A DNA stretch of 61,346 bases, taken from IMG/VR virus record IMGVR_UViG_3300049629_000715, positions 1 through 61,346 of that record. One strand, given 5' to 3'. Made by a program: the position numbers and the translations under genes. The DNA comes from a virus. Shown here one piece after another: positions 1 through 61,346 of the stretch (positions are counted from its first letter, which is position 1; every line of letters starts with the position of its first letter). A model generated the notes under the pieces. It saw only the letters and a list, made by a program, of their open reading frames with translations, was not told where the DNA came from and did no database searches.

Positions 1-64
1 TCTGGTGGTAACGGAGCAAATGGTTCAGCATATGGTTCTGGTGGCGGCGGTGGCGGATCGACCA
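1..64. repeat. Terminal direct repeat, left copy
   Basis: These 64 bases are identical to 61283-61346. The reading frame of the fibre gene that runs off the right end is preserved across the junction, so the repeat marks where a circular or circularly permuted genome was cut. The length is more like an assembler overlap than a packaged terminal redundancy, but sequence alone cannot decide. Confidence 0.95.
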
Positions 65-135
65 TTGGTTCTGGAGACCGAAGCAATGGTGGTAATGGCG
101 CGCCGGGAGCAGTAATGATTACAACATATTTCTAA
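1..135 (+). CDS. Glycine-rich tail fibre/adhesin, C-terminal end (continues from the right end)
   Basis: The window opens inside this gene. The frame beginning at base 1 reads a glycine-rich stretch, ends in GAVMITTYF and stops at TAA 133-135. Joined to 59159-61282 it gives a protein of about 752 residues. The closing hydrophobic strand after a Gly/Asn/Ser-rich segment is typical of glycine-rich phage tail domains. The lysis genes begin 3 nt after its stop. Confidence 0.9.
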   Translation, partial: SGGNGANGSAYGSGGGGGGSTIGSGDRSNGGNGAPGAVMITTYF

Positions 136-138
136 ACC

Positions 139-303
139 ATGGAAATCGACGACTGGGCAATCATCAACACGGCAGGCAACTGGATCGAGATGGTCATCCG
201 TTGGGACGGGAATACGGAAACTTGGCCGCTCCCCGAAGGAACATACGCAGTTAAACGAAAAGATTTAGATTATTCAACTATTAACGAGAAACCAGAAGAA
301 TGA
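139..303 (+). CDS. Small hypothetical protein, 54 aa
   Basis: The ATG at 139 lies just after the fibre stop codon, and the TGA overlaps the next start as ATGA. The product begins MEIDDWAIINTAGNWIEMVI, is acidic and tryptophan-rich, and has no membrane segment. Small proteins with Trp/Gly-rich sheets often follow phage fibre genes, and this one could be a fibre accessory or chaperone. I do not recognise the family. Coding status rests on its neat packing between two genes. Confidence 0.6.
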   Translation: MEIDDWAIINTAGNWIEMVIRWDGNTETWPLPEGTYAVKRKDLDYSTINEKPEE

Positions 304-476
304 ACGACAATACTGCTATCAATGGAATTTTAGGAACATCAACTTCATTAGGTGGCGTTGCCATTTCTCTTTTCCCTCAAGTTGAGGCATGGGTTCGCTT
401 AAGCGGTGCTGTTGTCGGCTTGGTTGCTGGCATTCTTACTTGCATCTACATGATTCAAAAAATTTCAAAAAAATGA
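300..476 (+). CDS. Holin-like small membrane protein, 58 aa
   Basis: The start overlaps the preceding stop (ATGA), and the end overlaps the next start. Two hydrophobic stretches are visible, a weak one near residues 8-20 and a strong one near 27-49, followed by a short Lys-rich tail (QKISKK). Size, topology and position beside a lipoprotein, a second membrane mini-protein and a putative cell-wall enzyme fit a holin or antiholin that permeabilises the inner membrane. There is no family-specific motif, so the call depends on context. Confidence 0.6.
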   Translation: MNDNTAINGILGTSTSLGGVAISLFPQVEAWVRLSGAVVGLVAGILTCIYMIQKISKK

Positions 477-631
477 ACCCTAAAAAAATTGCAATGTTGC
501 TCATTCTGGTTTCTTTTACTTTTCTCGGAATGGCATTCTTAACGGGATGCGAAACCCTCGGAATATCCCTTGAAACTCAATACGGAAGATTCACCTACGA
601 ACTACCAGAACCGAAAGGAACAAAAAAATGA
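473..631 (+). CDS. Small lipoprotein, spanin-like, 52 aa
   Basis: The start at 473 is preferred over an in-frame upstream ATG at 389. It overlaps the holin-like stop and puts an ideal signal peptide at the N-terminus: KK, a hydrophobic core, then lipobox L-T-G-C with Cys26. The mature part is only about 27 residues and ends in Lys. A tiny lipoprotein inside a lysis cassette resembles the outer-membrane (Rz1-type) spanin. No inner-membrane spanin partner with a coiled coil is evident, so it may act alone or have another role. Confidence 0.6.
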   Translation: MNPKKIAMLLILVSFTFLGMAFLTGCETLGISLETQYGRFTYELPEPKGTKK

Positions 632-801
632 AAATCGTAAATATCCTACTTGAACGGCTGTCAGAAAACAGCACATGGCGCGGAATCATTCTTATTGCTA
701 CCGCTGTTGGTGTAAAACTTGAGCCGGAACTTCAAGAATCAATCATCGTTGCTGGCCTTGGATTGGTCGGCCTAATCAATATTATCCGTAAAGGAAAATG
801 A
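628..801 (+). CDS. Second holin-like membrane protein, 57 aa
   Basis: This gene starts with an ATGA overlap on the lipoprotein gene and ends with an ATGA overlap on the next gene. It has two hydrophobic segments, roughly residues 17-28 and 38-52, joined by an acidic turn (EPELQES), and a basic tail IIRKGK. This two-helix hairpin with a charged tail is common among short phage holins. Having two holin-like genes in one cassette could mean a holin/antiholin pair that times lysis. Confidence 0.6.
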   Translation: MKIVNILLERLSENSTWRGIILIATAVGVKLEPELQESIIVAGLGLVGLINIIRKGK

Positions 802-1334
802 TTCCCCAATCCAGACCTCAACAACGACGAGAAGTTTCTGAAAAACACCTGTTGAAAGCAGGCGTTTCAGATAAACTCGCGTTGTTGGGGATTCGCGGAT
901 ACTTTAAAGACACGATGGGCGTGAGGGGAAAGAACGATAGAGGTATTTACGATGATGCGATTTTCGTAATTTCTCCTTCTGCTTATGTTTCCTTCAACGC
1001 CAATACTGACCCGTCTTACCATAAAACGGGGGTTGCCGTTCTTCTTCCCGGACTTTATCGTTATCGCAAAGGAAAACATGGGATTTCTAAAGGTCCGGGA
1101 TATGATGCTCTCCGTCCCGCGACCGCGAATGAAGCATTACCAGTTATGCGAGACGGAAAAGGAATTTCTACTGGTTATCACATCAACATTCATAAAGGAT
1201 CGTTGAGTTCTACATCATCATTAGGATGTCAAACAATACCTCCATCACAATGGCTTGCTTTCCAGACTCTTGTATATGAGCAAATGAACAGGTATTGCCA
1301 AACGACAGTTCCATATTTGTTAATCGAAGCGTAA
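798..1334 (+). CDS. Putative murein-active enzyme (YkuD-like Cys/His motif), 178 aa
   Basis: This is the last gene of the lysis cassette. Near the C-terminus it carries H132 and C144 in INIHKG followed by STSSLGCQTI. That arrangement resembles the H...S-x-GC core of L,D-transpeptidase (YkuD) enzymes and of related phage proteins annotated as endolysins. There is no signal peptide, as expected if the holins release it. The N-terminal half is not recognised. Function as the phage endolysin is inferred from position and the Cys/His motif. No other lysozyme, amidase or CHAP domain is seen in the window. Confidence 0.55.
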   Translation: MIPQSRPQQRREVSEKHLLKAGVSDKLALLGIRGYFKDTMGVRGKNDRGIYDDAIFVISPSAYVSFNANTDPSYHKTGVAVLLPGLYRYRKGKHGISKGPGYDALRPATANEALPVMRDGKGISTGYHINIHKGSLSSTSSLGCQTIPPSQWLAFQTLVYEQMNRYCQTTVPYLLIEA

Positions 1335-1337
1335 TAT

Positions 1338-3221
1338 ATGCCTAAACAATTTAATTGGGTTCCAAGTTCGCAAGGCGGAAGTTGCCAATCAACAAATCTT
1401 GATTGCAATTGGCCTATTGTTGGCGCAACGGGCGGAGTCGGCGCAACAGGAGCGACTGGCGTTATCGGAATGACCGGATTGCAGGGAGCAACCGGAATTC
1501 AAGGGCTAAAAGGAGCAACTGGATTTGGCGCGCAAGGACCGCAGGGGGCTACTGGCGCGATTGGGCAACAAGGGGCAACCGGAAGTGGCGCAACAGGATT
1601 AACGGGAGCCAGCGGAGCGACTGGCCTTCGCGGAAGCACGGGTTTTATCGGAACAACCGGAGCAACTGGCCCGATTGGTATTTCTCCCGTCATTACTCGC
1701 AGGAGTTTTACTTTAGAAGGAATTTGGGTTGGTCAAAAAACATTTTTTTATGCTCCTGCTGATGTTGGATGGACTGTTGGTTCCCGTATTCGCGCAGTTG
1801 CAGATTCGGCTTATCCTTTTGATTGGGTTGAAGGCAATGTTCTTGGTGTTTCCAATAGTTATGTAATTGTTCAAGTAGATAAAACTCAAGGAGCAGGTCA
1901 ATACAATGTTTGGGATATTGCTCTTTCTGGTGATGGCGGGAAAGGATTTACTGGAAGCACAGGAACAATCGGATCGACTGGAGCGACTGGATTTCAAGGG
2001 GCAAGCGGAATAAATACAATTTACGCTGAAAATAATCCAATACCTCCTTTGTCTCCAGTCGAAGGGCAAAGATGGGTTGATACCGACACATTGCAAGAGT
2101 ATCAATGGTATAGCAATACTTGGGTTGAAGTAAATTCTCCAAATGTTGGCGCGACTGGGGCAAGTCCTGATGTGTCATCTTTCGTTCAGAAGTCAGGCGA
2201 CACGATGATTGGGAAACTTGTTGCTCCAGCAGATGCCAATGTATCAAGATTAAATATTGGAAATAACATTGGTTCAAATGTTCCAACAACTACAACAAAT
2301 GGAGATTTGTGGATAAATGATCTTAATAAATTATCATATAAATCTAATTCAACGAATTATTTTACAGCAGTAACAAATACTCCAAACACATTTAGTTTTA
2401 GCACAGGAATTGATGTAAGCAATACCACTCACGCATTGCGAGTTACTCAAAGAGGGACAGGGGAAGCGTTTCGCGTAGAAGATGAAACAACACCAGATGC
2501 AACTGCTTTTGTTATCTCTAATGCTGGACGAGTTGGTGTTGGCGTTACTCCAGACGCATCAGTTTCACTTTCTGTTGATACAACAGGAATTAAATTTGGT
2601 GATGGAACGATTCAAACAACCGCTTCTGTTGCTGGCGCAACAGGATTGAGAGGTGCAACTGGAGCGGGAGCCACAGGAGCCACAGGATTTATTGGCGCGA
2701 CCGGAGCCACAGGATTGCAGGGCATCTCTGGGAATATTGGGTCAACAGGAGCAACAGGAATTCAAGGAATTTCTGGAAATATTGGATCAACAGGAGCAAC
2801 CGGAATTCAGGGAATTCAGGGAATTCAGGGAGCAACCGGAGTTCAGGGGATTCAGGGGATTCAAGGCGCAACTGGAATAGGAACGCAAGGAATTCAGGGT
2901 GCAACTGGAGTGGGCGCAACAGGAGTTCAGGGAATTCAGGGGATTCAGGGATTTCAAGGCGCAACTGGCCCAGCAGGCGGGGGCGGGACATCAGTCGCGG
3001 GTAATGTCTGGACATTTACTGGAAATGGATCGACAGCAACTTGGACATTGACAGGAAACACTACTGGGCCTACAAATTCCGCATTGTATTTAGCGGCAGT
3101 TGATGGAATACTTCAAGCACCCGCGAACTACACGATCAATAATGTTTCGCCAAGAACAATTACAATTTCAACAGTTCCAAACGGCAGTTCACTCGTTGTA
3201 GTTTCACTATCAAACGCATAA
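1338..3221 (+). CDS. Collagen-like tail fibre protein, 627 aa
   Basis: Gly-x-y collagen-like blocks dominated by G-A-T and I-Q-G triplets occur near residues 28-112, 205-225 and 435-545. Between them lie globular segments, including a [11 protein letters not shown] motif near residue 280 that is common in phage fibre repeats. The C-terminus is a beta domain of about 75 residues (W-T-F-T-G-N-G through VVVSLSNA) that recurs four times in the next gene. The product probably forms a trimeric fibre or decoration. The DNA repeats make it a likely recombination site. Confidence 0.85.
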
Positions 3222-3234
3222 CAAAATCAAAACA

Positions 3235-4965
3235 ATGTCTTGCAATAACAATAATCAAAATTCGCCTTGTTGCCCTGAAATTCCTTACCCTCAAATTTCA
3301 GCAGAATCGGTTCCTTCATTGATTGGAAATCTTGTTTATGCGCTTTACGGAGTTATCAACAAAAGCGTGGTCAATGGCCGTGTTGTTTGGGATATTCCGT
3401 GTGATCCGAATAATACTACCGAGGTTGAACAGATTCCGCGAGAAGAAGGGGAAGGATTGCTGTGTTACCTTCTTCGTTTGTTTGCAAATTCGCTTGATAG
3501 CTATGGTCAGTTTTTGCGGTGGGGGTTTTCTACTGTTGGGCAAACCCAATTTACTTTGACAGGAGCATGGCAACCTGACCGAAACGCCTATATCGTTTAT
3601 GTAAACGGAGTCGTTCAAGACCCAATTTCCTACACCATTTCGACAACTCTTCCGAGAGTTTTGACAAGATCAGTTGCTCTTACAAGCGGACAAACATTGA
3701 CTGTTGTTGAGCTTTCCAGCAAAAAAGGAGAAACCGGAGCTACTGGATTTCAAGGAAGCACGGGATTCACGGGATTCACGGGAAGCACGGGGTCGGGCGC
3801 AACAGGATTTCAAGGAGCAACTGGAACTGCTGGCAGTGCTGGCCCATTTGGAGGGATAAGATGGGCTTATTTCGGAAACGGAACGCAGACTCAATTTGTA
3901 ATAAATGGAGCAACGACAGATAATGCTATTGGTTATCAAGTCACAATTGATGGAATTGTTCAAGACCCGAATAATTATTCTGTGTCAGGAACAACGCTTA
4001 CCATGTCTTCTCCTGTTCCTGATGGTTCTGGAATTGTAATAATAAGCCTAAATGGAATTGCAGGTTTTCAAGGCGCAACAGGGCCAAGCGGAGGGCCAAT
4101 CGGAGCAACTGGCGCGACAGGGGTTGGCGCAACTGGATTGCGCGGAAGCACAGGATTTCAAGGCGCAACAGGATTTGGAGAAACTGGCGCGACTGGATTT
4201 CAAGGTTCTACTGGGCCGTCAGGAGGCCCGACTGGCGCAACAGGATTTACGGGGGCAACAGGAGCCGCCACACCAGCAGGCGGAACAAGATGGGCATTCA
4301 CAGGGGACGGAACTCAAACGGCATTCACGATTACGGGAGCGGCAACAAATCTCGCAACGGCATATCTTGTTGCTATTGATGGAGTGGTTCAAGACCCAAA
4401 CAATTATACTGTTAGCGGAACCACACTCACGATGTCAACAGAAGTTCCAAATGGTTCTGGACTGGTGATTGTGTCAATCACAGGACAAATAGGCGCAACA
4501 GGACTTGCTGGATTTGGTGCAACTGGAGCAACAGGAATGCAGGGAATTCAGGGAATTCAAGGCGCAACTGGAAATTCTGGAGCGACAGGAAATTCCGGAG
4601 CGACAGGAGCAACGGGAATTGGAAACCCCGGAGCTACTGGCGCGACTGGTTTTACAGGAGCAACTGGGCCAAGTGGAGGACCAATTGGCGCAACAGGCGC
4701 AACTGGTTTTCAAGGTGCAACAGGAATTCTTCCTGCGTCTAATTTTGGGAATGTGTGGTCATATACAGGTGATGGAACGCAAACAGTATTTGCAATCACT
4801 GGAGGACTCTCTATAATTTCTGCCGCTTACCTCGTTACAATTGATGGCATCGTTCAGAAAACAACAAACTACACAATCAACAATGTCATCCCAAGAACAT
4901 TAACATTTAGTCAAGCGGTTCCAAACGGATCAGAAATCAACATCGTATCACTTTCAGTAGCTTAA
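3235..4965 (+). CDS. Collagen-like tail fibre protein with four beta repeats, 576 aa
   Basis: After a Cys/Asn-rich head ([20 protein letters not shown]), the protein alternates G-A-T collagen-like stretches with four copies of a domain of about 70 residues. The copies lie near residues 92-165, 205-275, 345-415 and 500-575. Each runs W-x-[FY]-x-G-x-G-T-Q-T through [10 protein letters not shown] to PNGS-x-[LI]-x-[IV]-VS. A fifth copy ends the preceding gene. It is probably a trimeric receptor-binding or decorating fibre. The N-terminal about 90 residues are presumably the virion-anchoring part. Confidence 0.85.
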
Positions 4966-5001
4966 CAATCAAACAACAATTAAAATAGAAAAACTAAAAT
5001 T

Positions 5002-6138
5002 ATGCCAATCACTCAATCGACACCAAATGTCATTAAATCAAATGTTTTGCAAGGTTCACCTTTGCTTGTAACCGCTGGAAGTCCAGTAAATTTTTCAAAT
5101 TTACAATTTGTAAAAAACGGGACAATAAATGGAAGAAATACTTATTTTAATGATGATTTAAATGATAGGGTTACAATTTCTTATACTGGAACAAATTGGA
5201 AAATAGAAGAAGTGGACGATGATACTGGCGCAATTCGAATAGTAAATGCAAGTGCTGGCTCTCAAACTTATCCTTGGCAAGCCACATGGCCCGCTGGAAC
5301 ATCTTTTGTTTTTGGAACTCCAGTTGCTAATACAAATTCATTTTTCGGAACAGCAGAAAGTGACCCGCAAACGGGTGGAATTTCTTGGATAGGTGAAAAT
5401 ACAGCAATAGGATATAACACATTAGTTAATCTTGTTTCAGACCCAAGCCAACGAGCAGGCGTAGCTGATAGATGGCAAGCGAGAAGCAATACAGCACTTG
5501 GGTCTAAAGCTTTGTCTGAATCTACTGAAGGAAGTTTTAATACAGCACTTGGAGCAGACGCATTGATATTAAATTCTCAATTTGTTCAAAATTCAACTGC
5601 TCTTGGATATAACGCTCAAATAACAGCAAGTAATCAAGTTCGTCTTGGCAATACTTTCGTAACAGCAGTCACTTCCCAAGTAGGGAATCTTTCTGACGAG
5701 AGAGACAAAGCAGAAATCCGAAACACGATTCTTGGGTTGGATTTCATCAAACAACTACGACCCGTTGACTGGAAGTGGGACTTTCGCGAAGATTATCGTG
5801 AAAAAGCACCTGTTCGACCATCAAGTGATGCTACTGAAGAAGAAAAAGAGGCATATAAATTGGCCCATGCAAAATGGCTTGAAGATTCCAAACTTGCAAA
5901 TATTACGAACGACGGAACACACAAACGCACTCGTTTCCATCATGGCTTGATCGCGCAAGAAATTAAATCATTGATTGAAACGACTGGAGTAGATTTTGGT
6001 GGATTCCAAGATCACACAATCAAAGGAGGTGATGAGTGCATGACTATTGGTTATACTGAATTGATTGGCCCAATGATCAAGGCAATCCAAGAACTTTCTG
6101 CTGAAGTTGCTTCTTTGAAAGCTCAACTGAACCCCTGA
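5002..6138 (+). CDS. Tail fibre/spike with S74 intramolecular chaperone domain, 378 aa
   Basis: The C-terminal part from about residue 228 shows peptidase_S74 (intramolecular chaperone autoprocessing) hallmarks: SDERDKAEI, LGLDFIKQLRPVDWKW, HHGLIAQEI and a terminal helix (MIKAIQELSAEVASLKAQL). Such domains trimerise fibres and then cleave themselves off. The middle part (about 120-225) contains repeats of the type NTALG and STALGYNA, like beta-helical spike segments. An A-rich leader precedes the ATG. It follows two collagen-like fibres and is probably another host-recognition protein. Confidence 0.9.
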   Translation: MPITQSTPNVIKSNVLQGSPLLVTAGSPVNFSNLQFVKNGTINGRNTYFNDDLNDRVTISYTGTNWKIEEVDDDTGAIRIVNASAGSQTYPWQATWPAGTSFVFGTPVANTNSFFGTAESDPQTGGISWIGENTAIGYNTLVNLVSDPSQRAGVADRWQARSNTALGSKALSESTEGSFNTALGADALILNSQFVQNSTALGYNAQITASNQVRLGNTFVTAVTSQVGNLSDERDKAEIRNTILGLDFIKQLRPVDWKWDFREDYREKAPVRPSSDATEEEKEAYKLAHAKWLEDSKLANITNDGTHKRTRFHHGLIAQEIKSLIETTGVDFGGFQDHTIKGGDECMTIGYTELIGPMIKAIQELSAEVASLKAQLNP

Positions 6139-6139
6139 T

Positions 6140-6511
6140 ATGCCATACGAAAAAACAAAAAAGGAATTGCCTGGCGGGTTCATAGACCTCGGCGAGAAAA
6201 TGAAAAGCATGGAAATCATGCCGATTATTGAAACCGCCGAGGACGCTCCTGAAGTTCATTACCCTTCTCTGTATTTTTCGGATGCTAAAGGATTAGATGG
6301 CTTGCCAAAAGAAGGCAAGGCAACTATCTATTTCAAAAAAGTAATGGAGCGTAAAGAGACCATTACGCAAAACGGAAAAACCGAAAAAAGAAACTCCGTA
6401 GAACTTTGTATTTACGGAATCAAATCCGAGGATGATGAATCCGAAGAATCCGAAAAAATGGACGATGAAGACGCCATTGAGAACGGACTTGAAGAAGCTG
6501 AAAACGATTAA
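6140..6511 (+). CDS. Hypothetical acidic protein, 123 aa
   Basis: The ATG lies 1 nt after the S74 fibre stop. The central region (about residues 40-95) looks folded, with a likely beta pattern (KATIYFKKVMERKETI, SVELCIYGIKS), and the last about 28 residues are very acidic. It lies between fibre and connector-type genes, so a minor virion or assembly role is plausible. No family is recognised. Confidence 0.65.
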   Translation: MPYEKTKKELPGGFIDLGEKMKSMEIMPIIETAEDAPEVHYPSLYFSDAKGLDGLPKEGKATIYFKKVMERKETITQNGKTEKRNSVELCIYGIKSEDDESEESEKMDDEDAIENGLEEAEND

Positions 6512-6515
6512 AAAT

Positions 6516-6800
6516 ATGACAAACCCAATGCCGCCAGAAATGGCTATGCCAGCCGAACAGGCTCCTGAACCAACTTCGCAAGGTGGCGAGGTTTCAATGT
6601 CGATCCCAAAAGCAGATTTTGACAATCTGTATGATTTAATCATGCAGTTGGCTTCTGTTCTGGAAAACATGAAATCTACTGTGGACACTCAAGAAATGGC
6701 CGCTCAAGAAGGAATGCCTATGGAGCCAGAAGGCGTGACTCCAAACGATGCCGCCGATCTTGAAATGTTCGCAAAAGAACTTAATTCTCGAAGCGTATAA
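6516..6800 (+). CDS. Hypothetical protein, 94 aa
   Basis: The ATG at 6516 is chosen over an in-frame ATG at 6432 because the longer form would overlap the upstream gene by about 80 nt and adds a Lys-rich out-of-frame-looking tail. The protein has a Met/Pro-rich start, one predicted amphipathic helix (FDNLYDLIMQLASVLENM, about residues 34-51) and an acidic end. It may be a small structural or assembly protein next to the connector gene. Function unknown. Confidence 0.6.
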   Translation: MTNPMPPEMAMPAEQAPEPTSQGGEVSMSIPKADFDNLYDLIMQLASVLENMKSTVDTQEMAAQEGMPMEPEGVTPNDAADLEMFAKELNSRSV

Positions 6801-6803
6801 AAG

Positions 6804-9800
6804 ATGTTCGTATCCCAAATCTATGAGGAATGCGCAGAGATTTTAGGAACGACGAATTCGGAAAAGGTTTTCCGAAAAATCTCACAGGCGGTTCAAACTT
6901 TGATGGAGAGCGGCCACTGGTCGCATTCCACGGCTGAAATTGACATTTGCACAGGCTGGGACGGTCAAAGCGTAACCTTGCCTCGCGGTGTTGATACCCC
7001 ATTGGCAATCAATGTTGATGGTTCGCCTGTTTATTTCAGGAACCGCTTGTTCCAATATCATGTGAACAAAGGCGGAAAATTTAATCCTGTCTCTTGGGCT
7101 TGGGATGATCGTGGATATACGCCAACAATGATGGAAATCCGCGAACCTTCACAACTGATCGCTATTGCGGAAACAGAAAATGATGTTGGCAAGCAAATTC
7201 GCGTCATTGGAATCAATGGGAATAATGTTCCTTTGAGATGCCAGCTTGAAAATGGAACCGCTTTGGATGGATTGCTTGTTTCGATTCATTCAATGAAAGA
7301 TTTCCCATACGGAACGATTCTTCCGGATGATCAAACAGTCGAAACAAGGCTTGTTTCAATTGACCCAATTACAAAATTCGTCAACGACAATGGGCAACCG
7401 CATCAACTTGATTCTGGCGAAGGAATGAATATCCAGAATGAATCTGGCGTTATTCCAATTCCGCTGTATAACGGCCAAGTCGCATATGTTGGCATTCTTG
7501 ACGCAATTACGATTCAACTTTTCAATGATCAAATAAATGCGGTCAATGGGAATTTCCCGATTGAAATGGAAAGCATTGTTTCTGCTGGAACAATCAAGAT
7601 CAAGGACAGTAAGCCAAGTCAGGTCGTGACGGCAATTAACATGTATTCCCCCGTTCCCGTTCCCGTTACAACAGGGAATCCTGTTGCGTTTCCTGATACG
7701 ATAGCACTTTTGCCTTCACCTTTAGAAAAAAAGGTTACCTATTTTGCGAATTTAATTAGCAACACAGAACTTGACATATTTGAATCTTACGAAGACGCGC
7801 AAAACAACATTAATCCAATTTATGTTCAAGGTCCGAGCGGAATTCCTTTCCCGATTGACATCAGAAAAGAACTTCTTCCTGAAACAAAACTGACCTTTGC
7901 AATTCCGCATTATTTTTTACAGGGCGATCAAATTCAATGTTACACGGCTGGCGGAACACTCCCAAATCCTTTGATTCCGAATCAGAATTATTTCGTTAAT
8001 GTTGTTGATCCTCTCACAATCACGATTCACGAGACGCAAGCGGACGCGATAGCTTCTAGTACAACGAATTTTATCAATCCGATTAAAATTATTGATGCTG
8101 GTAGCGGCACAAATTACATCGTCAAACTCCTTTCAAGCACATTCCGAAGCGGCGAAACATCGCAAATTACAGCGTCCGGCCTGAATATTGCCCCGCCGAC
8201 TGGTTCTGGAGCTAGTTTCCAAGCTGTTGTTACGGGTTCAGTCAGGGCTGTTCAAGTGACAGCGCAAGGCAACGGCTACGCGACTGTTCCCGGAGTTACT
8301 TTTTCAGAACCTCCTGATCCTCCGATTGGTTCTGGACAACAGGCAGAAATTGCAACCGGATACGCAATCATCAATACATTTAACACAAAACTTGAGCAGA
8401 TCATCATCACAAATCCCGGATTCGGATATACTTCTCCGCCTGCAATAACGATTGATCCTCCAACTGGCGCGAGTCCGCAACAAGCAACCGCGTCAGCAAC
8501 AATTCAAACATCTTTTGTTTCCTATTTCCGAAAAGTTTCTGGCGGAAACAACTATACGCAGGCACCGCAGGTTCAAATCACTGGAGGCGGAGGGTCGGGG
8601 GCAACCGCGCAGGCCGTTGTAAATAATACTGTGTTCAATATCAGTTCAATTTCTGTTGTTGGAACAACAGCAACTGCCACAACATCAGTTGCGCACGGAT
8701 TTAATAGAGGTTCAATAGTAACAATCAAAAATGCAAGTCCTTCCGTTTTTCTTGGAGATAAAACTGTTTTAAGTGTTCCTCAACAAAACACTAACATAAC
8801 GAGCATTACGAGAGCCGGAACAACGGCGACTGTTACGACAGCCGTTAATCATAACTACTCAACAGGTCAAATAGTCACAATTTCAGGCGTGACTGAAGTT
8901 CAATACAACGGAGATTATTCAATCACGGTCTTAAATTCCACGCAGTTCACATATGTTGTAACCGGAAATCCAACAACGCCAGCCGGAGGAGCATCAAAAA
9001 TAGCAAGCATACCGCTACCTTCAGGTAATACATTTACTTTTACAGTCCCAAGCGGAACAACAGACGCAACTATTGGTGGAACTGTTGTTTCAGGAGAGGT
9101 TATCGCATTAAACATTATCACAAGCGGAACGGGATACACTTCGGCTCCCAGCGTTATTTTGACGCCATCAACTGGTGTGTTTATTGAATTCACCAGCACG
9201 GGAACATTGCCGTCTCCTCTTGTTGCTGGAACAGCATATCGGGCGGAAGCTCCTCTTGATACGAATGCTGGCGTTTTCACAGTCAGAAATGCCGACTTCT
9301 CGAAGGTCAATATTACCGGAGGCGGAAGCGGAACTTTTTACACAGTTCTTTCAAGGTCTTTTGGCGTTGATTTTACTGATCGTTGGCTTGGTGATTTCAA
9401 AAATTTGACAACTGGACAAGAAATTTACTTCGGAACAGACTTTATTCTTCCTTCAACAAGTCCTGCTATTGACGGGTCGAATCCTTTCACTTTGGAAGTC
9501 ATTTCGCCAACAGTTGCAAAAATTAAAAATACGGCATTGCCACCTGTATATATTCAGGTAATTGCTTTTGGCGTTGGGCAATCATATTACGGAATTCGCC
9601 GTCAATGCACTATTTCTATTCCGGAAAACACGATCAAACCAGATTCTGTTAGATATTTACAAGAAGATGAAATAGTAAGATTCAATACTTCCGGCTCGTT
9701 ACCAGCCCCGCTTATTGCTGGCGTTGATTACAAAGTTAAAATAGTTGGCGATGCAGTCCGAGTTTACACAACTGCAGGCGGATTGATTACTTTGAATTCT

Positions 9801-10547
9801 ACTGGCGAAGGAGAACTCACTTTGGACATTCAAAGATCCATCAGACCATTGCCATCAACATCTATCCGTTGCGAAAAATCTCTATACGAAACAGGGCAAT
9901 CAATCAATGTTAGGGCGGCAAAGGATGATGTTCTTCCGTCAGGATTGTCTGCTGGCGTTTCATATTTTGTTCGCGTAATTTCTGAAAACGCAATCGAGTT
10001 ATACGACACAGAAGCAAACGCCAAAGGTTCTGGAACAACAGGAAGAATTGAATACAGGACTCCCGGAAAAACAACGGGGTCGCAATTCTACATTGACGCG
10101 ATTGATGACGAGGTTCTTGTTAAAACAATTCATCAGATTGAAAAACCTTTAACTGACGGGTTTGTTTCTCTTTACGCATGGGATTTTGGCCGTTCAAATG
10201 ACATGACGCTAATCGGGCAATACCATCCTTCAGAAATCAATCCTCAATATCGAAGAATCAGGGTTGGTGTTCCGAGCGCATGGGTAAGATTGGCATATCG
10301 GATGTCTCCGCCATTCATCACTTCCAAATACGATTACATACCAATTGAACATGAACGGGCAATTATCGCCGCAATTCATGCCGTGGATATGGAGGATAAA
10401 GATTTTGCTGACCAATCAGCGCGATATTGGGGAATTGCATTTAATTATTTGAGGAACCAACAGGAATATATTGACGGACACGCCATGACGACACCGCAAA
10501 TCAATAACATCACATACGGGGATGGAACTGATTGGGTTATTAACTGA
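6804..10547 (+). CDS. Large head-tail adaptor-like structural protein with internal beta repeats, 1247 aa
   Basis: The first about 100 residues (helical, with VFRKISQAVQTLMESGHW) and the last about 150 (helical, with EHERAIIAAIHAVDME and FNYLRNQQEYIDG) resemble the two halves of tail-tubular/head-tail adaptor proteins. Between them lie some 1000 residues of beta modules: four LPxPLxAGxxYxV-type units (near 389, 802, 966, 1047), several GxGYTxxPxVxI units (near 490, 541, 583, 777) and two T-T-A-T-x-T units (about 615-725). T7-type adaptors are about 200 residues, so this one is greatly expanded. It is followed by a nozzle-like gene with a 1-nt overlap. Confidence 0.65.
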   Translation: MFVSQIYEECAEILGTTNSEKVFRKISQAVQTLMESGHWSHSTAEIDICTGWDGQSVTLPRGVDTPLAINVDGSPVYFRNRLFQYHVNKGGKFNPVSWAWDDRGYTPTMMEIREPSQLIAIAETENDVGKQIRVIGINGNNVPLRCQLENGTALDGLLVSIHSMKDFPYGTILPDDQTVETRLVSIDPITKFVNDNGQPHQLDSGEGMNIQNESGVIPIPLYNGQVAYVGILDAITIQLFNDQINAVNGNFPIEMESIVSAGTIKIKDSKPSQVVTAINMYSPVPVPVTTGNPVAFPDTIALLPSPLEKKVTYFANLISNTELDIFESYEDAQNNINPIYVQGPSGIPFPIDIRKELLPETKLTFAIPHYFLQGDQIQCYTAGGTLPNPLIPNQNYFVNVVDPLTITIHETQADAIASSTTNFINPIKIIDAGSGTNYIVKLLSSTFRSGETSQITASGLNIAPPTGSGASFQAVVTGSVRAVQVTAQGNGYATVPGVTFSEPPDPPIGSGQQAEIATGYAIINTFNTKLEQIIITNPGFGYTSPPAITIDPPTGASPQQATASATIQTSFVSYFRKVSGGNNYTQAPQVQITGGGGSGATAQAVVNNTVFNISSISVVGTTATATTSVAHGFNRGSIVTIKNASPSVFLGDKTVLSVPQQNTNITSITRAGTTATVTTAVNHNYSTGQIVTISGVTEVQYNGDYSITVLNSTQFTYVVTGNPTTPAGGASKIASIPLPSGNTFTFTVPSGTTDATIGGTVVSGEVIALNIITSGTGYTSAPSVILTPSTGVFIEFTSTGTLPSPLVAGTAYRAEAPLDTNAGVFTVRNADFSKVNITGGGSGTFYTVLSRSFGVDFTDRWLGDFKNLTTGQEIYFGTDFILPSTSPAIDGSNPFTLEVISPTVAKIKNTALPPVYIQVIAFGVGQSYYGIRRQCTISIPENTIKPDSVRYLQEDEIVRFNTSGSLPAPLIAGVDYKVKIVGDAVRVYTTAGGLITLNSTGEGELTLDIQRSIRPLPSTSIRCEKSLYETGQSINVRAAKDDVLPSGLSAGVSYFVRVISENAIELYDTEANAKGSGTTGRIEYRTPGKTTGSQFYIDAIDDEVLVKTIHQIEKPLTDGFVSLYAWDFGRSNDMTLIGQYHPSEINPQYRRIRVGVPSAWVRLAYRMSPPFITSKYDYIPIEHERAIIAAIHAVDMEDKDFADQSARYWGIAFNYLRNQQEYIDGHAMTTPQINNITYGDGTDWVIN

Positions 10548-12670
10548 TGAAATCCCCGCAAATCACATCAGGCAGAGATGTAAAAGCGACAAGCGGATGG
10601 TTTGCTGGCGTCAATTCGATTAGAAATCCGTGGGCGTTACCAGAAAACCAATTCAAGTGGGGTGTTAATGTTCAAGTCCGAGGCGGAATTGTTCAAACAA
10701 GACCCGGAAATGCAATGAGACTTTCTTTGCCTCCGGGAAATTTCCAAGGCGGAATATTCTTTGCGGCTAACAAACAAAAAAAATCACCTACAACTCAAGA
10801 AATTGATGGCCAAACGCAATTTACAGAGGCTGAAATTTTCGATGTTGAAGGAGGTGGCGTTATAGCGCAAGAATTAAACTACATTGTTTTTGCTGTTGAC
10901 GGAGCCGTTTACTATGCGCCATTTCCTTTGGAACAACCAAAAAATTGGGCAGATCATAAATTAACAAATATCAAACTCGATCCTGATGTTGATCAATTTG
11001 TATTCACTCTGGCAACCCAATCAGCGAACCTTTCAACTGGGAAAAATGAAATCGTCACGCCTTCACATCGTGTCGTTTTTATTCAAGACGGGATTTCAAC
11101 GCCTGCTTATTGGGATGGTTCAAATAAAACTGGAGAACAGTCAAAAAACATACCTACTGGATATTGGATGGCGTTTTCAGGGAATCGTCTTTGGATAGCT
11201 GATAAAAACATCGTATTAGCTTCTGATTTGGGAGACCCGACATCATGGGAAGAAAGAAAAAGCGGAACGGGGAGAGGTGATTTTGCTTTTAGCCGACCGA
11301 TTACCGGATTGGTCAGTTATGTTGGTCAAGACACTTCTACGCGATTGATCGTTTTCACGGATAGATCAACATTTTCTTTGGCGAGCGGCGTCCTCGATAG
11401 GAGCCAATGGACTTCAACAGCAAATTTTCAGAATACGCTGTATCCGACAATCGGTTGCGTTGCTGGCAAAAGTATTACATTTCAAGCTGGTCAAATGTGG
11501 TGGTATTCTCAAGGCGGATTTGTCGCGGCGGACGTTGCGGCGGCATCTTATTTGTCTTCGCAAGTTCTTTTCAAAGATGTCGAGATGGCGCGAAGCAAGC
11601 AATACATGTCTGGTGACATCACAAAAATATGTTGCACTTCATTTGAAAATTACATTCTTGTCAGCATCCCCTATCTGGAAAAATTGAATAGCCAGACAAT
11701 GGTTCTTGATTACGCGGCGGCATCAGAATGGACGCAAGCGCGATCTCCTGCATGGTGTGGTGTTTGGACTGGAACTCGACCTGTTGAATGGGTCAGCGGA
11801 ATTATTGACGGGCAACAGCGTTGTTTTCATTTTAGCGTAGATTATTCTGCGACATCAGACGGGTCTTACAATCATCTTTGGGAATCTTTCGTTCCGCAAA
11901 GATACGATTCTTATTTCGATATAGAATCTGATGGCAGTATTACAGAACAACGCAACAGGATATATTGTTCTATGGAAACCGCCATGCTCGGAGATGGCAT
12001 GGATTACAAACAATTTATCTACTCTGAAGTTGAAACGAAAGAAATAGGCGGGGAGGTTGATATTGCCGTTTCGTTCCGTGGTAGCAAAGGCCAATACAAG
12101 CGGATTCTTTCACAGAAAATTCTTGCAGTTACAGATGACATCCAATGGAAAACAACTCCTTATGCCAAGGAAATTGAAAAACTCGGTTATCTAAAAACGC
12201 AATATCGGCGATTGATTACGGAGTCCGCTCAACGCACGATTGATTATGAAACTTGTGAAAGCGATTATACGATTGATATTGACAAGGCATTTTCAATTTT
12301 GGTTGAATGGTGCGGTCAACTTGGTGTAGAAATCGTCAGAATTTATCTTGATCCATACCCAACAAAAGCACTCGGTGTTCCGCAAAGAAGTGAAACAAAA
12401 CATTGCGTTGTTGGCGACGGCGGGGCAAATATTACTATTGCCAATTTGCCGAATGCGTATGCAGTCGGTGATGGCGTTCAAAAATCTTGGTATGCTACGG
12501 CTTTCAAAACAATATCTGTTCCGTGCGGGCCAACAGGGACAGTTGCGGCAACAGCACAAGCATCGTTTTTGTCATACATCAGTTATTCCCACGCTTACGA
12601 AGAAGCACAAAAACTTGCAGAGCAAGCCGCGACATCGGCGGCGCAACAATACGCGGCAGAGAATTGTTGA
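10547..12670 (+). CDS. Tail nozzle-like (tail tubular protein B-like) structural protein, 707 aa
   Basis: The N-terminus has the pattern WFAGVNSIRNPWALPENQ, then WGVNVQVRGG and TRPG, as in many phage tail proteins that pair with an adaptor. It continues with Trp/Tyr-rich blades (residues about 190-430) compatible with a beta-propeller-like nozzle. The last about 45 residues (SYSHAYEEAQKLAEQA to AAENC) resemble a DUF5977-type Ala/Gln-rich unit. Position directly after the adaptor-like gene mirrors T7 genes 11-12. The family assignment is from memory of sequence patterns. Confidence 0.65.
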   Translation: MKSPQITSGRDVKATSGWFAGVNSIRNPWALPENQFKWGVNVQVRGGIVQTRPGNAMRLSLPPGNFQGGIFFAANKQKKSPTTQEIDGQTQFTEAEIFDVEGGGVIAQELNYIVFAVDGAVYYAPFPLEQPKNWADHKLTNIKLDPDVDQFVFTLATQSANLSTGKNEIVTPSHRVVFIQDGISTPAYWDGSNKTGEQSKNIPTGYWMAFSGNRLWIADKNIVLASDLGDPTSWEERKSGTGRGDFAFSRPITGLVSYVGQDTSTRLIVFTDRSTFSLASGVLDRSQWTSTANFQNTLYPTIGCVAGKSITFQAGQMWWYSQGGFVAADVAAASYLSSQVLFKDVEMARSKQYMSGDITKICCTSFENYILVSIPYLEKLNSQTMVLDYAAASEWTQARSPAWCGVWTGTRPVEWVSGIIDGQQRCFHFSVDYSATSDGSYNHLWESFVPQRYDSYFDIESDGSITEQRNRIYCSMETAMLGDGMDYKQFIYSEVETKEIGGEVDIAVSFRGSKGQYKRILSQKILAVTDDIQWKTTPYAKEIEKLGYLKTQYRRLITESAQRTIDYETCESDYTIDIDKAFSILVEWCGQLGVEIVRIYLDPYPTKALGVPQRSETKHCVVGDGGANITIANLPNAYAVGDGVQKSWYATAFKTISVPCGPTGTVAATAQASFLSYISYSHAYEEAQKLAEQAATSAAQQYAAENC

Positions 12671-12672
12671 TT

Positions 12673-12930
12673 ATGCCATCTATTAAAACAGCTTCAGTTC
12701 CTGTGACGAATTTCCCATACAAATTCGTTTCCCCATTCAGCGATGACAACATTATACCGCTTTATTCTTCGATCAATTTTATTAACGAAAGAGAAACGAT
12801 TTGTTTGCCATGTGTCGTGTGTGGTAATAATGTAACTCGTCAAAGCGTGATTGAAGAACAGGCGAGCCGATATAAGAATTACATCCCAAATCAATTTAAT
12901 AGAAATAGAATCCGAGTTGGATCAGCATAA
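12673..12930 (+). CDS. Hypothetical protein with CxxC, 85 aa
   Basis: The ATG at 12673 follows the previous stop by 2 nt and is preferred to a longer in-frame extension overlapping that gene. The protein contains L-P-C-V-V-C-G-N near residue 46, a possible half zinc knuckle, and a basic C-terminus (NRNRIRVGSA). It lies among tail and ejection-type genes. No family is recognised. Confidence 0.6.
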   Translation: MPSIKTASVPVTNFPYKFVSPFSDDNIIPLYSSINFINERETICLPCVVCGNNVTRQSVIEEQASRYKNYIPNQFNRNRIRVGSA

Positions 12931-12932
12931 AT

Positions 12933-13310
12933 ATGACAAAATCAATATCATACAAAACAATACCAAAAGACAGCGGCGAGTTTCTCGAACTCGTAGATTT
13001 CGCAGAAGAATTCGATCACAAAATTGTTGATCATCCGCAAATCAATGTCATCGGTCACTACAAAGACGGAAAACTTTTCGGGTATTCAGATCATGTATTC
13101 ATTCCCGTGATTTATCCGGCGTTTCATCCGGCACACACAACGCCGAGGGATGTTTTGCAATCTATGCACGATCTAAAAGTTTTCGCAGAGGTTTCTGGTT
13201 CCGCAGGATTTATCGGTGTTCCGCTTGAATCAGAAAGAATCACATTCACGAATGGAATAATGCAAAAACTCGGCTTGCAAAGAATGCACCGAGAGCTTTA
13301 TACTTTATAG
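12933..13310 (+). CDS. Hypothetical protein, possibly GNAT-like fold, 125 aa
   Basis: Alternating strands and helices (VIGHYKDGKLFGYSDHVFIPVIYPAFH, then LQSMHDLKVFAEVSGSAGFIGVPL, then KLGLQRMHRELYTL) resemble the degenerate acetyltransferase-like proteins that precede ejection proteins in T7-like phages. The final LGLQRMHRELYTL resembles the closing strand of a GNAT domain. No acetyl-CoA binding loop is clear, so enzymatic activity is doubtful. A virion-associated role is inferred from position. Confidence 0.45.
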   Translation: MTKSISYKTIPKDSGEFLELVDFAEEFDHKIVDHPQINVIGHYKDGKLFGYSDHVFIPVIYPAFHPAHTTPRDVLQSMHDLKVFAEVSGSAGFIGVPLESERITFTNGIMQKLGLQRMHRELYTL

Positions 13311-13320
13311 GAGAAAAATT

Positions 13321-14187
13321 ATGGGAGGAAGTTACCAAGTTCCGACAACCTACAATACAGCGGCAATGTTGCCTCCGCCTGATTCGCAAGGCACATACAA
13401 TATTCTAAAAGCATCGTCGCAGTTGGGTGGCGGAGCGATGGATTTGCATCGCAAAAATGTTGAAATGGCATCCAAGATGCCGCCGATTCGGATGGAGTAT
13501 AATCCTTCGGAACTTTCAAAACAAACAGCGGAATTCGGTGTTGGTAATGTGTTGAGGGAGCGTCAAATTGAATCTTTCACCAATCCTGCGGCGGCAAGAA
13601 TGCGTTTGGATATTGCCGAGCAAATTGAAGAGGCGACTTCTCCAGATGCTTTCAAATCTTTTTTTGATCGGTTCGCTAAAGAGCGTGGAATTTCTTCAAT
13701 AGCTGGTAGCGGGATTGATCCAAACAGCACGATTGGACGATCCGCGATTTATGACGCAACAACGGAAGCTGGCAGGAATTTTCTGTTAGGGAATATCAAC
13801 GCTCGGCAAGGGTTTTTACAGCAAACTCCCGCTCCAATTGGCGGAATTGATCCCGGACAGGCAATTTCCGCGCAGGAAGCCAACAGAGCCGCAAATATCG
13901 GTCAAATGAACGCTTGGCAAGCAGGACAAATGCAGAATGTTTTTGGTCTTGGCCAAGGATACGCTGATTTCGTTAATAAAATGATGGGTGAAACGCTCTC
14001 CGCGAACCAAGCGGAGCAAGCAAATTTGCGTCAATATCAAGAAAAACTCATCAACGATTTGCTTGGGCAAAAAAACGCAGAAAATCAAATGCGAGGAATG
14101 GCGGCGCAAGGCGACCAAGCGATGACTGGCGCTCTTGCTGGCGCGGGAATTGGCGCGGTTGGCTTGATTGCGGCGGCAATGATTTAA
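13321..14187 (+). CDS. Putative internal virion (ejection-type) protein, 288 aa
   Basis: The start has a good ribosome-binding site (TAGGAG) 8-9 nt upstream. The product starts MGGSYQVPTTYN, as do the similarly built MGGS proteins at 15309 and 15888. It is rich in Ala, Gln and Gly with long helical stretches and ends in a hydrophobic segment (MTGALAGAGIGAVGLIAAAMI, about residues 267-288) that could insert into a membrane. Composition, hydrophobic tail and location after the nozzle-like gene fit a protein ejected with DNA. Function is inferred. Confidence 0.55.
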   Translation: MGGSYQVPTTYNTAAMLPPPDSQGTYNILKASSQLGGGAMDLHRKNVEMASKMPPIRMEYNPSELSKQTAEFGVGNVLRERQIESFTNPAAARMRLDIAEQIEEATSPDAFKSFFDRFAKERGISSIAGSGIDPNSTIGRSAIYDATTEAGRNFLLGNINARQGFLQQTPAPIGGIDPGQAISAQEANRAANIGQMNAWQAGQMQNVFGLGQGYADFVNKMMGETLSANQAEQANLRQYQEKLINDLLGQKNAENQMRGMAAQGDQAMTGALAGAGIGAVGLIAAAMI

Positions 14188-14188
14188 T

Positions 14189-15154
14189 ATGGAAAACCTA
14201 ATAAATACGACAGTCGAATACATAAAATTGTGGAATCAAAATTGGCCGAGATCGGTCATTTTTTGGTCTGGCGGGAAAGATTCAACGGCATTGTTGCATC
14301 TGATCAAATTTCGTGCTGGCTTGGATTTGCCAGTTGTTCAGTTTCGAGAACCAAAATTCCGCGAACGATACGCTTATAGTGACAAACTCATTAAAGACTG
14401 GAAACTCGAAGTTCACGATTATCCGCCGCTTCGCGTTGCTTTGGCTGATGGGCCTGATGTCAATACTGGCGAGGTTCGCTTTGATCTACTGAAATACTTC
14501 CAATGGGGTCAAAAGTGCATGGTGATGAGCCTCGGAACAGAACGACCAAAAGAAGGCGAAGATTTTCTGTGTGGATTGAATGACTTTCTGTTTCGCCCAA
14601 CGGGAACATTTAATTGGCCTTGGGGCGCGGTTTGGATTGGAACGAAAAATACCGACACAGACCTCATTAAAGGCCAAGTTGCCGTAACAACTCACATTCG
14701 CTACGCAGACGGCTCCCCTGTGAGCTTGTATCCCCTGCGAGATTGGTCAGATAAAGATGTTTATGACTACTTGGAGCTTTCTGGAGTTGAACCTGATCCA
14801 ACTCGATACATTAAAGAAGGTGAAAACTGGATAAACAATCCTGACAAGAGCTTAAACGCAGATTTTTATCCTGTTTGCTTGAATTGCGTTGATCGCCACC
14901 AAGGGCAATATGTTGATTGCCCGAAATTGAAGGCAAAAACCAGCAATATCAGCCATCTCGCGCCTTACGAAGATATTGTTATTGATGACCTCGGGTTCCG
15001 TCCGGTAGATTGGAAAAAAAATAAATCAATATGTATGACTGTGAAACCTGCGGAGCCTGTTGCGCCTACAAATGGTCTTGGCCCGTCCTCAAACGAGATA
15101 AATCAGACGCAAACGGAATACCGCACGACTGGATTCGCCCAGACTACCCATTGA
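14189..15154 (+). CDS. PAPS-reductase-like PP-loop protein, up to 321 aa
   Basis: The N-terminus has the PP-loop ATP pyrophosphatase motif S27-G-G-K-D-S-T33. It is followed by REPKFRERY, a PLRDWSDKDVYDYL segment near residues 185-198, and Cys residues CLNC near 230, as in phage proteins called phosphoadenosine phosphosulfate reductase family. Substrate is unknown. The last about 43 residues after an A8 run at 15014-15021 are low-complexity and overlap the next gene by 124 nt. One extra A, or a -1 slip there, would end the protein at TAA 15022-15024, just before the next ATG. It lies unusually among ejection-type genes. Confidence 0.8.
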   Translation: MENLINTTVEYIKLWNQNWPRSVIFWSGGKDSTALLHLIKFRAGLDLPVVQFREPKFRERYAYSDKLIKDWKLEVHDYPPLRVALADGPDVNTGEVRFDLLKYFQWGQKCMVMSLGTERPKEGEDFLCGLNDFLFRPTGTFNWPWGAVWIGTKNTDTDLIKGQVAVTTHIRYADGSPVSLYPLRDWSDKDVYDYLELSGVEPDPTRYIKEGENWINNPDKSLNADFYPVCLNCVDRHQGQYVDCPKLKAKTSNISHLAPYEDIVIDDLGFRPVDWKKNKSICMTVKPAEPVAPTNGLGPSSNEINQTQTEYRTTGFAQTTH

Positions 15155-15306
15155 TGAAAACAGAAAATAACAGATGCGTTGCTTTAAAAGGGGAAATCGG
15201 AGTTTCCGTTAAGTGTTCTGTATATAATTGCAGGCCTACTGCGTGTAGAAAATTTGAACCCGGATCAGAGTTGTGCATTGAAGCAAGAAAGGCGAAAGGA
15301 ATATAA
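15031..15306 (+). CDS. YkgJ-like cysteine cluster protein, 91 aa
   Basis: The sequence has C-E-T-C-G-A-C-C at residues 4-11, then C-S-V-Y-N-C-R-P-x-A-C-R-x-F near 63-76 and a final Cys near 82. This CxxCxxCC...C-RPxxCxxF pattern is that of YkgJ/zinc- or iron-chelating cluster proteins. It is entirely overlapped at its 5' end by the extension of the PAPS-reductase-like frame. Pairing with that PP-loop gene suggests a joint redox, sulfur or metal role, but none is established. The MYDCETCGACC start is convincing. Confidence 0.8.
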   Translation: MYDCETCGACCAYKWSWPVLKRDKSDANGIPHDWIRPDYPLMKTENNRCVALKGEIGVSVKCSVYNCRPTACRKFEPGSELCIEARKAKGI

Positions 15307-15308
15307 TT

Positions 15309-15872
15309 ATGGGCGGATCATCATTCGGAAAACAATTTGGCAAGATAACAACTAAAATTGTTGATCCTTTTGGAATTGGCAAAACTAAATTCGGTAAGAC
15401 CGTAATGAAAGTTGTTGATCCATTAAACATAATGGACCCATTGAATGTATTACCCGGAAAAGGTGAGAAATGGGGAACTCTAGATAAAAATTATGGTGGC
15501 CCATTAAGAAAAATGTTTGGCGGAGGCGGCGGAGGAAGCGTCGGATATCACCAACCATACGACTTTAAAGCAATGCAAGGAATGATGCAAAGCGACACAT
15601 CAAATCAGATGATGGGCGATTTGATAACGCAACAGGCAATGGCAAATCAGGCGGCATCTACGCAAACGGCGGCAAATTTACAAGCGGCAAACGCTCAACA
15701 ACAGCAAAACATCAATTCTGCTATGCAAAATTCTCGTCAAAACATGAACAATTTTTTGCTTCGGACGCCAGTTCCATCTACATTTTCAGCAATTACACCA
15801 GCAACCCAAAATAAAACAACTAACAACGCATTCAAAACTCCGAATGTTGCTGGTTTGACATTCGGAAGTTAA
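15309..15872 (+). CDS. Putative internal virion protein with shared C-terminal tag, 187 aa
   Basis: The MGGSSFGKQFG start leads into basic repeats (TKIVDPFGIGKTKFGK, VMKVVDPLN), a poly-Gly run near residue 73 and a long Gln/Ala/Asn-rich helix (about 95-145). It ends N-A-F-K-T-P-N-V-A-G-L-T-F-G-S. The same terminal pattern closes the next two genes. Gln/Ala-rich composition and location fit an ejection-type protein. The terminal motif may be a packaging or docking signal (inference). Confidence 0.6.
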   Translation: MGGSSFGKQFGKITTKIVDPFGIGKTKFGKTVMKVVDPLNIMDPLNVLPGKGEKWGTLDKNYGGPLRKMFGGGGGGSVGYHQPYDFKAMQGMMQSDTSNQMMGDLITQQAMANQAASTQTAANLQAANAQQQQNINSAMQNSRQNMNNFLLRTPVPSTFSAITPATQNKTTNNAFKTPNVAGLTFGS

Positions 15873-15887
15873 TAGAAAGGAAAAATT

Positions 15888-16463
15888 ATGGGAGGATCAG
15901 CCCCAAGAGGACCAAGTCAAAGTCAAATCAATGCGCAAAGAGCGCATGAACAAGCAATGTTGAAGATGCAAATGGATCTTGCTCAACAGCAAATGAAACA
16001 ACAGCAGGATATGCTCAAATATCAAATAGAACAGGCTAATAAACAGCGCATTGCCGCAGAGGAGGCCGCAAAACAGGCGGCAATCCAATCACAATCTGCG
16101 ACAGCACAAAATGCCGCACAACAAAACCTGCAAGATGTCGCTCAAAAAATTGAGGGCATGAATACGATGCAAAATTTGGCTGATCAATCAACATTGGCTG
16201 ATTATCAAAATAGTTTGACAACAGGAGCTGAAAACATGACCGGAGGTTATGATATGGCTAATGCAAAAGAATCTGCTATGCAGAATCTCGGATTGGCTTC
16301 TGGTTCACTTCCGCAAACGCCATCGAATTTGATCGGTTCTTTGTCTGCCGTGAATCCGGCTATGACAACTGCGGCAATAAACACGCAGGCCGGAGGAACA
16401 AAGCAATCGCAAAATCAATTCAGCTTGCCAAATACCAGCGGAATTGTTTTGGGAGGAACATAA
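15888..16463 (+). CDS. Putative internal virion coiled-coil protein with shared C-terminal tag, 191 aa
   Basis: A GAAAGGAAAA sequence precedes the ATG. After MGGSAPRGPSQSQ comes a long Gln/Met/Ala coiled coil (about residues 15-95), then a Ser/Thr-rich tail. The end, N-Q-F-S-L-P-N-T-S-G-I-V-L-G-G-T, matches the terminal tag of the flanking two genes. It is probably a partner of the neighbours in an ejection-protein complex. No enzymatic motif is seen. Confidence 0.6.
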   Translation: MGGSAPRGPSQSQINAQRAHEQAMLKMQMDLAQQQMKQQQDMLKYQIEQANKQRIAAEEAAKQAAIQSQSATAQNAAQQNLQDVAQKIEGMNTMQNLADQSTLADYQNSLTTGAENMTGGYDMANAKESAMQNLGLASGSLPQTPSNLIGSLSAVNPAMTTAAINTQAGGTKQSQNQFSLPNTSGIVLGGT

Positions 16464-16464
16464 T

Positions 16465-17292
16465 ATGGCTGACATTCTAAAAGAAATCGAAGACGCGGGA
16501 AGAAGTACCGACAATGTTGTTGGGCATTTGACTGTTGGAGAAATTGTTATTCCTGTTCAACTCGCAGAAATTCCAGAAGTAAAAAAAGCAATAAAAGCTA
16601 TTTTCCAAGAATACGGAGTTAGCTTGAATGAATTTACGGTGGGAAATTCTGAAAATAAGATCAATCCTGAAACTGGATATCCGGAATTTTTCTTTAAAAA
16701 AGCTTGGAACGCTGTTAAAAAAGTAGTTTCAGGAGCTGGTAAAGCTGTTAGCAATACAGTGAAGAATGTTAGTAAAGTTGTTACAGGTAAATCTAAACCC
16801 AAAGCTCCTAAAACCACAACTCCTGCCGCGACAAGCACAACGCAAGAAGATTTGCAAAAACAATTGGATCAGGGGAAAAAAGATTTTAAGAAGACGATGG
16901 CTGGCCTGAAAAAACAAGATGAAGATAACAGAATAAAAGCTGAAAAAGACGCAAAAGATCGAGCTATTGCCGAAGAATCTGCAAGAGCAAGAGGTCTTGC
17001 CGCGACAAATCAACAGGAAATAGCAACACAACTTGATCAAGCTCTTTCAAAACCTTTGATTCAAGATGTCGTCACAAATGCTCCTCAATATAGTCCGAGC
17101 GGATTTGGTGCTGATATGCCAAAAAAAGCTGTTCCGGGAGCTGGCGGAGGGCCAACCCCTTCTGAAACAGCCGCGACAATGCCAGCGGGTCTTTTGGCGC
17201 AAAAAATCAATCAAGACAGCGGCGGAACAAATATGGCGACTAATCGTTTCAATATCCCAAATGTAGAAGGTCTTCAATTCGGAGGCTCGTAA
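16465..17292 (+). CDS. Putative internal virion protein with HLTVGEIVIP domain and shared C-terminal tag, 275 aa
   Basis: The ATG at 16465 is favoured over one 21 nt upstream that overlaps the preceding stop. The N-terminal about 75 residues contain GHLTVGEIVIPVQLAEI, GVSLNEFTVG and INPETGYPEFF, a module I recognise from uncharacterised virion proteins of many phages. Next come an amphipathic Lys/Val helix (KAWNAVKKVVSGAGKAVSNT), a Pro/Thr linker and a charged coiled coil. The last residues, N-R-F-N-I-P-N-V-E-G-L-Q-F-G-G-S, carry the tag shared with the two upstream genes. The basic amphipathic helix could bind membrane. Confidence 0.65.
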   Translation: MADILKEIEDAGRSTDNVVGHLTVGEIVIPVQLAEIPEVKKAIKAIFQEYGVSLNEFTVGNSENKINPETGYPEFFFKKAWNAVKKVVSGAGKAVSNTVKNVSKVVTGKSKPKAPKTTTPAATSTTQEDLQKQLDQGKKDFKKTMAGLKKQDEDNRIKAEKDAKDRAIAEESARARGLAATNQQEIATQLDQALSKPLIQDVVTNAPQYSPSGFGADMPKKAVPGAGGGPTPSETAATMPAGLLAQKINQDSGGTNMATNRFNIPNVEGLQFGGS

Positions 17293-17295
17293 TTT

Positions 17296-19005
17296 ATGAC
17301 TAACGCTGGCTATAATTTTTCATACACTCCTAAACCATCATCCGCATTAGCAAATCTGAATCCGATTTCACTCGGCGAAGGATTAAGATTTCAAGCTGAC
17401 GCGCCGATGAAATTCATTGAACAGCGGCCAGAGGTCGTGATGGAAGGAATTTTGAAAGGTCGCCAGCAAATGGCTGAATCTATTACAGAAGGAGCCTTAT
17501 CCGCTCTTGGTAATATAACGGGAGCGTTCAAAGAGGAACGGCAAGCCAAAAAAGAAGCTCAAGAAAAAGCGGATCAACGAGAGCATGAATTAACGATTTG
17601 GGATAAACGCGTCACAGCCGTTAAGCCTGAAAATGAACGCGACATTCTTTACGATAACCTTCGGAATCAACTTACAGAACAAAAGTTGTTGGAGATGGAA
17701 AATCGGGTGAATGCCGTAACGCCAACTGCTGTTCGTGAAAAAGGATATTTTTCTAGTGATCCAGTAGATATTCCGATTGAGGATATGCCGAAGAGTTTAG
17801 ATGAGGAGAAAAAACAATCTTCCTTGATGAATTTGCAGACTCCAATTCCTAACATTGCGTCTAATGAGCCTGCTCCAATTTTATCGAACATCAACGACAT
17901 TTCAGCCTTTGCGCCTCCTGTTGACGGATACTCATTGGCTGGCGTTAGTGCGCCTAAAACTGCCGACCGAATTTTCCCTACAAGTGAAGGTCAGGTTAAT
18001 TTTGGCGGCGAGACATTTGAATTAGAGCGAGTCAGCGGAGCAGAAGGGGTTCCTACTCTTGCTTCTACTCCTGCGCCGCCACCAACCAAAGCTCCTGTTT
18101 CAAAACAGCAAGCGGAACAATCTCGCTTGACTCCTTCTCCTGCGGAGTTCGTTGATAAAGTAACTGGTCAACCAGAATCAAAGAAAAGACAGCCAACCGC
18201 GTATGAAATTGAACAATACTACGCTGGCGAGCCATACGGCAGTCTTGCTGACGCTAATTTTGCCAAACGCGAAATGGGCAAATTAGGATATAAAACTAAA
18301 GTTACGCCAATCGAAGACCCGACAAGCAAAAAGCGCATCTATTATGTGGAATACGAGCAAGCTGGCGAGGAACCAACAAAAGGGTTAAGAATGGTTGAAG
18401 CCACGGAAAAAGATGGCGTAATAACCAAGAAATACGAGCCGGAAATCGCTCCTAAAAAGAAAATATCAGCATTAGATAGCGGTCAATTTCAGTTAGAGGC
18501 AATGGTAAAATCTATCAATGATATTAAAAAATTGCAAACCGAAGGATATTTACCAGAAACTGGAAAATTCTCATCATATCTTGCAAAACTTCCTGTCACA
18601 ACAGACGCTTCAAGGACACGAGGATTTTTGAAACCTATTCTGGCTAATGCCGCTTTCAAAGCAATTACAGAAATGCGTCAAGCAAGCCCCACGGGGGCGG
18701 CAGTTGGTGGTGTTTCGGATAAAGATTTGGAACTATTGATGAATACCATGGGGGCAATCGATCCAGACAATCTTGATGATCCGTATTTCACAGAAAATCT
18801 TAATAAGATTGCAGAACTTGCACAAAGAACTCTTTCTGGCATTCAGAATGACAAAGTTGCAATCTTGAAACAGGTAAAATCGCAAGGAGAAGAAATAGAT
18901 GGAATTCCTCTTGTTGAAAATCAAGCAGAATATGATGCTGTTCGTAAAGGGCGGCAGTATTACGGGTTGAAAACTGGCCAACTAAAACTTTTTACTAAAG
19001 AATAA
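17296..19005 (+). CDS. Putative internal virion protein, 569 aa
   Basis: This is a long, mostly hydrophilic protein. An N-terminal stretch with helix (MKFIEQRPEVVMEGILKGRQQMAESI) leads to a coiled coil (about 85-130), a Pro/Ala-rich linker (about 245-290) and a helical C-terminal domain (about 385-569). It lacks the terminal tag of the three genes before it. It directly precedes the giant polyvalent gene (2-nt gap). Role as ejection or core protein is inferred from order and composition. Confidence 0.5.
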   Translation: MTNAGYNFSYTPKPSSALANLNPISLGEGLRFQADAPMKFIEQRPEVVMEGILKGRQQMAESITEGALSALGNITGAFKEERQAKKEAQEKADQREHELTIWDKRVTAVKPENERDILYDNLRNQLTEQKLLEMENRVNAVTPTAVREKGYFSSDPVDIPIEDMPKSLDEEKKQSSLMNLQTPIPNIASNEPAPILSNINDISAFAPPVDGYSLAGVSAPKTADRIFPTSEGQVNFGGETFELERVSGAEGVPTLASTPAPPPTKAPVSKQQAEQSRLTPSPAEFVDKVTGQPESKKRQPTAYEIEQYYAGEPYGSLADANFAKREMGKLGYKTKVTPIEDPTSKKRIYYVEYEQAGEEPTKGLRMVEATEKDGVITKKYEPEIAPKKKISALDSGQFQLEAMVKSINDIKKLQTEGYLPETGKFSSYLAKLPVTTDASRTRGFLKPILANAAFKAITEMRQASPTGAAVGGVSDKDLELLMNTMGAIDPDNLDDPYFTENLNKIAELAQRTLSGIQNDKVAILKQVKSQGEEIDGIPLVENQAEYDAVRKGRQYYGLKTGQLKLFTKE

Positions 19006-19007
19006 TA

Positions 19008-22000
19008 ATGATTTCATGGGAACCGCCAGAAAAGGACAAAGAATCGAAACTTGAAGATGAGGCTTGGACTCCGCCAGATAAAGATCAAGAATCGACGATT
19101 ACTGCACAAGCAACTTCACAATGGACGCCTCCGGTTAAAGATGATCCAGACGATCTGGCGAACATAAAAGACCCGTTAAAGCTCAATTCGCTTAAACAAT
19201 CTGGTCAGCCGTTAAGCGAGGAGCAGGAAAGAATTGTTTTTGATTGGGAGGATGAAAAGCCAATCTCCCAAAGGGCGAGTGAATTTACCGCAAAAGCGAT
19301 TCCTGCGGCGGCAACGAGCCTCGCAGATATAGCTGTTGGTGGCGCAGAGTTTGGTTACAAAGGCATCTTGATGCCAGCCCAAGACATTCTGACTGGTGGG
19401 CTGTATTATTCGCCGGAAGAAAGAGCAAAAATCTGGCGCGAACAGAATTTATCAACAAGAGCATTGGCTTCTGGAGGCGCGCAAGGTCTTGATGAAGCTA
19501 TCGAAGCGGGAACTCGATTGGCAATTTACGGATCGTCGATTACCGATAAAATTCAAGGTTTGCCAAAAGAACAGCGATTCCGACGATACATGTCTCGGGA
19601 GACGATGCGGAAATTCGCTCAAGCCGCACGGGATGAAACTCCCGATACGCTCGCAAGGCTTGCCGCTGAAAGTCCGTTGATACAAAAGATGGTGACAACC
19701 ATCGTCGGAATGCAGGGAGCCGATCCAGAAGCGCAAAAAGTGGCTGTCGAGGAATACGAAAAATTGGTCAAAGAAAGCGGGTTGACCAAAGAGGAATTAG
19801 AAGAATTCAGGAAAATTGTAAATTTCGGTGATGTCAAAATGCCGACCTCTATTCCCGGAGCAAATACGGTGACTGCGGCTATTTCCAAGCCATTGACAGC
19901 GGCGACACGCAAAGCTGGTGAAGTTACCTTGAAAGGTTTGAATCTCGGAAGCAGGGCGACTGGCTGGACTGCTGGTAAAACGATTAAAGGCGGTGAGTGG
20001 GTTCAGCAAAAATCCAAAGACATCGGGCAGTATGCCGTAAATGATCCAGACACTTTTGTTAAAACAGCAACAAATACGCTGTTGGCTCCCGTCATGCTCG
20101 TTGCGAAGCCGACGAAAAGTGTTGCTGATGTAATAACTGACATCACTCGCCAAGTTGATAAAGGCGGAGCCGCTGGCCGAAAGGGAATGATCCAAAGGGC
20201 AGGAGAAGATATTCGCTCATCTGAATTGACTCGGAAACTTTTCGGGCGCGAAGGCAAAGGTGGCGTTGGTCGCGCTAGAGTTGCTGATTGGGCTATCAGG
20301 CAATCAAACGCAATGATTCAGCCCGGAGTTAGTTCGGGAACATTGAATGTTCTGATGGGATTGCCTGATGCCGAAACTGCGGCGCAAGCAGGACAACAAT
20401 TCGGCACGGGATTTGGCATGGGAGCATACGCCGGAAGCCGTGTTGAATCGCGTGTTGGCGGATTGATTGATCCACGGACAACGATGGCGCAGAAAATATC
20501 GAATCTTGTTACTCCTGACCCAACGCAGTTGCGCCGAGATCAAGACGCCGACATTAAAAGATTCATGGCTTCCGCTTCTCCTGAATTGGTTGGCCAAATG
20601 AAAGATTTGGCAAGTATTGATAAGCGGAAAGTTGCTGTTGATACAAGAATTTCTGAATTGGAAGAAATTCAAGCCAGAATGATCAACGAAGAGGATTCTG
20701 CATTTATTCAAAAACAGATTGATGGCTTAAAAAAACAAAAGGAAGCTCTCGCTAAATCTACGCCGGAAACTCAACGCGAATACGATCGATTGGTTCAACT
20801 AACAACGCTCGACATTATGGATCAGGCAAAATCAGTCGGATTGGCGGCTGGATTGCGCGGATTGAACTTGGTTTTCCTTGATCCAAAAAACGCAGAACAA
20901 TTCTACCGAAATCTGTATGGTCAGAATTTGATTGACGCTGAAAAAGCCATGGCTGTTCTCAAAAACAAGCCATTCATGACGCCTGATGAGGAAAACACCT
21001 TACGGCTGGCTAACGAAACGATGTCTTCGTTTTATCAAGATGTTCAGAATTTGGAAAATAGCCGAGGCATTTCTGTTCGGGAAAGCATCACTGATCCAGA
21101 AAGTCCAGATTTCGTTCCTTCGCATTTGCGCTATTTGAATCAACAAGGCGCAACGGCTGTTATCAATATGGACTTGGTGAAACACCTGACTAATCAGGGA
21201 TTCAATCTTCGCCATACCATGCAACATGAGGTGCAACATGCTTTGGAGAACTTCAAAGAAGTGCAGGACTTGATGGCTCCATTGCGCAAATATCTTTTTG
21301 ATCAAAAAGTAAAAACTCCAGATGGCGGAGTTGAAGTTGTTAGCAATGGCATATTCGACGATGAAAAACTTGACGCTTACGCGATGGTTTATGGCGATAG
21401 GTTTTCCCCGCAAGATGGAGGAGCAAGTTTCGTCGCTCAATTCGGCGGAGACATTGAAAAACAACGGAACTATATCAAACGCGAGATTCTTTCCGAGATT
21501 GCGGCTGTTGCGGGAGAATATCAAAGCGGAAGCAGGGCGGTTCTTGATGATGTCGGAAGAAAGGCTATCGACTGGCTGGAAGTGAAAACCCGTGACGGAT
21601 ACCTGAAGAAACTTAAAGAGGGGTTGCGTAAGGCTGGTGTCGTGTTTGACAAAACAGGCGGGTATTCTGAATTGCTTGACGCGAAACTTACGCCAGAGGT
21701 TCTCGCGGCTGTTCGTGAATATCAGAGGGGCGTTCGTGATATTAACGGAGCATTGACATATAATTCCGATATTGAGGCCGAGGAACCAGACATTCCAATC
21801 ACAAAAATTTTAGGTAATAGGGCATTGCAGGAAAAATATAAGGAAGTCGCCCCATTTGAGCTTGAGCCAGTAGTAAAGGTGACTCAACCAGACGGATCAA
21901 TCTCTGAAATCAAAGTTCCCGAGGGCGCAAATCTTGATTCATTAGTTGGGGTGTATCGCATCAAGGACGGAAAATTCATTGATGAGGACGGGAACGAAAT

Positions 22001-25000
22001 GGTTCTTGCGCCAGAAATCAACATCAGCGCAATGCCTGACGGAACGCAATTTCAAATCAATACCCGCATTGCGAGAAAACCTGATGGTAGCCCGATAACA
22101 ATTAGTAATCGGGAAATGAAACGCAGGGCTGTAGATCGCACGAAAATGATCATCGACGCGGTTAATTCTGCGCCTAAAGACGATTCCCCATATAGAATGA
22201 TTGATATTGGAAATGGGAATTATAGCGGGGCAATGTCGCCAAGCCAAGTTGAGGCATTAAGGAAAATCCCTAATCTTATCCTTTCACCAAACCTGAAACG
22301 CAAAATTGAGTTTCTAAATGACATTTTGCGCCGTGGTGACGGAACTCGCGTTATGATGGAATATCAAGCGTCATTGTTAAACGGAAAGTATCAGGCATTG
22401 TCCCCAAAACTCCGTGATGAGGTTCCTATTGGGTTTAAGATAACAAAAGACGGCAACTTTACGCTGACAACGATGTCTGTAAGCCGGATGCACGATAAAA
22501 TGAACGCATGGGCGTCAAATAAGCCAATGCGATTGCAGGCATGGGGTGGGGATACTGGGAAATTTTGGGATTCACTTATCAAATATCTCGACAACCACGC
22601 GCAAGGCAAACATGGCGAAGAAGGATTAGACCCTGACCCGTATATTGCGCTTCGCAAGAAATATGCAATCAACGATCTTTTCAATGTCTATAATGCAGAG
22701 ACAAAAGCGGCGAACCCTGAAAGAACAACACTTCCACGGCAAAAGGGAAAAGACCCTATAGATATTATCGTCCGATCAAGAAGGCTGGATCGCATCAATG
22801 ATTATAGCGAAATGAGCGCGCAAAAGTTGCCAATGAACTACGGCAAACTTCGGGACAATTACATGCCGGAAATCAATCCGCTTGCGCGTCCGCAATCGCC
22901 AGAAGACATGATGGCAAATCTTGATGGTAGCGTGACGGCAACAAGAATCCGCCAAGCCATCGCCAGCGGCAATGTGGAGCAACTGGAGTCCGAATTGCGG
23001 ATGAGTGATGACTTGCTCCCATTTGAATCATTGTATGTGTCACAGGGCGAAACTGGAGAACCGCAGATTCAGGTTGTATCCATGCTTGATCCGGGAATCG
23101 AGCCAAGCGTAGAGCGTTCTGAAATCCCAACAGACATTGATGCGGAAACAGAAGCTGAAATGGCTCGTTTGGATTCTGAATATGACATGGCAGAAATGGG
23201 CCAACAGGGCCAACAGGGCCAACTGGAACAACAACAGGGTCAACAGGGCCAACTGGAACAACAAAAGGGTCAACAGGATCAACAGGGCCAACAGGTGCCA
23301 ATGGCTCGCGCTGAATTCATTCCTTCTCAAGCTCAATACATGCCTGCTTTTAATTCAGATGAATACGGGTTAGAAGAAGGCCAAGAAGCGGAAAATCGTT
23401 TAACACCAAGAACGCTTTACAACCTTTATTATATCGCAACAGAACCAGAACCAACATCGGAATATGGCCGCGAAATCACAAATCAATACATAAATAAATA
23501 CAAAAACTTGTATGTTGATGTTTTTTCAAATTTAGTTCGCCAACAAATTGAAAAATACATTGGGAGAGGTCGCGTTGATTCCAATGTTACTAAAAAAGCT
23601 CTCGATAAAGCTGACACTCCCGCAATGCTTGATGAATTGATGCGGGGAACTTATCGGAGTGACATGCGGAGACGCAACGATGTTTGGAATACTGTTACCG
23701 AGCATTTGAAAAATCTCTCTGCCGCGACAACAAAGAAAGATAAAATTTTTTATATGGATCGCCTGAATAATTCGATTCATAACACGCAGGAGCTTCTTTT
23801 CAGCAAATTCAGCAATTATAGACAACTGCAAGAAGCATTTGATTCAATTCATAATGCGCGTGACACGCGAGCTTACTCGCAACGAGTCGATAAAGATTTG
23901 CGTGAATTTAACTCTTTCAGAGGAACGCAATACATGCCGCAAGTGCCAGCCGTAAATCAATACGGATTCTACTCTCGCCTTGAGGAAGGTATTCGCAACG
24001 CAAACCAGCAAACATTCTCGCCAGAGCAAGCAAAGGCTCTTGCTTTGAAATCCACAAACAAAGAGGAATTGAAGTGGTCTGGAATTGAAAATGCCATCAA
24101 CAATATCGCAGAAGAAAACAACGGCAAAGTTCCAAAGCAAGCATTGTTAGATTACATGGCAGACGAGGGGAAAGTTCAGTTTGAAGAAACCAATTTAGCA
24201 AAATTCAATCGCTCAGAGGAAATTGCTAAAAAATACGGAATTACTTTAGAAATAACGCAAGAGGAAGTTCTCGCGTGGGATAAAGATAATGAAAGTTTGG
24301 AGTGGGATGAATTCCCAGAAGAACTAAAGCAGGAATTGCTTCGCACTCAAAATATGCAGGAATATAAATATGCTAAATATCAACTTCCCGGAGGGCAAAA
24401 TTATCGTGAAGTTGTCTTGACGATGCCTGAAAAAGAAGCCGGAACAAAACAATACACTTATGATGATATAATTTTAACAAAAGGAAAATCTAATTGGAAG
24501 TTTAAAACAAAAGATGGTGTTGTGAGTGGTTCAATACCCGGAGGGTTATATCCTGAAGAAATTGCTCGTGATTACGCTTTGCAAATGGCGCAAACATCGG
24601 AATCTACACTTAAAAAACCTTCTGGAGAAAAATCAACATATACAAGTTCTCACTTCGCAAACATTCCAAACTATGTAGCGCATATGCGCTTGAATGAACG
24701 CACAGATGCCGAAGGCAACGATGGCTTGTTTATTGAAGAGATCCAGTCTGACAGGCATCAGCAGGGCAGGGAGAAAGGATATGCAGAGGAAAAAGAAGTA
24801 ACAGCAAAATTGGTCCCATTTAAGTACCCAAATGGCTTCATTGAATATTATTATCATATATATGATCCTAAAACAGACAAGCCAATACTTCGAGATAATG
24901 GCGAGCCTGTTACTCTTGCAAAAGGATTTGGCAAACAGCAAAGATCAGAGCAAGATGCAATTAGAATATATAAAGAAAGTGTTGCCAATCTTGTTCCAGA

Positions 25001-28000
25001 CGCACCATTTCGCAAAGATTGGCCACTGCAAATGTTCAAGCGTGCATTGCGTGATGCTGTTGAATCTGGAAAGAAATGGATCGGGTGGACTGATGGAGAA
25101 ACGCAAGCTGATCGGTATGACTTGAGTCAACAAGTAAGTGAAATAATTGCATGGCCTGTCGGAGAAGAAGGCGCATTTAAGTTTGTTGACAATAAAGACG
25201 CCAAAAAAATGTTTGTGACAGTGCGAGGACTTAAAGGAAACACAATTTTTGAACAAGCGGTTGAAAAGGGAAAACTATCTGATCTTGTTGGAAAAGATTT
25301 GGCAAATAAAATGATTTCTCAAATCGGATCAGAATCAGTAACATACTCAGGCCCAAATCTCAAAATCGGCGGCGAAGGCATGAAAGAATTCTACGACACC
25401 ATCCTTCGTAACAAACTTGGCGAGTATGTAGACAAGATGGGTGGGAAAGTTGAGAAGTCTAAAATTCAAACGGGTAAAAAATACGACTTTGAATTATTTA
25501 ACCCTGAAGGAGAACCAAAAGGCGTGTTTGTTCTCCGAGATCGAATGACAGGTAAATTTTTGGCAGATAGTGAAAAAGAAACTTTTTTATCTCGCGCAGA
25601 AGATGGAGAACTAATGTCTCAAAAAGTTGCAGAGTCAATGATTGAGGCATTTTCTAAAGATACTGAAACCCCAATCTGGCGAGTAAACATCACGCCAGAA
25701 ATGCAAAAATCGGTTCGCGCTGGGCAACCGCAATACATGCCATATATCCCATATTCTATGCCGAAAGATCCTCGGCAGATTATGGCGGATTTCTATTTGC
25801 TAACGACTGTTGGCGACATCGCAAAGAGTGCGGGAGAAAACTGGCGCATTGCTTTCGATCCAGAAAGAACAACGATTCAAGGAAAAGCAACTGATCTACA
25901 AAAGCTTCTGACATTGCCAACACGCCAAGGTCTGAACTACGAAAAATACGGACAGAATCTTGAAGACGCAGTTCAGAAACTCACGCAGGGAATGAAGAAG
26001 CACATGCTGGATTCTCTCTTGTTTTCGATTTCGGCAGAACTTCGCCACTATAAAGCAAATCGTCAGCCAGAGGAATTGTTGGATAATCCTTTCATGAAGG
26101 CGTATTCCAAGATTTACGATGCTTACGACGCTGTTGCAGACAAAAATCTTCCTGAATACGCACAAAAATACTTAAAGCCAATGTATCCAGAAACGCCGAG
26201 GGCGAGGATTTCAAAAGGTAGCAGAAAAAGTTATCAGCTTTCAAATGCGGCAGTAAGAAAAGCATTTGAGGAAACAGGAATATCAATTTCAGAATTCGCT
26301 GATATAGCAGAAAAATTATTTCGAGAAGGAAATTGGAATAAACAATTTGGCGGAGAAAATTGGGGGAATATTGCCGCAGGATTGCAAATGGTTGATCAAG
26401 CCAACGATCCTGAATCTCTCATTAAAGCTCTTGATAACGCTTACGATCTTCAACACAATACGGGAGTTGTATTTGATAAAATTCAAAAATATGCTCGCGA
26501 AGGCGGTTATCAATGGTTGCAGGACATGTTGGATTTCAAATATCACGCCGGAAGCCCACGGGAATTTGCGTCTTTGGCAAGTTCTGCGGCGAAACGGATC
26601 ACCGCGCCAGCATTGATTGATATTGGTGATATCGCAATAGATAAACGCCGAGAGAACGCAGTTGCGGTTGCTGGTGAAGATACAATTTCAGATATTGAGG
26701 ATCAGATTCGCCGACTAAAACCGAACAGAGAGAACATATATCAAGACATCAATGTTAAGGCTCCGAAATATACTGGCAAAGACATCAACGAAGAATTGCA
26801 AAAATGGCTCGTAAATACAACGACATCGGGATTCTCGCAGACACCGAATAAATTGAAAAAGCTCGGAGTGAATTCAGATGTCATTCAATATGTAAGATTG
26901 CTTTTAGCGCAAAAGATGGCTCCGAAATGGAATGTTCCGCAAGACATTAAGGAAATGGTGTCAAAATCAGTTGCGAAATCTAAAGCGAAAAATCAAACAG
27001 AAGTAGAATATGGGCCTCCGATTGGAATTCCTGAAAAATCAAATCTTGCAAAAGTTCCCGCGCCAGTAAAGGAAGGGGGAAATATCATTCCTGCTGATAT
27101 TGGTGAATTGAAACAACAGATTCACAAATTGATGCACCTGCACACGGAATCAGATATTGGAACGATGGTTCCGTATAAAGGATTGATGTTTTCTGGAATG
27201 AAGAATATCCCCGCAAATACTTTCACGATTAAAATTTACAAAGACGGAACTAAAATTGATGAAGCAACTTTCAATCTGAAATCGCCTGTCTATGATAATT
27301 CCGTATACGCATATCTTTACTATAATACGCCAGTAAAAGAACAAACAAAAGCAGAAAATCTTGCTGATCTCGCATTGCCTTCTCAAGATATAAAATGGAC
27401 TCCTGTTTATAGCGGAAAAGGAGAATATGTTAATTTTGTGAATGGAGATGAACCAATCTCAACGGATATGACAGCATACTTCGATGGGAAGCCATTATTT
27501 GCTGAATTTATATTAGACGGAGATGCTTTGCATATCAAAACAGAAAAAGGAGACGATTATTCAATTCCTTTTTCACATGAATCAAGCGCAGACGCAAAAT
27601 CTTCTTTCATTCAACAAATGCTTGGAAAATATACAGATATTGTTAGCGATATAAAAGAATACGAAGGAATAGATTTATCTTTCACTCCGCCAAAACCAGC
27701 TTCTTTAGCACAAACAAAAGCCCCATCATCCGAGCCTTCTTTGTCACCAGATTTTAGGCCTGTCGCAATGACGATAGAACAACTGAAACAGTTAATCGTA
27801 AATCCGAAGACAGGAGAAATCTCAACACAACCGCTGAAAATTCTGATTAATACAGAGTTGAATTATTTTCCGGAAGAAAAAAAGAGTGGATTGGCTATAT
27901 GGGGAACGAAATACGCAGAATGGGCAAAGAAAGCTTCTGCCGAGGAACTATGGCCGTCTGTTACCGGAAAGCCATATGAAGATGTTGCATCCCAAAAGTC

Positions 28001-28925
28001 ACAGTCGCTGAAATCCGAGGATCAAGCTATTGCTGACTACAAAGATTACAAAAAATTCAAATACGACCAATGGTATGCCGATCAATCGAAGAAATTAAAA
28101 GAGAAGCTACCTGATGAAGTCGTTAAAACGATATTGGATTTTGCTTGGGTTCAAACTGACACAGGTTCCACTATTCCGACAGTAGAAGAAGTGTTCCAAA
28201 AAGTTAAAAACAAATTAGGCAATCTTCTTTTATCAACGGATGACATAAAACTTTTGAATGAATCTATCGATTCTGCAATCGGAGAAGCGGCAAAAGGAAT
28301 GTTTTCTGTAAATCCAACATCATTAGAGAAAATTCCGAGTTTCATGAATTCGCAAAAAGTAATGGAATTATATGAAGCGGTAAAAGCGGGAATCTCTTGG
28401 GATGACACGGAAGGCGGAGAATCGATTTCTGACAATCTTGAAGAATTAAATCTTTCTGAACTCTCTGATGAGAATATCGAAGAACTCAAGAAATGGTATA
28501 ACTCGGTTCTGGATTACGAGAACGAGAAAAAAGAATTCTACGGGGAATTTAAAGAGGAAACGAACGAGCAGAAAAACGCTGAAACTGATCCGGAGGTTGA
28601 TTATTACAAAAAAGCGTTCAATGAATTCGTAAATTACGACTGGAAAGAATTGTCATCTGGGCCAGAATTTGCGAAAGATTTAGTTGAATATCTATTCGGC
28701 TCCAAAGATTTTGATTTTGCGATGAATAGAACCATTTCAGTTGGGAGAAAATTTTTAGTTCCTTACGCTCCCGGAGGAGACAAAGTTTATATTCTTCACG
28801 GCAAAGATCAGAATATAGATGGTAGCGTGATTTTTGATATGTCGAAAAAGACAAAAGAGCAGACCAAACAAGAGATGATTGATTGGGTTGCGCATTTCAT
28901 CGATTACTACGATCCTAAAATCTGA
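19008..28925 (+). CDS. Giant polyvalent virion protein with HEXXH protease motif, 3305 aa
   Basis: This single gene is about 16% of the genome. Early residues have short repeats (WxPPxKDxES) and helices. Around 740-744 lies H-E-V-Q-H, a zinc-peptidase HEXXH motif, with a later E in REILSEIAA as possible third ligand. A Gln/Gly-rich linker spans about 1395-1435. Residues about 1900-2050 (LFIEEIQSDRHQQGR, then FRKDWPLQMFKRALR and WTDGETQADRYDL) match a domain I know from large polyvalent proteins of phages. QYMP occurs at 1443, 1641 and 2242, at apparent domain boundaries. It is probably ejected into the host with DNA and may be cut into pieces. Confidence 0.75.
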   Translation: MISWEPPEKDKESKLEDEAWTPPDKDQESTITAQATSQWTPPVKDDPDDLANIKDPLKLNSLKQSGQPLSEEQERIVFDWEDEKPISQRASEFTAKAIPAAATSLADIAVGGAEFGYKGILMPAQDILTGGLYYSPEERAKIWREQNLSTRALASGGAQGLDEAIEAGTRLAIYGSSITDKIQGLPKEQRFRRYMSRETMRKFAQAARDETPDTLARLAAESPLIQKMVTTIVGMQGADPEAQKVAVEEYEKLVKESGLTKEELEEFRKIVNFGDVKMPTSIPGANTVTAAISKPLTAATRKAGEVTLKGLNLGSRATGWTAGKTIKGGEWVQQKSKDIGQYAVNDPDTFVKTATNTLLAPVMLVAKPTKSVADVITDITRQVDKGGAAGRKGMIQRAGEDIRSSELTRKLFGREGKGGVGRARVADWAIRQSNAMIQPGVSSGTLNVLMGLPDAETAAQAGQQFGTGFGMGAYAGSRVESRVGGLIDPRTTMAQKISNLVTPDPTQLRRDQDADIKRFMASASPELVGQMKDLASIDKRKVAVDTRISELEEIQARMINEEDSAFIQKQIDGLKKQKEALAKSTPETQREYDRLVQLTTLDIMDQAKSVGLAAGLRGLNLVFLDPKNAEQFYRNLYGQNLIDAEKAMAVLKNKPFMTPDEENTLRLANETMSSFYQDVQNLENSRGISVRESITDPESPDFVPSHLRYLNQQGATAVINMDLVKHLTNQGFNLRHTMQHEVQHALENFKEVQDLMAPLRKYLFDQKVKTPDGGVEVVSNGIFDDEKLDAYAMVYGDRFSPQDGGASFVAQFGGDIEKQRNYIKREILSEIAAVAGEYQSGSRAVLDDVGRKAIDWLEVKTRDGYLKKLKEGLRKAGVVFDKTGGYSELLDAKLTPEVLAAVREYQRGVRDINGALTYNSDIEAEEPDIPITKILGNRALQEKYKEVAPFELEPVVKVTQPDGSISEIKVPEGANLDSLVGVYRIKDGKFIDEDGNEMVLAPEINISAMPDGTQFQINTRIARKPDGSPITISNREMKRRAVDRTKMIIDAVNSAPKDDSPYRMIDIGNGNYSGAMSPSQVEALRKIPNLILSPNLKRKIEFLNDILRRGDGTRVMMEYQASLLNGKYQALSPKLRDEVPIGFKITKDGNFTLTTMSVSRMHDKMNAWASNKPMRLQAWGGDTGKFWDSLIKYLDNHAQGKHGEEGLDPDPYIALRKKYAINDLFNVYNAETKAANPERTTLPRQKGKDPIDIIVRSRRLDRINDYSEMSAQKLPMNYGKLRDNYMPEINPLARPQSPEDMMANLDGSVTATRIRQAIASGNVEQLESELRMSDDLLPFESLYVSQGETGEPQIQVVSMLDPGIEPSVERSEIPTDIDAETEAEMARLDSEYDMAEMGQQGQQGQLEQQQGQQGQLEQQKGQQDQQGQQVPMARAEFIPSQAQYMPAFNSDEYGLEEGQEAENRLTPRTLYNLYYIATEPEPTSEYGREITNQYINKYKNLYVDVFSNLVRQQIEKYIGRGRVDSNVTKKALDKADTPAMLDELMRGTYRSDMRRRNDVWNTVTEHLKNLSAATTKKDKIFYMDRLNNSIHNTQELLFSKFSNYRQLQEAFDSIHNARDTRAYSQRVDKDLREFNSFRGTQYMPQVPAVNQYGFYSRLEEGIRNANQQTFSPEQAKALALKSTNKEELKWSGIENAINNIAEENNGKVPKQALLDYMADEGKVQFEETNLAKFNRSEEIAKKYGITLEITQEEVLAWDKDNESLEWDEFPEELKQELLRTQNMQEYKYAKYQLPGGQNYREVVLTMPEKEAGTKQYTYDDIILTKGKSNWKFKTKDGVVSGSIPGGLYPEEIARDYALQMAQTSESTLKKPSGEKSTYTSSHFANIPNYVAHMRLNERTDAEGNDGLFIEEIQSDRHQQGREKGYAEEKEVTAKLVPFKYPNGFIEYYYHIYDPKTDKPILRDNGEPVTLAKGFGKQQRSEQDAIRIYKESVANLVPDAPFRKDWPLQMFKRALRDAVESGKKWIGWTDGETQADRYDLSQQVSEIIAWPVGEEGAFKFVDNKDAKKMFVTVRGLKGNTIFEQAVEKGKLSDLVGKDLANKMISQIGSESVTYSGPNLKIGGEGMKEFYDTILRNKLGEYVDKMGGKVEKSKIQTGKKYDFELFNPEGEPKGVFVLRDRMTGKFLADSEKETFLSRAEDGELMSQKVAESMIEAFSKDTETPIWRVNITPEMQKSVRAGQPQYMPYIPYSMPKDPRQIMADFYLLTTVGDIAKSAGENWRIAFDPERTTIQGKATDLQKLLTLPTRQGLNYEKYGQNLEDAVQKLTQGMKKHMLDSLLFSISAELRHYKANRQPEELLDNPFMKAYSKIYDAYDAVADKNLPEYAQKYLKPMYPETPRARISKGSRKSYQLSNAAVRKAFEETGISISEFADIAEKLFREGNWNKQFGGENWGNIAAGLQMVDQANDPESLIKALDNAYDLQHNTGVVFDKIQKYAREGGYQWLQDMLDFKYHAGSPREFASLASSAAKRITAPALIDIGDIAIDKRRENAVAVAGEDTISDIEDQIRRLKPNRENIYQDINVKAPKYTGKDINEELQKWLVNTTTSGFSQTPNKLKKLGVNSDVIQYVRLLLAQKMAPKWNVPQDIKEMVSKSVAKSKAKNQTEVEYGPPIGIPEKSNLAKVPAPVKEGGNIIPADIGELKQQIHKLMHLHTESDIGTMVPYKGLMFSGMKNIPANTFTIKIYKDGTKIDEATFNLKSPVYDNSVYAYLYYNTPVKEQTKAENLADLALPSQDIKWTPVYSGKGEYVNFVNGDEPISTDMTAYFDGKPLFAEFILDGDALHIKTEKGDDYSIPFSHESSADAKSSFIQQMLGKYTDIVSDIKEYEGIDLSFTPPKPASLAQTKAPSSEPSLSPDFRPVAMTIEQLKQLIVNPKTGEISTQPLKILINTELNYFPEEKKSGLAIWGTKYAEWAKKASAEELWPSVTGKPYEDVASQKSQSLKSEDQAIADYKDYKKFKYDQWYADQSKKLKEKLPDEVVKTILDFAWVQTDTGSTIPTVEEVFQKVKNKLGNLLLSTDDIKLLNESIDSAIGEAAKGMFSVNPTSLEKIPSFMNSQKVMELYEAVKAGISWDDTEGGESISDNLEELNLSELSDENIEELKKWYNSVLDYENEKKEFYGEFKEETNEQKNAETDPEVDYYKKAFNEFVNYDWKELSSGPEFAKDLVEYLFGSKDFDFAMNRTISVGRKFLVPYAPGGDKVYILHGKDQNIDGSVIFDMSKKTKEQTKQEMIDWVAHFIDYYDPKI

Positions 28926-29629
28926 TGTTCTCCGCGATTGGCTCACTTCCGAAACACAGATATGTGTTCGTTGATTCCCGTTTCACTCACGAAGAGCCAT
29001 GCGGGTATGTTCCGGCAGTTTGGTTTGGGCTGGTCAGTTTTCCCGGCAGAGCGTGGGGATGCCATGTGATGTTAGAGTGTGGTGCGGTTTATCGCTCCCT
29101 GCCACCTCATGCTCTCTCTTTTACCGAGAATCCGGAGGAATGGTCAGTTGAGCAGGCGCAGATGTGGGATTGCTACGGGACGCGCTGGTCAGCGGAGGAA
29201 TACACCTATCTGCGAGGATTGAAAGTTACCTGCAAAGTCGAAGGCAAGCTGTATGATGGCGATTATCTTTTCACTATCGCGCCGTTGGAGGATGGGTTCA
29301 GCGAAGCTCCTGAACAATCGAAAGAATTTATGTTCTGCAAACTGGATAATGGCAGATTGACAATTCAGCCGACAAATAGGGTTCTTTTTGAAGATCGCAG
29401 TTTTACTGGCGGGGAAATGCCAAAGTTGAAATTGCAAACTGACACCTATTCTTGCGAGCAAAACCCACCGCTAACCGAACGCAAACCCAAGCCTATCCCA
29501 ACGCAAACCCTCCCATTCCCCAATACCCATTCCCCATTATTAAAAATAAAAAACCTTTTCAATTCCGGAAAACGAGTTTTAATCCGCATCGCCAGAATTT
29601 TCTGGCATCAAAATAAATACAACCCATAA
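28925..29629 (+). CDS. Conserved-looking hypothetical phage protein, 234 aa
   Basis: The start overlaps the giant gene's stop (TGATG arrangement, 1-nt overlap). The N-terminal half has a compact, aromatic-rich fold (VWFGLVSFPGRAWGCHVML, VYRSLPPHAL, WDCYGTRWSAEEYTYL) that I associate with uncharacterised proteins found next to large polyvalent genes. The last about 45 residues are Pro-rich then basic, coded by a C-rich heptamer repeat (29512-29539). The N-terminal domain looks folded, while the tail may be variable. Function unknown. Confidence 0.6.
   Translation: MFSAIGSLPKHRYVFVDSRFTHEEPCGYVPAVWFGLVSFPGRAWGCHVMLECGAVYRSLPPHALSFTENPEEWSVEQAQMWDCYGTRWSAEEYTYLRGLKVTCKVEGKLYDGDYLFTIAPLEDGFSEAPEQSKEFMFCKLDNGRLTIQPTNRVLFEDRSFTGGEMPKLKLQTDTYSCEQNPPLTERKPKPIPTQTLPFPNTHSPLLKIKNLFNSGKRVLIRIARIFWHQNKYNP
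29512..29539. repeat. C-rich heptanucleotide repeat, G-quadruplex-capable on minus strand
   Basis: Four consecutive 7-mers read CCCATTC, CCCAATA, CCCATTC, CCCATTA. The complementary strand has four runs of three or more G with short loops, a canonical G-quadruplex pattern. A similar array with similar upstream flank lies at 39416-39443. It sits in frame in the C-terminal coding region of the 28925 gene. Confidence 0.8.
29591..29606 (+). other. Small perfect hairpin upstream of the AATA leader
   Basis: GCCAGA and TCTGGC form a 6-bp stem around an ATTT loop at the end of the 28925 gene. It is followed by AT-rich sequence with AATAAATA and the next start. There is no U-tract, so it is a weak terminator candidate or an mRNA processing or stability element. 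Confidence 0.4.
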
Positions 29630-29640
29630 AATAAATATAT

Positions 29641-29808
29641 ATGTTAGAAAACGCCCAAACAAAACTCGACAATCTGCAAACACTTCAAGTTTGCGCCGTA
29701 GACCAAGGAATGGAAGTTACCATCTCGGTTGACGAAGATGGTTTCTATTACATCGGAGAAAAGATGTTCACAGATTATAAATCAGCACTCCGCTATCTCG
29801 TGAAATGA
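29641..29808 (+). CDS. Small hypothetical protein, 55 aa
   Basis: The ATG follows an AATAAATATAT leader instead of a Shine-Dalgarno. The stop overlaps the DpdA-like start as ATGA. The product has a beta-rich pattern (EVTISVDEDGFYYIGEKMFTDY) and ends SALRYLVK. It resembles many tiny phage proteins and cannot be assigned. Coupling to the next gene suggests it belongs to the base-modification operon. Confidence 0.6.
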   Translation: MLENAQTKLDNLQTLQVCAVDQGMEVTISVDEDGFYYIGEKMFTDYKSALRYLVK

Positions 29809-30443
29809 TGGTAATGCCATCCAATAATTCCGGAATAATGATCGGATATCTTGCTGGTAAATATCCAAACAGGATCGGATGGTTATTATCTCCTGATGGT
29901 TGGAGAAAACCTCCTTCATGGATGCCATACGCTCTTGACAACGGAGCGTATGGAGCATGGTCAAACGAGCGCGAATGGGATGCTAAATCGTTTCTTGATT
30001 TAATTGAGAAATCTAAAACAGCGCACAAACCTCGTTGGGTTGTTATTCCTGATGTAGTAGCAAATCGGGAATTAACAATCCTTCGCTGGCATGAATGGAT
30101 GCCAAAAATCAAGAGCCGTCTTTTCGGTGTTGCATATGCTTTTGCTGTGCAAGATGGAATGACGCCTAAAGATGTTCCCGATGAAGCCGAGGTTATTTTC
30201 GTCGGAGGAACAACCGAATGGAAGTGGCGAAATCTGCATACTTGGACAAATAATTTTCAAAGAGTCCATGTTGGCAGGGTAAATTCTGAACGCATGCTTT
30301 GGATGTGCCATGAAGCAGGAGTGGAATCCTGCGATGGAACAGGCTGGATGCGAGGCGGAGAAGAACGATTAGAAGAACTAAATAGATATTTGGAACAATC
30401 AACAGGAGGCGACAAACGCCAACAACAACAATTAGCACTATGA
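29805..30443 (+). CDS. dpdA: DpdA-like DNA 7-deazaguanine transglycosylase, 212 aa
   Basis: DpdA enzymes are TGT-family proteins that swap guanine in DNA for a 7-deazaguanine. Signatures present here are A-L-D45-N-G-A-Y, V-I-P-D83-V-V, A-V-Q-D117-G, G-G-T-T-E-W-K-W (134-141), H-V-G-R-V-N-S (155-161) and a C-D-G-T pair near 176. The two Asp positions (45, 83) match where TGT catalytic aspartates sit. It lacks the zinc domain of tRNA enzymes and is compact, as phage DpdA proteins are. A 4-nt overlap couples it to queD. A tRNA-modifying role is less likely given the DpdA-type motifs. Confidence 0.85.
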   Translation: MMVMPSNNSGIMIGYLAGKYPNRIGWLLSPDGWRKPPSWMPYALDNGAYGAWSNEREWDAKSFLDLIEKSKTAHKPRWVVIPDVVANRELTILRWHEWMPKIKSRLFGVAYAFAVQDGMTPKDVPDEAEVIFVGGTTEWKWRNLHTWTNNFQRVHVGRVNSERMLWMCHEAGVESCDGTGWMRGGEERLEELNRYLEQSTGGDKRQQQQLAL

Positions 30444-30820
30444 ATAAACAAGAAAGACTCAACGCAACATTCCGGCTTTGGAAGGACTTTACTTTTGAAG
30501 CGGCACATCAACTTACAAAGGTTCCCGTAGGACATCAATGCGGGAGATTACACGGGCATAGTTATAAACTTCGCGTCCATTGCCAAGGCAAACTTGATCC
30601 GGAGCGAGATTGGGTTGTTGATTATTCAGATATTGCCACCGCAGTTCGTCCTGTAATTCAAAAACTCGACCATTCATTCCTTAATGATCATTTTGATTTT
30701 GAAACGACCGCCGAAAATATAGCTTGGTGGATGATTCATGAAATTAAACAAAAACTTCCATGGCTTTACGCTGTTGAATTATTTGAGACTCCCACAACAT
30801 CCGTTTATGTGGAAATGTGA
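30440..30820 (+). CDS. queD: QueD-like 6-carboxy-tetrahydropterin synthase, 126 aa
   Basis: The second enzyme of preQ0 synthesis makes 6-carboxy-tetrahydropterin from dihydroneopterin triphosphate. Zinc ligands H23, H38 and H40 are present, with C34 in the C-x3-H-G-H spacing typical of QueD, the D77-H78 pair and E116 in L-F-E-T-P. Length fits the family. It overlaps the DpdA-like gene by 4 nt, tying pterin chemistry to DNA modification. FolE, QueE and QueC are not found in the window, so the host or salvage must supply the other steps. Confidence 0.9.
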   Translation: MNKQERLNATFRLWKDFTFEAAHQLTKVPVGHQCGRLHGHSYKLRVHCQGKLDPERDWVVDYSDIATAVRPVIQKLDHSFLNDHFDFETTAENIAWWMIHEIKQKLPWLYAVELFETPTTSVYVEM

Positions 30821-30835
30821 AATTCAAAATAAAAA

Positions 30836-31150
30836 ATGAAAAAGACCACTCTGAAAGATTTCTGCCGAATGATTTTCGGTTGCTATCCTCCGACGCATTA
30901 TTCCAACGCTACGAAACGAGAAGCGGAAGTTGCCGGACTGATTGCCGCTGGCTGGTCTAACAAAGAAGTTGCTTCGCATCTTAAAATATCAATCAAGACA
31001 GTCGAGAAACACCGGACGGCAGTTCATAAAAAAAACAATCTTGCGAATACCGCAGATTTGACCCGTTGGGCATTAGCCCACGGATACGCAAAAAATGAAT
31101 TTTTGGAAAACGAAAAAAAATCCTTTTCAAAATCTAAAAAGATGATTTAA
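30836..31150 (+). CDS. LuxR/GerE-type HTH regulator, 104 aa
   Basis: A C-terminal-style LuxR helix-turn-helix occupies about residues 28-90. The sequence runs REAEVAGLIAAGWSNKEVA, then SHLKISIKTVEKHRTAVHKK, then a helix ending DLTRWALAHGY. The spacing and the KTVEKHR recognition helix are classic. No receiver or ligand domain precedes it. It may regulate phage gene timing or host genes. It is the only recognisable transcription factor of this type in the window. Confidence 0.85.
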   Translation: MKKTTLKDFCRMIFGCYPPTHYSNATKREAEVAGLIAAGWSNKEVASHLKISIKTVEKHRTAVHKKNNLANTADLTRWALAHGYAKNEFLENEKKSFSKSKKMI

Positions 31151-31157
31151 TGCATCT

Positions 31158-31177
31158 CATCGGAGGAAACTCCGGTG
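31158..31177 (+). promoter_or_regulatory. GAAA-loop hairpin before an AATA-repeat leader
   Basis: CATCGGAG and CTCCGGTG pair around a GAAA tetraloop (8 bp with one wobble). It is followed immediately by A-rich AATAAATC/AATAAATA repeats and the next ATG. It could be a weak terminator for the dpdA-queD-luxR unit or a 5' mRNA stabilising structure for the downstream gene. Confidence 0.5.
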
Positions 31178-31204
31178 AAAAATAAATCAATAAATAAATA
31201 AATC
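31178..31204 (+). promoter_or_regulatory. AATA-repeat translation leader
   Basis: Tandem AATA tetranucleotides fill the space just before the ATG at 31206, where a Shine-Dalgarno would lie. Similar tracts precede starts at 31661, 34495, 34650, 35316 and 44059. They are probably unstructured A-rich leaders that favour initiation. Confidence 0.5.
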
Positions 31205-31205
31205 C

Positions 31206-31610
31206 ATGAATCCTAAAAATATCAAAATCCTCTCGCGTCACAATACGCTCGCTGAAGCTGTTCAAGCCGCAAAACCTGACCTCTCGTATAATGAACGCGA
31301 GGCTCGCGAATCCATCAAACTCACCGACTGCGGTTACAATCGTGATCGCGGAACAATCGCCGCTTTCGTTTGTGAAGACGGGAAAATCCGTTTCGTTTAT
31401 CAAGCCGACATCGCTCTGCTTCACGAATTTTCTCCTTTCTCTTCCTGCTTGAGCAATTCACCTTTTGAACTCGTATTCGATGAAATCGATTATCTGAATT
31501 TCACGGGTCTGAAAATGACGAAGAACTCAAAATCACGCCAAACGATTCGTTCACTTCAAGCAAATCCTGATAATTCTGCCTGCGGTCGCTGTCACGCACT
31601 TGTTTCCTAA
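31206..31610 (+). CDS. Hypothetical protein, 134 aa
   Basis: This gene follows the GAAA hairpin and AATA leader. It has a basic N-terminus, a central beta pattern (GTIAAFVCEDGKIRFVYQ) and a C-terminal CGRC pair near residue 126. Codon third positions are more C-rich than in the structural region, as in the neighbouring DUF932-like gene. No family is recognised. It is an early-type accessory gene by position. Confidence 0.6.
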   Translation: MNPKNIKILSRHNTLAEAVQAAKPDLSYNEREARESIKLTDCGYNRDRGTIAAFVCEDGKIRFVYQADIALLHEFSPFSSCLSNSPFELVFDEIDYLNFTGLKMTKNSKSRQTIRSLQANPDNSACGRCHALVS

Positions 31611-31642
31611 TCTCGTTCCTCCCAGAACAACCAACATCAACC

Positions 31643-31658
31643 AATAAATAAATAAATA
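31643..31658 (+). promoter_or_regulatory. AATA-repeat translation leader
   Basis: Three to four AATA units precede the ATG at 31661, with no Shine-Dalgarno. A small GTTC...GAAC stem-loop lies upstream near 31616-31629. Confidence 0.45.
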
Positions 31659-31660
31659 CC

Positions 31661-32422
31661 ATGTTAGCTACAATCAATCAACTCACGGCAATCGATGCCG
31701 CCCATGCCGCCTCAACAACCAGCGAAAAATACGGATTCGTTTCTACCCGCTCGGTTATCGACAACCTCACAAGCCTCGGCTTCACCACTCGCTCGATTCA
31801 GATTGCGCGAGCCAATAAAGAGGAACGCAAAGGCTTTCAGAGGCATATCGTCCGAATGCAACATTCCTCGCTCATGCCGAAAGTTGGCGATTCATTCCCC
31901 GAGGTTGTTCTGATCAACTCCCACGATGGCGGTTGCTCCTACCGAATGATGCTCGGAATGTTCCGCCTTCTCTGCTCTAACGGAATGGTATCTGGAAACA
32001 TTCAAGACGAGCTTCGGTTCGTTCACCGGAAGGCAAATCTCGACAAGATCAAAGATGGCGTATTCTCCATCGTTGACAGAGCCGCCAGACTCTCCGATGT
32101 CGTTTCCCGCATGAAATCCCGCGAACTCACTCTTCCGGAGCAGGCGCACTTCCTCGACGAAGCAGTCCGCATCCGTTACAAAGCTCCCGAAGGCGATGTT
32201 TCTCTAGAGGATATTCGTGAATTCAATCATCGCCGCGATTCGCTCAATCAGCTTCGCCGCTATGAAGATCGCGGGAATAATCTTTGGCTTACATTCAACC
32301 GCATTCAAGAGAACCTTACACAAGGTCGCCGTGGTAGCGGTGTTCGCCGGATTACCTCTCCTCACACGGATGTTTCCGTGAATCGTGAACTCTGGAATCT
32401 CGCGGAAAATTTCTTGAACTAA
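31661..32422 (+). CDS. DUF932-like phage/plasmid protein, 253 aa
   Basis: The sequence has the pattern PEVVLINSHDGGCSYRMMLGMFRLLCSNGMVSG (about residues 80-113; conserved cores NSHDG, MFRLLCSNGMV), which I recognise from DUF932-type proteins of phages and plasmids. The remaining part is helical and ends with a short Arg-rich stretch and NLAENFLN. These proteins are common near DNA-processing genes, but their biochemical role is not established. A strong GC hairpin follows the stop, so this gene probably ends a transcription unit. Confidence 0.75.
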   Translation: MLATINQLTAIDAAHAASTTSEKYGFVSTRSVIDNLTSLGFTTRSIQIARANKEERKGFQRHIVRMQHSSLMPKVGDSFPEVVLINSHDGGCSYRMMLGMFRLLCSNGMVSGNIQDELRFVHRKANLDKIKDGVFSIVDRAARLSDVVSRMKSRELTLPEQAHFLDEAVRIRYKAPEGDVSLEDIREFNHRRDSLNQLRRYEDRGNNLWLTFNRIQENLTQGRRGSGVRRITSPHTDVSVNRELWNLAENFLN

Positions 32423-32430
32423 TTTGTTTC

Positions 32431-32454
32431 GGGAGGGGGATTATTCCCCCTCCC
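32431..32454 (+). terminator. Strong hairpin after the DUF932-like gene
   Basis: GGGAGGGGG and CCCCCTCCC form a perfect 9-bp GC stem around ATTATT, 8 nt after the stop codon. There is no U-tract, so it may be a terminator of a host group with U-poor terminators, or an mRNA 3' protective structure. Confidence 0.65.
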
Positions 32455-32468
32455 TAACAATTCATATT

Positions 32469-32891
32469 ATGAAATTCCTACCGATATTGTTAGCGGGATC
32501 ACTCGTTTCATGCTCATCAATCAGCAAAGAAACATATACCGAGCGGCGGATTTTGACCTACCCGAAAAAATCAACTCCGCATATCAAGGATATGTATTTG
32601 CAGGAGCCGAAAACCCAAACGCCTCAAATCATTCATCAACCGGAACCGCAAGCGGCAACGCCTGTTGATGATTTTGATTACATCAATCCTGATCTTCCGA
32701 CAAACGACATCATTACGATTGGCTCGACCAAACAAGATGTTGCTCGCGTTCTTGGGAATCCCACCAAGGTTCACAAAGGAGTAGATGACGACATGTGGTG
32801 GTATAAATCCAGCTACATTGTCTTCAATTCCGAAGGCCAAGTTGAAGGATACAGCGAAAACGGAACGCCACTCAAAATCTCAATCCAATAA
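32469..32891 (+). CDS. Phage lipoprotein with BamE/SmpA-like C-terminal domain, 140 aa
   Basis: The ATG at 32469 gives a clean lipoprotein signal (MKFLPILLAGSLVSC, Cys15 in L-V-S-C). A longer in-frame form would bury this signal. After a Pro/Gln-rich linker, residues about 85-135 show ITIGSTKQDVARVLGNPTKV, W-W-Y-K-S and VFNSEGQVEGY, the layout of BamE/SmpA-type outer-membrane lipoprotein domains. It is expressed away from the lysis genes, so an envelope-altering or superinfection-exclusion role is more likely than lysis (inference). Confidence 0.75.
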   Translation: MKFLPILLAGSLVSCSSISKETYTERRILTYPKKSTPHIKDMYLQEPKTQTPQIIHQPEPQAATPVDDFDYINPDLPTNDIITIGSTKQDVARVLGNPTKVHKGVDDDMWWYKSSYIVFNSEGQVEGYSENGTPLKISIQ

Positions 32892-33346
32892 TGTATATCA
32901 CCCACAACGACGAGGAAATCCCGACAGGGACACTCAAACAACTCGGAATCATTCAGGCCAACTATAAATTGCTGGTCGAAATGTTCGGTGAACCTCGAAT
33001 CCTAAATCAAGATTGTTTGCATGTTGAATGGGTCGTCCGAGTAGGCGACAAGATTGCCGCAATCAACAATTACATCGGCGTCACCAAGCCGACTGTCGAA
33101 AATACGGCACTCTGGCCGATAGCCGGATCAGAGCCTGATGTCATTAACGATATTCGGCAGATTCTTGATAACCCAATAGCCAGCATTAAGCGCAAAATCG
33201 AATTTGAAATGAGTTTGGTTGATGCAAACGAAAAAGAAGAACTCTTGAAGAAATGCGCGAGAAATCTTGAGCAAATGTGCAAGGCGACAACTATTCTATG
33301 CAAAAGCGCGGAGACGGCATTAGCGCAAATGAAAAAAATTATTTGA
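32891..33346 (+). CDS. Hypothetical protein, 151 aa
   Basis: The 1-nt stop/start overlap with the lipoprotein gene suggests co-translation. The N-terminal half is mixed alpha/beta (NYKLLVEMFGEPRI, HVEWVVRVGDKIAAINNY). The C-terminal half is a charged helix ending QMKKII. The GEPRI...VEWVV...I-A-A-I-N-N-Y layout recurs in uncharacterised phage proteins as I remember them. No function can be assigned. Confidence 0.65.
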   Translation: MYITHNDEEIPTGTLKQLGIIQANYKLLVEMFGEPRILNQDCLHVEWVVRVGDKIAAINNYIGVTKPTVENTALWPIAGSEPDVINDIRQILDNPIASIKRKIEFEMSLVDANEKEELLKKCARNLEQMCKATTILCKSAETALAQMKKII

Positions 33347-33358
33347 TGGAGACAACAA

Positions 33359-33463
33359 ATGAAAGAACTACTCTATATTCAATGGAGCTTTGAAGCCTTC
33401 ATTAAAGTCATTCTCCCACTTTTGTTTTCGATTTACATTTACAAAACCCAATTCAAAAAATGA
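33359..33463 (+). CDS. Tiny membrane protein, 34 aa
   Basis: MKELLYIQWSFEAF leads into one hydrophobic helix (IKVILPLLFSIYIY) and a short basic tail KTQFKK. The stop overlaps the next start as ATGA. The preceding gene ends 12 nt upstream. A single-helix membrane protein of this size is plausible, but evidence is only packing and topology. Confidence 0.5.
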   Translation: MKELLYIQWSFEAFIKVILPLLFSIYIYKTQFKK

Positions 33464-33621
33464 ACGAAACAAGTTTCATAATTTTAGCGATAGCTAGTTT
33501 TATTGCGATTGCTTTTGCGTATCGCGCAGGACAGCAAAAAATACTGGATCAATTCGATGAATACACCAAAAAACGCAGAGAGCGCGAAAGCAGATGGCGC
33601 GAATTTGAGGAGGAGGATTAA
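33460..33621 (+). CDS. Small membrane-anchored coiled-coil protein, 53 aa
   Basis: An N-terminal transmembrane segment (FIILAIASFIAIAFAY) is followed by a highly charged helix (QKILDQFDEYTKKRRERESRW) and an acidic end. The architecture resembles an i-spanin or other one-pass coiled-coil protein, yet it is far from the lysis cassette. It partners with the preceding tiny membrane gene by overlap. Confidence 0.55.
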   Translation: MNETSFIILAIASFIAIAFAYRAGQQKILDQFDEYTKKRRERESRWREFEEED

Positions 33622-33623
33622 AA

Positions 33624-33818
33624 ATGGGAACTGAAAAAACAATTCATGATTGCATGCCTCCCGAAGCGTATATGCGAATTTGGGAATCAGCATCCAAGAA
33701 TAATAATGGCCCAAGATACGCGAGCACAGTTATTGTTAAAAAAAAGATTGACAGAGCAGGGCAAAAAACCAATGTTTCGTCCCGTCTCGTAAAACAGCGG
33801 GGCAACATTGATAAATAG
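33624..33818 (+). CDS. Hypothetical basic protein, 64 aa
   Basis: An unusually good Shine-Dalgarno (GAGGAGGAGG) lies 8-10 nt upstream and overlaps the end of the previous gene. The product is basic at its C-terminus (VSSRLVKQRGNIDK) and lacks recognisable domains. Confidence 0.55.
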   Translation: MGTEKTIHDCMPPEAYMRIWESASKNNNGPRYASTVIVKKKIDRAGQKTNVSSRLVKQRGNIDK

Positions 33819-33820
33819 CC

Positions 33821-34060
33821 ATGTCTAACAACAATAAAAAAATAAACTTTCCAGCCTTTCCGGTTGCCCCTTATGCGGGTGATCGTGACAATGCTCCGAT
33901 TAAATCAAATACCGGAATGTCCATGAGAGATTTCTTTGCCAGTATGTGCCTTGTTGGTCTTGCTGGCGACATTGCGGATAGCGACATCACCGCCGATGAG
34001 ATTGCGGAAACGGCATACGAAATCGCTGATGCGATGTTAGGTAAAATTGGAAAAATATGA
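33821..34060 (+). CDS. Conserved small phage protein (GMSMRDFFA type), 79 aa
   Basis: After a short head, the sequence G-M-S-M-R-D-F-F-A (about residues 32-40) is followed by AETAYEIADAMLGK at the end. Many phages carry small proteins with GMTLRDYFA and a terminal A-Y-x-x-A-D-A-M-L helix, and this is a clear member of that type. Their function is unknown. A 4-nt overlap links it to the next gene. Confidence 0.7.
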   Translation: MSNNNKKINFPAFPVAPYAGDRDNAPIKSNTGMSMRDFFASMCLVGLAGDIADSDITADEIAETAYEIADAMLGKIGKI

Positions 34061-34248
34061 GCGAGCCGAAAGATCAAAAAACATTCGACGAAATCGTAGA
34101 ATCAATAGATATCAGTTCGCTCACTCCTAAAGATATTCTCGGAGACTTGTTCAGATCATTTCAATACATTTCAACCAGAGTTGCGGTTGCAATTCGGTTG
34201 CTGGAAAAAATGGAAAACAAGGAGAAAGAAAATGACCCAATACCCTGA
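34057..34248 (+). CDS. Hypothetical helical protein, 63 aa
   Basis: Starts in an ATGA overlap. Predicted helices (ILGDLFRSFQYISTRVAVAI, RLLEKMENKEKEN) and no motif. Overlaps the next gene by 17 nt. Confidence 0.5.
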   Translation: MSEPKDQKTFDEIVESIDISSLTPKDILGDLFRSFQYISTRVAVAIRLLEKMENKEKENDPIP

Positions 34249-34456
34249 TCGGATTCCTTACGATCAATGGATAAATAGCCAGTTATCAATAGCGCGATTT
34301 TATGGTGGAATTTCCATCAACGGAAAACGCTATGTCATCGATAGAGAAACCAACGATCTTGTGATTCCGGTGCGTAGAAAAAACCGGAAAAAACAGGAAG
34401 AAAAAAAATCAGAAAAAAGTGTTTTCAAAACAGAAGAAATGAATTTGAATACATAG
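34232..34456 (+). CDS. Hypothetical basic protein, 74 aa
   Basis: The ATG at 34232, preceded by AAGGAG, is preferred over an in-frame ATG at 34181. The product has a beta-like core (GGISINGKRYVIDRETNDLVIPV) and a strongly basic stretch (RRKNRKKQEEKK) that could bind nucleic acid. No family is recognised. Confidence 0.55.
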   Translation: MTQYPDRIPYDQWINSQLSIARFYGGISINGKRYVIDRETNDLVIPVRRKNRKKQEEKKSEKSVFKTEEMNLNT

Positions 34457-34472
34457 TGCAGTTCAACTGCTC

Positions 34473-34494
34473 AAATAAATAAATAAATAAATCA
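34473..34494 (+). promoter_or_regulatory. AATA-repeat translation leader
   Basis: Five AATA units lie immediately before the ATG at 34495. A small GCAG-TTCAA-CTGC hairpin precedes them at about 34458-34470. The gene they lead has no Shine-Dalgarno. Confidence 0.5.
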
Positions 34495-34647
34495 ATGAAT
34501 CCTCAAACAACAATTACTGCCCGTAAAAATGGAACTTATTGCGTTCATTTTTACTATAACGACGAAGAATCAAATGTCATCTGCAATAACCTGCAAGATG
34601 CCATGAAATTAGTTTCCGAGTTTCTTACGCGAGTTTCTAATAAATAA
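34495..34647 (+). CDS. Small hypothetical protein, 50 aa
   Basis: MNPQTTITARKNGTYCVHFY opens a compact beta-type sequence that ends in a helix (DAMKLVSEFLTRVSNK). Its stop lies within the AATA leader of the next gene. It resembles the 55-residue protein at 29641 in size and layout, but similarity is too short to claim homology. Confidence 0.5.
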   Translation: MNPQTTITARKNGTYCVHFYYNDEESNVICNNLQDAMKLVSEFLTRVSNK

Positions 34648-34649
34648 AT

Positions 34650-35066
34650 ATGCAAACATTCCTGCCTCATAAATGCTTCACCAAATCGGCGGCATCATTA
34701 GATAATCGCCGACTCGGTAAACAGCGTGTCGAATGCCTTCAAATCCTGAATGCGCTTCACAACCCTGAATACGGCTGGCAAAACCATCCCGCGACGAAAA
34801 TGTGGCGCGAGGATAAAGGTTCTTTGGTTCACTACGGACTCGCTATCTGCGACGAGTGGATTCGCCGTGGCTACAAAGATACCTGCCGCGATAAAATCAA
34901 AGCGTATTTGCAAATTGCCGACCTCTCGCGGAAAACTACTCCGCGCTGGGTGACTGACGATTTGTGCGTTTCGCATCAGAGTAACCTCATCCGTAAATTT
35001 CCCGAGCATTACGCTCCGCAATTTCCGGGTGTTTCAAACGATCTTCCGTATGTCTGGCCAGCCTGA
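34650..35066 (+). CDS. Pyrimidine dimer DNA glycosylase family protein (Pyr_excise/MSMEG_6728-like), 138 aa
   Basis: The N-terminus MQTFLPHKCFTKSAASLDNR is followed by RLGKQRVECLQIL, GWQNHPATKMW and HYGLAICDEWIRRGYKDT. These are the conserved blocks of the endonuclease V-type (pyrimidine dimer glycosylase) superfamily in its MSMEG_6728-like branch. Such proteins would incise DNA at UV photoproducts, although activity of this branch is not well established to my knowledge. It has an AATA leader overlapping the previous stop. Confidence 0.8.
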   Translation: MQTFLPHKCFTKSAASLDNRRLGKQRVECLQILNALHNPEYGWQNHPATKMWREDKGSLVHYGLAICDEWIRRGYKDTCRDKIKAYLQIADLSRKTTPRWVTDDLCVSHQSNLIRKFPEHYAPQFPGVSNDLPYVWPA

Positions 35067-35121
35067 TATGAAACACAATCTACATTGAATTTTCCCCCGA
35101 ACAACAAACAAACCAAAACCA

Positions 35122-35289
35122 ATGAAACATAAATCCATTACATTCAAATTCGCCTGTGGCGAAAAAGAACTGGCCGAAGCCGCTCGTTATTTCAATATCA
35201 AGAAAGCGACCCGCGAACATTATCGCAGATTGATCAATATTTTGATTCACGAAGGCGAGAAAGCCATCCTGAACAATAACGAAGACTAA
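35122..35289 (+). CDS. Small hypothetical protein, 55 aa
   Basis: MKHKSITFKFACGEKELAEA leads to a basic helix (RYFNIKKATREHYRRLINIL). It might be a small DNA-binding helix-bundle protein. It precedes the recombination operon and has no recognisable family. The A-rich upstream region lacks a Shine-Dalgarno. Confidence 0.5.
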   Translation: MKHKSITFKFACGEKELAEAARYFNIKKATREHYRRLINILIHEGEKAILNNNED

Positions 35290-35301
35290 AACTAACAACT
35301 C

Positions 35302-35315
35302 AAATAAATAAATAT
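35302..35315 (+). promoter_or_regulatory. AATA-repeat translation leader of the recombination operon
   Basis: AAATAAATAAATAT directly precedes the ATG of recT at 35316, with no Shine-Dalgarno. Confidence 0.45.
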
Positions 35316-36125
35316 ATGAGCCAAATAGCAATACCAATAAATGAAATCGAGCGCATGGCGGAAATCATCTCCAAAGCGAACTTCTTTGGATACGCCAATC
35401 TTGAGCAGGCGGCAACGCTGATGCTCATCGCGCAAGCGGAAGGTCGCCATCCGGCATCAGCCGCAAAGGAATACCATATCATCAAAGGCCGACCCGCCCT
35501 TAAAGCGGATGCGATGCTTGCACGATTCCAGCAAGCTGGCGGAAGCGTTCAATGGGTCGAACGCACCGACCAAAAAGTATCCTGCAAGTTTTCGCATCCG
35601 CAGGGCGGAGAAGTCACAATCTGTTGGACTATTGATGATGCCAAAAAAGCTGGCCTCACCAATAACGACAACTGGCGCAAATATCCGCGCCAAATGCTAT
35701 CTGCTCGCGTTATTAGTGAAGGCGTGAGGGCAACCTACCCAAGCGTTGTTTCTGGCTTATACACGCCAGAGGAAGCGCAGGATTTCAGCCCTTCGCCAAC
35801 GCCTGCGCCAAAACCAGCAATATCTCGCCCAAATCTGCCAGAGGCAAAACCAGAAACGGCTCCTGTTATCGAAATTGCGACCGAGGTTGCCGAGGCTCCG
35901 GTTGAATCAACAGGACAAGAGCAGGAGGCATCCACGGAAAAACGCGATGCGCTTTGGGAGTTGATGGAAACCCATCAATACACCGAGGCCGACATTATGC
36001 GATTCATCACAGATAAAGGCGTGAAAACCTCGGCGACCCGCATCGCTGACCTGACCGATAAAATCGTTGCCCGTCTCGTTGAGAAATTCTCTCTCATCGT
36101 GAAATTCATGGAGGAAACGAAATGA
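35316..36125 (+). CDS. recT: RecT-family single-strand annealing protein, 269 aa
   Basis: RecT binds ssDNA and anneals complementary strands during phage recombination. Recognisable blocks are GRPALKADAMLARFQQAGGS, WVERTDQKVSCKFSHPQGGE, TICWTIDDAKKAGLTNNDNW and YPRQMLSARVISEGVR (about residues 58-145). The C-terminal about 110 residues are a Pro/Ala/Glu-rich linker and a short helical end. It overlaps the exonuclease gene by 4 nt, the usual SSAP-exonuclease pairing. Confidence 0.9.
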   Translation: MSQIAIPINEIERMAEIISKANFFGYANLEQAATLMLIAQAEGRHPASAAKEYHIIKGRPALKADAMLARFQQAGGSVQWVERTDQKVSCKFSHPQGGEVTICWTIDDAKKAGLTNNDNWRKYPRQMLSARVISEGVRATYPSVVSGLYTPEEAQDFSPSPTPAPKPAISRPNLPEAKPETAPVIEIATEVAEAPVESTGQEQEASTEKRDALWELMETHQYTEADIMRFITDKGVKTSATRIADLTDKIVARLVEKFSLIVKFMEETK

Positions 36126-37186
36126 GCGACGAGCGTAACGGAAAAATCTCCGGAAGTGGCATTGCGGCACTCGCCGCTTGTCCGGGGAAATTCAATCTGG
36201 AACAAACTCTCCCGAAACAGCCTTCGGGAGAGGCGGCGGAAATCGGGAATCGTGTTCACGAATACATTGCTTCCGAGGGGAAAACCAAACTTGTTGATTC
36301 AGAGCGCGAGATTGCGGAACTCATCGTTAGCAAGTATGAGGAAGCGGTTGAAACAATCGGACTCGGAAATCCGGACAGCGTTCAGCGAGAAACTCGCCTA
36401 TGGTATGGTGAGGATTGGAGCGGACAAATTGATCGGATTGATTTCTACGACACCTTTTATGGGAAAGTAGCTATCGTCACCGATTACAAGTCTGGCCGAA
36501 TTGCCCAAGGCGGAGCGTCTGATAACCTTCAACTGCGAGCTTATGCTGTTCTGGCTAAAAAAGCGTATCCAGAATTGTATAAGGTTTATGTTTGCATCGT
36601 TCAGCCGCTCGCTGGCCCAACATCAATCGCTCAATACGATGAGCTGGATTTGGCTCAATCCGAGGCGCAAATTCAAGAAATCATCCGCAAAGCGTATGAT
36701 CCGAACGCGCCAAGGATTCCGAGTCCCGATGCGTGTCGGTATTGCTCGGCTAAATCGGTTTGCCCCGAAGCCAGAGGATTAACCACCCAAATTCAGCAGA
36801 TTGCCCATGAAAATGTGAAGGCTCTTACCTGCGACGAGCTTGGGAAATATCTGGAACGAGCGGAGGTTGTTGAGGATATCATTGCCGCTCTTAAATCCGA
36901 GGCCAAAAGCCGATTGTTATCTGGTCAATCCGTGACAGGATACAAATTGGAGGCAGGTAATTCAAGTCGCTCGATCCCAAATCCCGATGCGGCATACGAA
37001 AAGTTGAAGACTCACATGAGTCCACAAGAGTTTGCGAAATGCTGTAAAGTATCAGCACCGCAATTAGAATCTTTGATTGCAAAAAGTATGCAAATCAAGG
37101 CAAAGGAAGCAAAACAAAAGCTGGGCGAATTGCTCGGAACTGAACTTGTTGTAAAACAAGGCGAACAAAAAATGGTAAAGGAATAA
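36122..37186 (+). CDS. PD-(D/E)XK exonuclease (RecB/Cas4-like), 354 aa
   Basis: Catalytic blocks are visible. G-Q-I-D104-R-I-D-F lies near residue 104, V-T-D121-Y-K123-S-G-R forms the D...(D)xK core, and QLRAYA follows. A CRYC...C cluster near 196-205 (A-C-R-Y-C-S-A-K-S-V-C-P) resembles the Fe-S or zinc Cys of RecB/Cas4 nucleases. The N-terminal S-x-I-A-A-L-A-A-C-P motif is also typical. It is coupled to recT, so it probably resects DNA for annealing. Confidence 0.85.
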   Translation: MSDERNGKISGSGIAALAACPGKFNLEQTLPKQPSGEAAEIGNRVHEYIASEGKTKLVDSEREIAELIVSKYEEAVETIGLGNPDSVQRETRLWYGEDWSGQIDRIDFYDTFYGKVAIVTDYKSGRIAQGGASDNLQLRAYAVLAKKAYPELYKVYVCIVQPLAGPTSIAQYDELDLAQSEAQIQEIIRKAYDPNAPRIPSPDACRYCSAKSVCPEARGLTTQIQQIAHENVKALTCDELGKYLERAEVVEDIIAALKSEAKSRLLSGQSVTGYKLEAGNSSRSIPNPDAAYEKLKTHMSPQEFAKCCKVSAPQLESLIAKSMQIKAKEAKQKLGELLGTELVVKQGEQKMVKE

Positions 37187-37188
37187 AT

Positions 37189-37821
37189 ATGGAAAAGAAA
37201 TATCTATCAAAAGCAGGAAAATACATCGCGGTTGTCAAGCGTCCGCCTAACGGCTGGTTCGGTGAAATTGGCGAAAAGAAAACGCCATTCATTCGGATTC
37301 CATTGATCATTCAGGAAACCCAAGAAATGGAAACTGACGATCAGGTCGGAACTGAAATCGTCTGGCGAGGATTCATCACCGAAGCCGCTGTCGGAAGGAC
37401 TGTAAAGGCTCTGGCAAAAGCGTTCAATTGGGATGGTGATTTGGCCGCTCTTTCTGCCGACCAATACCTGACCTCATTTGAAAATCCTGACATGGTTGTT
37501 CTTGAAAAAGGTAAAACAACCGACACCGACCCGTTTACTGGCAAAACCTGCCGGATTACCTGCGAGGAAGAAGAATACGATGGCAAAACACGCGTTGTTA
37601 TCAAATGGTTGAATCCCGCCGAGGGGAAAGAGCCTGCGGTGATGGATCAAAAATCCCTGAAATCAATTATCGCTGATGTTGGCAAAATTGCTAAAAATGC
37701 CGCGAAAGAGGCTCTTGAAGAACAGAAGACAGAAAAGCCAAAAGGCGCAAAACCTGCACCGAATGTTCGTAAACCCGAATTAAAACAATTCGACGAGGAA
37801 GGCGACGAGATTCCATTCTGA
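37189..37821 (+). CDS. Putative single-stranded DNA-binding protein, 210 aa
   Basis: The protein ends F-D-E-E-G-D-E-I-P-F, an acidic tail with terminal hydrophobic residues like the protein-interaction tip of SSB. The N-terminal two-thirds have an OB-fold-compatible beta pattern (YIAVVKRPPNGWFGEIGEKK, PFIRIPLIIQ, CRITCEEEEYDGKTRVVIKW), followed by a Lys/Pro-rich linker. Its place after recT-exonuclease supports a replication-recombination role. Family homology to known SSBs is not visible, so the call rests on tail and context. Confidence 0.65.
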   Translation: MEKKYLSKAGKYIAVVKRPPNGWFGEIGEKKTPFIRIPLIIQETQEMETDDQVGTEIVWRGFITEAAVGRTVKALAKAFNWDGDLAALSADQYLTSFENPDMVVLEKGKTTDTDPFTGKTCRITCEEEEYDGKTRVVIKWLNPAEGKEPAVMDQKSLKSIIADVGKIAKNAAKEALEEQKTEKPKGAKPAPNVRKPELKQFDEEGDEIPF

Positions 37822-37823
37822 TT

Positions 37824-37973
37824 ATGAGTCAATATGATGATTACGATCTATCTTCCGAAATTGAGGAAGAGCGTGAAGAAAGGTTTCATGCTATGTGCGC
37901 CAAGCGCGATATGGATCAAGGAATATGCCCGAATTGGGGCGACAGCGAAAATGAACAGGAAGAAAACGAATGA
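37824..37973 (+). CDS. Small acidic hypothetical protein, 49 aa
   Basis: Starts 2 nt after the SSB-like gene and overlaps the next start (ATGA). Highly acidic, with two Cys (C25 and C35) and no domain. Possibly a DNA-mimic-like or accessory peptide, but nothing supports a function. Confidence 0.5.
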   Translation: MSQYDDYDLSSEIEEEREERFHAMCAKRDMDQGICPNWGDSENEQEENE

Positions 37974-38302
37974 ACAGCAAATCACTATCAGTTGAGAAAA
38001 AACCAGAACCAGAAACAATCGAAGTGGAATTCGTCAAAGACGATCCCGCCGCATACAACAAACTTGAACTTGAAAAGGCAAAGGAATTGATCGGCGGACT
38101 TCTTGAGGAAAACTGGACTGGAATTCAGAAAGCGATCCACGAAAATCCAGAGGGCAAAACAACAGTATCCTTCAACTTATACTTGAATCACACATCAGCC
38201 GATGGGCGATATGTGAAAGCTAAACTCGCGTATAATTTGAAGGCAAAATCCGAGACCGCCGAGGTCTTTGTTGGAAACCCAAATCAACCAGAAATGTTCT
38301 GA
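37970..38302 (+). CDS. Hypothetical protein, 110 aa
   Basis: Overlaps both neighbours by 1-4 nt. Sequence is alpha then beta (ELEKAKELIGGLLEENWTGI; TTVSFNLYLNHTSADGRYVK; KLAYNLKAKSETAEVFV) and ends PNQPEMF. The terminal EMF recalls acidic-hydrophobic tails of replication-interacting proteins, but this is weak. No family is recognised. Confidence 0.6.
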   Translation: MNSKSLSVEKKPEPETIEVEFVKDDPAAYNKLELEKAKELIGGLLEENWTGIQKAIHENPEGKTTVSFNLYLNHTSADGRYVKAKLAYNLKAKSETAEVFVGNPNQPEMF

Positions 38303-38742
38303 TGGAAACGGCTACCATTGCGTTCTGCATCCCAATATCTCCAATGTCATTACAAATGGCCGGAAAGCGATTGCAGATACGCAATGGCAAGCCGATATTC
38401 TTCAAAACATCGAAGGCTTCAAATTACCAGAAATTCATCCACCTCTATTCTCAACGCTATCTTCCGTCTGCGCCGTGGGATTGCGCGATAAAATTAGAGG
38501 TGGATTATTTCTTGGAACGGCCAATGCGCTTGAATACTAAAAAAACATCGCCTTGCGCCATCCTGCACACAAAGCGTCCTGACTTGGATAATTTGCAAAA
38601 AGGAACGCAGGACGCTCTTAAAAATTTTTGGGTCGATGATTCCCAAATAGCCAGTTTAAGCATACGGAAATTTTATGTTGAAGCTGGCGGAAAACCATCA
38701 ATAAAAGTAAAGATCAGCAAACTTGAATCAATAAATGAATAA
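38302..38742 (+). CDS. rusA: RusA-like Holliday junction resolvase, 146 aa
   Basis: RusA is a dimeric, Mg-dependent resolvase of branched DNA. The signature R-P-D94-L-D96-N-L-x-K-G-x-x-D104-A-L and the following V-D112-D113 in F-W-V-D-D-S-Q-I are intact. The length is near the family norm of about 120-150. It fits the recombination operon with recT, exonuclease and the SSB-like protein. In phages it debranches DNA before packaging. Confidence 0.9.
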   Translation: METATIAFCIPISPMSLQMAGKRLQIRNGKPIFFKTSKASNYQKFIHLYSQRYLPSAPWDCAIKLEVDYFLERPMRLNTKKTSPCAILHTKRPDLDNLQKGTQDALKNFWVDDSQIASLSIRKFYVEAGGKPSIKVKISKLESINE

Positions 38743-39064
38743 ATACCAAGAAGAACTATGTTTCGATAAACCAACAACAAAACTCGGCCAAGCATTCGAA
38801 AAATACCACGCAGAAAACCCGAATGTGTATCAGGCACTTGTTGATTTAGCTCGAAAAGCTCGAAGATACCGACCTGATCGTGTGATCGGAATTCAAATGC
38901 TGTTTGAAGTGTTGCGCTGGAATTATTACACTTCCGTTTATACCACCGAGGAATACAAATTTCCGAATGCGTTTGCGGCTGGTTATTCCCGCCTCATTAT
39001 GAAAAATGAGCCTGATTTGCGGGGGATTTTTCGTATCGCCAAAAGTGAATTTGATGCTGAATAA
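38735..39064 (+). CDS. Conserved-type phage hypothetical protein, 109 aa
   Basis: Blocks KYHAENPNVYQALVDLARKA, GIQMLFEVLRWNYYTSVYT and AAGYSRLIMKNEPDLRGIF recur in uncharacterised phage proteins located near replication genes. The fold appears all-helical and could bind DNA. It overlaps rusA by 8 nt and the next gene by 11 nt. Function unknown. Confidence 0.7.
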   Translation: MNKYQEELCFDKPTTKLGQAFEKYHAENPNVYQALVDLARKARRYRPDRVIGIQMLFEVLRWNYYTSVYTTEEYKFPNAFAAGYSRLIMKNEPDLRGIFRIAKSEFDAE

Positions 39065-39725
39065 TTCTGTGAACTATTACACCTATCACATAGGCGATTA
39101 CCGAACCGCCACGGCTCACCTTTCATTAGAGGAAGACGCCACCTACAAGCGGTTGCTGGATTACCAATACGACAAAGAATGCCCGATTCCCGATGATTCG
39201 GCGGTTATGGCGCGGAGATTGCGAAGCACGGAGAAACTTGTTTCTGATATGCTCGCGGAATTCTTTACGCTTACGGAACAAGGATGGGTCAATCAACGGG
39301 TATGGAATGAAGTTGGCAAACATCAGGAATTCATAGAAAAACAAAAGCATAACGGGAGAAAAGGAGGGAGGATGAAAACCCAAGCCGAACCCACCGCTAA
39401 CCCACCGCAAACCCTCCCAATACCCAATACCCATATCCCAATAGATAAAAAGGCAATCAACTTTGAAAATCTGCCGGAACCTCTCAATACCGAACAATTC
39501 AAAGAAGCGTGGAAGCGGTTCGTGAAATACAGGGCAGAAAGAAAAAAACCAATCTATCAAACATCAATGGAATCAAAATGGAAACAGATGGAATCTTGGG
39601 GTGTTGATTCTGCCATCCAAGCTATCGAAAACACGATTTCAAATGGTTGGCAGGGAGTTTTCCCGCCTCACGGAGAAAAGGCAAAGAAGAAACAGGATTC
39701 GAGTATTTTCAGGGGGTCTTTCTGA
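39054..39725 (+). CDS. DUF1376 replication-initiation-type protein, 223 aa
   Basis: The start at 39054 gives MLNNSVNYYTYHIGDYRTAT; an in-frame ATG at 39006 would add residues coded within the previous gene. The N-terminal about 90 residues are DUF1376-like (Y-H-I-G-D-Y-x-x-x-T-A-H-L-S-L, R-L-L-D-Y-Q-Y, P-I-P-D-D), the winged-helix part of YdaU-like phage replication proteins. A Pro-rich linker coded by a C-rich heptamer repeat separates it from a helical C-terminus. It overlaps the helicase loader gene by 1 nt, matching the usual initiator-loader pair. Confidence 0.85.
   Translation: MLNNSVNYYTYHIGDYRTATAHLSLEEDATYKRLLDYQYDKECPIPDDSAVMARRLRSTEKLVSDMLAEFFTLTEQGWVNQRVWNEVGKHQEFIEKQKHNGRKGGRMKTQAEPTANPPQTLPIPNTHIPIDKKAINFENLPEPLNTEQFKEAWKRFVKYRAERKKPIYQTSMESKWKQMESWGVDSAIQAIENTISNGWQGVFPPHGEKAKKKQDSSIFRGSF
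39416..39443. repeat. C-rich heptanucleotide repeat, second copy
   Basis: Four 7-mers read CCCAATA, CCCAATA, CCCATAT, CCCAATA. The minus strand has four G3 runs with 4-nt loops. Flanking sequence (CCACCGCTAACC, CGCAAACCCTCCCA) also resembles the 29512-29539 locus. It encodes the PNTHIP-type linker of the DUF1376 protein. Confidence 0.8.
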
Positions 39726-40423
39726 TGAATGTTGTAATAAAAAAATGCAAAGAATGCGGGAAGGATTTTGAAACTGAAGAAATTTATATGCCCGAACTAA
39801 ATCGGCGTTTCGTTTTTCAATCCGCTTGTGAGCCGTGTTTGGATCGATTGCTTACAGAACGCGATGTTCAGGAAAAAGAGGCAAAAGCCAAAAAGCGAGA
39901 AGACGATTTTTGGGGAATGGTTCCGGAAATTTACAAGACAACGGACGAAACAAAGATTAACAGCAAGTTGAAACGGGCAATTTACGAATGGAAATTCGGG
40001 CCAAAAGGAATCGGAATCAAAGGGCCATCAGGAACTCAAAAGACAAGATCAGCGGTATTGCTGTTGTATAGGCTCCACAAAGGCGGCAGGGATGTTTTCT
40101 ACCTAAAGGCGACCAAACTCACCCAAAATGCCATTGAAATGTTTTCAGACGACAGGGAGACGAAAAGAAACGCCATTGAGCTTATGTCCAGAGCAACCAA
40201 ATGTCAGGTCTTGCTTCTTGATGATGTCGGGAAAGGAAGATTATCACCAGCCGCCGAGGAATCGTTATACACTTTGCTCGACACGCGAACGGAAAACTTG
40301 CTTCCGACAATCTGGACAACCAACGCTGATAGTTCGCAGTTGCACGATATGATGTCCGAGGACAGGGCGGACGCAATCATGCGCCGACTTATCGAATTTT
40401 CAACAATCATCACACTACCATAA
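39725..40423 (+). CDS. DnaC-like helicase loader ATPase, 232 aa
   Basis: The ATG at 39725 overlaps the DUF1376 stop. An N-terminal zinc-binding pair (C8, C11, C35, C38) precedes a AAA+ core. The P-loop reads G100-P-S-G-T-Q-K-T107, with Gln where the usual Gly before Lys sits. Walker B is L-L-L-D166-D167. Sensor regions TIWTTNAD and RRLIEFS follow. It should load the host replicative helicase at the phage origin. Confidence 0.85.
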   Translation: MNVVIKKCKECGKDFETEEIYMPELNRRFVFQSACEPCLDRLLTERDVQEKEAKAKKREDDFWGMVPEIYKTTDETKINSKLKRAIYEWKFGPKGIGIKGPSGTQKTRSAVLLLYRLHKGGRDVFYLKATKLTQNAIEMFSDDRETKRNAIELMSRATKCQVLLLDDVGKGRLSPAAEESLYTLLDTRTENLLPTIWTTNADSSQLHDMMSEDRADAIMRRLIEFSTIITLP

Positions 40424-40425
40424 TT

Positions 40426-40794
40426 ATGAAACCAACAGAAGAATACCTACCATATAGCCAATTCGTTCAAAACCTGTGCAAATCAGGTACGGACATCCTT
40501 TGCCAAATGAAATGCCACGAAGCCCATCTCGTTCACATGGCAATGGGTGTTTCTGGAGAAGCCGGAGAACTTTTGGACGCTATAAAAAAATCCACCATTT
40601 ACAGAAAACCGCTCGACAAAGAAAACATAATCGAAGAATGCGGCGATATTCTGTTTTTTGTTCAGGGAATTCTTAATTACTATTCTTTGGATATCACAGA
40701 TGCGATCTACGAGAATCGCAAGAAACTTTCCTTGCGGTATTCAAAAGGCGAATACAGCAACGAACAAGCGCAACAACGAGCAGACAAACAATAA
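40426..40794 (+). CDS. MazG-like nucleotide pyrophosphohydrolase, 122 aa
   Basis: The helical MazG fold is indicated by G-E-A-G-E-L-L-D-A-I-K-K (residues 44-55) and E-E-C-G-D-I-L-F-F (70-78), the E-x-x-E...E-x-x-D metal-binding arrangement. Phage MazG proteins hydrolyse dNTPs or the alarmone-like pool to adjust nucleotides. It follows the helicase loader by 2 nt and sits at the boundary of replication and accessory genes. Confidence 0.8.
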   Translation: MKPTEEYLPYSQFVQNLCKSGTDILCQMKCHEAHLVHMAMGVSGEAGELLDAIKKSTIYRKPLDKENIIEECGDILFFVQGILNYYSLDITDAIYENRKKLSLRYSKGEYSNEQAQQRADKQ

Positions 40795-40796
40795 AT

Positions 40797-41030
40797 ATGT
40801 ATATCATTATTAGAATCAAACAATACGATGGCGAAAAAGGGAAATATTGGGGTGTGGATCACGGTCACGGATTTCCTTCTGTTCTGCACGAACGATACGA
40901 TGAAACAACAGAAGAAGCCTCTCGTTTAGCAAAGCAAAATCCTGACTGCCATTTTGCGATTTTTGAATACGACACAGCCGCAATTTGTAAAATGCAACCT
41001 CCAATTTGGATCGAGAAAGAAGACCTATGA
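40797..41030 (+). CDS. Hypothetical protein, 77 aa
   Basis: An ATAAAT leader precedes the ATG, and the stop overlaps the glycosyltransferase start. The product (YIIIRIKQYDGEKGKYWGVD, CHFAIFEYDTAAICKM) looks like a small alpha/beta domain. No family is recognised. Confidence 0.55.
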   Translation: MYIIIRIKQYDGEKGKYWGVDHGHGFPSVLHERYDETTEEASRLAKQNPDCHFAIFEYDTAAICKMQPPIWIEKEDL

Positions 41031-42142
41031 GATTTCACATTCTTGGATTACCGCATACTGTTACGAATAAAGAATTTGTTGCGTGCGCTTATACGCAGAA
41101 AGTTCTGAAATTTGGGAAAATGATGAAAGACCTCGGACACGAGATCATTCATTACGGCCACGAAGATTCAGAGCTTATGTGCGACGAGCATGTCACAGTT
41201 CTGACCAACGACGATTTCCAGAAAAGTTATGGTTCCCACGACTGGAAAAAAACCTTTTTCAAGTTTGATACTGGCGACCATGCGTATCAAACCTTCTACG
41301 CCAACGCGATTCGGGAAATTGCAAAGCGAAAACAACCGAACGATTTTCTTCTTCCATTTTGGGGATCAGGAGTCAGAGCAATTTGTGACGCTCACGGCGA
41401 CATGATCGTTGTAGAACCGGGAATCGGATACGCTGGAGGACATTGGGCGCGGTGGAAAATTTTTGAATCCTACGCGATTTATCACGCTTATTGCGGATTA
41501 GAGTCTGTAGGAACTTGCCGCCAAGATTGGTATGAAGTTGTTATTCCGAACTATTTCGACCCCAAGGATTTTGAATACAATGAAAACAAAGGCGATTACT
41601 ATCTTTATCTTGGCCGAGTTTATGGCGGCAAAGGATGCGAAATCGCATTTCAAGCGGCAAAGCTGGCAAATGTTAAATTGATCGTCGCCGGACAAATTGA
41701 ACAAGGCTACAATCTGCCAGACCATGTGGAATATGTCGGCTACGCCGATTCAGAAAAAAGAAAAAACCTGATGAGCAACGCCAAGGCATCTTTCATCCCT
41801 TCGCAATACATTGAGCCGTTCGGAGGAGTTCAAGTTGAAAACCTTTTCTGCGGGACTCCAACGATAACAACTGACTGGGGAAGTTTCGCGGAAAACAATC
41901 TTCACGGAGTCACCGGATACAGATGCCGAACGATGGGGGATTTTGTTAGAGCGGTTCAACTAATTGAATCAGGAATGATAAAATCAAAAAATTGTCGCCT
42001 ATGGGCTGAAAACTTCTCTTTGGAGAGAGTTGGCAGGCTTTATGAGAAGTATTTTAAGGATGTTCTGGATGTTTATACTGGCAAAGGCTGGTATGCAGAT
42101 TGCAATGGTTTAACTCCTTTGATGAAAACATATCCGTATTGA
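41027..42142 (+). CDS. GT4-like glycosyltransferase, 371 aa
   Basis: The ATG at 41027, overlapping the previous stop, is preferred over 41006. A GT-B layout is visible. The N-terminal Rossmann half begins FHILGLPH. The C-terminal donor half has YLGRVYGGKGCEIAFQAAKL, VKLIVAGQ, YVGYADSEKRKNLMSNAKAS and PSQYIEPFGGVQVENLFCGTP, the EPFG-x-x-x-x-E motif of GT4 enzymes. Substrate is unknown. With the following FkbM methyltransferase and second GT4 it may decorate phage structures or host glycans. Confidence 0.85.
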   Translation: MRFHILGLPHTVTNKEFVACAYTQKVLKFGKMMKDLGHEIIHYGHEDSELMCDEHVTVLTNDDFQKSYGSHDWKKTFFKFDTGDHAYQTFYANAIREIAKRKQPNDFLLPFWGSGVRAICDAHGDMIVVEPGIGYAGGHWARWKIFESYAIYHAYCGLESVGTCRQDWYEVVIPNYFDPKDFEYNENKGDYYLYLGRVYGGKGCEIAFQAAKLANVKLIVAGQIEQGYNLPDHVEYVGYADSEKRKNLMSNAKASFIPSQYIEPFGGVQVENLFCGTPTITTDWGSFAENNLHGVTGYRCRTMGDFVRAVQLIESGMIKSKNCRLWAENFSLERVGRLYEKYFKDVLDVYTGKGWYADCNGLTPLMKTYPY

Positions 42143-42148
42143 TAAAAT

Positions 42149-42730
42149 ATGAAATTTGATTTTGTTGATATCGGAACAAGCGATTTTGATCTCGGATATG
42201 GTTCAGTTGGCTTGCAGTCGAGCCATCTTCTTATTGAACCCGTCAGCTACTACCTTAACAGGATTCCTGAAGCGGAAGGAGTTGTGAAAATAAATGCGGC
42301 AATATCTGATCGTGACGGAGAAGGGGATGTGTATTATTTAAGCGAGGAAACAATCGCAGAATTAAAATTGCCTTTTTGGGTCAGAGGTTGCAATCGGATT
42401 AGCAGTCCGCATCCGACATTGGTAAAAATACTAAATGGTCAAGATGCGTGGAGCATTCAAAAAATTAGAACGATAAAATTTTCAACGCTGATTCAGGAAT
42501 TGAAAATTGAGGCCATCGGGAGCTTGAAAATCGACACAGAAGGACTTGATCATATTGTCTTGAGTGGCGTTGCTGATTGCATCGATTCAGGACTATCGGT
42601 TGATCGCGTAATGTGCGAGTGGGTTCCTGCTTTCGGAAACACAGAACAACTTAAAGAACTATGTTTCAGATTGTGGAATTATTTCCCGAAACAAGAATTA
42701 AAAGGCGAAGACATTTATCTGACAAAATGA
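42149..42730 (+). CDS. FkbM-family-like methyltransferase, 193 aa
   Basis: The start F-V-D-I-G-T-S-D is the SAM-binding loop. L-I-E-P-V-x-x-Y, I-N-A-A-I-S-D and I-G-S-L-K-I-D-T-E-G-L-D-H-I-V-L follow, the usual order in FkbM sugar or glycan O-methyltransferases. It is flanked by two glycosyltransferase genes and overlaps the second by 4 nt, which suggests methylation of the transferred sugar. Confidence 0.85.
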   Translation: MKFDFVDIGTSDFDLGYGSVGLQSSHLLIEPVSYYLNRIPEAEGVVKINAAISDRDGEGDVYYLSEETIAELKLPFWVRGCNRISSPHPTLVKILNGQDAWSIQKIRTIKFSTLIQELKIEAIGSLKIDTEGLDHIVLSGVADCIDSGLSVDRVMCEWVPAFGNTEQLKELCFRLWNYFPKQELKGEDIYLTK

Positions 42731-43632
42731 AAAATATATTATTCTTTACTCAAAATCGATGGGCCTTTGGATCGTTACATCACGGACTCGCAAAGGAGTT
42801 ATGGAAACATGGCATCTACGCGAATCTTTTGGATTGGACAGTCGAATACAGCCAAGAGGAATTCAAACTTCTCCGAGATTCATACGATGTTTTCGTAACG
42901 ATGCCGGATGCCGTTCTTGCTCTCCATTACAAATATGGCGTAGAACTGGAACGCATTGTTGCCGTAGCTCACGGGCAATGGGACATCCTTCTCGCCAAAC
43001 AACAAGCCGATCAAGACTTCTACCCGAAGCTGAAAGGTTTCGGGGTCATTAGCAATATATTGAAAAGAAAATGTGATGAATGGCAAATCTCAAGGATTCC
43101 TGATGTCGTAGAACTCGGGATTCACACAAAGACTTATCGTTTCCAATTGCCGGAATCTTTGGGTGTTGTTGGATACGCAGGATCAGGAGAAACAAGGAAT
43201 TGGTATGGTGAGGAAATTAAAAGGCCAAATCTGGCTGAACAATCAGTTCTCGGAATTGAAGGATTAACCTTCAAGAAGCATCAGTTCTACAACCATCTTT
43301 GTATGCCCGGATATTACAAAAGCGTGGATGCTGTAATAATGTCCTCAATAGAAGAAGCAGGAGGACTCCCAATGATGGAGTGTGCCGCCGCTGGCCGATT
43401 GCCGCTCGGAACTCCTGTGGGCTATTTTGAAGAGAATGCACCGCAAGGCGGAGGCATCCTTTTACCTCTTGATGAAGCGGCATTTGTTCAAGAGGCCCAA
43501 GTGCAGTTGAATTTCTATCAGAAAAATAAGATGCAATTTATCGGTAGATGCAAAGAAATAAAAGAATATGCGCTTGAAAATTACGATTGGCGTGTGAAGA
43601 TTGCGCCATGGATCAAGCTATTTTGTGAGTGA
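42727..43632 (+). CDS. GT-B (GT4-like) glycosyltransferase, 301 aa
   Basis: The start at 42727 (ATGA overlap) is chosen; a longer frame would overlap the methyltransferase by 70 nt. A Rossmann-type N-half (NILFFTQNRWAFGSLHHGLA) and a donor half with ISRIPDVVELGI, VVGYAGSGE, YKSVDAVIMSSIEEAGGLPM-M-E and AAAGRLPLGTPVGY are visible. The last block has the E-x-x-x-x-x-M-E of GT4 enzymes. It is the third gene of a sugar-modification cluster. Confidence 0.8.
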   Translation: MKNILFFTQNRWAFGSLHHGLAKELWKHGIYANLLDWTVEYSQEEFKLLRDSYDVFVTMPDAVLALHYKYGVELERIVAVAHGQWDILLAKQQADQDFYPKLKGFGVISNILKRKCDEWQISRIPDVVELGIHTKTYRFQLPESLGVVGYAGSGETRNWYGEEIKRPNLAEQSVLGIEGLTFKKHQFYNHLCMPGYYKSVDAVIMSSIEEAGGLPMMECAAAGRLPLGTPVGYFEENAPQGGGILLPLDEAAFVQEAQVQLNFYQKNKMQFIGRCKEIKEYALENYDWRVKIAPWIKLFCE

Positions 43633-43936
43633 AAAGATTAACAGCGAAGAGGCGTTTTTACTGCGTGAGTTTTTCTGCGAAATGATCGCCATAGCCTTAT
43701 ATGACGCAACAGATAATACAAAATATAAAAGTATATATAAACAGCAGGAGATTGATAGGGATAAAAGATTAGCATTAAAATGGATTGCAGGAGACAAAAA
43801 TTCCCCTTTTCCTTTTGAAGAAGTTTGTCATGCTGTCGGAATAGAACCGCAACCAATAATTGATATAATAAATAATGAGGAAAGATTATCCAAAGTGGAC
43901 ATGCGAGCCGTGCGCGATGATTCACAGTTCGAATAA
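43625..43936 (+). CDS. Hypothetical protein with phage-type WIAGD...FPFEEVC motif, about 103-111 aa
   Basis: The start is uncertain: GTG at 43625 gives an 8-nt overlap with the glycosyltransferase, while ATG at 43601 gives 32 nt. The middle reads W-I-A-G-D-x-x-S-P-F-P-F-E-E-V-C-x-A-V-G-I-E-P, a layout I recall from small uncharacterised phage proteins, possibly transcription-related. The end is charged. No further assignment. Confidence 0.6.
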   Translation: MSEKINSEEAFLLREFFCEMIAIALYDATDNTKYKSIYKQQEIDRDKRLALKWIAGDKNSPFPFEEVCHAVGIEPQPIIDIINNEERLSKVDMRAVRDDSQFE

Positions 43937-44054
43937 AAAAAAATCAGTCATTTGCTGGCATTACGGAAAGTGTGATGTCTGCCAAAAAAACGCAGTTGTA
44001 ACCGAACCAAGAGACTTCGGGCATTTTCCGAACTGGTTCAAAAAAGGAAAATAA
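43917..44054 (+). CDS. Small zinc-knuckle-like protein, 45 aa
   Basis: Overlaps the previous gene by 20 nt. Contains C-W-H-Y-G-K-C-D-V-C-Q, with Cys13, Cys19 and Cys22 that could form part of a zinc site. Basic overall. Precedes an AATA-type leader. Real coding is suggested by the Cys pattern but remains tentative. Confidence 0.45.
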   Translation: MIHSSNKKKSVICWHYGKCDVCQKNAVVTEPRDFGHFPNWFKKGK

Positions 44055-44058
44055 ATAA

Positions 44059-44376
44059 ATGAGCGACACACCAGAGACAGATCACCTTGAAGACCAGCTT
44101 GGAAGCGCGGCAAGGTTTTCTCATCCGATTATATGGAGGCACGCACGGCAATTGGAACGCGAGCGCGACGAGGCGAGGAAAGAAGCAGAAGAACAGGCGA
44201 GATTGCTCGGAATGAGCGCACAGCGTGAATCCGATCTTCTCGGGAAACTCGAAAGAATCAAAAGAGCCGCTGAAAATGTTATACTTCAATGGGATTCGCC
44301 ATCATGGAAACTCACAGAACCAACAGCAGGCGTCATATATCGCTTGCGTGACGCTTTAGAAATGGAAAGCCAATGA
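44059..44376 (+). CDS. Hypothetical coiled-coil protein, 105 aa
   Basis: After the leader AAATAAATAA, the protein starts M-S-D-T-P-E-T-D, a head common among small phage proteins, then forms a long charged coiled coil (about residues 28-75) and a short C-terminal helix (AGVIYRLRDALEMESQ). It overlaps the next gene by 4 nt. Function unknown. Confidence 0.6.
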   Translation: MSDTPETDHLEDQLGSAARFSHPIIWRHARQLERERDEARKEAEEQARLLGMSAQRESDLLGKLERIKRAAENVILQWDSPSWKLTEPTAGVIYRLRDALEMESQ

Positions 44377-44624
44377 ACCTGCTCGAAAAAGCATCCAACT
44401 TCGCCAAAAGCGCACTCATATTCGTAAAAGCAGGAATGCCGTGCAACGATGAGCCGGAAATAGCCAGACGCTTACGCATTTGCTCGGACTGCGAACATTT
44501 CGATCCCTACGCTTACAAGAATATGGGTGAGTGCCAAATCTGCCATTGCAATATGGAAATCAAAAGCATCATGGCTACCGAATCCTGCCCAAAAGGAAAA
44601 TGGGAAGAATCCCAATATGAGTGA
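44373..44624 (+). CDS. Zinc-ribbon-like small phage protein, 83 aa
   Basis: Cys clusters C-S-D-C (about 37-40), C-Q-I-C-H-C (about 54-59) and a final C-P-K-G-K-W (about 72-77) fit a short zinc ribbon found in many uncharacterised phage proteins. The ending CPxGKW is highly characteristic in my memory. It overlaps the next gene by 8 nt. Possibly a DNA- or protein-binding adaptor. Confidence 0.7.
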   Translation: MNLLEKASNFAKSALIFVKAGMPCNDEPEIARRLRICSDCEHFDPYAYKNMGECQICHCNMEIKSIMATESCPKGKWEESQYE

Positions 44625-44898
44625 CATCCCAACAGAACGGGAATGTGACCTCACTGTCGCCGGAACAATCTGCATTCTTACCCTCAAACAACTCCTGTTA
44701 GATTACGAACACCTCGCCGCTAAACACGACATCGTTCCCTCTCCCGTTCTGCATAATGTCATCGACTCTTCGATTGACGAAATGGTAAAAATTTTCAAGA
44801 CCAGCACCATCCTAAACGAAATATTTATCGGCATGGTTATGGAGACAGTCAGAGACCGACAAACCAACGGAAACACACCATCAATTCACGCGAATTGA
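44617..44898 (+). CDS. Hypothetical protein, 93 aa
   Basis: The ATG at 44617 is preferred over an ATG 90 nt upstream inside the zinc-ribbon gene. The product is helical (LTVAGTICILTLKQLLLDYE, DEMVKIFKTSTILNEIFIGM) with no motif. It is the last gene before the gap that precedes the packaging genes. Confidence 0.5.
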   Translation: MSDIPTERECDLTVAGTICILTLKQLLLDYEHLAAKHDIVPSPVLHNVIDSSIDEMVKIFKTSTILNEIFIGMVMETVRDRQTNGNTPSIHAN

Positions 44899-45053
44899 AC
44901 GCGAATACAGGGGATACATAAGGGGATTTTGGGTGAACATGTCAAGAAAATAATTGACAGACCCGAAAACAATAGATAACCTTTTGAATAAACCAATCTT
45001 GTTAGATCATACATCACAAGAATTTATCAATAATATCGGTGAACAATCAATAA
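44899..45053 (+). promoter_or_regulatory. Intergenic gap before the packaging genes; possible promoter region
   Basis: This 155-nt non-coding stretch is one of the two largest gaps. It holds a consensus-like TTGACA at 44954-44959, but the segment 15-18 nt downstream (GATAAC/TAACCT) is only a weak -10. It is AT-rich near the HNH start. It is a plausible site for a late promoter, not demonstrated. I see no terminator. Confidence 0.35.
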
Positions 45054-45383
45054 GTGAACTTGAAAAGAAAAAAACCTCTGCGCTCTAGAGCGACATTCAA
45101 GAAGCGAACGCGCATAAGACTCGTATCCGAAGCTCACGGGAAGAAATTGCTTCAATATCAAATCCTGCGAAGAGAGTTTCTGATGGATAAAAACTACAAA
45201 TGCGAGGTCTGCGGACATGCAGGTGATCAGGTTCATCACAAAGAAGGGCGAGGAAAGAAACTTTGCGCTGTGAATACATTCTTGGCAGTCTGCGCCGGAT
45301 GCCATCGCAGGATTCATGACAATCCTGCTTGGGCGCGAGAGAACGGCTATCTAATCTACAATTTTACCAATGCCACCGCTTAA
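45054..45383 (+). CDS. HNH-like endonuclease next to terminase, 109 aa
   Basis: Translation would begin at GTG 45054. The motif C-E-V-C-G (about residues 50-54), V-H-H-K-E-G-R-G-K-K-L, A-V-C-A-G-C-H-R-R-I-H-D-N-P and a W-A-R-E-N-G-Y tail match HNH endonuclease and zinc-finger spacing. HNH proteins beside large terminases are known to help DNA packaging in several phages. It overlaps the small terminase by 14 nt, supporting that role. The start codon is the least certain point. Confidence 0.8.
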   Translation: MNLKRKKPLRSRATFKKRTRIRLVSEAHGKKLLQYQILRREFLMDKNYKCEVCGHAGDQVHHKEGRGKKLCAVNTFLAVCAGCHRRIHDNPAWARENGYLIYNFTNATA

Positions 45384-45957
45384 CAACAAGCTTCACGAAA
45401 AGTTTGCATGGCTGGTTGCCGAGGGCGATTCCCATACCGAGGCATACCGGAAGATCATGCCGCATGTCGCCTCGCCTCGCGTTCTTGCTCACAAGGTTTA
45501 TCACAGAGCTGATGTTAAAAGCCGGATTTCAGAAATCCGTCAAGAGGTTGCCACCCGATCCATTCTTTCGATATCGAGGAAGCGGGAAATCTTGCGCCAG
45601 ATGGTTGAAGGCACATTCCCAACCAAGATCGTCCGCAACCCAAATGGCAACATCGTGGCAGTATTCGACCGATTGGCCGCTCTCAATATGGACGCAAAGA
45701 TTGCAGGCGAATTTGCGCCAGAGCGCCATGAGATTATCGCTAACGACCTCCGCCTGACATTCAAAATTAAGGGACGGAATACCAATGCACCAGAGGACAA
45801 CGACATCATAGAGGCTGAAATCGTCGAAAGCCGAACCGATTCCGTTCCCGTCATAGAAGATGCTCCGGAAGATGAAAACTTCGGGACAGACGCAGACCTC
45901 TCGGCATTCGAGAATGCGCCAATCGACCCATCGCAACCGCAAATCGACACGCTTTAA
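45370..45957 (+). CDS. terS: Terminase small subunit, 195 aa
   Basis: The N-terminal helix-turn-helix region (FAWLVAEGDSHTEAYRKIMP, LAHKVYHRADVKSRISEI) and the middle helix (ISRKREILRQMVEG) follow TerS organisation: DNA-binding head, oligomerisation helices, then an acidic tail (about residues 138-195) for interaction with the large subunit. The gene ends with a 1-nt overlap on the large terminase. Confidence 0.85.
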   Translation: MPPLNNKLHEKFAWLVAEGDSHTEAYRKIMPHVASPRVLAHKVYHRADVKSRISEIRQEVATRSILSISRKREILRQMVEGTFPTKIVRNPNGNIVAVFDRLAALNMDAKIAGEFAPERHEIIANDLRLTFKIKGRNTNAPEDNDIIEAEIVESRTDSVPVIEDAPEDENFGTDADLSAFENAPIDPSQPQIDTL

Positions 45958-47834
45958 TGTCTATCCGACCAACATCACGCACAGTCGAAACGGCAATCAA
46001 CATCGCCACGAAAATACGCAAGGCTGTCGAGTCCGACGAAAAGATGGGAATGCTCTATGGAGCAGAAATCATCTTACGGGAAGGAACAAAGAATCCGCCA
46101 AACGAAATCGAACTGAACGAGAAGTTGTCTCGGCAAATCATTCTGCAGTTCGTGCAGAGCCTTCTAGACAAGGATCAGTTTGAAGCCAGCGCAACGATCT
46201 TATGGGGTCCGGATGTCTATGACTGGCGACCACGATCCAGCCGCGACACATGGCGATACTTATTTGACCACGACTTGGTTTTGGTTCAGGGAGCGGGAGC
46301 CATGGGTAAAACATTCGGTGCGGCGGCATGGTTCTACCTTGATTGGTTCCGTGATCCGTTTTACACCAACATCAAAGTGATCTCGCTGACACGCGAACAC
46401 GCCGAAAGGAACATCTTTGCCAGCATTAAAAACTTTCACCGCATGGCTCTCGTCAAACCGGAATTTCAAAAGGCTGACGAGTTGGTTACCAGCATTCAAG
46501 CATCTTCTGACGCCAAGCAAGGCATCCACCTCGTCGCAATCCCTAAAGGCGAGTCAGGCCACGGAACATTGCGCGGGTTCCATCCGACGCCTCGTTTCAC
46601 TCAACCACACGGAAAATGGGGAAGGCTATCACGAACCCATGTTATTCTTGACGAGGCCGAGGAGGTGCCTGCCGGAGTTTGGGAAGGCGTCAATAACATT
46701 ATATCAACTTCGGATGTCAATGAATGCCGTGGGCGCATCAAAATCTTCGGCGCGAGCAACCCGAAAGACCGCACCAGCGACTTCGGCCAACGCTGTGAGC
46801 CAGTCAACGGATGGGGATCAATAGACTGCGAGGAAGATTTTGAGTGGGAATCCAAGGAGGGCTATCATGTTCTGCGGTTAGATGCCGCAAGATGCGAGAA
46901 TGTTGAACAGCAAAAGATCGTTTTTGCTGGATTGCAGACCTATCAAGGTTTCATGGGATACATGAGCCGTGGGCGCACGGCAGAGGCAATGACGATGGCT
47001 CGCGGATGGTTCCCCGAGGAAGGTCAGGCAATGATGATCATAACGCCTGCCATGATGAACAACGCTCTTGGGAATTTGCGTTTCATTGGCCCTGTTGTTC
47101 CGCTGGCCGCATTCGATCTTGCGTTGGAAGGCAACGATCAAGTGATATGCTCATACGGAAGGTTTGGCCTTTGCGATGGCTGGACAGACCAAGCCGGAAA
47201 GTTCCATGAATTCAAGTCGTCAAGGAATGCTTTACAACTCGATTCGCAGATTCCTTTCCCGAAGAGAGCTACGCTGGAGCAGACGCATGCAATTATCAAA
47301 TTTTGCAAAAGCATGAGGATTAAACCAAACTGGCTGGCTGTTGACCGAACTGGCAACGGATCAGGAATCCATGATTCGCTCTGCACCTTGTTTGGGCAAG
47401 AAGTGATGGGCGTCAACTACTCTTGGGCCGCATCCGAGACCAGAATCCTTGGTGAAGATAGCAAACAAGCCAACGAATTATATAACGGAGTTGTTACCGA
47501 ATTGCTGTTCGGATTAGCGAAATACTTGGAATTTGAATATCTCAAGATTAGTCCGGGGTTTCGCAATGAACAGCTTGTTCGCCAAGCCACAGGCAGACGC
47601 TATAAACAAGTTGGTCAGGGATTGGTCAGGGTCGAGAGCAAAGGAGACTATTGCAAGAGAACCAGATCAAGCAGCCCTGATTCTTTAGATTCACTTGCGA
47701 TCCTCGTTTATTTGATGCGTCAACGCTCCGGTTCAATCGCCACAATGACCGAGGAAAGCAAACGCGAAGCACCTATGGAAAAAAATCAGGAAAGCGTTGT
47801 TGACATGATGCAGTTTGTAGATTTTTCTGATTAG
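45957..47834 (+). CDS. terL: Terminase large subunit, 625 aa
   Basis: The ATPase has Walker A G112-A-G-A-M-G-K-T119 and Walker B I230-L-D-E233, with an F-G-A-S-N-P segment (about 264-269) as coupling motif. The nuclease half shows A-A-F-D387-L-A, A-V-D463-R-T-G-N-G-S-G and S-P-D-S-L-D-S-L near 575, the usual acidic triad. It is large but within family range. It lies immediately after TerS and should package DNA into the portal coded about 2 kb downstream. Confidence 0.95.
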   Translation: MSIRPTSRTVETAINIATKIRKAVESDEKMGMLYGAEIILREGTKNPPNEIELNEKLSRQIILQFVQSLLDKDQFEASATILWGPDVYDWRPRSSRDTWRYLFDHDLVLVQGAGAMGKTFGAAAWFYLDWFRDPFYTNIKVISLTREHAERNIFASIKNFHRMALVKPEFQKADELVTSIQASSDAKQGIHLVAIPKGESGHGTLRGFHPTPRFTQPHGKWGRLSRTHVILDEAEEVPAGVWEGVNNIISTSDVNECRGRIKIFGASNPKDRTSDFGQRCEPVNGWGSIDCEEDFEWESKEGYHVLRLDAARCENVEQQKIVFAGLQTYQGFMGYMSRGRTAEAMTMARGWFPEEGQAMMIITPAMMNNALGNLRFIGPVVPLAAFDLALEGNDQVICSYGRFGLCDGWTDQAGKFHEFKSSRNALQLDSQIPFPKRATLEQTHAIIKFCKSMRIKPNWLAVDRTGNGSGIHDSLCTLFGQEVMGVNYSWAASETRILGEDSKQANELYNGVVTELLFGLAKYLEFEYLKISPGFRNEQLVRQATGRRYKQVGQGLVRVESKGDYCKRTRSSSPDSLDSLAILVYLMRQRSGSIATMTEESKREAPMEKNQESVVDMMQFVDFSD

Positions 47835-47865
47835 CCAATAGATTCCATTTCTTTCAATAAATAAT

Positions 47866-48537
47866 ATGAAAATACAACAGCCAAGTAAAATTGAGAAAAT
47901 CGAAGTTGAAAAACTAATCCCCTACGCAAGAAACAGCCGAACCCATAGCGATGCTCAAGTGGCGCAAATCGCCGCAAGTATTCGTGAATTTGGTTTTAAC
48001 AATCCTGTCCTTATTGGGCCTGATAACGACATCATCGCTGGTCATGGCCGAGTATTGGCCGCAAGAAAACTTGAGCTTACAAGTATTCCTTGTATCAAAC
48101 TCGGACATCTTACCGAAAACCAGAAACAGGGATTTATTATCGCTGACAATCGTATCGCCATGAATGCCGGATGGGATGATGAAATGTTAAAACTTGAAAT
48201 AGCAAAACTAAAAAATGAAAACTTCAATTTAGATTTGATTGGTTTTTCATCAGCTGAATTAGATGTGATGATAGGATCATTAGATGGTGAAAAGGTAACA
48301 AATCTAAAAGATGAATGGACTGGCATGCCAGAATATGAGAAAAAGGAAATTTGTTTTAGAAATGTTGTAGTAAATTTTGATAATGCCGAGGATGTTACAG
48401 AATTCTTCAAAATAATTGGTCAGGATTTCACAGATAAAACAAAATCCATTTGGTTCCCTAAAAAAGAAAAAGATATTGTCATAGATACAATGTGGATTGA
48501 TGAAGAAGCAATTGACAATTCAGATGAACAGGAATAA
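47866..48537 (+). CDS. ParB/Srx-type nuclease-domain protein, 223 aa
   Basis: The N-terminal about 100 residues carry the ParB core: L-I-P-Y-A-R-N-S-R, F-G-F-N-N-P-V-L-I, and I-I-A-G-H-G-R62-V-L-A-A-R, then ADNRIAMNAGWDDE. The C-terminus (KSIWFPKKEKDIVIDTMW) is unlike ParB partition proteins and resembles those found with phage DNA-modification genes. It is followed by a TAGT-like glycosyltransferase overlapping by 14 nt, suggesting DNA-targeted modification rather than plasmid segregation. Confidence 0.85.
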   Translation: MKIQQPSKIEKIEVEKLIPYARNSRTHSDAQVAQIAASIREFGFNNPVLIGPDNDIIAGHGRVLAARKLELTSIPCIKLGHLTENQKQGFIIADNRIAMNAGWDDEMLKLEIAKLKNENFNLDLIGFSSAELDVMIGSLDGEKVTNLKDEWTGMPEYEKKEICFRNVVVNFDNAEDVTEFFKIIGQDFTDKTKSIWFPKKEKDIVIDTMWIDEEAIDNSDEQE

Positions 48538-49408
48538 CTACCCACAATTCCCATTATACATTCCATCTAAAGGGCGAAGTCAATTTATGATGACATCGCA
48601 GGCATTAACAAAAATGGGGGTTCATCATAATATAGTTGTCGAACCACAAGAAGTTAAAAAATATCAGAATGCCGTAAGGCAAATGAATTTATTAACAAAT
48701 GTAATTGAATTAGATATGTCGTATAAATCAAAATATGAATTATGCGATACTCATGGATTAAAAAAATCCACAGGATCAGGTCCGGCTCGTAATTTTATTT
48801 GGGATCATTCTATTTCAGAAGGTCACAAATGGCATTGGATTATGGATGACAATATTCGTGAATTCTGGCGAATGACTAAAAATAAAAGAATAAGAACTAC
48901 CTGTTGCGGTTTTTGGAAAGCAATGGAAGATTTCGTTTTAAGATATATCAATGTTGGAATGGCTGGTCCATGCTATTCAATGTTTGGATTTGGGCCAAAA
49001 GAACCATTTTGCACAAATACAAGAATTTATTCATGCAATTTAATCCGAAATGATATTCCATTTAGATGGCGAGGACGATATAACGAAGATACGATTTTAT
49101 CATTGGACATGTTAAAACAAGGATGGTGTACCATTCAATTTTATACATTTCTTCAAGGCAAAATTGCGACACAATCTATGACAGGCGGCAATACAACCGA
49201 AATTTATCAAGATGGCACAATGGATAAATCTAAAATGCTTGTTAGAGAACACCCTGATGTTGCAAAAGTCGTTTGGAAATATAAACGATGGCACCATTTT
49301 GTTGATTATACCCCATTCAAAAAAAATAAATTGATTAAAAAGAAAAATCTTAATATTGATCGATCTCCTAAAAATTACGGAATGAAATTAGTAACATTGG
49401 CTCAATAA
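48524..49408 (+). CDS. TET-associated-type (TAGT-like) glycosyltransferase, 294 aa
   Basis: GT-A features are visible: L-Y-I-P-S-K-G-R18, then F-I-W-D-H-S-I-S-E-G-H-K-W-H-W-I-M-D108-D109-N110 (metal-binding DDN), R-Y-I-N-V-G-M-A-G-P, and R-W-R-G-R-Y-N187-E-D189-T, followed by HPDV and HHFVDY. This pattern is that of the TET/JBP-associated glycosyltransferases predicted to sugar-modify hydroxylated bases in DNA. No TET is found here. It is coupled to a ParB-like gene and lies between terminase and portal. A longer start at 48497 is possible. Confidence 0.8.
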   Translation: MNRNNYPQFPLYIPSKGRSQFMMTSQALTKMGVHHNIVVEPQEVKKYQNAVRQMNLLTNVIELDMSYKSKYELCDTHGLKKSTGSGPARNFIWDHSISEGHKWHWIMDDNIREFWRMTKNKRIRTTCCGFWKAMEDFVLRYINVGMAGPCYSMFGFGPKEPFCTNTRIYSCNLIRNDIPFRWRGRYNEDTILSLDMLKQGWCTIQFYTFLQGKIATQSMTGGNTTEIYQDGTMDKSKMLVREHPDVAKVVWKYKRWHHFVDYTPFKKNKLIKKKNLNIDRSPKNYGMKLVTLAQ

Positions 49409-49412
49409 AATT

Positions 49413-49991
49413 ATGGCTAAACCAATTTGGGGCATGGTCCCTCCGGGGGGATGGCATTATCAGGACGGCGATGTTACGCTTGAAGGCTGGAGCCTTGATA
49501 ATCTTTACGATGTTGTTAGGAACTATCGCGCTGAAAACAATCTTCCGCTTGGCGATGTTGTTGGAGATGTTAATTCTTTCGTTTGTGGTAATTTCCCAAA
49601 TTATTGTCATGGCGTTGATATGGTTGTTGTTACCAGCGTCGAACAGCCGAACCAGCAAACAGAACTTCTTACAGATATTACAGTTTGGGCAAAGAATACC
49701 CTCACAACCAACAAGCGAATTGATTTCGTCACGGATGAATTGGCTGAAGCGAGAGCCAAGGTCTGCGCCAAATGTCCAAAGAATGTGAAATGGCGTAGTG
49801 GGTGCCAATCCTGCATAACAGCAACGGAACGGCTATCTGTAAGCATACGGCAAGCGCGGGAAACAAAAACCTCGCGTTCTTTGGGAGGCTGTTCTATAAT
49901 GCGCCACGACAACCGGAGTGCTGTGTTTTTCGACAAAAACAATTTTAACAAACCGCAAAACTTGCCAGCAAAATGCTGGCTGAATCAATAA
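49413..49991 (+). CDS. Hypothetical Cys-rich phage protein, 192 aa
   Basis: The N-terminal part begins W-x-M-V-P-P-G-G-W-H-Y (about residues 6-16) and has a YRAENNLPLGDV block, while the C-terminal half has CAKC, GCQSC (about 118-135), a GGC near 158 and an unpaired Cys near the end. I recall this architecture in uncharacterised phage proteins found upstream of the portal. The cysteines suggest metal binding. It overlaps the portal start by 1 nt. Confidence 0.65.
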   Translation: MAKPIWGMVPPGGWHYQDGDVTLEGWSLDNLYDVVRNYRAENNLPLGDVVGDVNSFVCGNFPNYCHGVDMVVVTSVEQPNQQTELLTDITVWAKNTLTTNKRIDFVTDELAEARAKVCAKCPKNVKWRSGCQSCITATERLSVSIRQARETKTSRSLGGCSIMRHDNRSAVFFDKNNFNKPQNLPAKCWLNQ

Positions 49992-52417
49992 TGGCTAACA
50001 CTATCAAACCAATTCCCGCAGAAGTCAGCAACGCATACGCAACGAAAGCTCCAAGGATTCGTGATGGTTCTGATAAAAACCAACGGGTAGCTTTGGAAAT
50101 CAAAGAGCAAAAAGTCAACGATTCTGGCGAGGTTGTTGATAAAGAAACTTTAGAAGTCCGCAGAACTTTCCGTGACGCTTCCCAAGCCCATTCGGCCTAT
50201 AAGCGTCTGAAACAGCAAAATGTTGAACGAAACAAAAAGAACGCTCTGATTCAAAAGAAGTTGAACAATGAGCCGCCATACAGCCCAAAGAAACTTGAAA
50301 GTATGGGGCAAAACTGGCGAAGCAATCGCCCGACAGGCTTCCTTTCAATTCTCGTCAGCCGGATTCAGCCACCTTTCAAAACAGTCATTGAGGCATCAAC
50401 AACGCTGACATACAGCAAGTATCCAATTAACAGCGTTGATGCCGAGCAAAAGACCAAGGTATTCCGTGAAGAAATTACCAAGACAATTCGCGGATGGAGC
50501 GGTCACAACGATTTGTTGGCGCAAATTGTCCATGAGAACACTACATTCGGATTTACCGGAATGTGTTGGGATGACACCCGCGATTGGAAGCCAGAATTTC
50601 TGCGACAAGATTATACATTCTTCTCAATCGAGACTCCGCAGAATGTTGATGCAACTCCAATTTGGGCAAGAAAACGCAGATATCAAATCGCTGAACTTCT
50701 TCCTATTCTGGAAGACGCCGAACTATCCGCTCTTGCCGGATGGCATATCAAGAACCTCGTAAAAGCCATCAACAACGCTCGTCCTGCCGGAAGAACGCTC
50801 GACAGCGACGATGACGCTCGCCGATATGAGGACTGGATGCGTGAAGGTTCTTATGGGGCATCCTACGAAAACGATGCGAAATATGTTGAGCTTGGCGAGT
50901 TGTTGGTAAAAGAGCCAACCGGAAAGATCAGCCGATTCTTGTTTGACGATAAGACAGGCGATGAAATATGCACGCAACTTGATCGCTATAATCGAATGTC
51001 AGATTGCTTGGCATTGTTTGCTATCGAAGTCGGTTCAGGTTCTTTGATGTCAAGTCGCGGAGCTGGCCGCGACCTATACAACACCCACATTGCCGTTGAT
51101 AAGGCGAGGAATCTAATCATCGACAATACCTATCTTCGCGGAATGTTACTGCTCCGCAAAACTGCAACAGCAAAAAATGGCGTTGCTCCGCTGACTGTGA
51201 ATCATCCGGTAGCTTTCATTTCCGAAGGCTACGAGGTTGTTCAACAGCAAATGCCAGCGGATGTTGAGGATTTCATTCGCCTCGATCAATTCGTCAGCGG
51301 ATTGGCGGAAATCCAAGTTGGAACATTCCTGCCATCGTCTGCCATGGGAATTCAAACTGGCGACAAAACAGCCAGCGAAATCAACCGAGTTGCAGCGATT
51401 GAGAACCAAATCCGTGAAGGAATCCTTTCGCGCTGGGCGTTTCAATATTCCCAATCAGTTCAGCGTATGCAACGAGGAATTTGCCATCCTGAACACATTC
51501 GTGCGGCAAGTGAAATCAAGACATTGCTGGATGTTGCGAGAGTTCAAAACCCTGCCGCTGTTTGGGGGAAACGAGATGTTGTCGAAGCGTTCCTTGAATC
51601 TGAACTTGAAGTTCCTTCTTTTGTTGTTCCGTTTGAAATCCCTCGGCATTTGGACGAGGACGCAGTTGATTGCTGTTTGCGTATGCTCGAAAGGAATCTT
51701 CCTCCGAGCGATATTTTGTTGATGGCTTACTCGCCAGCACAAGAATTGTTGCCGGATATGCTGGCCCAAGACAATGCGATTCTGGATTTGTTGATTCAAC
51801 GCTACATGGGCAATCCTTCGATCAACCAAACCGAATTGATGAAACTTGATTGGAGCCGCAAAGTCGGTCAGGAAATTGCCAACAGCGTTCTCGTTCCGCC
51901 TGATATGGTTCAGGCTAACGCGATTGAAGCCACACGCCAGCAAGTTATCGAGTTGCAAAGCATCATGGCAGGCCAAGAGGTTCCCGTGTCGCCTCGGGAC
52001 GATGACGATATTCACTTGCAGACGCTCACGCAAAAGCTGATGCCAGTCATTGCTAACGCTCCGGAAGGTTCTCTGCCTCCTGAAATGATTCAGCCGTTTA
52101 CGAGAGCGTTACAGCACTACATGACGCATATCCAACAAGCCGAGGGCAAAGGCATGGATAAAAAGAAACTTCAACTCTTCAAAGAAGGATTGAAAATGGC
52201 CTATGACAAATTGACAGCAGGAATGAATGTTCCTCCTGTTGATCAAATCATGCCTGCCGCCGCTGGCGCAGGAGGAGGCGGAAGGGGAGGCGGAGGAAGA
52301 AGGCCATCAGTAGCGCAAGCAAATATGGCAGGAGAGGCATTGGCCGCATCCTCACCAAGTCAACTCGGAGAAATCAATCAGATTGCCGCTCCCGGAAAAC
52401 CTCCAACAGCCGCTTAA
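49991..52417 (+). CDS. Portal protein, 808 aa
   Basis: The start at 49991 overlaps the preceding stop by 1 nt. The length and internal composition fit large podovirus-type portals. Evidence includes a positively charged N-terminus, a central core (SKYPINSVDAEQKTKVFREE, WSGHNDLLAQIVHENTTFGF), PVTVNHPVAF and GDKTASEINRVAAIENQIRE (a portal-like helix), and a Gly/Ala-rich, disordered end. It lies right after terminase-associated genes and before the scaffold, as in T7-like order. Confidence 0.8.
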   Translation: MANTIKPIPAEVSNAYATKAPRIRDGSDKNQRVALEIKEQKVNDSGEVVDKETLEVRRTFRDASQAHSAYKRLKQQNVERNKKNALIQKKLNNEPPYSPKKLESMGQNWRSNRPTGFLSILVSRIQPPFKTVIEASTTLTYSKYPINSVDAEQKTKVFREEITKTIRGWSGHNDLLAQIVHENTTFGFTGMCWDDTRDWKPEFLRQDYTFFSIETPQNVDATPIWARKRRYQIAELLPILEDAELSALAGWHIKNLVKAINNARPAGRTLDSDDDARRYEDWMREGSYGASYENDAKYVELGELLVKEPTGKISRFLFDDKTGDEICTQLDRYNRMSDCLALFAIEVGSGSLMSSRGAGRDLYNTHIAVDKARNLIIDNTYLRGMLLLRKTATAKNGVAPLTVNHPVAFISEGYEVVQQQMPADVEDFIRLDQFVSGLAEIQVGTFLPSSAMGIQTGDKTASEINRVAAIENQIREGILSRWAFQYSQSVQRMQRGICHPEHIRAASEIKTLLDVARVQNPAAVWGKRDVVEAFLESELEVPSFVVPFEIPRHLDEDAVDCCLRMLERNLPPSDILLMAYSPAQELLPDMLAQDNAILDLLIQRYMGNPSINQTELMKLDWSRKVGQEIANSVLVPPDMVQANAIEATRQQVIELQSIMAGQEVPVSPRDDDDIHLQTLTQKLMPVIANAPEGSLPPEMIQPFTRALQHYMTHIQQAEGKGMDKKKLQLFKEGLKMAYDKLTAGMNVPPVDQIMPAAAGAGGGGRGGGGRRPSVAQANMAGEALAASSPSQLGEINQIAAPGKPPTAA

Positions 52418-52429
52418 AAAACAAACAAT

Positions 52430-52729
52430 ATGGAAATAAAAAAACTAAAAACACGCGAAAAAAATAACGAGAAAAAAGAACCAGCTAAATTGAAACAGCT
52501 TCCTTCGATGAAAGAGAAAGAGGAAGAACTTGATTCTTTGCTTTCTGCCGAGGAACAAGCCGCATACGAGAGGCTTGAAAAACAGGGGATGAGCGACCAA
52601 GGCATCGTCAGCCCAAAAGAACTTAAAGAGTTCGGAAAAGATGTTTATCGCGGCGTTAAAGCTAAAGCGAAAAAAGTTGCCGAAAAAGTTAGTGCCATGA
52701 TTGGCAAATCCAAAGACAACGAGAAATGA
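52430..52729 (+). CDS. Small basic hypothetical protein, 99 aa
   Basis: Lys/Glu-rich, with a short acidic helix (SAEEQAAYERLEKQGM) and a basic C-terminal helix (GVKAKAKKVAEKVSAMIGK). Starts about 10 nt after the portal stop. It overlaps the next gene by 4 nt. Possibly a minor head or assembly protein. Function unknown. Confidence 0.55.
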   Translation: MEIKKLKTREKNNEKKEPAKLKQLPSMKEKEEELDSLLSAEEQAAYERLEKQGMSDQGIVSPKELKEFGKDVYRGVKAKAKKVAEKVSAMIGKSKDNEK

Positions 52730-52965
52730 CTTGGGAACAATCTGATTCAAATAGATTTCGGGAATACCTGAACAAAAACCAAGGGAAATTGTTTTCATTC
52801 CTGAAAACACGAATCCCGCGAGTTGATGGCAAAACGATTGAAGAAGTCGCTTTGCAGGCTAAATACAAAGAAGGATTTGAATTTGCTTTGAGGGAAATGG
52901 ACGATCTTGCAATGTCGCAGGAAACAAAGGATGATCCATCTTCTGGAACATTCACAACAATGTAA
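52726..52965 (+). CDS. Hypothetical protein, 79 aa
   Basis: Begins in a 4-nt overlap. Helical sequence (RFREYLNKNQGKLFSFLKTR, YKEGFEFALREMDDLAMSQE) without recognised domain. It sits between portal and scaffold genes in a run of small proteins. Confidence 0.55.
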   Translation: MTWEQSDSNRFREYLNKNQGKLFSFLKTRIPRVDGKTIEEVALQAKYKEGFEFALREMDDLAMSQETKDDPSSGTFTTM

Positions 52966-52967
52966 TT

Positions 52968-53129
52968 ATGAAACAAGGACTCTACGCAAACATTAACGCT
53001 AAACGCAAACGCATCGAAGCTGGGAGCGGAGAAAAAATGCGCAAACCCGGATCGAAAGGAGCGCCAACCGCCAAATCATTCAAAGAGGCGGCAAAGACAG
53101 CGAAGCCAGTAAATAAAAAGAAAAAGTAA
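52968..53129 (+). CDS. Conserved small basic phage protein (MKQGLYANI type), 53 aa
   Basis: MKQGLYANINAKRKRIEAGS continues GEKMRKPGSKGAPTA and ends in a Lys-rich tail. I recognise this near-invariant short protein from many head-gene regions of phages, but no function is known. It overlaps the next gene by 1 nt (TAATG). Confidence 0.75.
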   Translation: MKQGLYANINAKRKRIEAGSGEKMRKPGSKGAPTAKSFKEAAKTAKPVNKKKK

Positions 53130-53380
53130 TGGCTGAAATAAAAAAGCGGTTCACGAAAATCATAGTCAACAAGGCGACCGGAAGGACACGAACTGTCAAA
53201 TACGGGCAAGCTGGAAAAGCTAAAGATGGCAAGGATCGTATCCGTCCCGGAACAAAAAAAGGCGATGCCTATTGCGCTCGTTCGCTAAAGATCAAAGGAG
53301 ATTGGAAAAAAGACCCAAACTCCCCGAATAATTTGTCTCGTAAAAAATGGCGGTGTCGCGGGGCAAAATCAATGAAGTGA
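53129..53380 (+). CDS. Conserved small basic phage protein (RPGTKKGDAYCARS type), 83 aa
   Basis: The core R-I-R-P-G-T-K-K-G-D-A-Y-C-A-R-S, then GDWKKDPNSPNNLSRKKWRC and terminal GAKSMK, recurs in uncharacterised phage proteins adjacent to MKQGLYANI-type genes. Two Cys (C49, C75) are conserved-looking. Strongly basic, it may bind DNA or assist head assembly. Confidence 0.75.
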   Translation: MAEIKKRFTKIIVNKATGRTRTVKYGQAGKAKDGKDRIRPGTKKGDAYCARSLKIKGDWKKDPNSPNNLSRKKWRCRGAKSMK

Positions 53381-53413
53381 TAATTAAATACTAAAATACC
53401 AACAAATATAAAT

Positions 53414-54658
53414 ATGGAAGATAACGAAAAATCAGAAATGGATGTGACGGGATTCGGGAATCCATCACTTGACGCAGATAGAATTGATGATGAAACCGAC
53501 GCGCAAATTGATGATGCGTTGGATGCCGCATTATCTGAAACCGGAGAATTAGGAGATGCTGGAATTCCAGATGAAGAACCAGTTTTAGAATCCCAAGAAC
53601 CTGCGCCTGAAGAACCGCAAATCCCAGCAGAGCCTCAAACGCAGGAACCAACTGCTCCGCAGGTTGAAATTGATCCTGAAATTTCCGCCATTGAACAGCC
53701 GCGAAATCTTTCAGAAAAAAATCAAAGCAACTGGCGCAAACTGCAGGAAACAGCTTCAAATTACAAACGCCAAGCGCAAGAAGCAGAGGCCATGCGTTCC
53801 AAGTTGCAGGAATACGAAACCAAACCTCCGCTCCCATCAGATTACGAGGATTTGCGCCAATTCCGCGCCATCTTCGATGTTCAGTCTGATCCTGAATTCC
53901 AAGAGAAATACGATAAGCCAATCAATCAGGCTAAAAACCAAGTTTATTCTATCCTCAAGAAACATGAGGCTTCGGATGAATTGATTCAAAAAATTGAAGC
54001 ACAGGGTGGCCCTGACAAGATTAGCCAAGAATGGTGGGTCAATAATGTGATCAACAAATTGCCGCTGACCGATGCTGAACGGCTAAAACGCGGGTTGGTT
54101 GATGTTGCCGATCTGCAAGAACGCAGAGTTGCGGAGGTTCAGAAATCTGCGGCTAACGCCGAACAGTATTACCAGCAAAGAGGTGAAGCGGCAGTTGAGT
54201 GGTTCGCCAATCAGGAGAACGAAATTTTCCAGTATGTGCAGAACAAAATCGTTGAGCAAAAAGCTGATTGGGCAATGCGTAAAGAAGTTCCTAAAAACGC
54301 AACGCCGGATCAGGTAAAGGCGATTCAATCGCATAATGAGCTTGCGGGAAATGTGGAGAACCTTTTCGTGTCCGCATTGTGGCCAAAAACATCACAGGAA
54401 CGAGCCGATGTCGCCGCCGCCGCCGCGATGAGTCATGTTCTGTCGAACCAACTTCGCGTAGAGCAAACGGCAAAGCAAAAAATGCAACAGCAGTTGAAGC
54501 AACTAACAGAAGAAAATACTCGCCTCAAGGGGGCTGGTAAGTTGCCGAAACAAAATCTTGCAACCGCATCCAGCAACAAGCAAACAAGCACCAATGATCG
54601 CTTGAAAATGTCTTCGCTCGACGCCATTGATCTTGGTTTGGATGAGGCGGGAGCTTAA
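53414..54658 (+). CDS. Scaffolding protein, 414 aa
   Basis: Very acidic N-terminal third (DDETDAQIDDALDAALSETG and a Pro/Glu linker), a central charged coiled coil (LSEKNQSNWRKLQETASNYK onwards), and a basic C-terminal helix (VEQTAKQKMQQQLKQLTEEN, then ASSNKQTSTNDRLK) are typical of phage scaffolds that nucleate prohead assembly. It lies one cluster upstream of the capsid gene. A perfect hairpin follows the stop. The start uses an AT-rich leader without Shine-Dalgarno. Confidence 0.8.
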   Translation: MEDNEKSEMDVTGFGNPSLDADRIDDETDAQIDDALDAALSETGELGDAGIPDEEPVLESQEPAPEEPQIPAEPQTQEPTAPQVEIDPEISAIEQPRNLSEKNQSNWRKLQETASNYKRQAQEAEAMRSKLQEYETKPPLPSDYEDLRQFRAIFDVQSDPEFQEKYDKPINQAKNQVYSILKKHEASDELIQKIEAQGGPDKISQEWWVNNVINKLPLTDAERLKRGLVDVADLQERRVAEVQKSAANAEQYYQQRGEAAVEWFANQENEIFQYVQNKIVEQKADWAMRKEVPKNATPDQVKAIQSHNELAGNVENLFVSALWPKTSQERADVAAAAAMSHVLSNQLRVEQTAKQKMQQQLKQLTEENTRLKGAGKLPKQNLATASSNKQTSTNDRLKMSSLDAIDLGLDEAGA

Positions 54659-54660
54659 TC

Positions 54661-54687
54661 CAACTGTCAAGCAATTCTTGACAGTTG
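54661..54687 (+). terminator. Hairpin after scaffold gene
   Basis: CAACTGTCAAG and CTTGACAGTTG form a perfect 11-bp stem around CAATT, 2 nt after the scaffold stop. No U-tract follows. It may be a terminator, an attenuator before the sugar cluster, or an mRNA cleavage or stability element. Confidence 0.6.
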
Positions 54688-54703
54688 TCTGGTAATACCG
54701 GAC
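54687..54703 (+). other. Quasi-palindrome, possible operator
   Basis: GTCTGGTA and TACCGGAC flank a central A, an imperfect inverted repeat of 8 bp with one wobble. It sits between the scaffold hairpin and the next gene. It could be a protein-binding site or simply RNA structure. Confidence 0.25.
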
Positions 54704-54742
54704 ATCCTCGAATTTAATCAATAAACAAATAATTTTTATCTT

Positions 54743-55762
54743 ATGAGCCAAACCAAAATGTCCCCTGACGAGAAAATCACCGCGATTGCATTAGATCAAC
54801 CCGATCCATTCGCTCGTCCCGGACAGCCTGCCAAAAGCGTAGCAAAATCTCCTGCAAGACCGCAGAGGGACTTTTCTCATCTTGATGAACCTTTGCCAAA
54901 GCAAGAGCAAAAAAAAGAGGAGGTTGTCGTTAAAACGGATGAACCAGCTAAAAAACGAGGAAGGAAAACCAAGATTCTTGAATCGGTAGAGGCTCCAGAG
55001 CCAAAATTGGAAGAAATTCCAAAAATTGAAGAAATTATTGTGGAATCTCGCAATCAAGAAGGCATGCCGTCTTATCGGACTGATTTTTCTGGTCGTGATA
55101 TATTCGTTGGATGCGCTTGGTATAAAACAACCAATCCGGTCACTTGTTTTGCGCTGATTGCTTTGGCTTTGGACTTTGGCCGAGACAAAATCCGTTTCGA
55201 TATGGAACTTGGTGATGCGATGATTTATCACGCAAGGAATCGTTTGGCTCAAAAATTCCTTGAAACGGAAGCCAAGTATCTTCTGATGATTGATGATGAC
55301 ATTATTCCAAGTATCGGCAGGCCTCCTTGGATGAGAGCAACTGTTCATGCCGCGAGAAATGTCATCGACTTGCCGCTTCAACGCCATATTGTGCATCGTC
55401 TGTTGAATTCTGGAAAAACATTGATTGGCGGAGCGTATTTCGGAAGACAAGAAGGCGGGAAATTGATGTGTAGCGATCAATCGCTGGCGAAAAATGCGCG
55501 GCAATACGATGATTTCATTGTTCCGGTTGATTGGATCGGAACCGGATGCTTGATGATTCACAGAAAAGTATTCACGGACATGCAAGAAAAATTCCCTGAA
55601 CTTGCGACCAATGATCCTCTCGCCCCATTTGATTATTTCCTACCAATGAAAGGGCATGTTGGAGAAGATGTCGCGTTCTGCCACAGGGCAAAACAAGCGG
55701 GACACCAACCGCATATTGACCTTGGAACACCAATTTACCATGTCGGCTACAAAACCTACTGA
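54743..55762 (+). CDS. GT2-like (GT-A) glycosyltransferase, 339 aa
   Basis: The first about 115 residues are a Pro/Lys/Glu-rich extension, then a GT-A core: F-x-G-C-A-W-Y-K-T, H-A-R-N-R-L-A-Q-K-F-L, L-L-M-I-D184-D-D186-I-I-P (metal-binding), G-G-A-Y-F-G-R and V-G-E-D-V-A-F-C-H-R-A. Such enzymes of unknown acceptor occur in many phages. It is the first of four genes between scaffold and capsid. Capsid or DNA glycosylation is possible (inference). Confidence 0.8.
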   Translation: MSQTKMSPDEKITAIALDQPDPFARPGQPAKSVAKSPARPQRDFSHLDEPLPKQEQKKEEVVVKTDEPAKKRGRKTKILESVEAPEPKLEEIPKIEEIIVESRNQEGMPSYRTDFSGRDIFVGCAWYKTTNPVTCFALIALALDFGRDKIRFDMELGDAMIYHARNRLAQKFLETEAKYLLMIDDDIIPSIGRPPWMRATVHAARNVIDLPLQRHIVHRLLNSGKTLIGGAYFGRQEGGKLMCSDQSLAKNARQYDDFIVPVDWIGTGCLMIHRKVFTDMQEKFPELATNDPLAPFDYFLPMKGHVGEDVAFCHRAKQAGHQPHIDLGTPIYHVGYKTY

Positions 55763-56370
55763 TGAAGCCTAAAATTTACGCTTATTACGAGTCAATCCAG
55801 ACAAGAAACCAACCAGAGGAATTTGCTTGCGCGAATATCTGGAAAGAATCTTGGGAAAAACATGGATGGGAAGCTGTGATGCTCAACAATAGCCATGCTA
55901 AAGGAAGCATGCTGCATCAAAAATTGATTTCAAAAATCCTAAAAACGATGCCGCTTCTTTCTTTAGAAGATCAAAACAATTTACAGCGTTTAGCTGTTCG
56001 TTTTTCGCGTTGGTGCGCTCTCCATGCCGCTCGCGGAGGTTGGATATCTGATTATGATGTCGTGAATATTGGTTTCACTCCAGAAGACGCTGAAAAAATG
56101 GCCTCTGTTGATGCGTTGATTATCATTGGTGACCCAAGGGCATATTTGATTCACGCAAACAACGAAATTTGCGCTGGTTCTATCAGTAAATTTATTTCTG
56201 GAGACATTATGAACGGGAATAATGTGAAATCCGAGTCAGAAATCCTAAATTTCAGCAAAGAATACGAGGATATGAACAAAAAAATTGTTCATGCTCGAAA
56301 ATTTGATGGTAAAACGAAATCGGAAACCATGAAATCAATTTATGGACAATTCATTTCCGTTCCGGCGTAG
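55762..56370 (+). CDS. GT32-like glycosyltransferase, 202 aa
   Basis: The region R-F-S-R-W-C-A-L-H-A-A-R-G-G-W-I-S-D-Y-D-V-V-N-I (about residues 88-111) matches the DXD region of Gly_transf_sug/GT32-type enzymes, where a sugar-nucleotide and metal bind (D-Y-D). The N-terminus KIYAYYESIQ fits the nucleotide-binding start. It overlaps both neighbours (1 nt and 29 nt). Acceptor unknown. Confidence 0.75.
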   Translation: MKPKIYAYYESIQTRNQPEEFACANIWKESWEKHGWEAVMLNNSHAKGSMLHQKLISKILKTMPLLSLEDQNNLQRLAVRFSRWCALHAARGGWISDYDVVNIGFTPEDAEKMASVDALIIIGDPRAYLIHANNEICAGSISKFISGDIMNGNNVKSESEILNFSKEYEDMNKKIVHARKFDGKTKSETMKSIYGQFISVPA

Positions 56371-57067
56371 AAAAACATTTCTGCATACAGGGCATATTGG
56401 TGATATAATTGCTTTTTTACCGTCATTCCAAGCTCTAAACGGAACTACGATTGTCGTCCAAGACGGAGAACGGATGGCTCCAATGCGAGGATTCAAATTT
56501 GATTCATTACAACCGCTCCTCGAAAGTCAGGGGATTGAAACAACGATGAAATTTTCTGGATTTTGCATTGATGTCAATGTTTCAAGTTGGAGAGAATGTT
56601 ATCGCGATGATATTTCTTTGCTGGATTCGCAAGCGAGATATTTAGGAATTATTCCAAAAAAAACGGGGCACATGAAAATAACTGAGCCTTGGATAAAAGT
56701 TGAAAAAAACAAAAAACTCATCGGAAAAACAATTTTCAATCGCACGCCAAGATATAGAAATGAAAGATTTTCGTGGAAGAAAATTTATGATAAATATGGG
56801 GGAAATTCTATTTTCATTGGAACCAAGGAAGAGCACGATGATTTTTGCGAAAAAGTTGGGGCTATTCAATATTATCAGACCAAAAATTGTTTAGAAGTCG
56901 CTGAAGCAATCAACGGGTGTGATCTTTTTATTGGGAATCAATCAAGTTCTTTTTGGATAGCCGCCGCGCTCAGAAAACCTTTAATTCAAGAAGTGTTTCC
57001 TCCGTGTCCAAATAGCATTATTGAGTATCCAGAAGCGCAGTATTTATTTCACACCGACAATTTATGA
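56342..57067 (+). CDS. GT9-like (GT-B) glycosyltransferase, 241 aa
   Basis: Motifs H-T-G-H-I-G-D-I-I-A-F-L-P (about residues 15-27) and D-L-F-I-G-N-Q-S-S-S-F-W-I-A-A-A-L-R-K-P-L-I-Q-E (about 201-224) are those of heptosyltransferase-like GT-B enzymes. The length is short for the family (about 330), so it is a compact version. It follows the GT32-like gene with a 29-nt overlap and precedes a methyltransferase. Confidence 0.75.
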   Translation: MDNSFPFRRRKTFLHTGHIGDIIAFLPSFQALNGTTIVVQDGERMAPMRGFKFDSLQPLLESQGIETTMKFSGFCIDVNVSSWRECYRDDISLLDSQARYLGIIPKKTGHMKITEPWIKVEKNKKLIGKTIFNRTPRYRNERFSWKKIYDKYGGNSIFIGTKEEHDDFCEKVGAIQYYQTKNCLEVAEAINGCDLFIGNQSSSFWIAAALRKPLIQEVFPPCPNSIIEYPEAQYLFHTDNL

Positions 57068-57663
57068 AAGAGTCATCAAAAGCTATGGAGAGGAGGTTTA
57101 AATCTGAAAAAGCTCCTTTATTCAAAAAGATTTTTACAGGCAAAGGAATCGATATTGGCGCAGGCGACGATCTTATCAAAATTGATGGAGTTGTCGGATT
57201 TGATGTTGATGATGGAGACGCAAACCATCTTGACCGATATTTTGAAACCGAATCTTTTGATTTTATTCATGCGTCGCAATGCTTGGAACACATGATTGAT
57301 CCTAAATCCGCTCTTGCTTCTTGGCTGAAAGTTCTCAAAAAAGGCGGATACGCAGTTATCTCTATTCCGTCTTGGGAACTATACGAGGGAATGATTTGGC
57401 CTAGCCGATTCAACCCGGATCACAAGTCAACTTGGTCTTTATGGATGCCAGCTTCTCCAGCACCAACTCATGTTTGCTTGCCAGAATGGACTGCATGTTT
57501 TTCTGATTGTGATTTGATCTGCTGTGACTTGATAGACACAAACTATAATTACAAAATTGGAACTCGTGTCGATCAAACATATCCATACGAAAATCGCGTT
57601 GAGGCGTTCATAGAATTTATTTTGAGGAAAAGAAAAAATTATTTGACAAGCTCAATTCTTTGA
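57064..57663 (+). CDS. Class I SAM-dependent methyltransferase, 199 aa
   Basis: A SAM-binding loop G-I-D-I-G-A-G-D-D (residues about 28-36), G-F-D-V-D-D-G, S-F-D-F-I-H-A-S-Q-C-L-E-H-M and V-L-K-K-G-G-Y-A-V-I-S-I-P follow the Methyltransf_11 order. It is the last gene of the inter-head sugar cluster (4-nt overlap). A sugar or glycan methylation role is inferred from neighbours. Confidence 0.85.
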   Translation: MKESSKAMERRFKSEKAPLFKKIFTGKGIDIGAGDDLIKIDGVVGFDVDDGDANHLDRYFETESFDFIHASQCLEHMIDPKSALASWLKVLKKGGYAVISIPSWELYEGMIWPSRFNPDHKSTWSLWMPASPAPTHVCLPEWTACFSDCDLICCDLIDTNYNYKIGTRVDQTYPYENRVEAFIEFILRKRKNYLTSSIL

Positions 57664-57881
57664 AATAAAACATTGCCATATTCGGGATGCCAAATCCGTT
57701 ATTTTGGTGGCTCGGTTGAAGCCAAGGCAATCAACCAAACAAGCCGTAAAAAAGGCACCAACGGCTGGGTGCGATCCAAAAATTAACCGCTCTGAAAAGA
57801 GCAAAAATTTGTTCTGGAATCGCGCAATAATGTTGTGGTTTCAGAGCTGCAAAAACCAAAACATAAAACCAAAATAAAATT
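57664..57881 (+). promoter_or_regulatory. Structured leader upstream of the capsid gene
   Basis: This 218-nt gap is the longest in the window. It contains three successive inverted repeats: GGTTGA/TCAACC (57714-57736), GCACC/GGTGC (57755-57772) and GCTCT-GAAA-AGAGC (57789-57802, GNRA-type loop). The last about 40 nt before the ATG at 57882 are A-rich (AAAACCAAAATAAAATT). A late promoter or mRNA-stabilising 5' UTR for the highly expressed capsid is plausible. I see no sigma-70 promoter with confidence. Confidence 0.4.
57673..57786 (+). CDS. Possible short or relict ORF with TTG start, 37 aa
   Basis: In the gap before the capsid gene, one frame is open from TTG 57673 to TAA 57784-57786 and reads a protein-like sequence with GCQIRYFGGSVEAKAINQTS and RKKGTNGWVRSKN. 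There is no ATG. It may be a real mini-gene, the tail of a gene displaced by the sugar cluster, or chance. Three small hairpins overlap it. Confidence 0.3.
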   Translation: MPYSGCQIRYFGGSVEAKAINQTSRKKGTNGWVRSKN

Positions 57882-59093
57882 ATGCCTAACGATTGTATCC
57901 CACTTGCGACAATTCAAAATTTCGCATCCAAAGACACTAACCGCATCATCGGCCAGATTGCCCGCGTGCTTGCTCGTAAATCTCCATACATCAATTCTAT
58001 TGATGGCGGAACTCTCCCGAATGTTTCGGATGTTGTCCGTTCTGTGGTTGAGGAAATGGCGGTTCCTGCCGCTTCCCTCGCCGCTCCTGCATTTGTGAAT
58101 GACACCACCCTTTGCGGCGTTGGTGCTACTCCCGATCAGGTTGGTTCCACCGAATACACCTTCCAACTTCAAACTCTGCGTGGCGCTGGTCCTCGCGTTT
58201 GCGTTAAGCAAGCTCGGACTGCGTTCAAAGGTTCGTATCTCCAAGCGCAAATCGCTCTTGAGAAAACCATCCTTCAGTTGATCAATGCTGACATCCGCTA
58301 TCAGTATCTCCTTCAATCTGGCATTAAGTTTGTCGTGAACAGCACGAAAACTTTCAGCCAGAGCTTGACTGGTGATATGCAGGTTCTCGGTGCGCCTTGG
58401 GCAACAGGCGTTGTTCCTGATGCCGCAATGAATTTCAAGACGCTCTACAAAATCGGCACATTCATGCGTGAGGAAATGCTTGCAGAACCTTTTGCTACCC
58501 GCGAAGGCGAATTCTTCCAAGTTATGGCCAGCGCGGATCAGATCGAAAACTTCCGTAACGATGCGGATGTTAAAGAAGACTTGATTGGCCTCACAACTGG
58601 TTCTTTCAAACTCGGTGAAGAGTCCATCAGCGGTTATCAGTTCCAAGGTTATCGCGGATTTGCCTTTGGCATCGACCAACAGCCGCTCCGCGCTTCCGGC
58701 TTCGATGGTTCCGGCAATTTGATTCTCGTCAATCCGACGATTTCTCAAGCCGTGACCAATGGCTTTGCTCAACGCCGGAATCCGGCTTGGGTTTCCGCTC
58801 CTTACGAGGTCATGTTCGTGATCGCTGGCGAAGCGTTCAAGCGTCTCGTTCCAGAGTCCTACACGGGCGAAGGCACTTTCCGCTTTGCTCCGCAACTCGC
58901 CATGGGTGAGTTGGAGTGGACTTACTTCCGCGACAACGATTGCAACCTCTACGGTGACTTCGGACAGCACATTTATCAGATTCAGCGTGCTATCCAGCCA
59001 ATCCGTCCGCAGAACGTCTGCGCGATCGTTTACAAGCGTTGCCCATTTGACGGCATCCCGCTTGCTTGCTCCACATCGGCAACTGGCCTCTAA
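57882..59093 (+). CDS. Major capsid protein, 403 aa
   Basis: The gene lies in the expected head position after portal and scaffold. Codon third positions are richer in C than neighbouring genes, which fits strong expression. The sequence has the mixed alpha/beta composition of HK97-type capsids: an N-terminal helical arm (RIIGQIARVLARKSPYINSI), a long spine-like helix (ALEKTILQLINADIRYQYLL), an A-domain-like part and a Gly/Pro-rich end. Family identification is by position and composition. A strong hairpin follows it. Confidence 0.8.
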   Translation: MPNDCIPLATIQNFASKDTNRIIGQIARVLARKSPYINSIDGGTLPNVSDVVRSVVEEMAVPAASLAAPAFVNDTTLCGVGATPDQVGSTEYTFQLQTLRGAGPRVCVKQARTAFKGSYLQAQIALEKTILQLINADIRYQYLLQSGIKFVVNSTKTFSQSLTGDMQVLGAPWATGVVPDAAMNFKTLYKIGTFMREEMLAEPFATREGEFFQVMASADQIENFRNDADVKEDLIGLTTGSFKLGEESISGYQFQGYRGFAFGIDQQPLRASGFDGSGNLILVNPTISQAVTNGFAQRRNPAWVSAPYEVMFVIAGEAFKRLVPESYTGEGTFRFAPQLAMGELEWTYFRDNDCNLYGDFGQHIYQIQRAIQPIRPQNVCAIVYKRCPFDGIPLACSTSATGL

Positions 59094-59100
59094 TAGTTGA

Positions 59101-59145
59101 CTGATATCGGTGGCAGGGTTAATTCTGACCCTGCCACCTCATCAG
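59101..59145 (+). terminator. Terminator-like hairpin after the capsid gene
   Basis: GGTGGCAGGGT (59109-59119) and ACCCTGCCACC (59128-59138) form a perfect 11-bp stem, extended by CTGAT/ATCAG outside. Only a short TTTAAT follows. It probably terminates or processes the capsid transcript. Confidence 0.75.
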
Positions 59146-59158
59146 TTTAATATTGAAT

Positions 59159-61346
59159 ATGGCTGCAATAATTTTCCCTACTTCGCCTTCTATTGGTCAG
59201 ATATTTTCGGCTGGCGGCAAAACATGGAGATGGAATGGTTATGCTTGGGATTCATTGGCGAACACCGCTTCTATTGGCGCGACAGGATTAACGGGAGCAA
59301 CCGGACAAGTAGGGGCGACAGGAAGCGGGGCAACGGGAGCTACTGGTGCTGGTTATGACGGAGCCACAGGCGCAACGGGTCAAATAGGAGCCACAGGAAT
59401 CGGAGCCACAGGCGCAACGGGAGTTGGCGCAACTGGTTTTACAGGCGCGACTGGAGCTACTGGATTTGGTGAAACTGGAGCTACTGGATTTATCGGAAGC
59501 ACAGGCGCGACTGGCGCGGGAACACAAGGTAGCACAGGCGCAACTGGCGTTGGAGATCAAGGCGCAACAGGACTCCAAGGCGCAACTGGAAATTCCGGAG
59601 CAACCGGAATAGGCGCAAGCGGAGCCACAGGCGCAACAGGCGTGTCTGGAAACGATGGGGCTACTGGAGCAACCGGAATAGGCGCAAGCGGAGCCACAGG
59701 TTTGCAAGGGGCAACTGGAGTTGGTTCGCAAGGGGCGACAGGAGCAACAGGAAATTTTGGCGCAACAGGACTTCAAGGCTCAACAGGCGTTGGCGAAACT
59801 GGAGCGACAGGATTTGATGGCGCAACAGGAGTTGGTTCAACTGGCGCAACTGGCGTTTCTGGAAATCAAGGCAGCACAGGCGCAACAGGTTTTGGCGCAA
59901 CAGGAGCGACAGGAATTGACGGAGCTACAGGATTGCAAGGGGCAACTGGTGTTGGCGATCAAGGTTCTACTGGAGCAACTGGATTGCAAGGCGCAACAGG
60001 ATTAGGCGCAAGCGGCGCAACTGGAGCTACAGGTTTGCAGGGTGCTACAGGTTTGACAGGTGCTGGTGGAGCGTCTGGTTTTTACGGATCATATTTTAGC
60101 AATGTCGATCAAACTGCTGTTGCTATTAATACTGCATATGCAATGACAGTAAATAATGTCATTGGAGAAAATGGAATTTCTGTTGTTAGCGGATCACAAA
60201 TTACTTTTACAAGTTCGGGAACATACGACATTCAATTTTCTGCTCAATTGCATAACAATGGTGGTGGAGGTGGCGGCGATATTGTTCAGATTTGGTTCCG
60301 TAAAAATGGAACTGATATTCCAGATTCTGCTACTCGCGTATCTGTTCCATCGAATAATCCATATGTGGTTGCGGCATGGGACTTCATGGATAATTTTGCC
60401 TCTGGAGACAATTTTCAGATCATGTGGTCAACTAACAATATCAATATCGGTATTGACCACAACACAGCAGTTGCACCAGCACCCAATATCCCATCGGTAA
60501 TCATTAGCGTAATGCAAGTGATGTATAACCAACTTGGGCCTCAAGGCGCAACTGGCGCAACTGGTGCAACGATTTCTCCTCAAATTGACCTTTACACAAC
60601 TTCTGACAGTTGGACAAAGCCCGCAGGAGCAAAGCTCGTTGTAGTTGAATGCGTAGCTGGCGGAAGTGGTGGTGGGTTTGGGGGAAAGCAGTCTGCTGGA
60701 ACGGCAGTTTTTGGAGGAGCGGGAGGCGGTTCTGGTGGGTATGCCCGTGCAACAATTGATGCTTCGCAACTAACAGATGCGAGTTATACGATAACTGTTG
60801 GTAGCGGAGGCAATGGAGGAATTGGTGCTACTTTAACGAACGCTACATTAGGAACACTCTCATCTTTTGCTGGTATCACTCAAGGAACACTCGTTAGAGC
60901 ATCTGCTGGTGGAACTATTGCTGGAAATGGAGGCACAGTCCAGCCGACATCGGGTGGTGCTGGTGCGCCTGCGGGAAATGGTGGAGGCGCGGCAAACATA
61001 ACTGGAACCGGAGGTGCTGGTAGCGGAACAAACTTTTCTCCATCAAGCGGTGGTGCTGGCGGCGGTATAACTGCGGCGGCAGTTGTTGGAAATATAACAG
61101 GTGTATTCAATGGAGGAACGAGTGGCACTAATCATTTTGTTGGTTTGATAAGCAATGGAGGTGCTGCAAGCGCAACAGCAAATGGAGGTTCTGCAACTCC
61201 AACTACTCCAAGATTATTGTCTACATTGATGATTAATGGTTCTGGTGGTGGCGGTGGCGGAGCTTGTTCATTCGCTACTGGGTCTGGTGGTAACGGAGCA
61301 AATGGTTCAGCATATGGTTCTGGTGGCGGCGGTGGCGGATCGACCA
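59159..61346 (+). CDS. Collagen-like, glycine-rich tail fibre/adhesin, N-terminal 729 codons (continues at base 1)
   Basis: [20 protein letters not shown] is a typical short fibre-anchor start (with [12 protein letters not shown]). Residues about 40-300 are GAT-type collagen-like triplets. A jelly-roll/C1q-like head with [20 protein letters not shown] and [12 protein letters not shown] occupies about 302-455, followed by a short GAT piece and a Gly-rich C-terminal domain (from about 473) beginning [20 protein letters not shown]. Poly-Gly segments resemble polyglycine-II adhesin tips. The frame runs without stop to the window end and continues exactly into bases 1-135, total about 752 residues. 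Confidence 0.9.
61283..61346. repeat. Terminal direct repeat, right copy
   Basis: Identical to bases 1-64; see the left copy. It lies in frame within the fibre gene. Confidence 0.95.

Follow-up and report, generated by a model that had tools for sequence, protein, structure and literature searches.

How podoviruses choose the ejection proteins that are packed into their heads is poorly understood, and a short sequence shared by the ends of neighbouring genes offers a way into this problem. In the window (the whole stretch of 61,346 nucleotides that was analysed), three adjacent plus-strand genes whose products otherwise differ have a common C-terminus, NxFxxPNxxG[LI]x[FL]G[GS], hereafter the tag. 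What could such an ending do, and how far does it extend beyond this one genome? The three genes and their tags are the following.

15309..15872, + strand: tagged protein 1, 187 aa, MGGS start, body cluster 11
15825..15869, + strand: C-terminal tag 1, NAFKTPNVAGLTFGS, end of tagged protein 1
15888..16463, + strand: tagged protein 2, 191 aa, MGGS start, body cluster 0, family-wide member
16413..16460, + strand: C-terminal tag 2, NQFSLPNTSGIVLGGT, end of tagged protein 2
16465..17292, + strand: tagged protein 3, 275 aa from the ATG at 16465, MADI start, body cluster 14
17242..17289, + strand: C-terminal tag 3, NRFNIPNVEGLQFGGS, end of tagged protein 3

The preliminary description of this DNA had claimed a single motif at the ends of three consecutive genes; all three termini match it, and a relaxed form of the motif, searched in six frames over the whole 61 kb window, has no match beyond these three gene ends. 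The bodies were said to be otherwise different, and this holds by BLAST among the three proteins, which gives E values of 0.8-4.7 once the last 16 residues are removed. The MGGS start reported for the genes at 13321, 15309 and 15888 is likewise present in the translations, while the third tagged gene begins with MADI and not with MGG.

Body cluster 11, to which tagged protein 1 belongs, is syntenic and occurs in 18 loci, and every complete member listed ends in the tag or a close variant. Body cluster 0 (the 15888 type) is found in 93 of 100 loci, and in its family alignment conservation is highest at the MGG start, at the tag and in a few columns near the middle. For the 15888 protein, AF2 predicts a long helix (residues 11-112) followed by a low-confidence tail that bears the tag; this tail is presumably disordered, and a tag placed on a disordered tail after a helix is as expected of a short linear motif. 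Tagged protein 3 provides an example of a body that changes under a kept tag, as its N-terminal HLTVGEIVIP module is restricted, in the surveyed set, to the window genome and two near relatives, and other genomes carry a part related to its C-terminal region without this module.

When 2.9 million viral contigs were scanned with a degenerate DNA pattern of the tag core, 16 stretches were recovered, two of which are chance matches outside the family described here. The pattern for tag plus stop recovered 84 IMG/VR stretches, all from one uncultured phage family with genomes of ~60 kb (83 carry at least two core family genes and the remaining one carries one). The 134 tagged proteins are mostly about 120-280 aa long and 117 of them have an MGG start. 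Across bacterial and archaeal genomes (GTDB, 257 billion bases) the tag-core pattern gave 51 hits, with no MGG-start protein ending in the tag; these hits are taken as chance and serve as a negative control.

Within this family, the tagged genes lie in a block with a recurrent gene order: a 6804-type tail gene, the nozzle-like gene (10547), small genes, an MGG gene of the 13321 type, a PAPS-reductase-like gene, further MGG genes, the tagged genes, the 569-aa gene and the giant gene. In the window the main untagged members are as follows.

10547..12670, + strand: nozzle-like tail protein, 707 aa, putative nozzle, anchor of the tag-blind survey
13321..14187, + strand: MGGS-start protein, 288 aa, untagged, conserved in synteny (cluster 2)
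17296..19005, + strand: 569-aa protein, cluster 1, untagged, next after the tagged array in most loci
19008..28925, + strand: giant 3305-aa protein, cluster 8, putatively ejected

Six of 13 members of the nozzle-like family match phrog_511 'internal virion protein', weakly (best 8e-8). The 13321 protein ends in a hydrophobic C-terminus, GALAGAGIGAVGLIAAAMI, with no tag, and its AF2 model is of low confidence (mean pLDDT 49.8). The giant protein, a probable ejected protein, contains a Q/G-rich stretch of low complexity and, at residue 740, a single HExxH motif, and no Pfam domain was found in it. The PAPS-reductase-like gene (14189-15154) sits within the structural block and is present in 63 of 100 loci; it is overlapped by 124 nt, in another frame, by a gene of the CxxCxxCC zinc/iron-chelating type (15031-15306). 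When the MGG-start block is defined as 12933-19005 in the window and as the equivalent block in the 68 family genomes, MGG occurs near the start of 195 of the 465 ORFs that lie inside the block and reach at least 100 aa, against 0 of 479 outside it. As this block-confined start is also found on MGG genes that lack the tag (clusters 2 and 9), MGG may be a second, N-terminal mark of the block proteins.

Because a search based on the tag would find only what was sought, loci were also gathered through the nozzle-like protein alone, independently of the tag. At least one tagged gene was present in 30/30 loci of the first tag-blind set that had sufficient downstream sequence, and the strict tag was present in 62 of the 68 genomes of the combined dereplicated set. 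Among these 62 genomes, 29 have one tagged gene, 21 have two, 10 have three and 2 have four, and in the other six an MGG protein ends in a variant ([FL]GGx), such as NQIMPSTQGITFGGS or NTIQPTNQGKQFGGY. Consecutive tagged pairs are directly adjacent in 44 of 47 cases, with gaps of 2-85 nt, mostly 2-5 nt. In the first anchored set, the tag ends 82 of 566 ORFs within 7 kb downstream of the nozzle-like gene, compared with 0 of 1200 ORFs from other parts of these loci and 0 of 751 from bacterial control loci, which excludes chance as the source of the tag. In all of 24 long contigs (49-94 kb) the tag is confined to the block, bar one chance match that contains a stop, and the reversed pattern has no match across these contigs. 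The nozzle-like proteins are mostly 55-85% identical to the window copy (44% for one partial copy). The observation made on three genes is correct and broader than first described, since the tag is family-wide and marks sets of one to four neighbouring genes. As judged from these comparisons, the tag is an ancient signature, private to one family of uncultured phages of ~60 kb. INPHARED contained no match to the proteins of this family, and PHROGs, Pfam and PDB contained almost none. The near and remote INPHARED searches covered the N-terminal module of gene 3 as well as the terminase and the tagged, nozzle-like, portal-like and coat-like proteins. For the tagged proteins, PHROGs, Pfam, PDB and INPHARED yielded no relative whose function is known, and our literature search found no described shared C-terminal motif of this kind.

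The 77 distinct tags of the tag-blind set have the consensus N-x-[FY]-x-[LMV]-P-[SNQK]-x-x-[GDN]-[LI]-[TKQ]-[FL]-G-G-x-COOH, in which the search expression itself imposes P and the first terminal G; among residues that the search did not require, the leading N is present in 62 of the 77 and the second G in 73. F stands 14 residues before the stop in 126 of the 134 tagged proteins and 13 or 15 residues before it in the rest (14 in 83 of 90 in the tag-blind set). Synonymous codons vary freely at the fixed residues, including third positions at P, G and F; this points to selection on the protein as what keeps the tag. Tags within a genome are no more alike than tags from different genomes (p 0.31), and there is thus no sign of co-evolution with a genome-specific receptor.

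By BLAST the 134 tagged proteins fall into 14 body families, and the part played by duplication can be read from these bodies. In the window, the bodies of genes 2 and 3 are similar in a shuffled-alignment test (z 12.5, a value that low complexity could inflate) and, on this comparison, the two genes may be old paralogues; the body of gene 1 has no similarity to gene 2 or 3 in the same test (z about 2). For 24 of 63 within-genome tagged pairs, window genes 2 and 3 among them, body similarity is above the shuffled background (z at least 5, which low complexity may again inflate), and several bodies share GGTxQxxN immediately upstream of the tag. Both findings would suit the view that the shared end is a mere residue of gene duplication, without function. 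Against it, the bodies of the other 39 pairs are not detectably similar and their tags still share a mean of 7.3 of 14 positions, the codons differ, and the tag has been kept across the deep divergence seen in the nozzle-like proteins; we regard this view as largely refuted and give it hardly any weight. The preliminary description had said that its proposal would fall if the motif were absent from homologues or a by-product of recent duplication, and what we found was neither, the tag being family-wide and differently encoded from copy to copy. With similar bodies in some pairs and dissimilar ones in most, duplication took part and yet the end outlasted the bodies; so, from the sequences compared, duplication appears to have helped to spread an end that was kept while the bodies diverged or were replaced.

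The probable head genes of the window are the following.

49973..52417, + strand: probable portal-like protein, 814 aa, role from position and size
53414..54658, + strand: scaffold-like protein, 414 aa, between the portal-like and coat-like genes, role from position and composition
57882..59093, + strand: probable major capsid (coat-like) protein, 403 aa, role from position and conservation

Of the proteins examined, the coat-like one is the best conserved, its full-length matches being 68-96% identical, and coat- and portal-like proteins together are 63-96% identical across contigs, again in full-length matches. No relative of either was found in INPHARED or PDB, nor of the scaffold-like protein in PDB, and the three have at most weak single PHROG matches. 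The only anchors for structural annotation are the terminase (phrog_2), the tail fibres and the weak phrog_511 match of the nozzle-like family, and we infer head and tail assignments mostly from position. The region 1338-6138 holds a pair of tail fibre genes with collagen repeats and, after them, an S74-chaperone tail spike gene (5002-6138). Glycosyltransferase-like genes are present at 41006-42142, 48497-49408 and 54743-55762; one of them matches beta-glucosyl-HMC-alpha-glucosyltransferase (8.8e-49), a similarity that hints at modified DNA or glycosylated virions.

The tag looks like a docking label that gathers proteins with different bodies into one particle or complex. Its place at the extreme C-terminus, the flexible tails and the exchangeable bodies make a docking motif for a common receptor the best reading, and we put at about even the chance that the tag brings internal, ejected proteins into the virion through one shared site. 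The last ~16 residues would then be a short linear motif bound by one common site in the assembling virion, most likely in the head interior, at the portal vertex or on a core or ejectosome component. Through it, between one and four small proteins, mostly helical or disordered and forming a modular set, would be recruited into the particle as internal proteins destined for ejection; the 15888-type protein is the member found in nearly all genomes, and the others are exchangeable, so that the body can change and the tag stay. That the tagged proteins are virion components, that they have one common receptor and that the tag serves recruitment are what we infer from this arrangement. More tentatively, and with a chance of perhaps one in three, the tag could be a general loading code, such that any small protein gaining it would be packaged in the head and from there reach the host; if so, the set of injected proteins could be read from C-termini and would be exchangeable between phages.

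Three other readings give the tag a different partner or moment of action. The tagged proteins could bind each other, the 569-aa protein or the giant protein, the tag being an ejectosome contact and not a packaging signal; the adjacency of the tagged genes, followed by those for the 569-aa and giant proteins, is in keeping with this, as are the stacked complexes formed by podoviral ejection proteins (PMC8954989). The number and identity of the partners, however, vary from one to four and some genomes have a single tagged gene, which suits independent binding better than a fixed stoichiometry. We consider such a contact, whether made before or after ejection, rather unlikely, at about one chance in four. 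Less probable still, at some one in ten, is a role in head assembly, as scaffold or core factors; the tagged proteins would then bind the coat through the tag and be gone before maturation. Herpesvirus and P22 scaffolds bind the coat through C-terminal segments, and a long helix, a disordered tail and a conserved C-terminal segment are a usual layout of a scaffold, which the modelled helix and tail with its conserved end resemble. The family nevertheless has a distinct conserved scaffold-like gene, which is located between those for the portal-like and coat-like proteins and has a C-terminal motif of its own (DRxKMSxxDAIDLGLDEA); this makes a scaffold role for the tagged proteins less likely. 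The tagged genes, too, belong to the tail/ejection block, at a long distance from the coat gene.

The preliminary description had left open a docking, a packaging or a processing signal; docking or packaging fits best, and processing is the part that fares worst. A protease or C-terminal modifying enzyme acting at the GG-x end, for processing or turnover, would find a GG end in 73 of the 77 distinct tags, usually with one variable residue after it and superficially like GG-terminated proteins, and many genomes encode the PAPS-reductase-like enzyme in the block. Conservation nevertheless reaches 14 residues upstream, the terminal residue varies freely and leaves little to cleave, the tag runs up to the stop with a constant spacing, and GG is missing in some members (GS, GK, GEGR). 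No protease was recognised by PHROGs/Pfam among the genes scanned, nor any activating enzyme, and we judge processing very improbable.

A recognisable tag on exchangeable proteins would predict which proteins are packaged and would point to a single receptor. Its 16 residues can serve as a bait peptide, it identifies a large family of uncultured phages outside the reference libraries searched, and, being family-wide, it makes the choice of head-packed ejection proteins a testable question.

Docking by a C-terminal peptide can be compared with three known systems. Podoviruses keep their internal and ejection proteins between the genes for a nozzle-like protein and a very large protein, and the tagged block, between the nozzle-like gene and the giant, therefore has the position of such proteins. 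The term 'ejection-type' used in the preliminary description rests on this position and on analogy with T7 and P22. We know of no shared terminal tag in the T7 or P22 ejection proteins. Like T7 gp14/15/16 and P22 gp7/16/20, the tagged proteins follow a nozzle-like gene, precede a very large protein, and are small, helical and of low complexity; the tagged families have no sequence match to T7, P22 or N4 ejection proteins. The review of podoviral ejection proteins used for this comparison of gene positions was PMC8954989.

In T4, the internal proteins are diverse and only their targeting sequence is conserved (PMC3012670, PMC5694885). This CTS, found on the internal proteins and Alt, is a short terminal sequence common to highly diverse small head proteins. 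Sharing among different bodies is seen here on proteins that are putatively internal: 14 body families are tagged and 33 of the 68 tag-blind genomes have two to four tagged genes. The T4 CTS is, however, N-terminal, 10-20 residues long and removed by the gp21 protease, whereas the family tag, a putative packaging signal, is C-terminal and unrelated in sequence, with no protease seen; it is not a member of the CTS class. Encapsulin cargo is brought into an HK97-type shell by a C-terminal loading peptide (PMC8346489), again a short C-terminal peptide on otherwise unrelated proteins, and the family tag is likewise such a peptide on a flexible tail, here a predicted one. Encapsulins are not phages, their motif differs (TVGSL is cited in PMC8346489) and binding of the tag to a shell is here putative; the window genome is that of a phage with terminase and tail genes, so that the tag is not an encapsulin loading peptide. 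The T4 CTS and the encapsulin peptides are nonetheless the closest working parallels for a tag that would dock unrelated proteins at one shared site.
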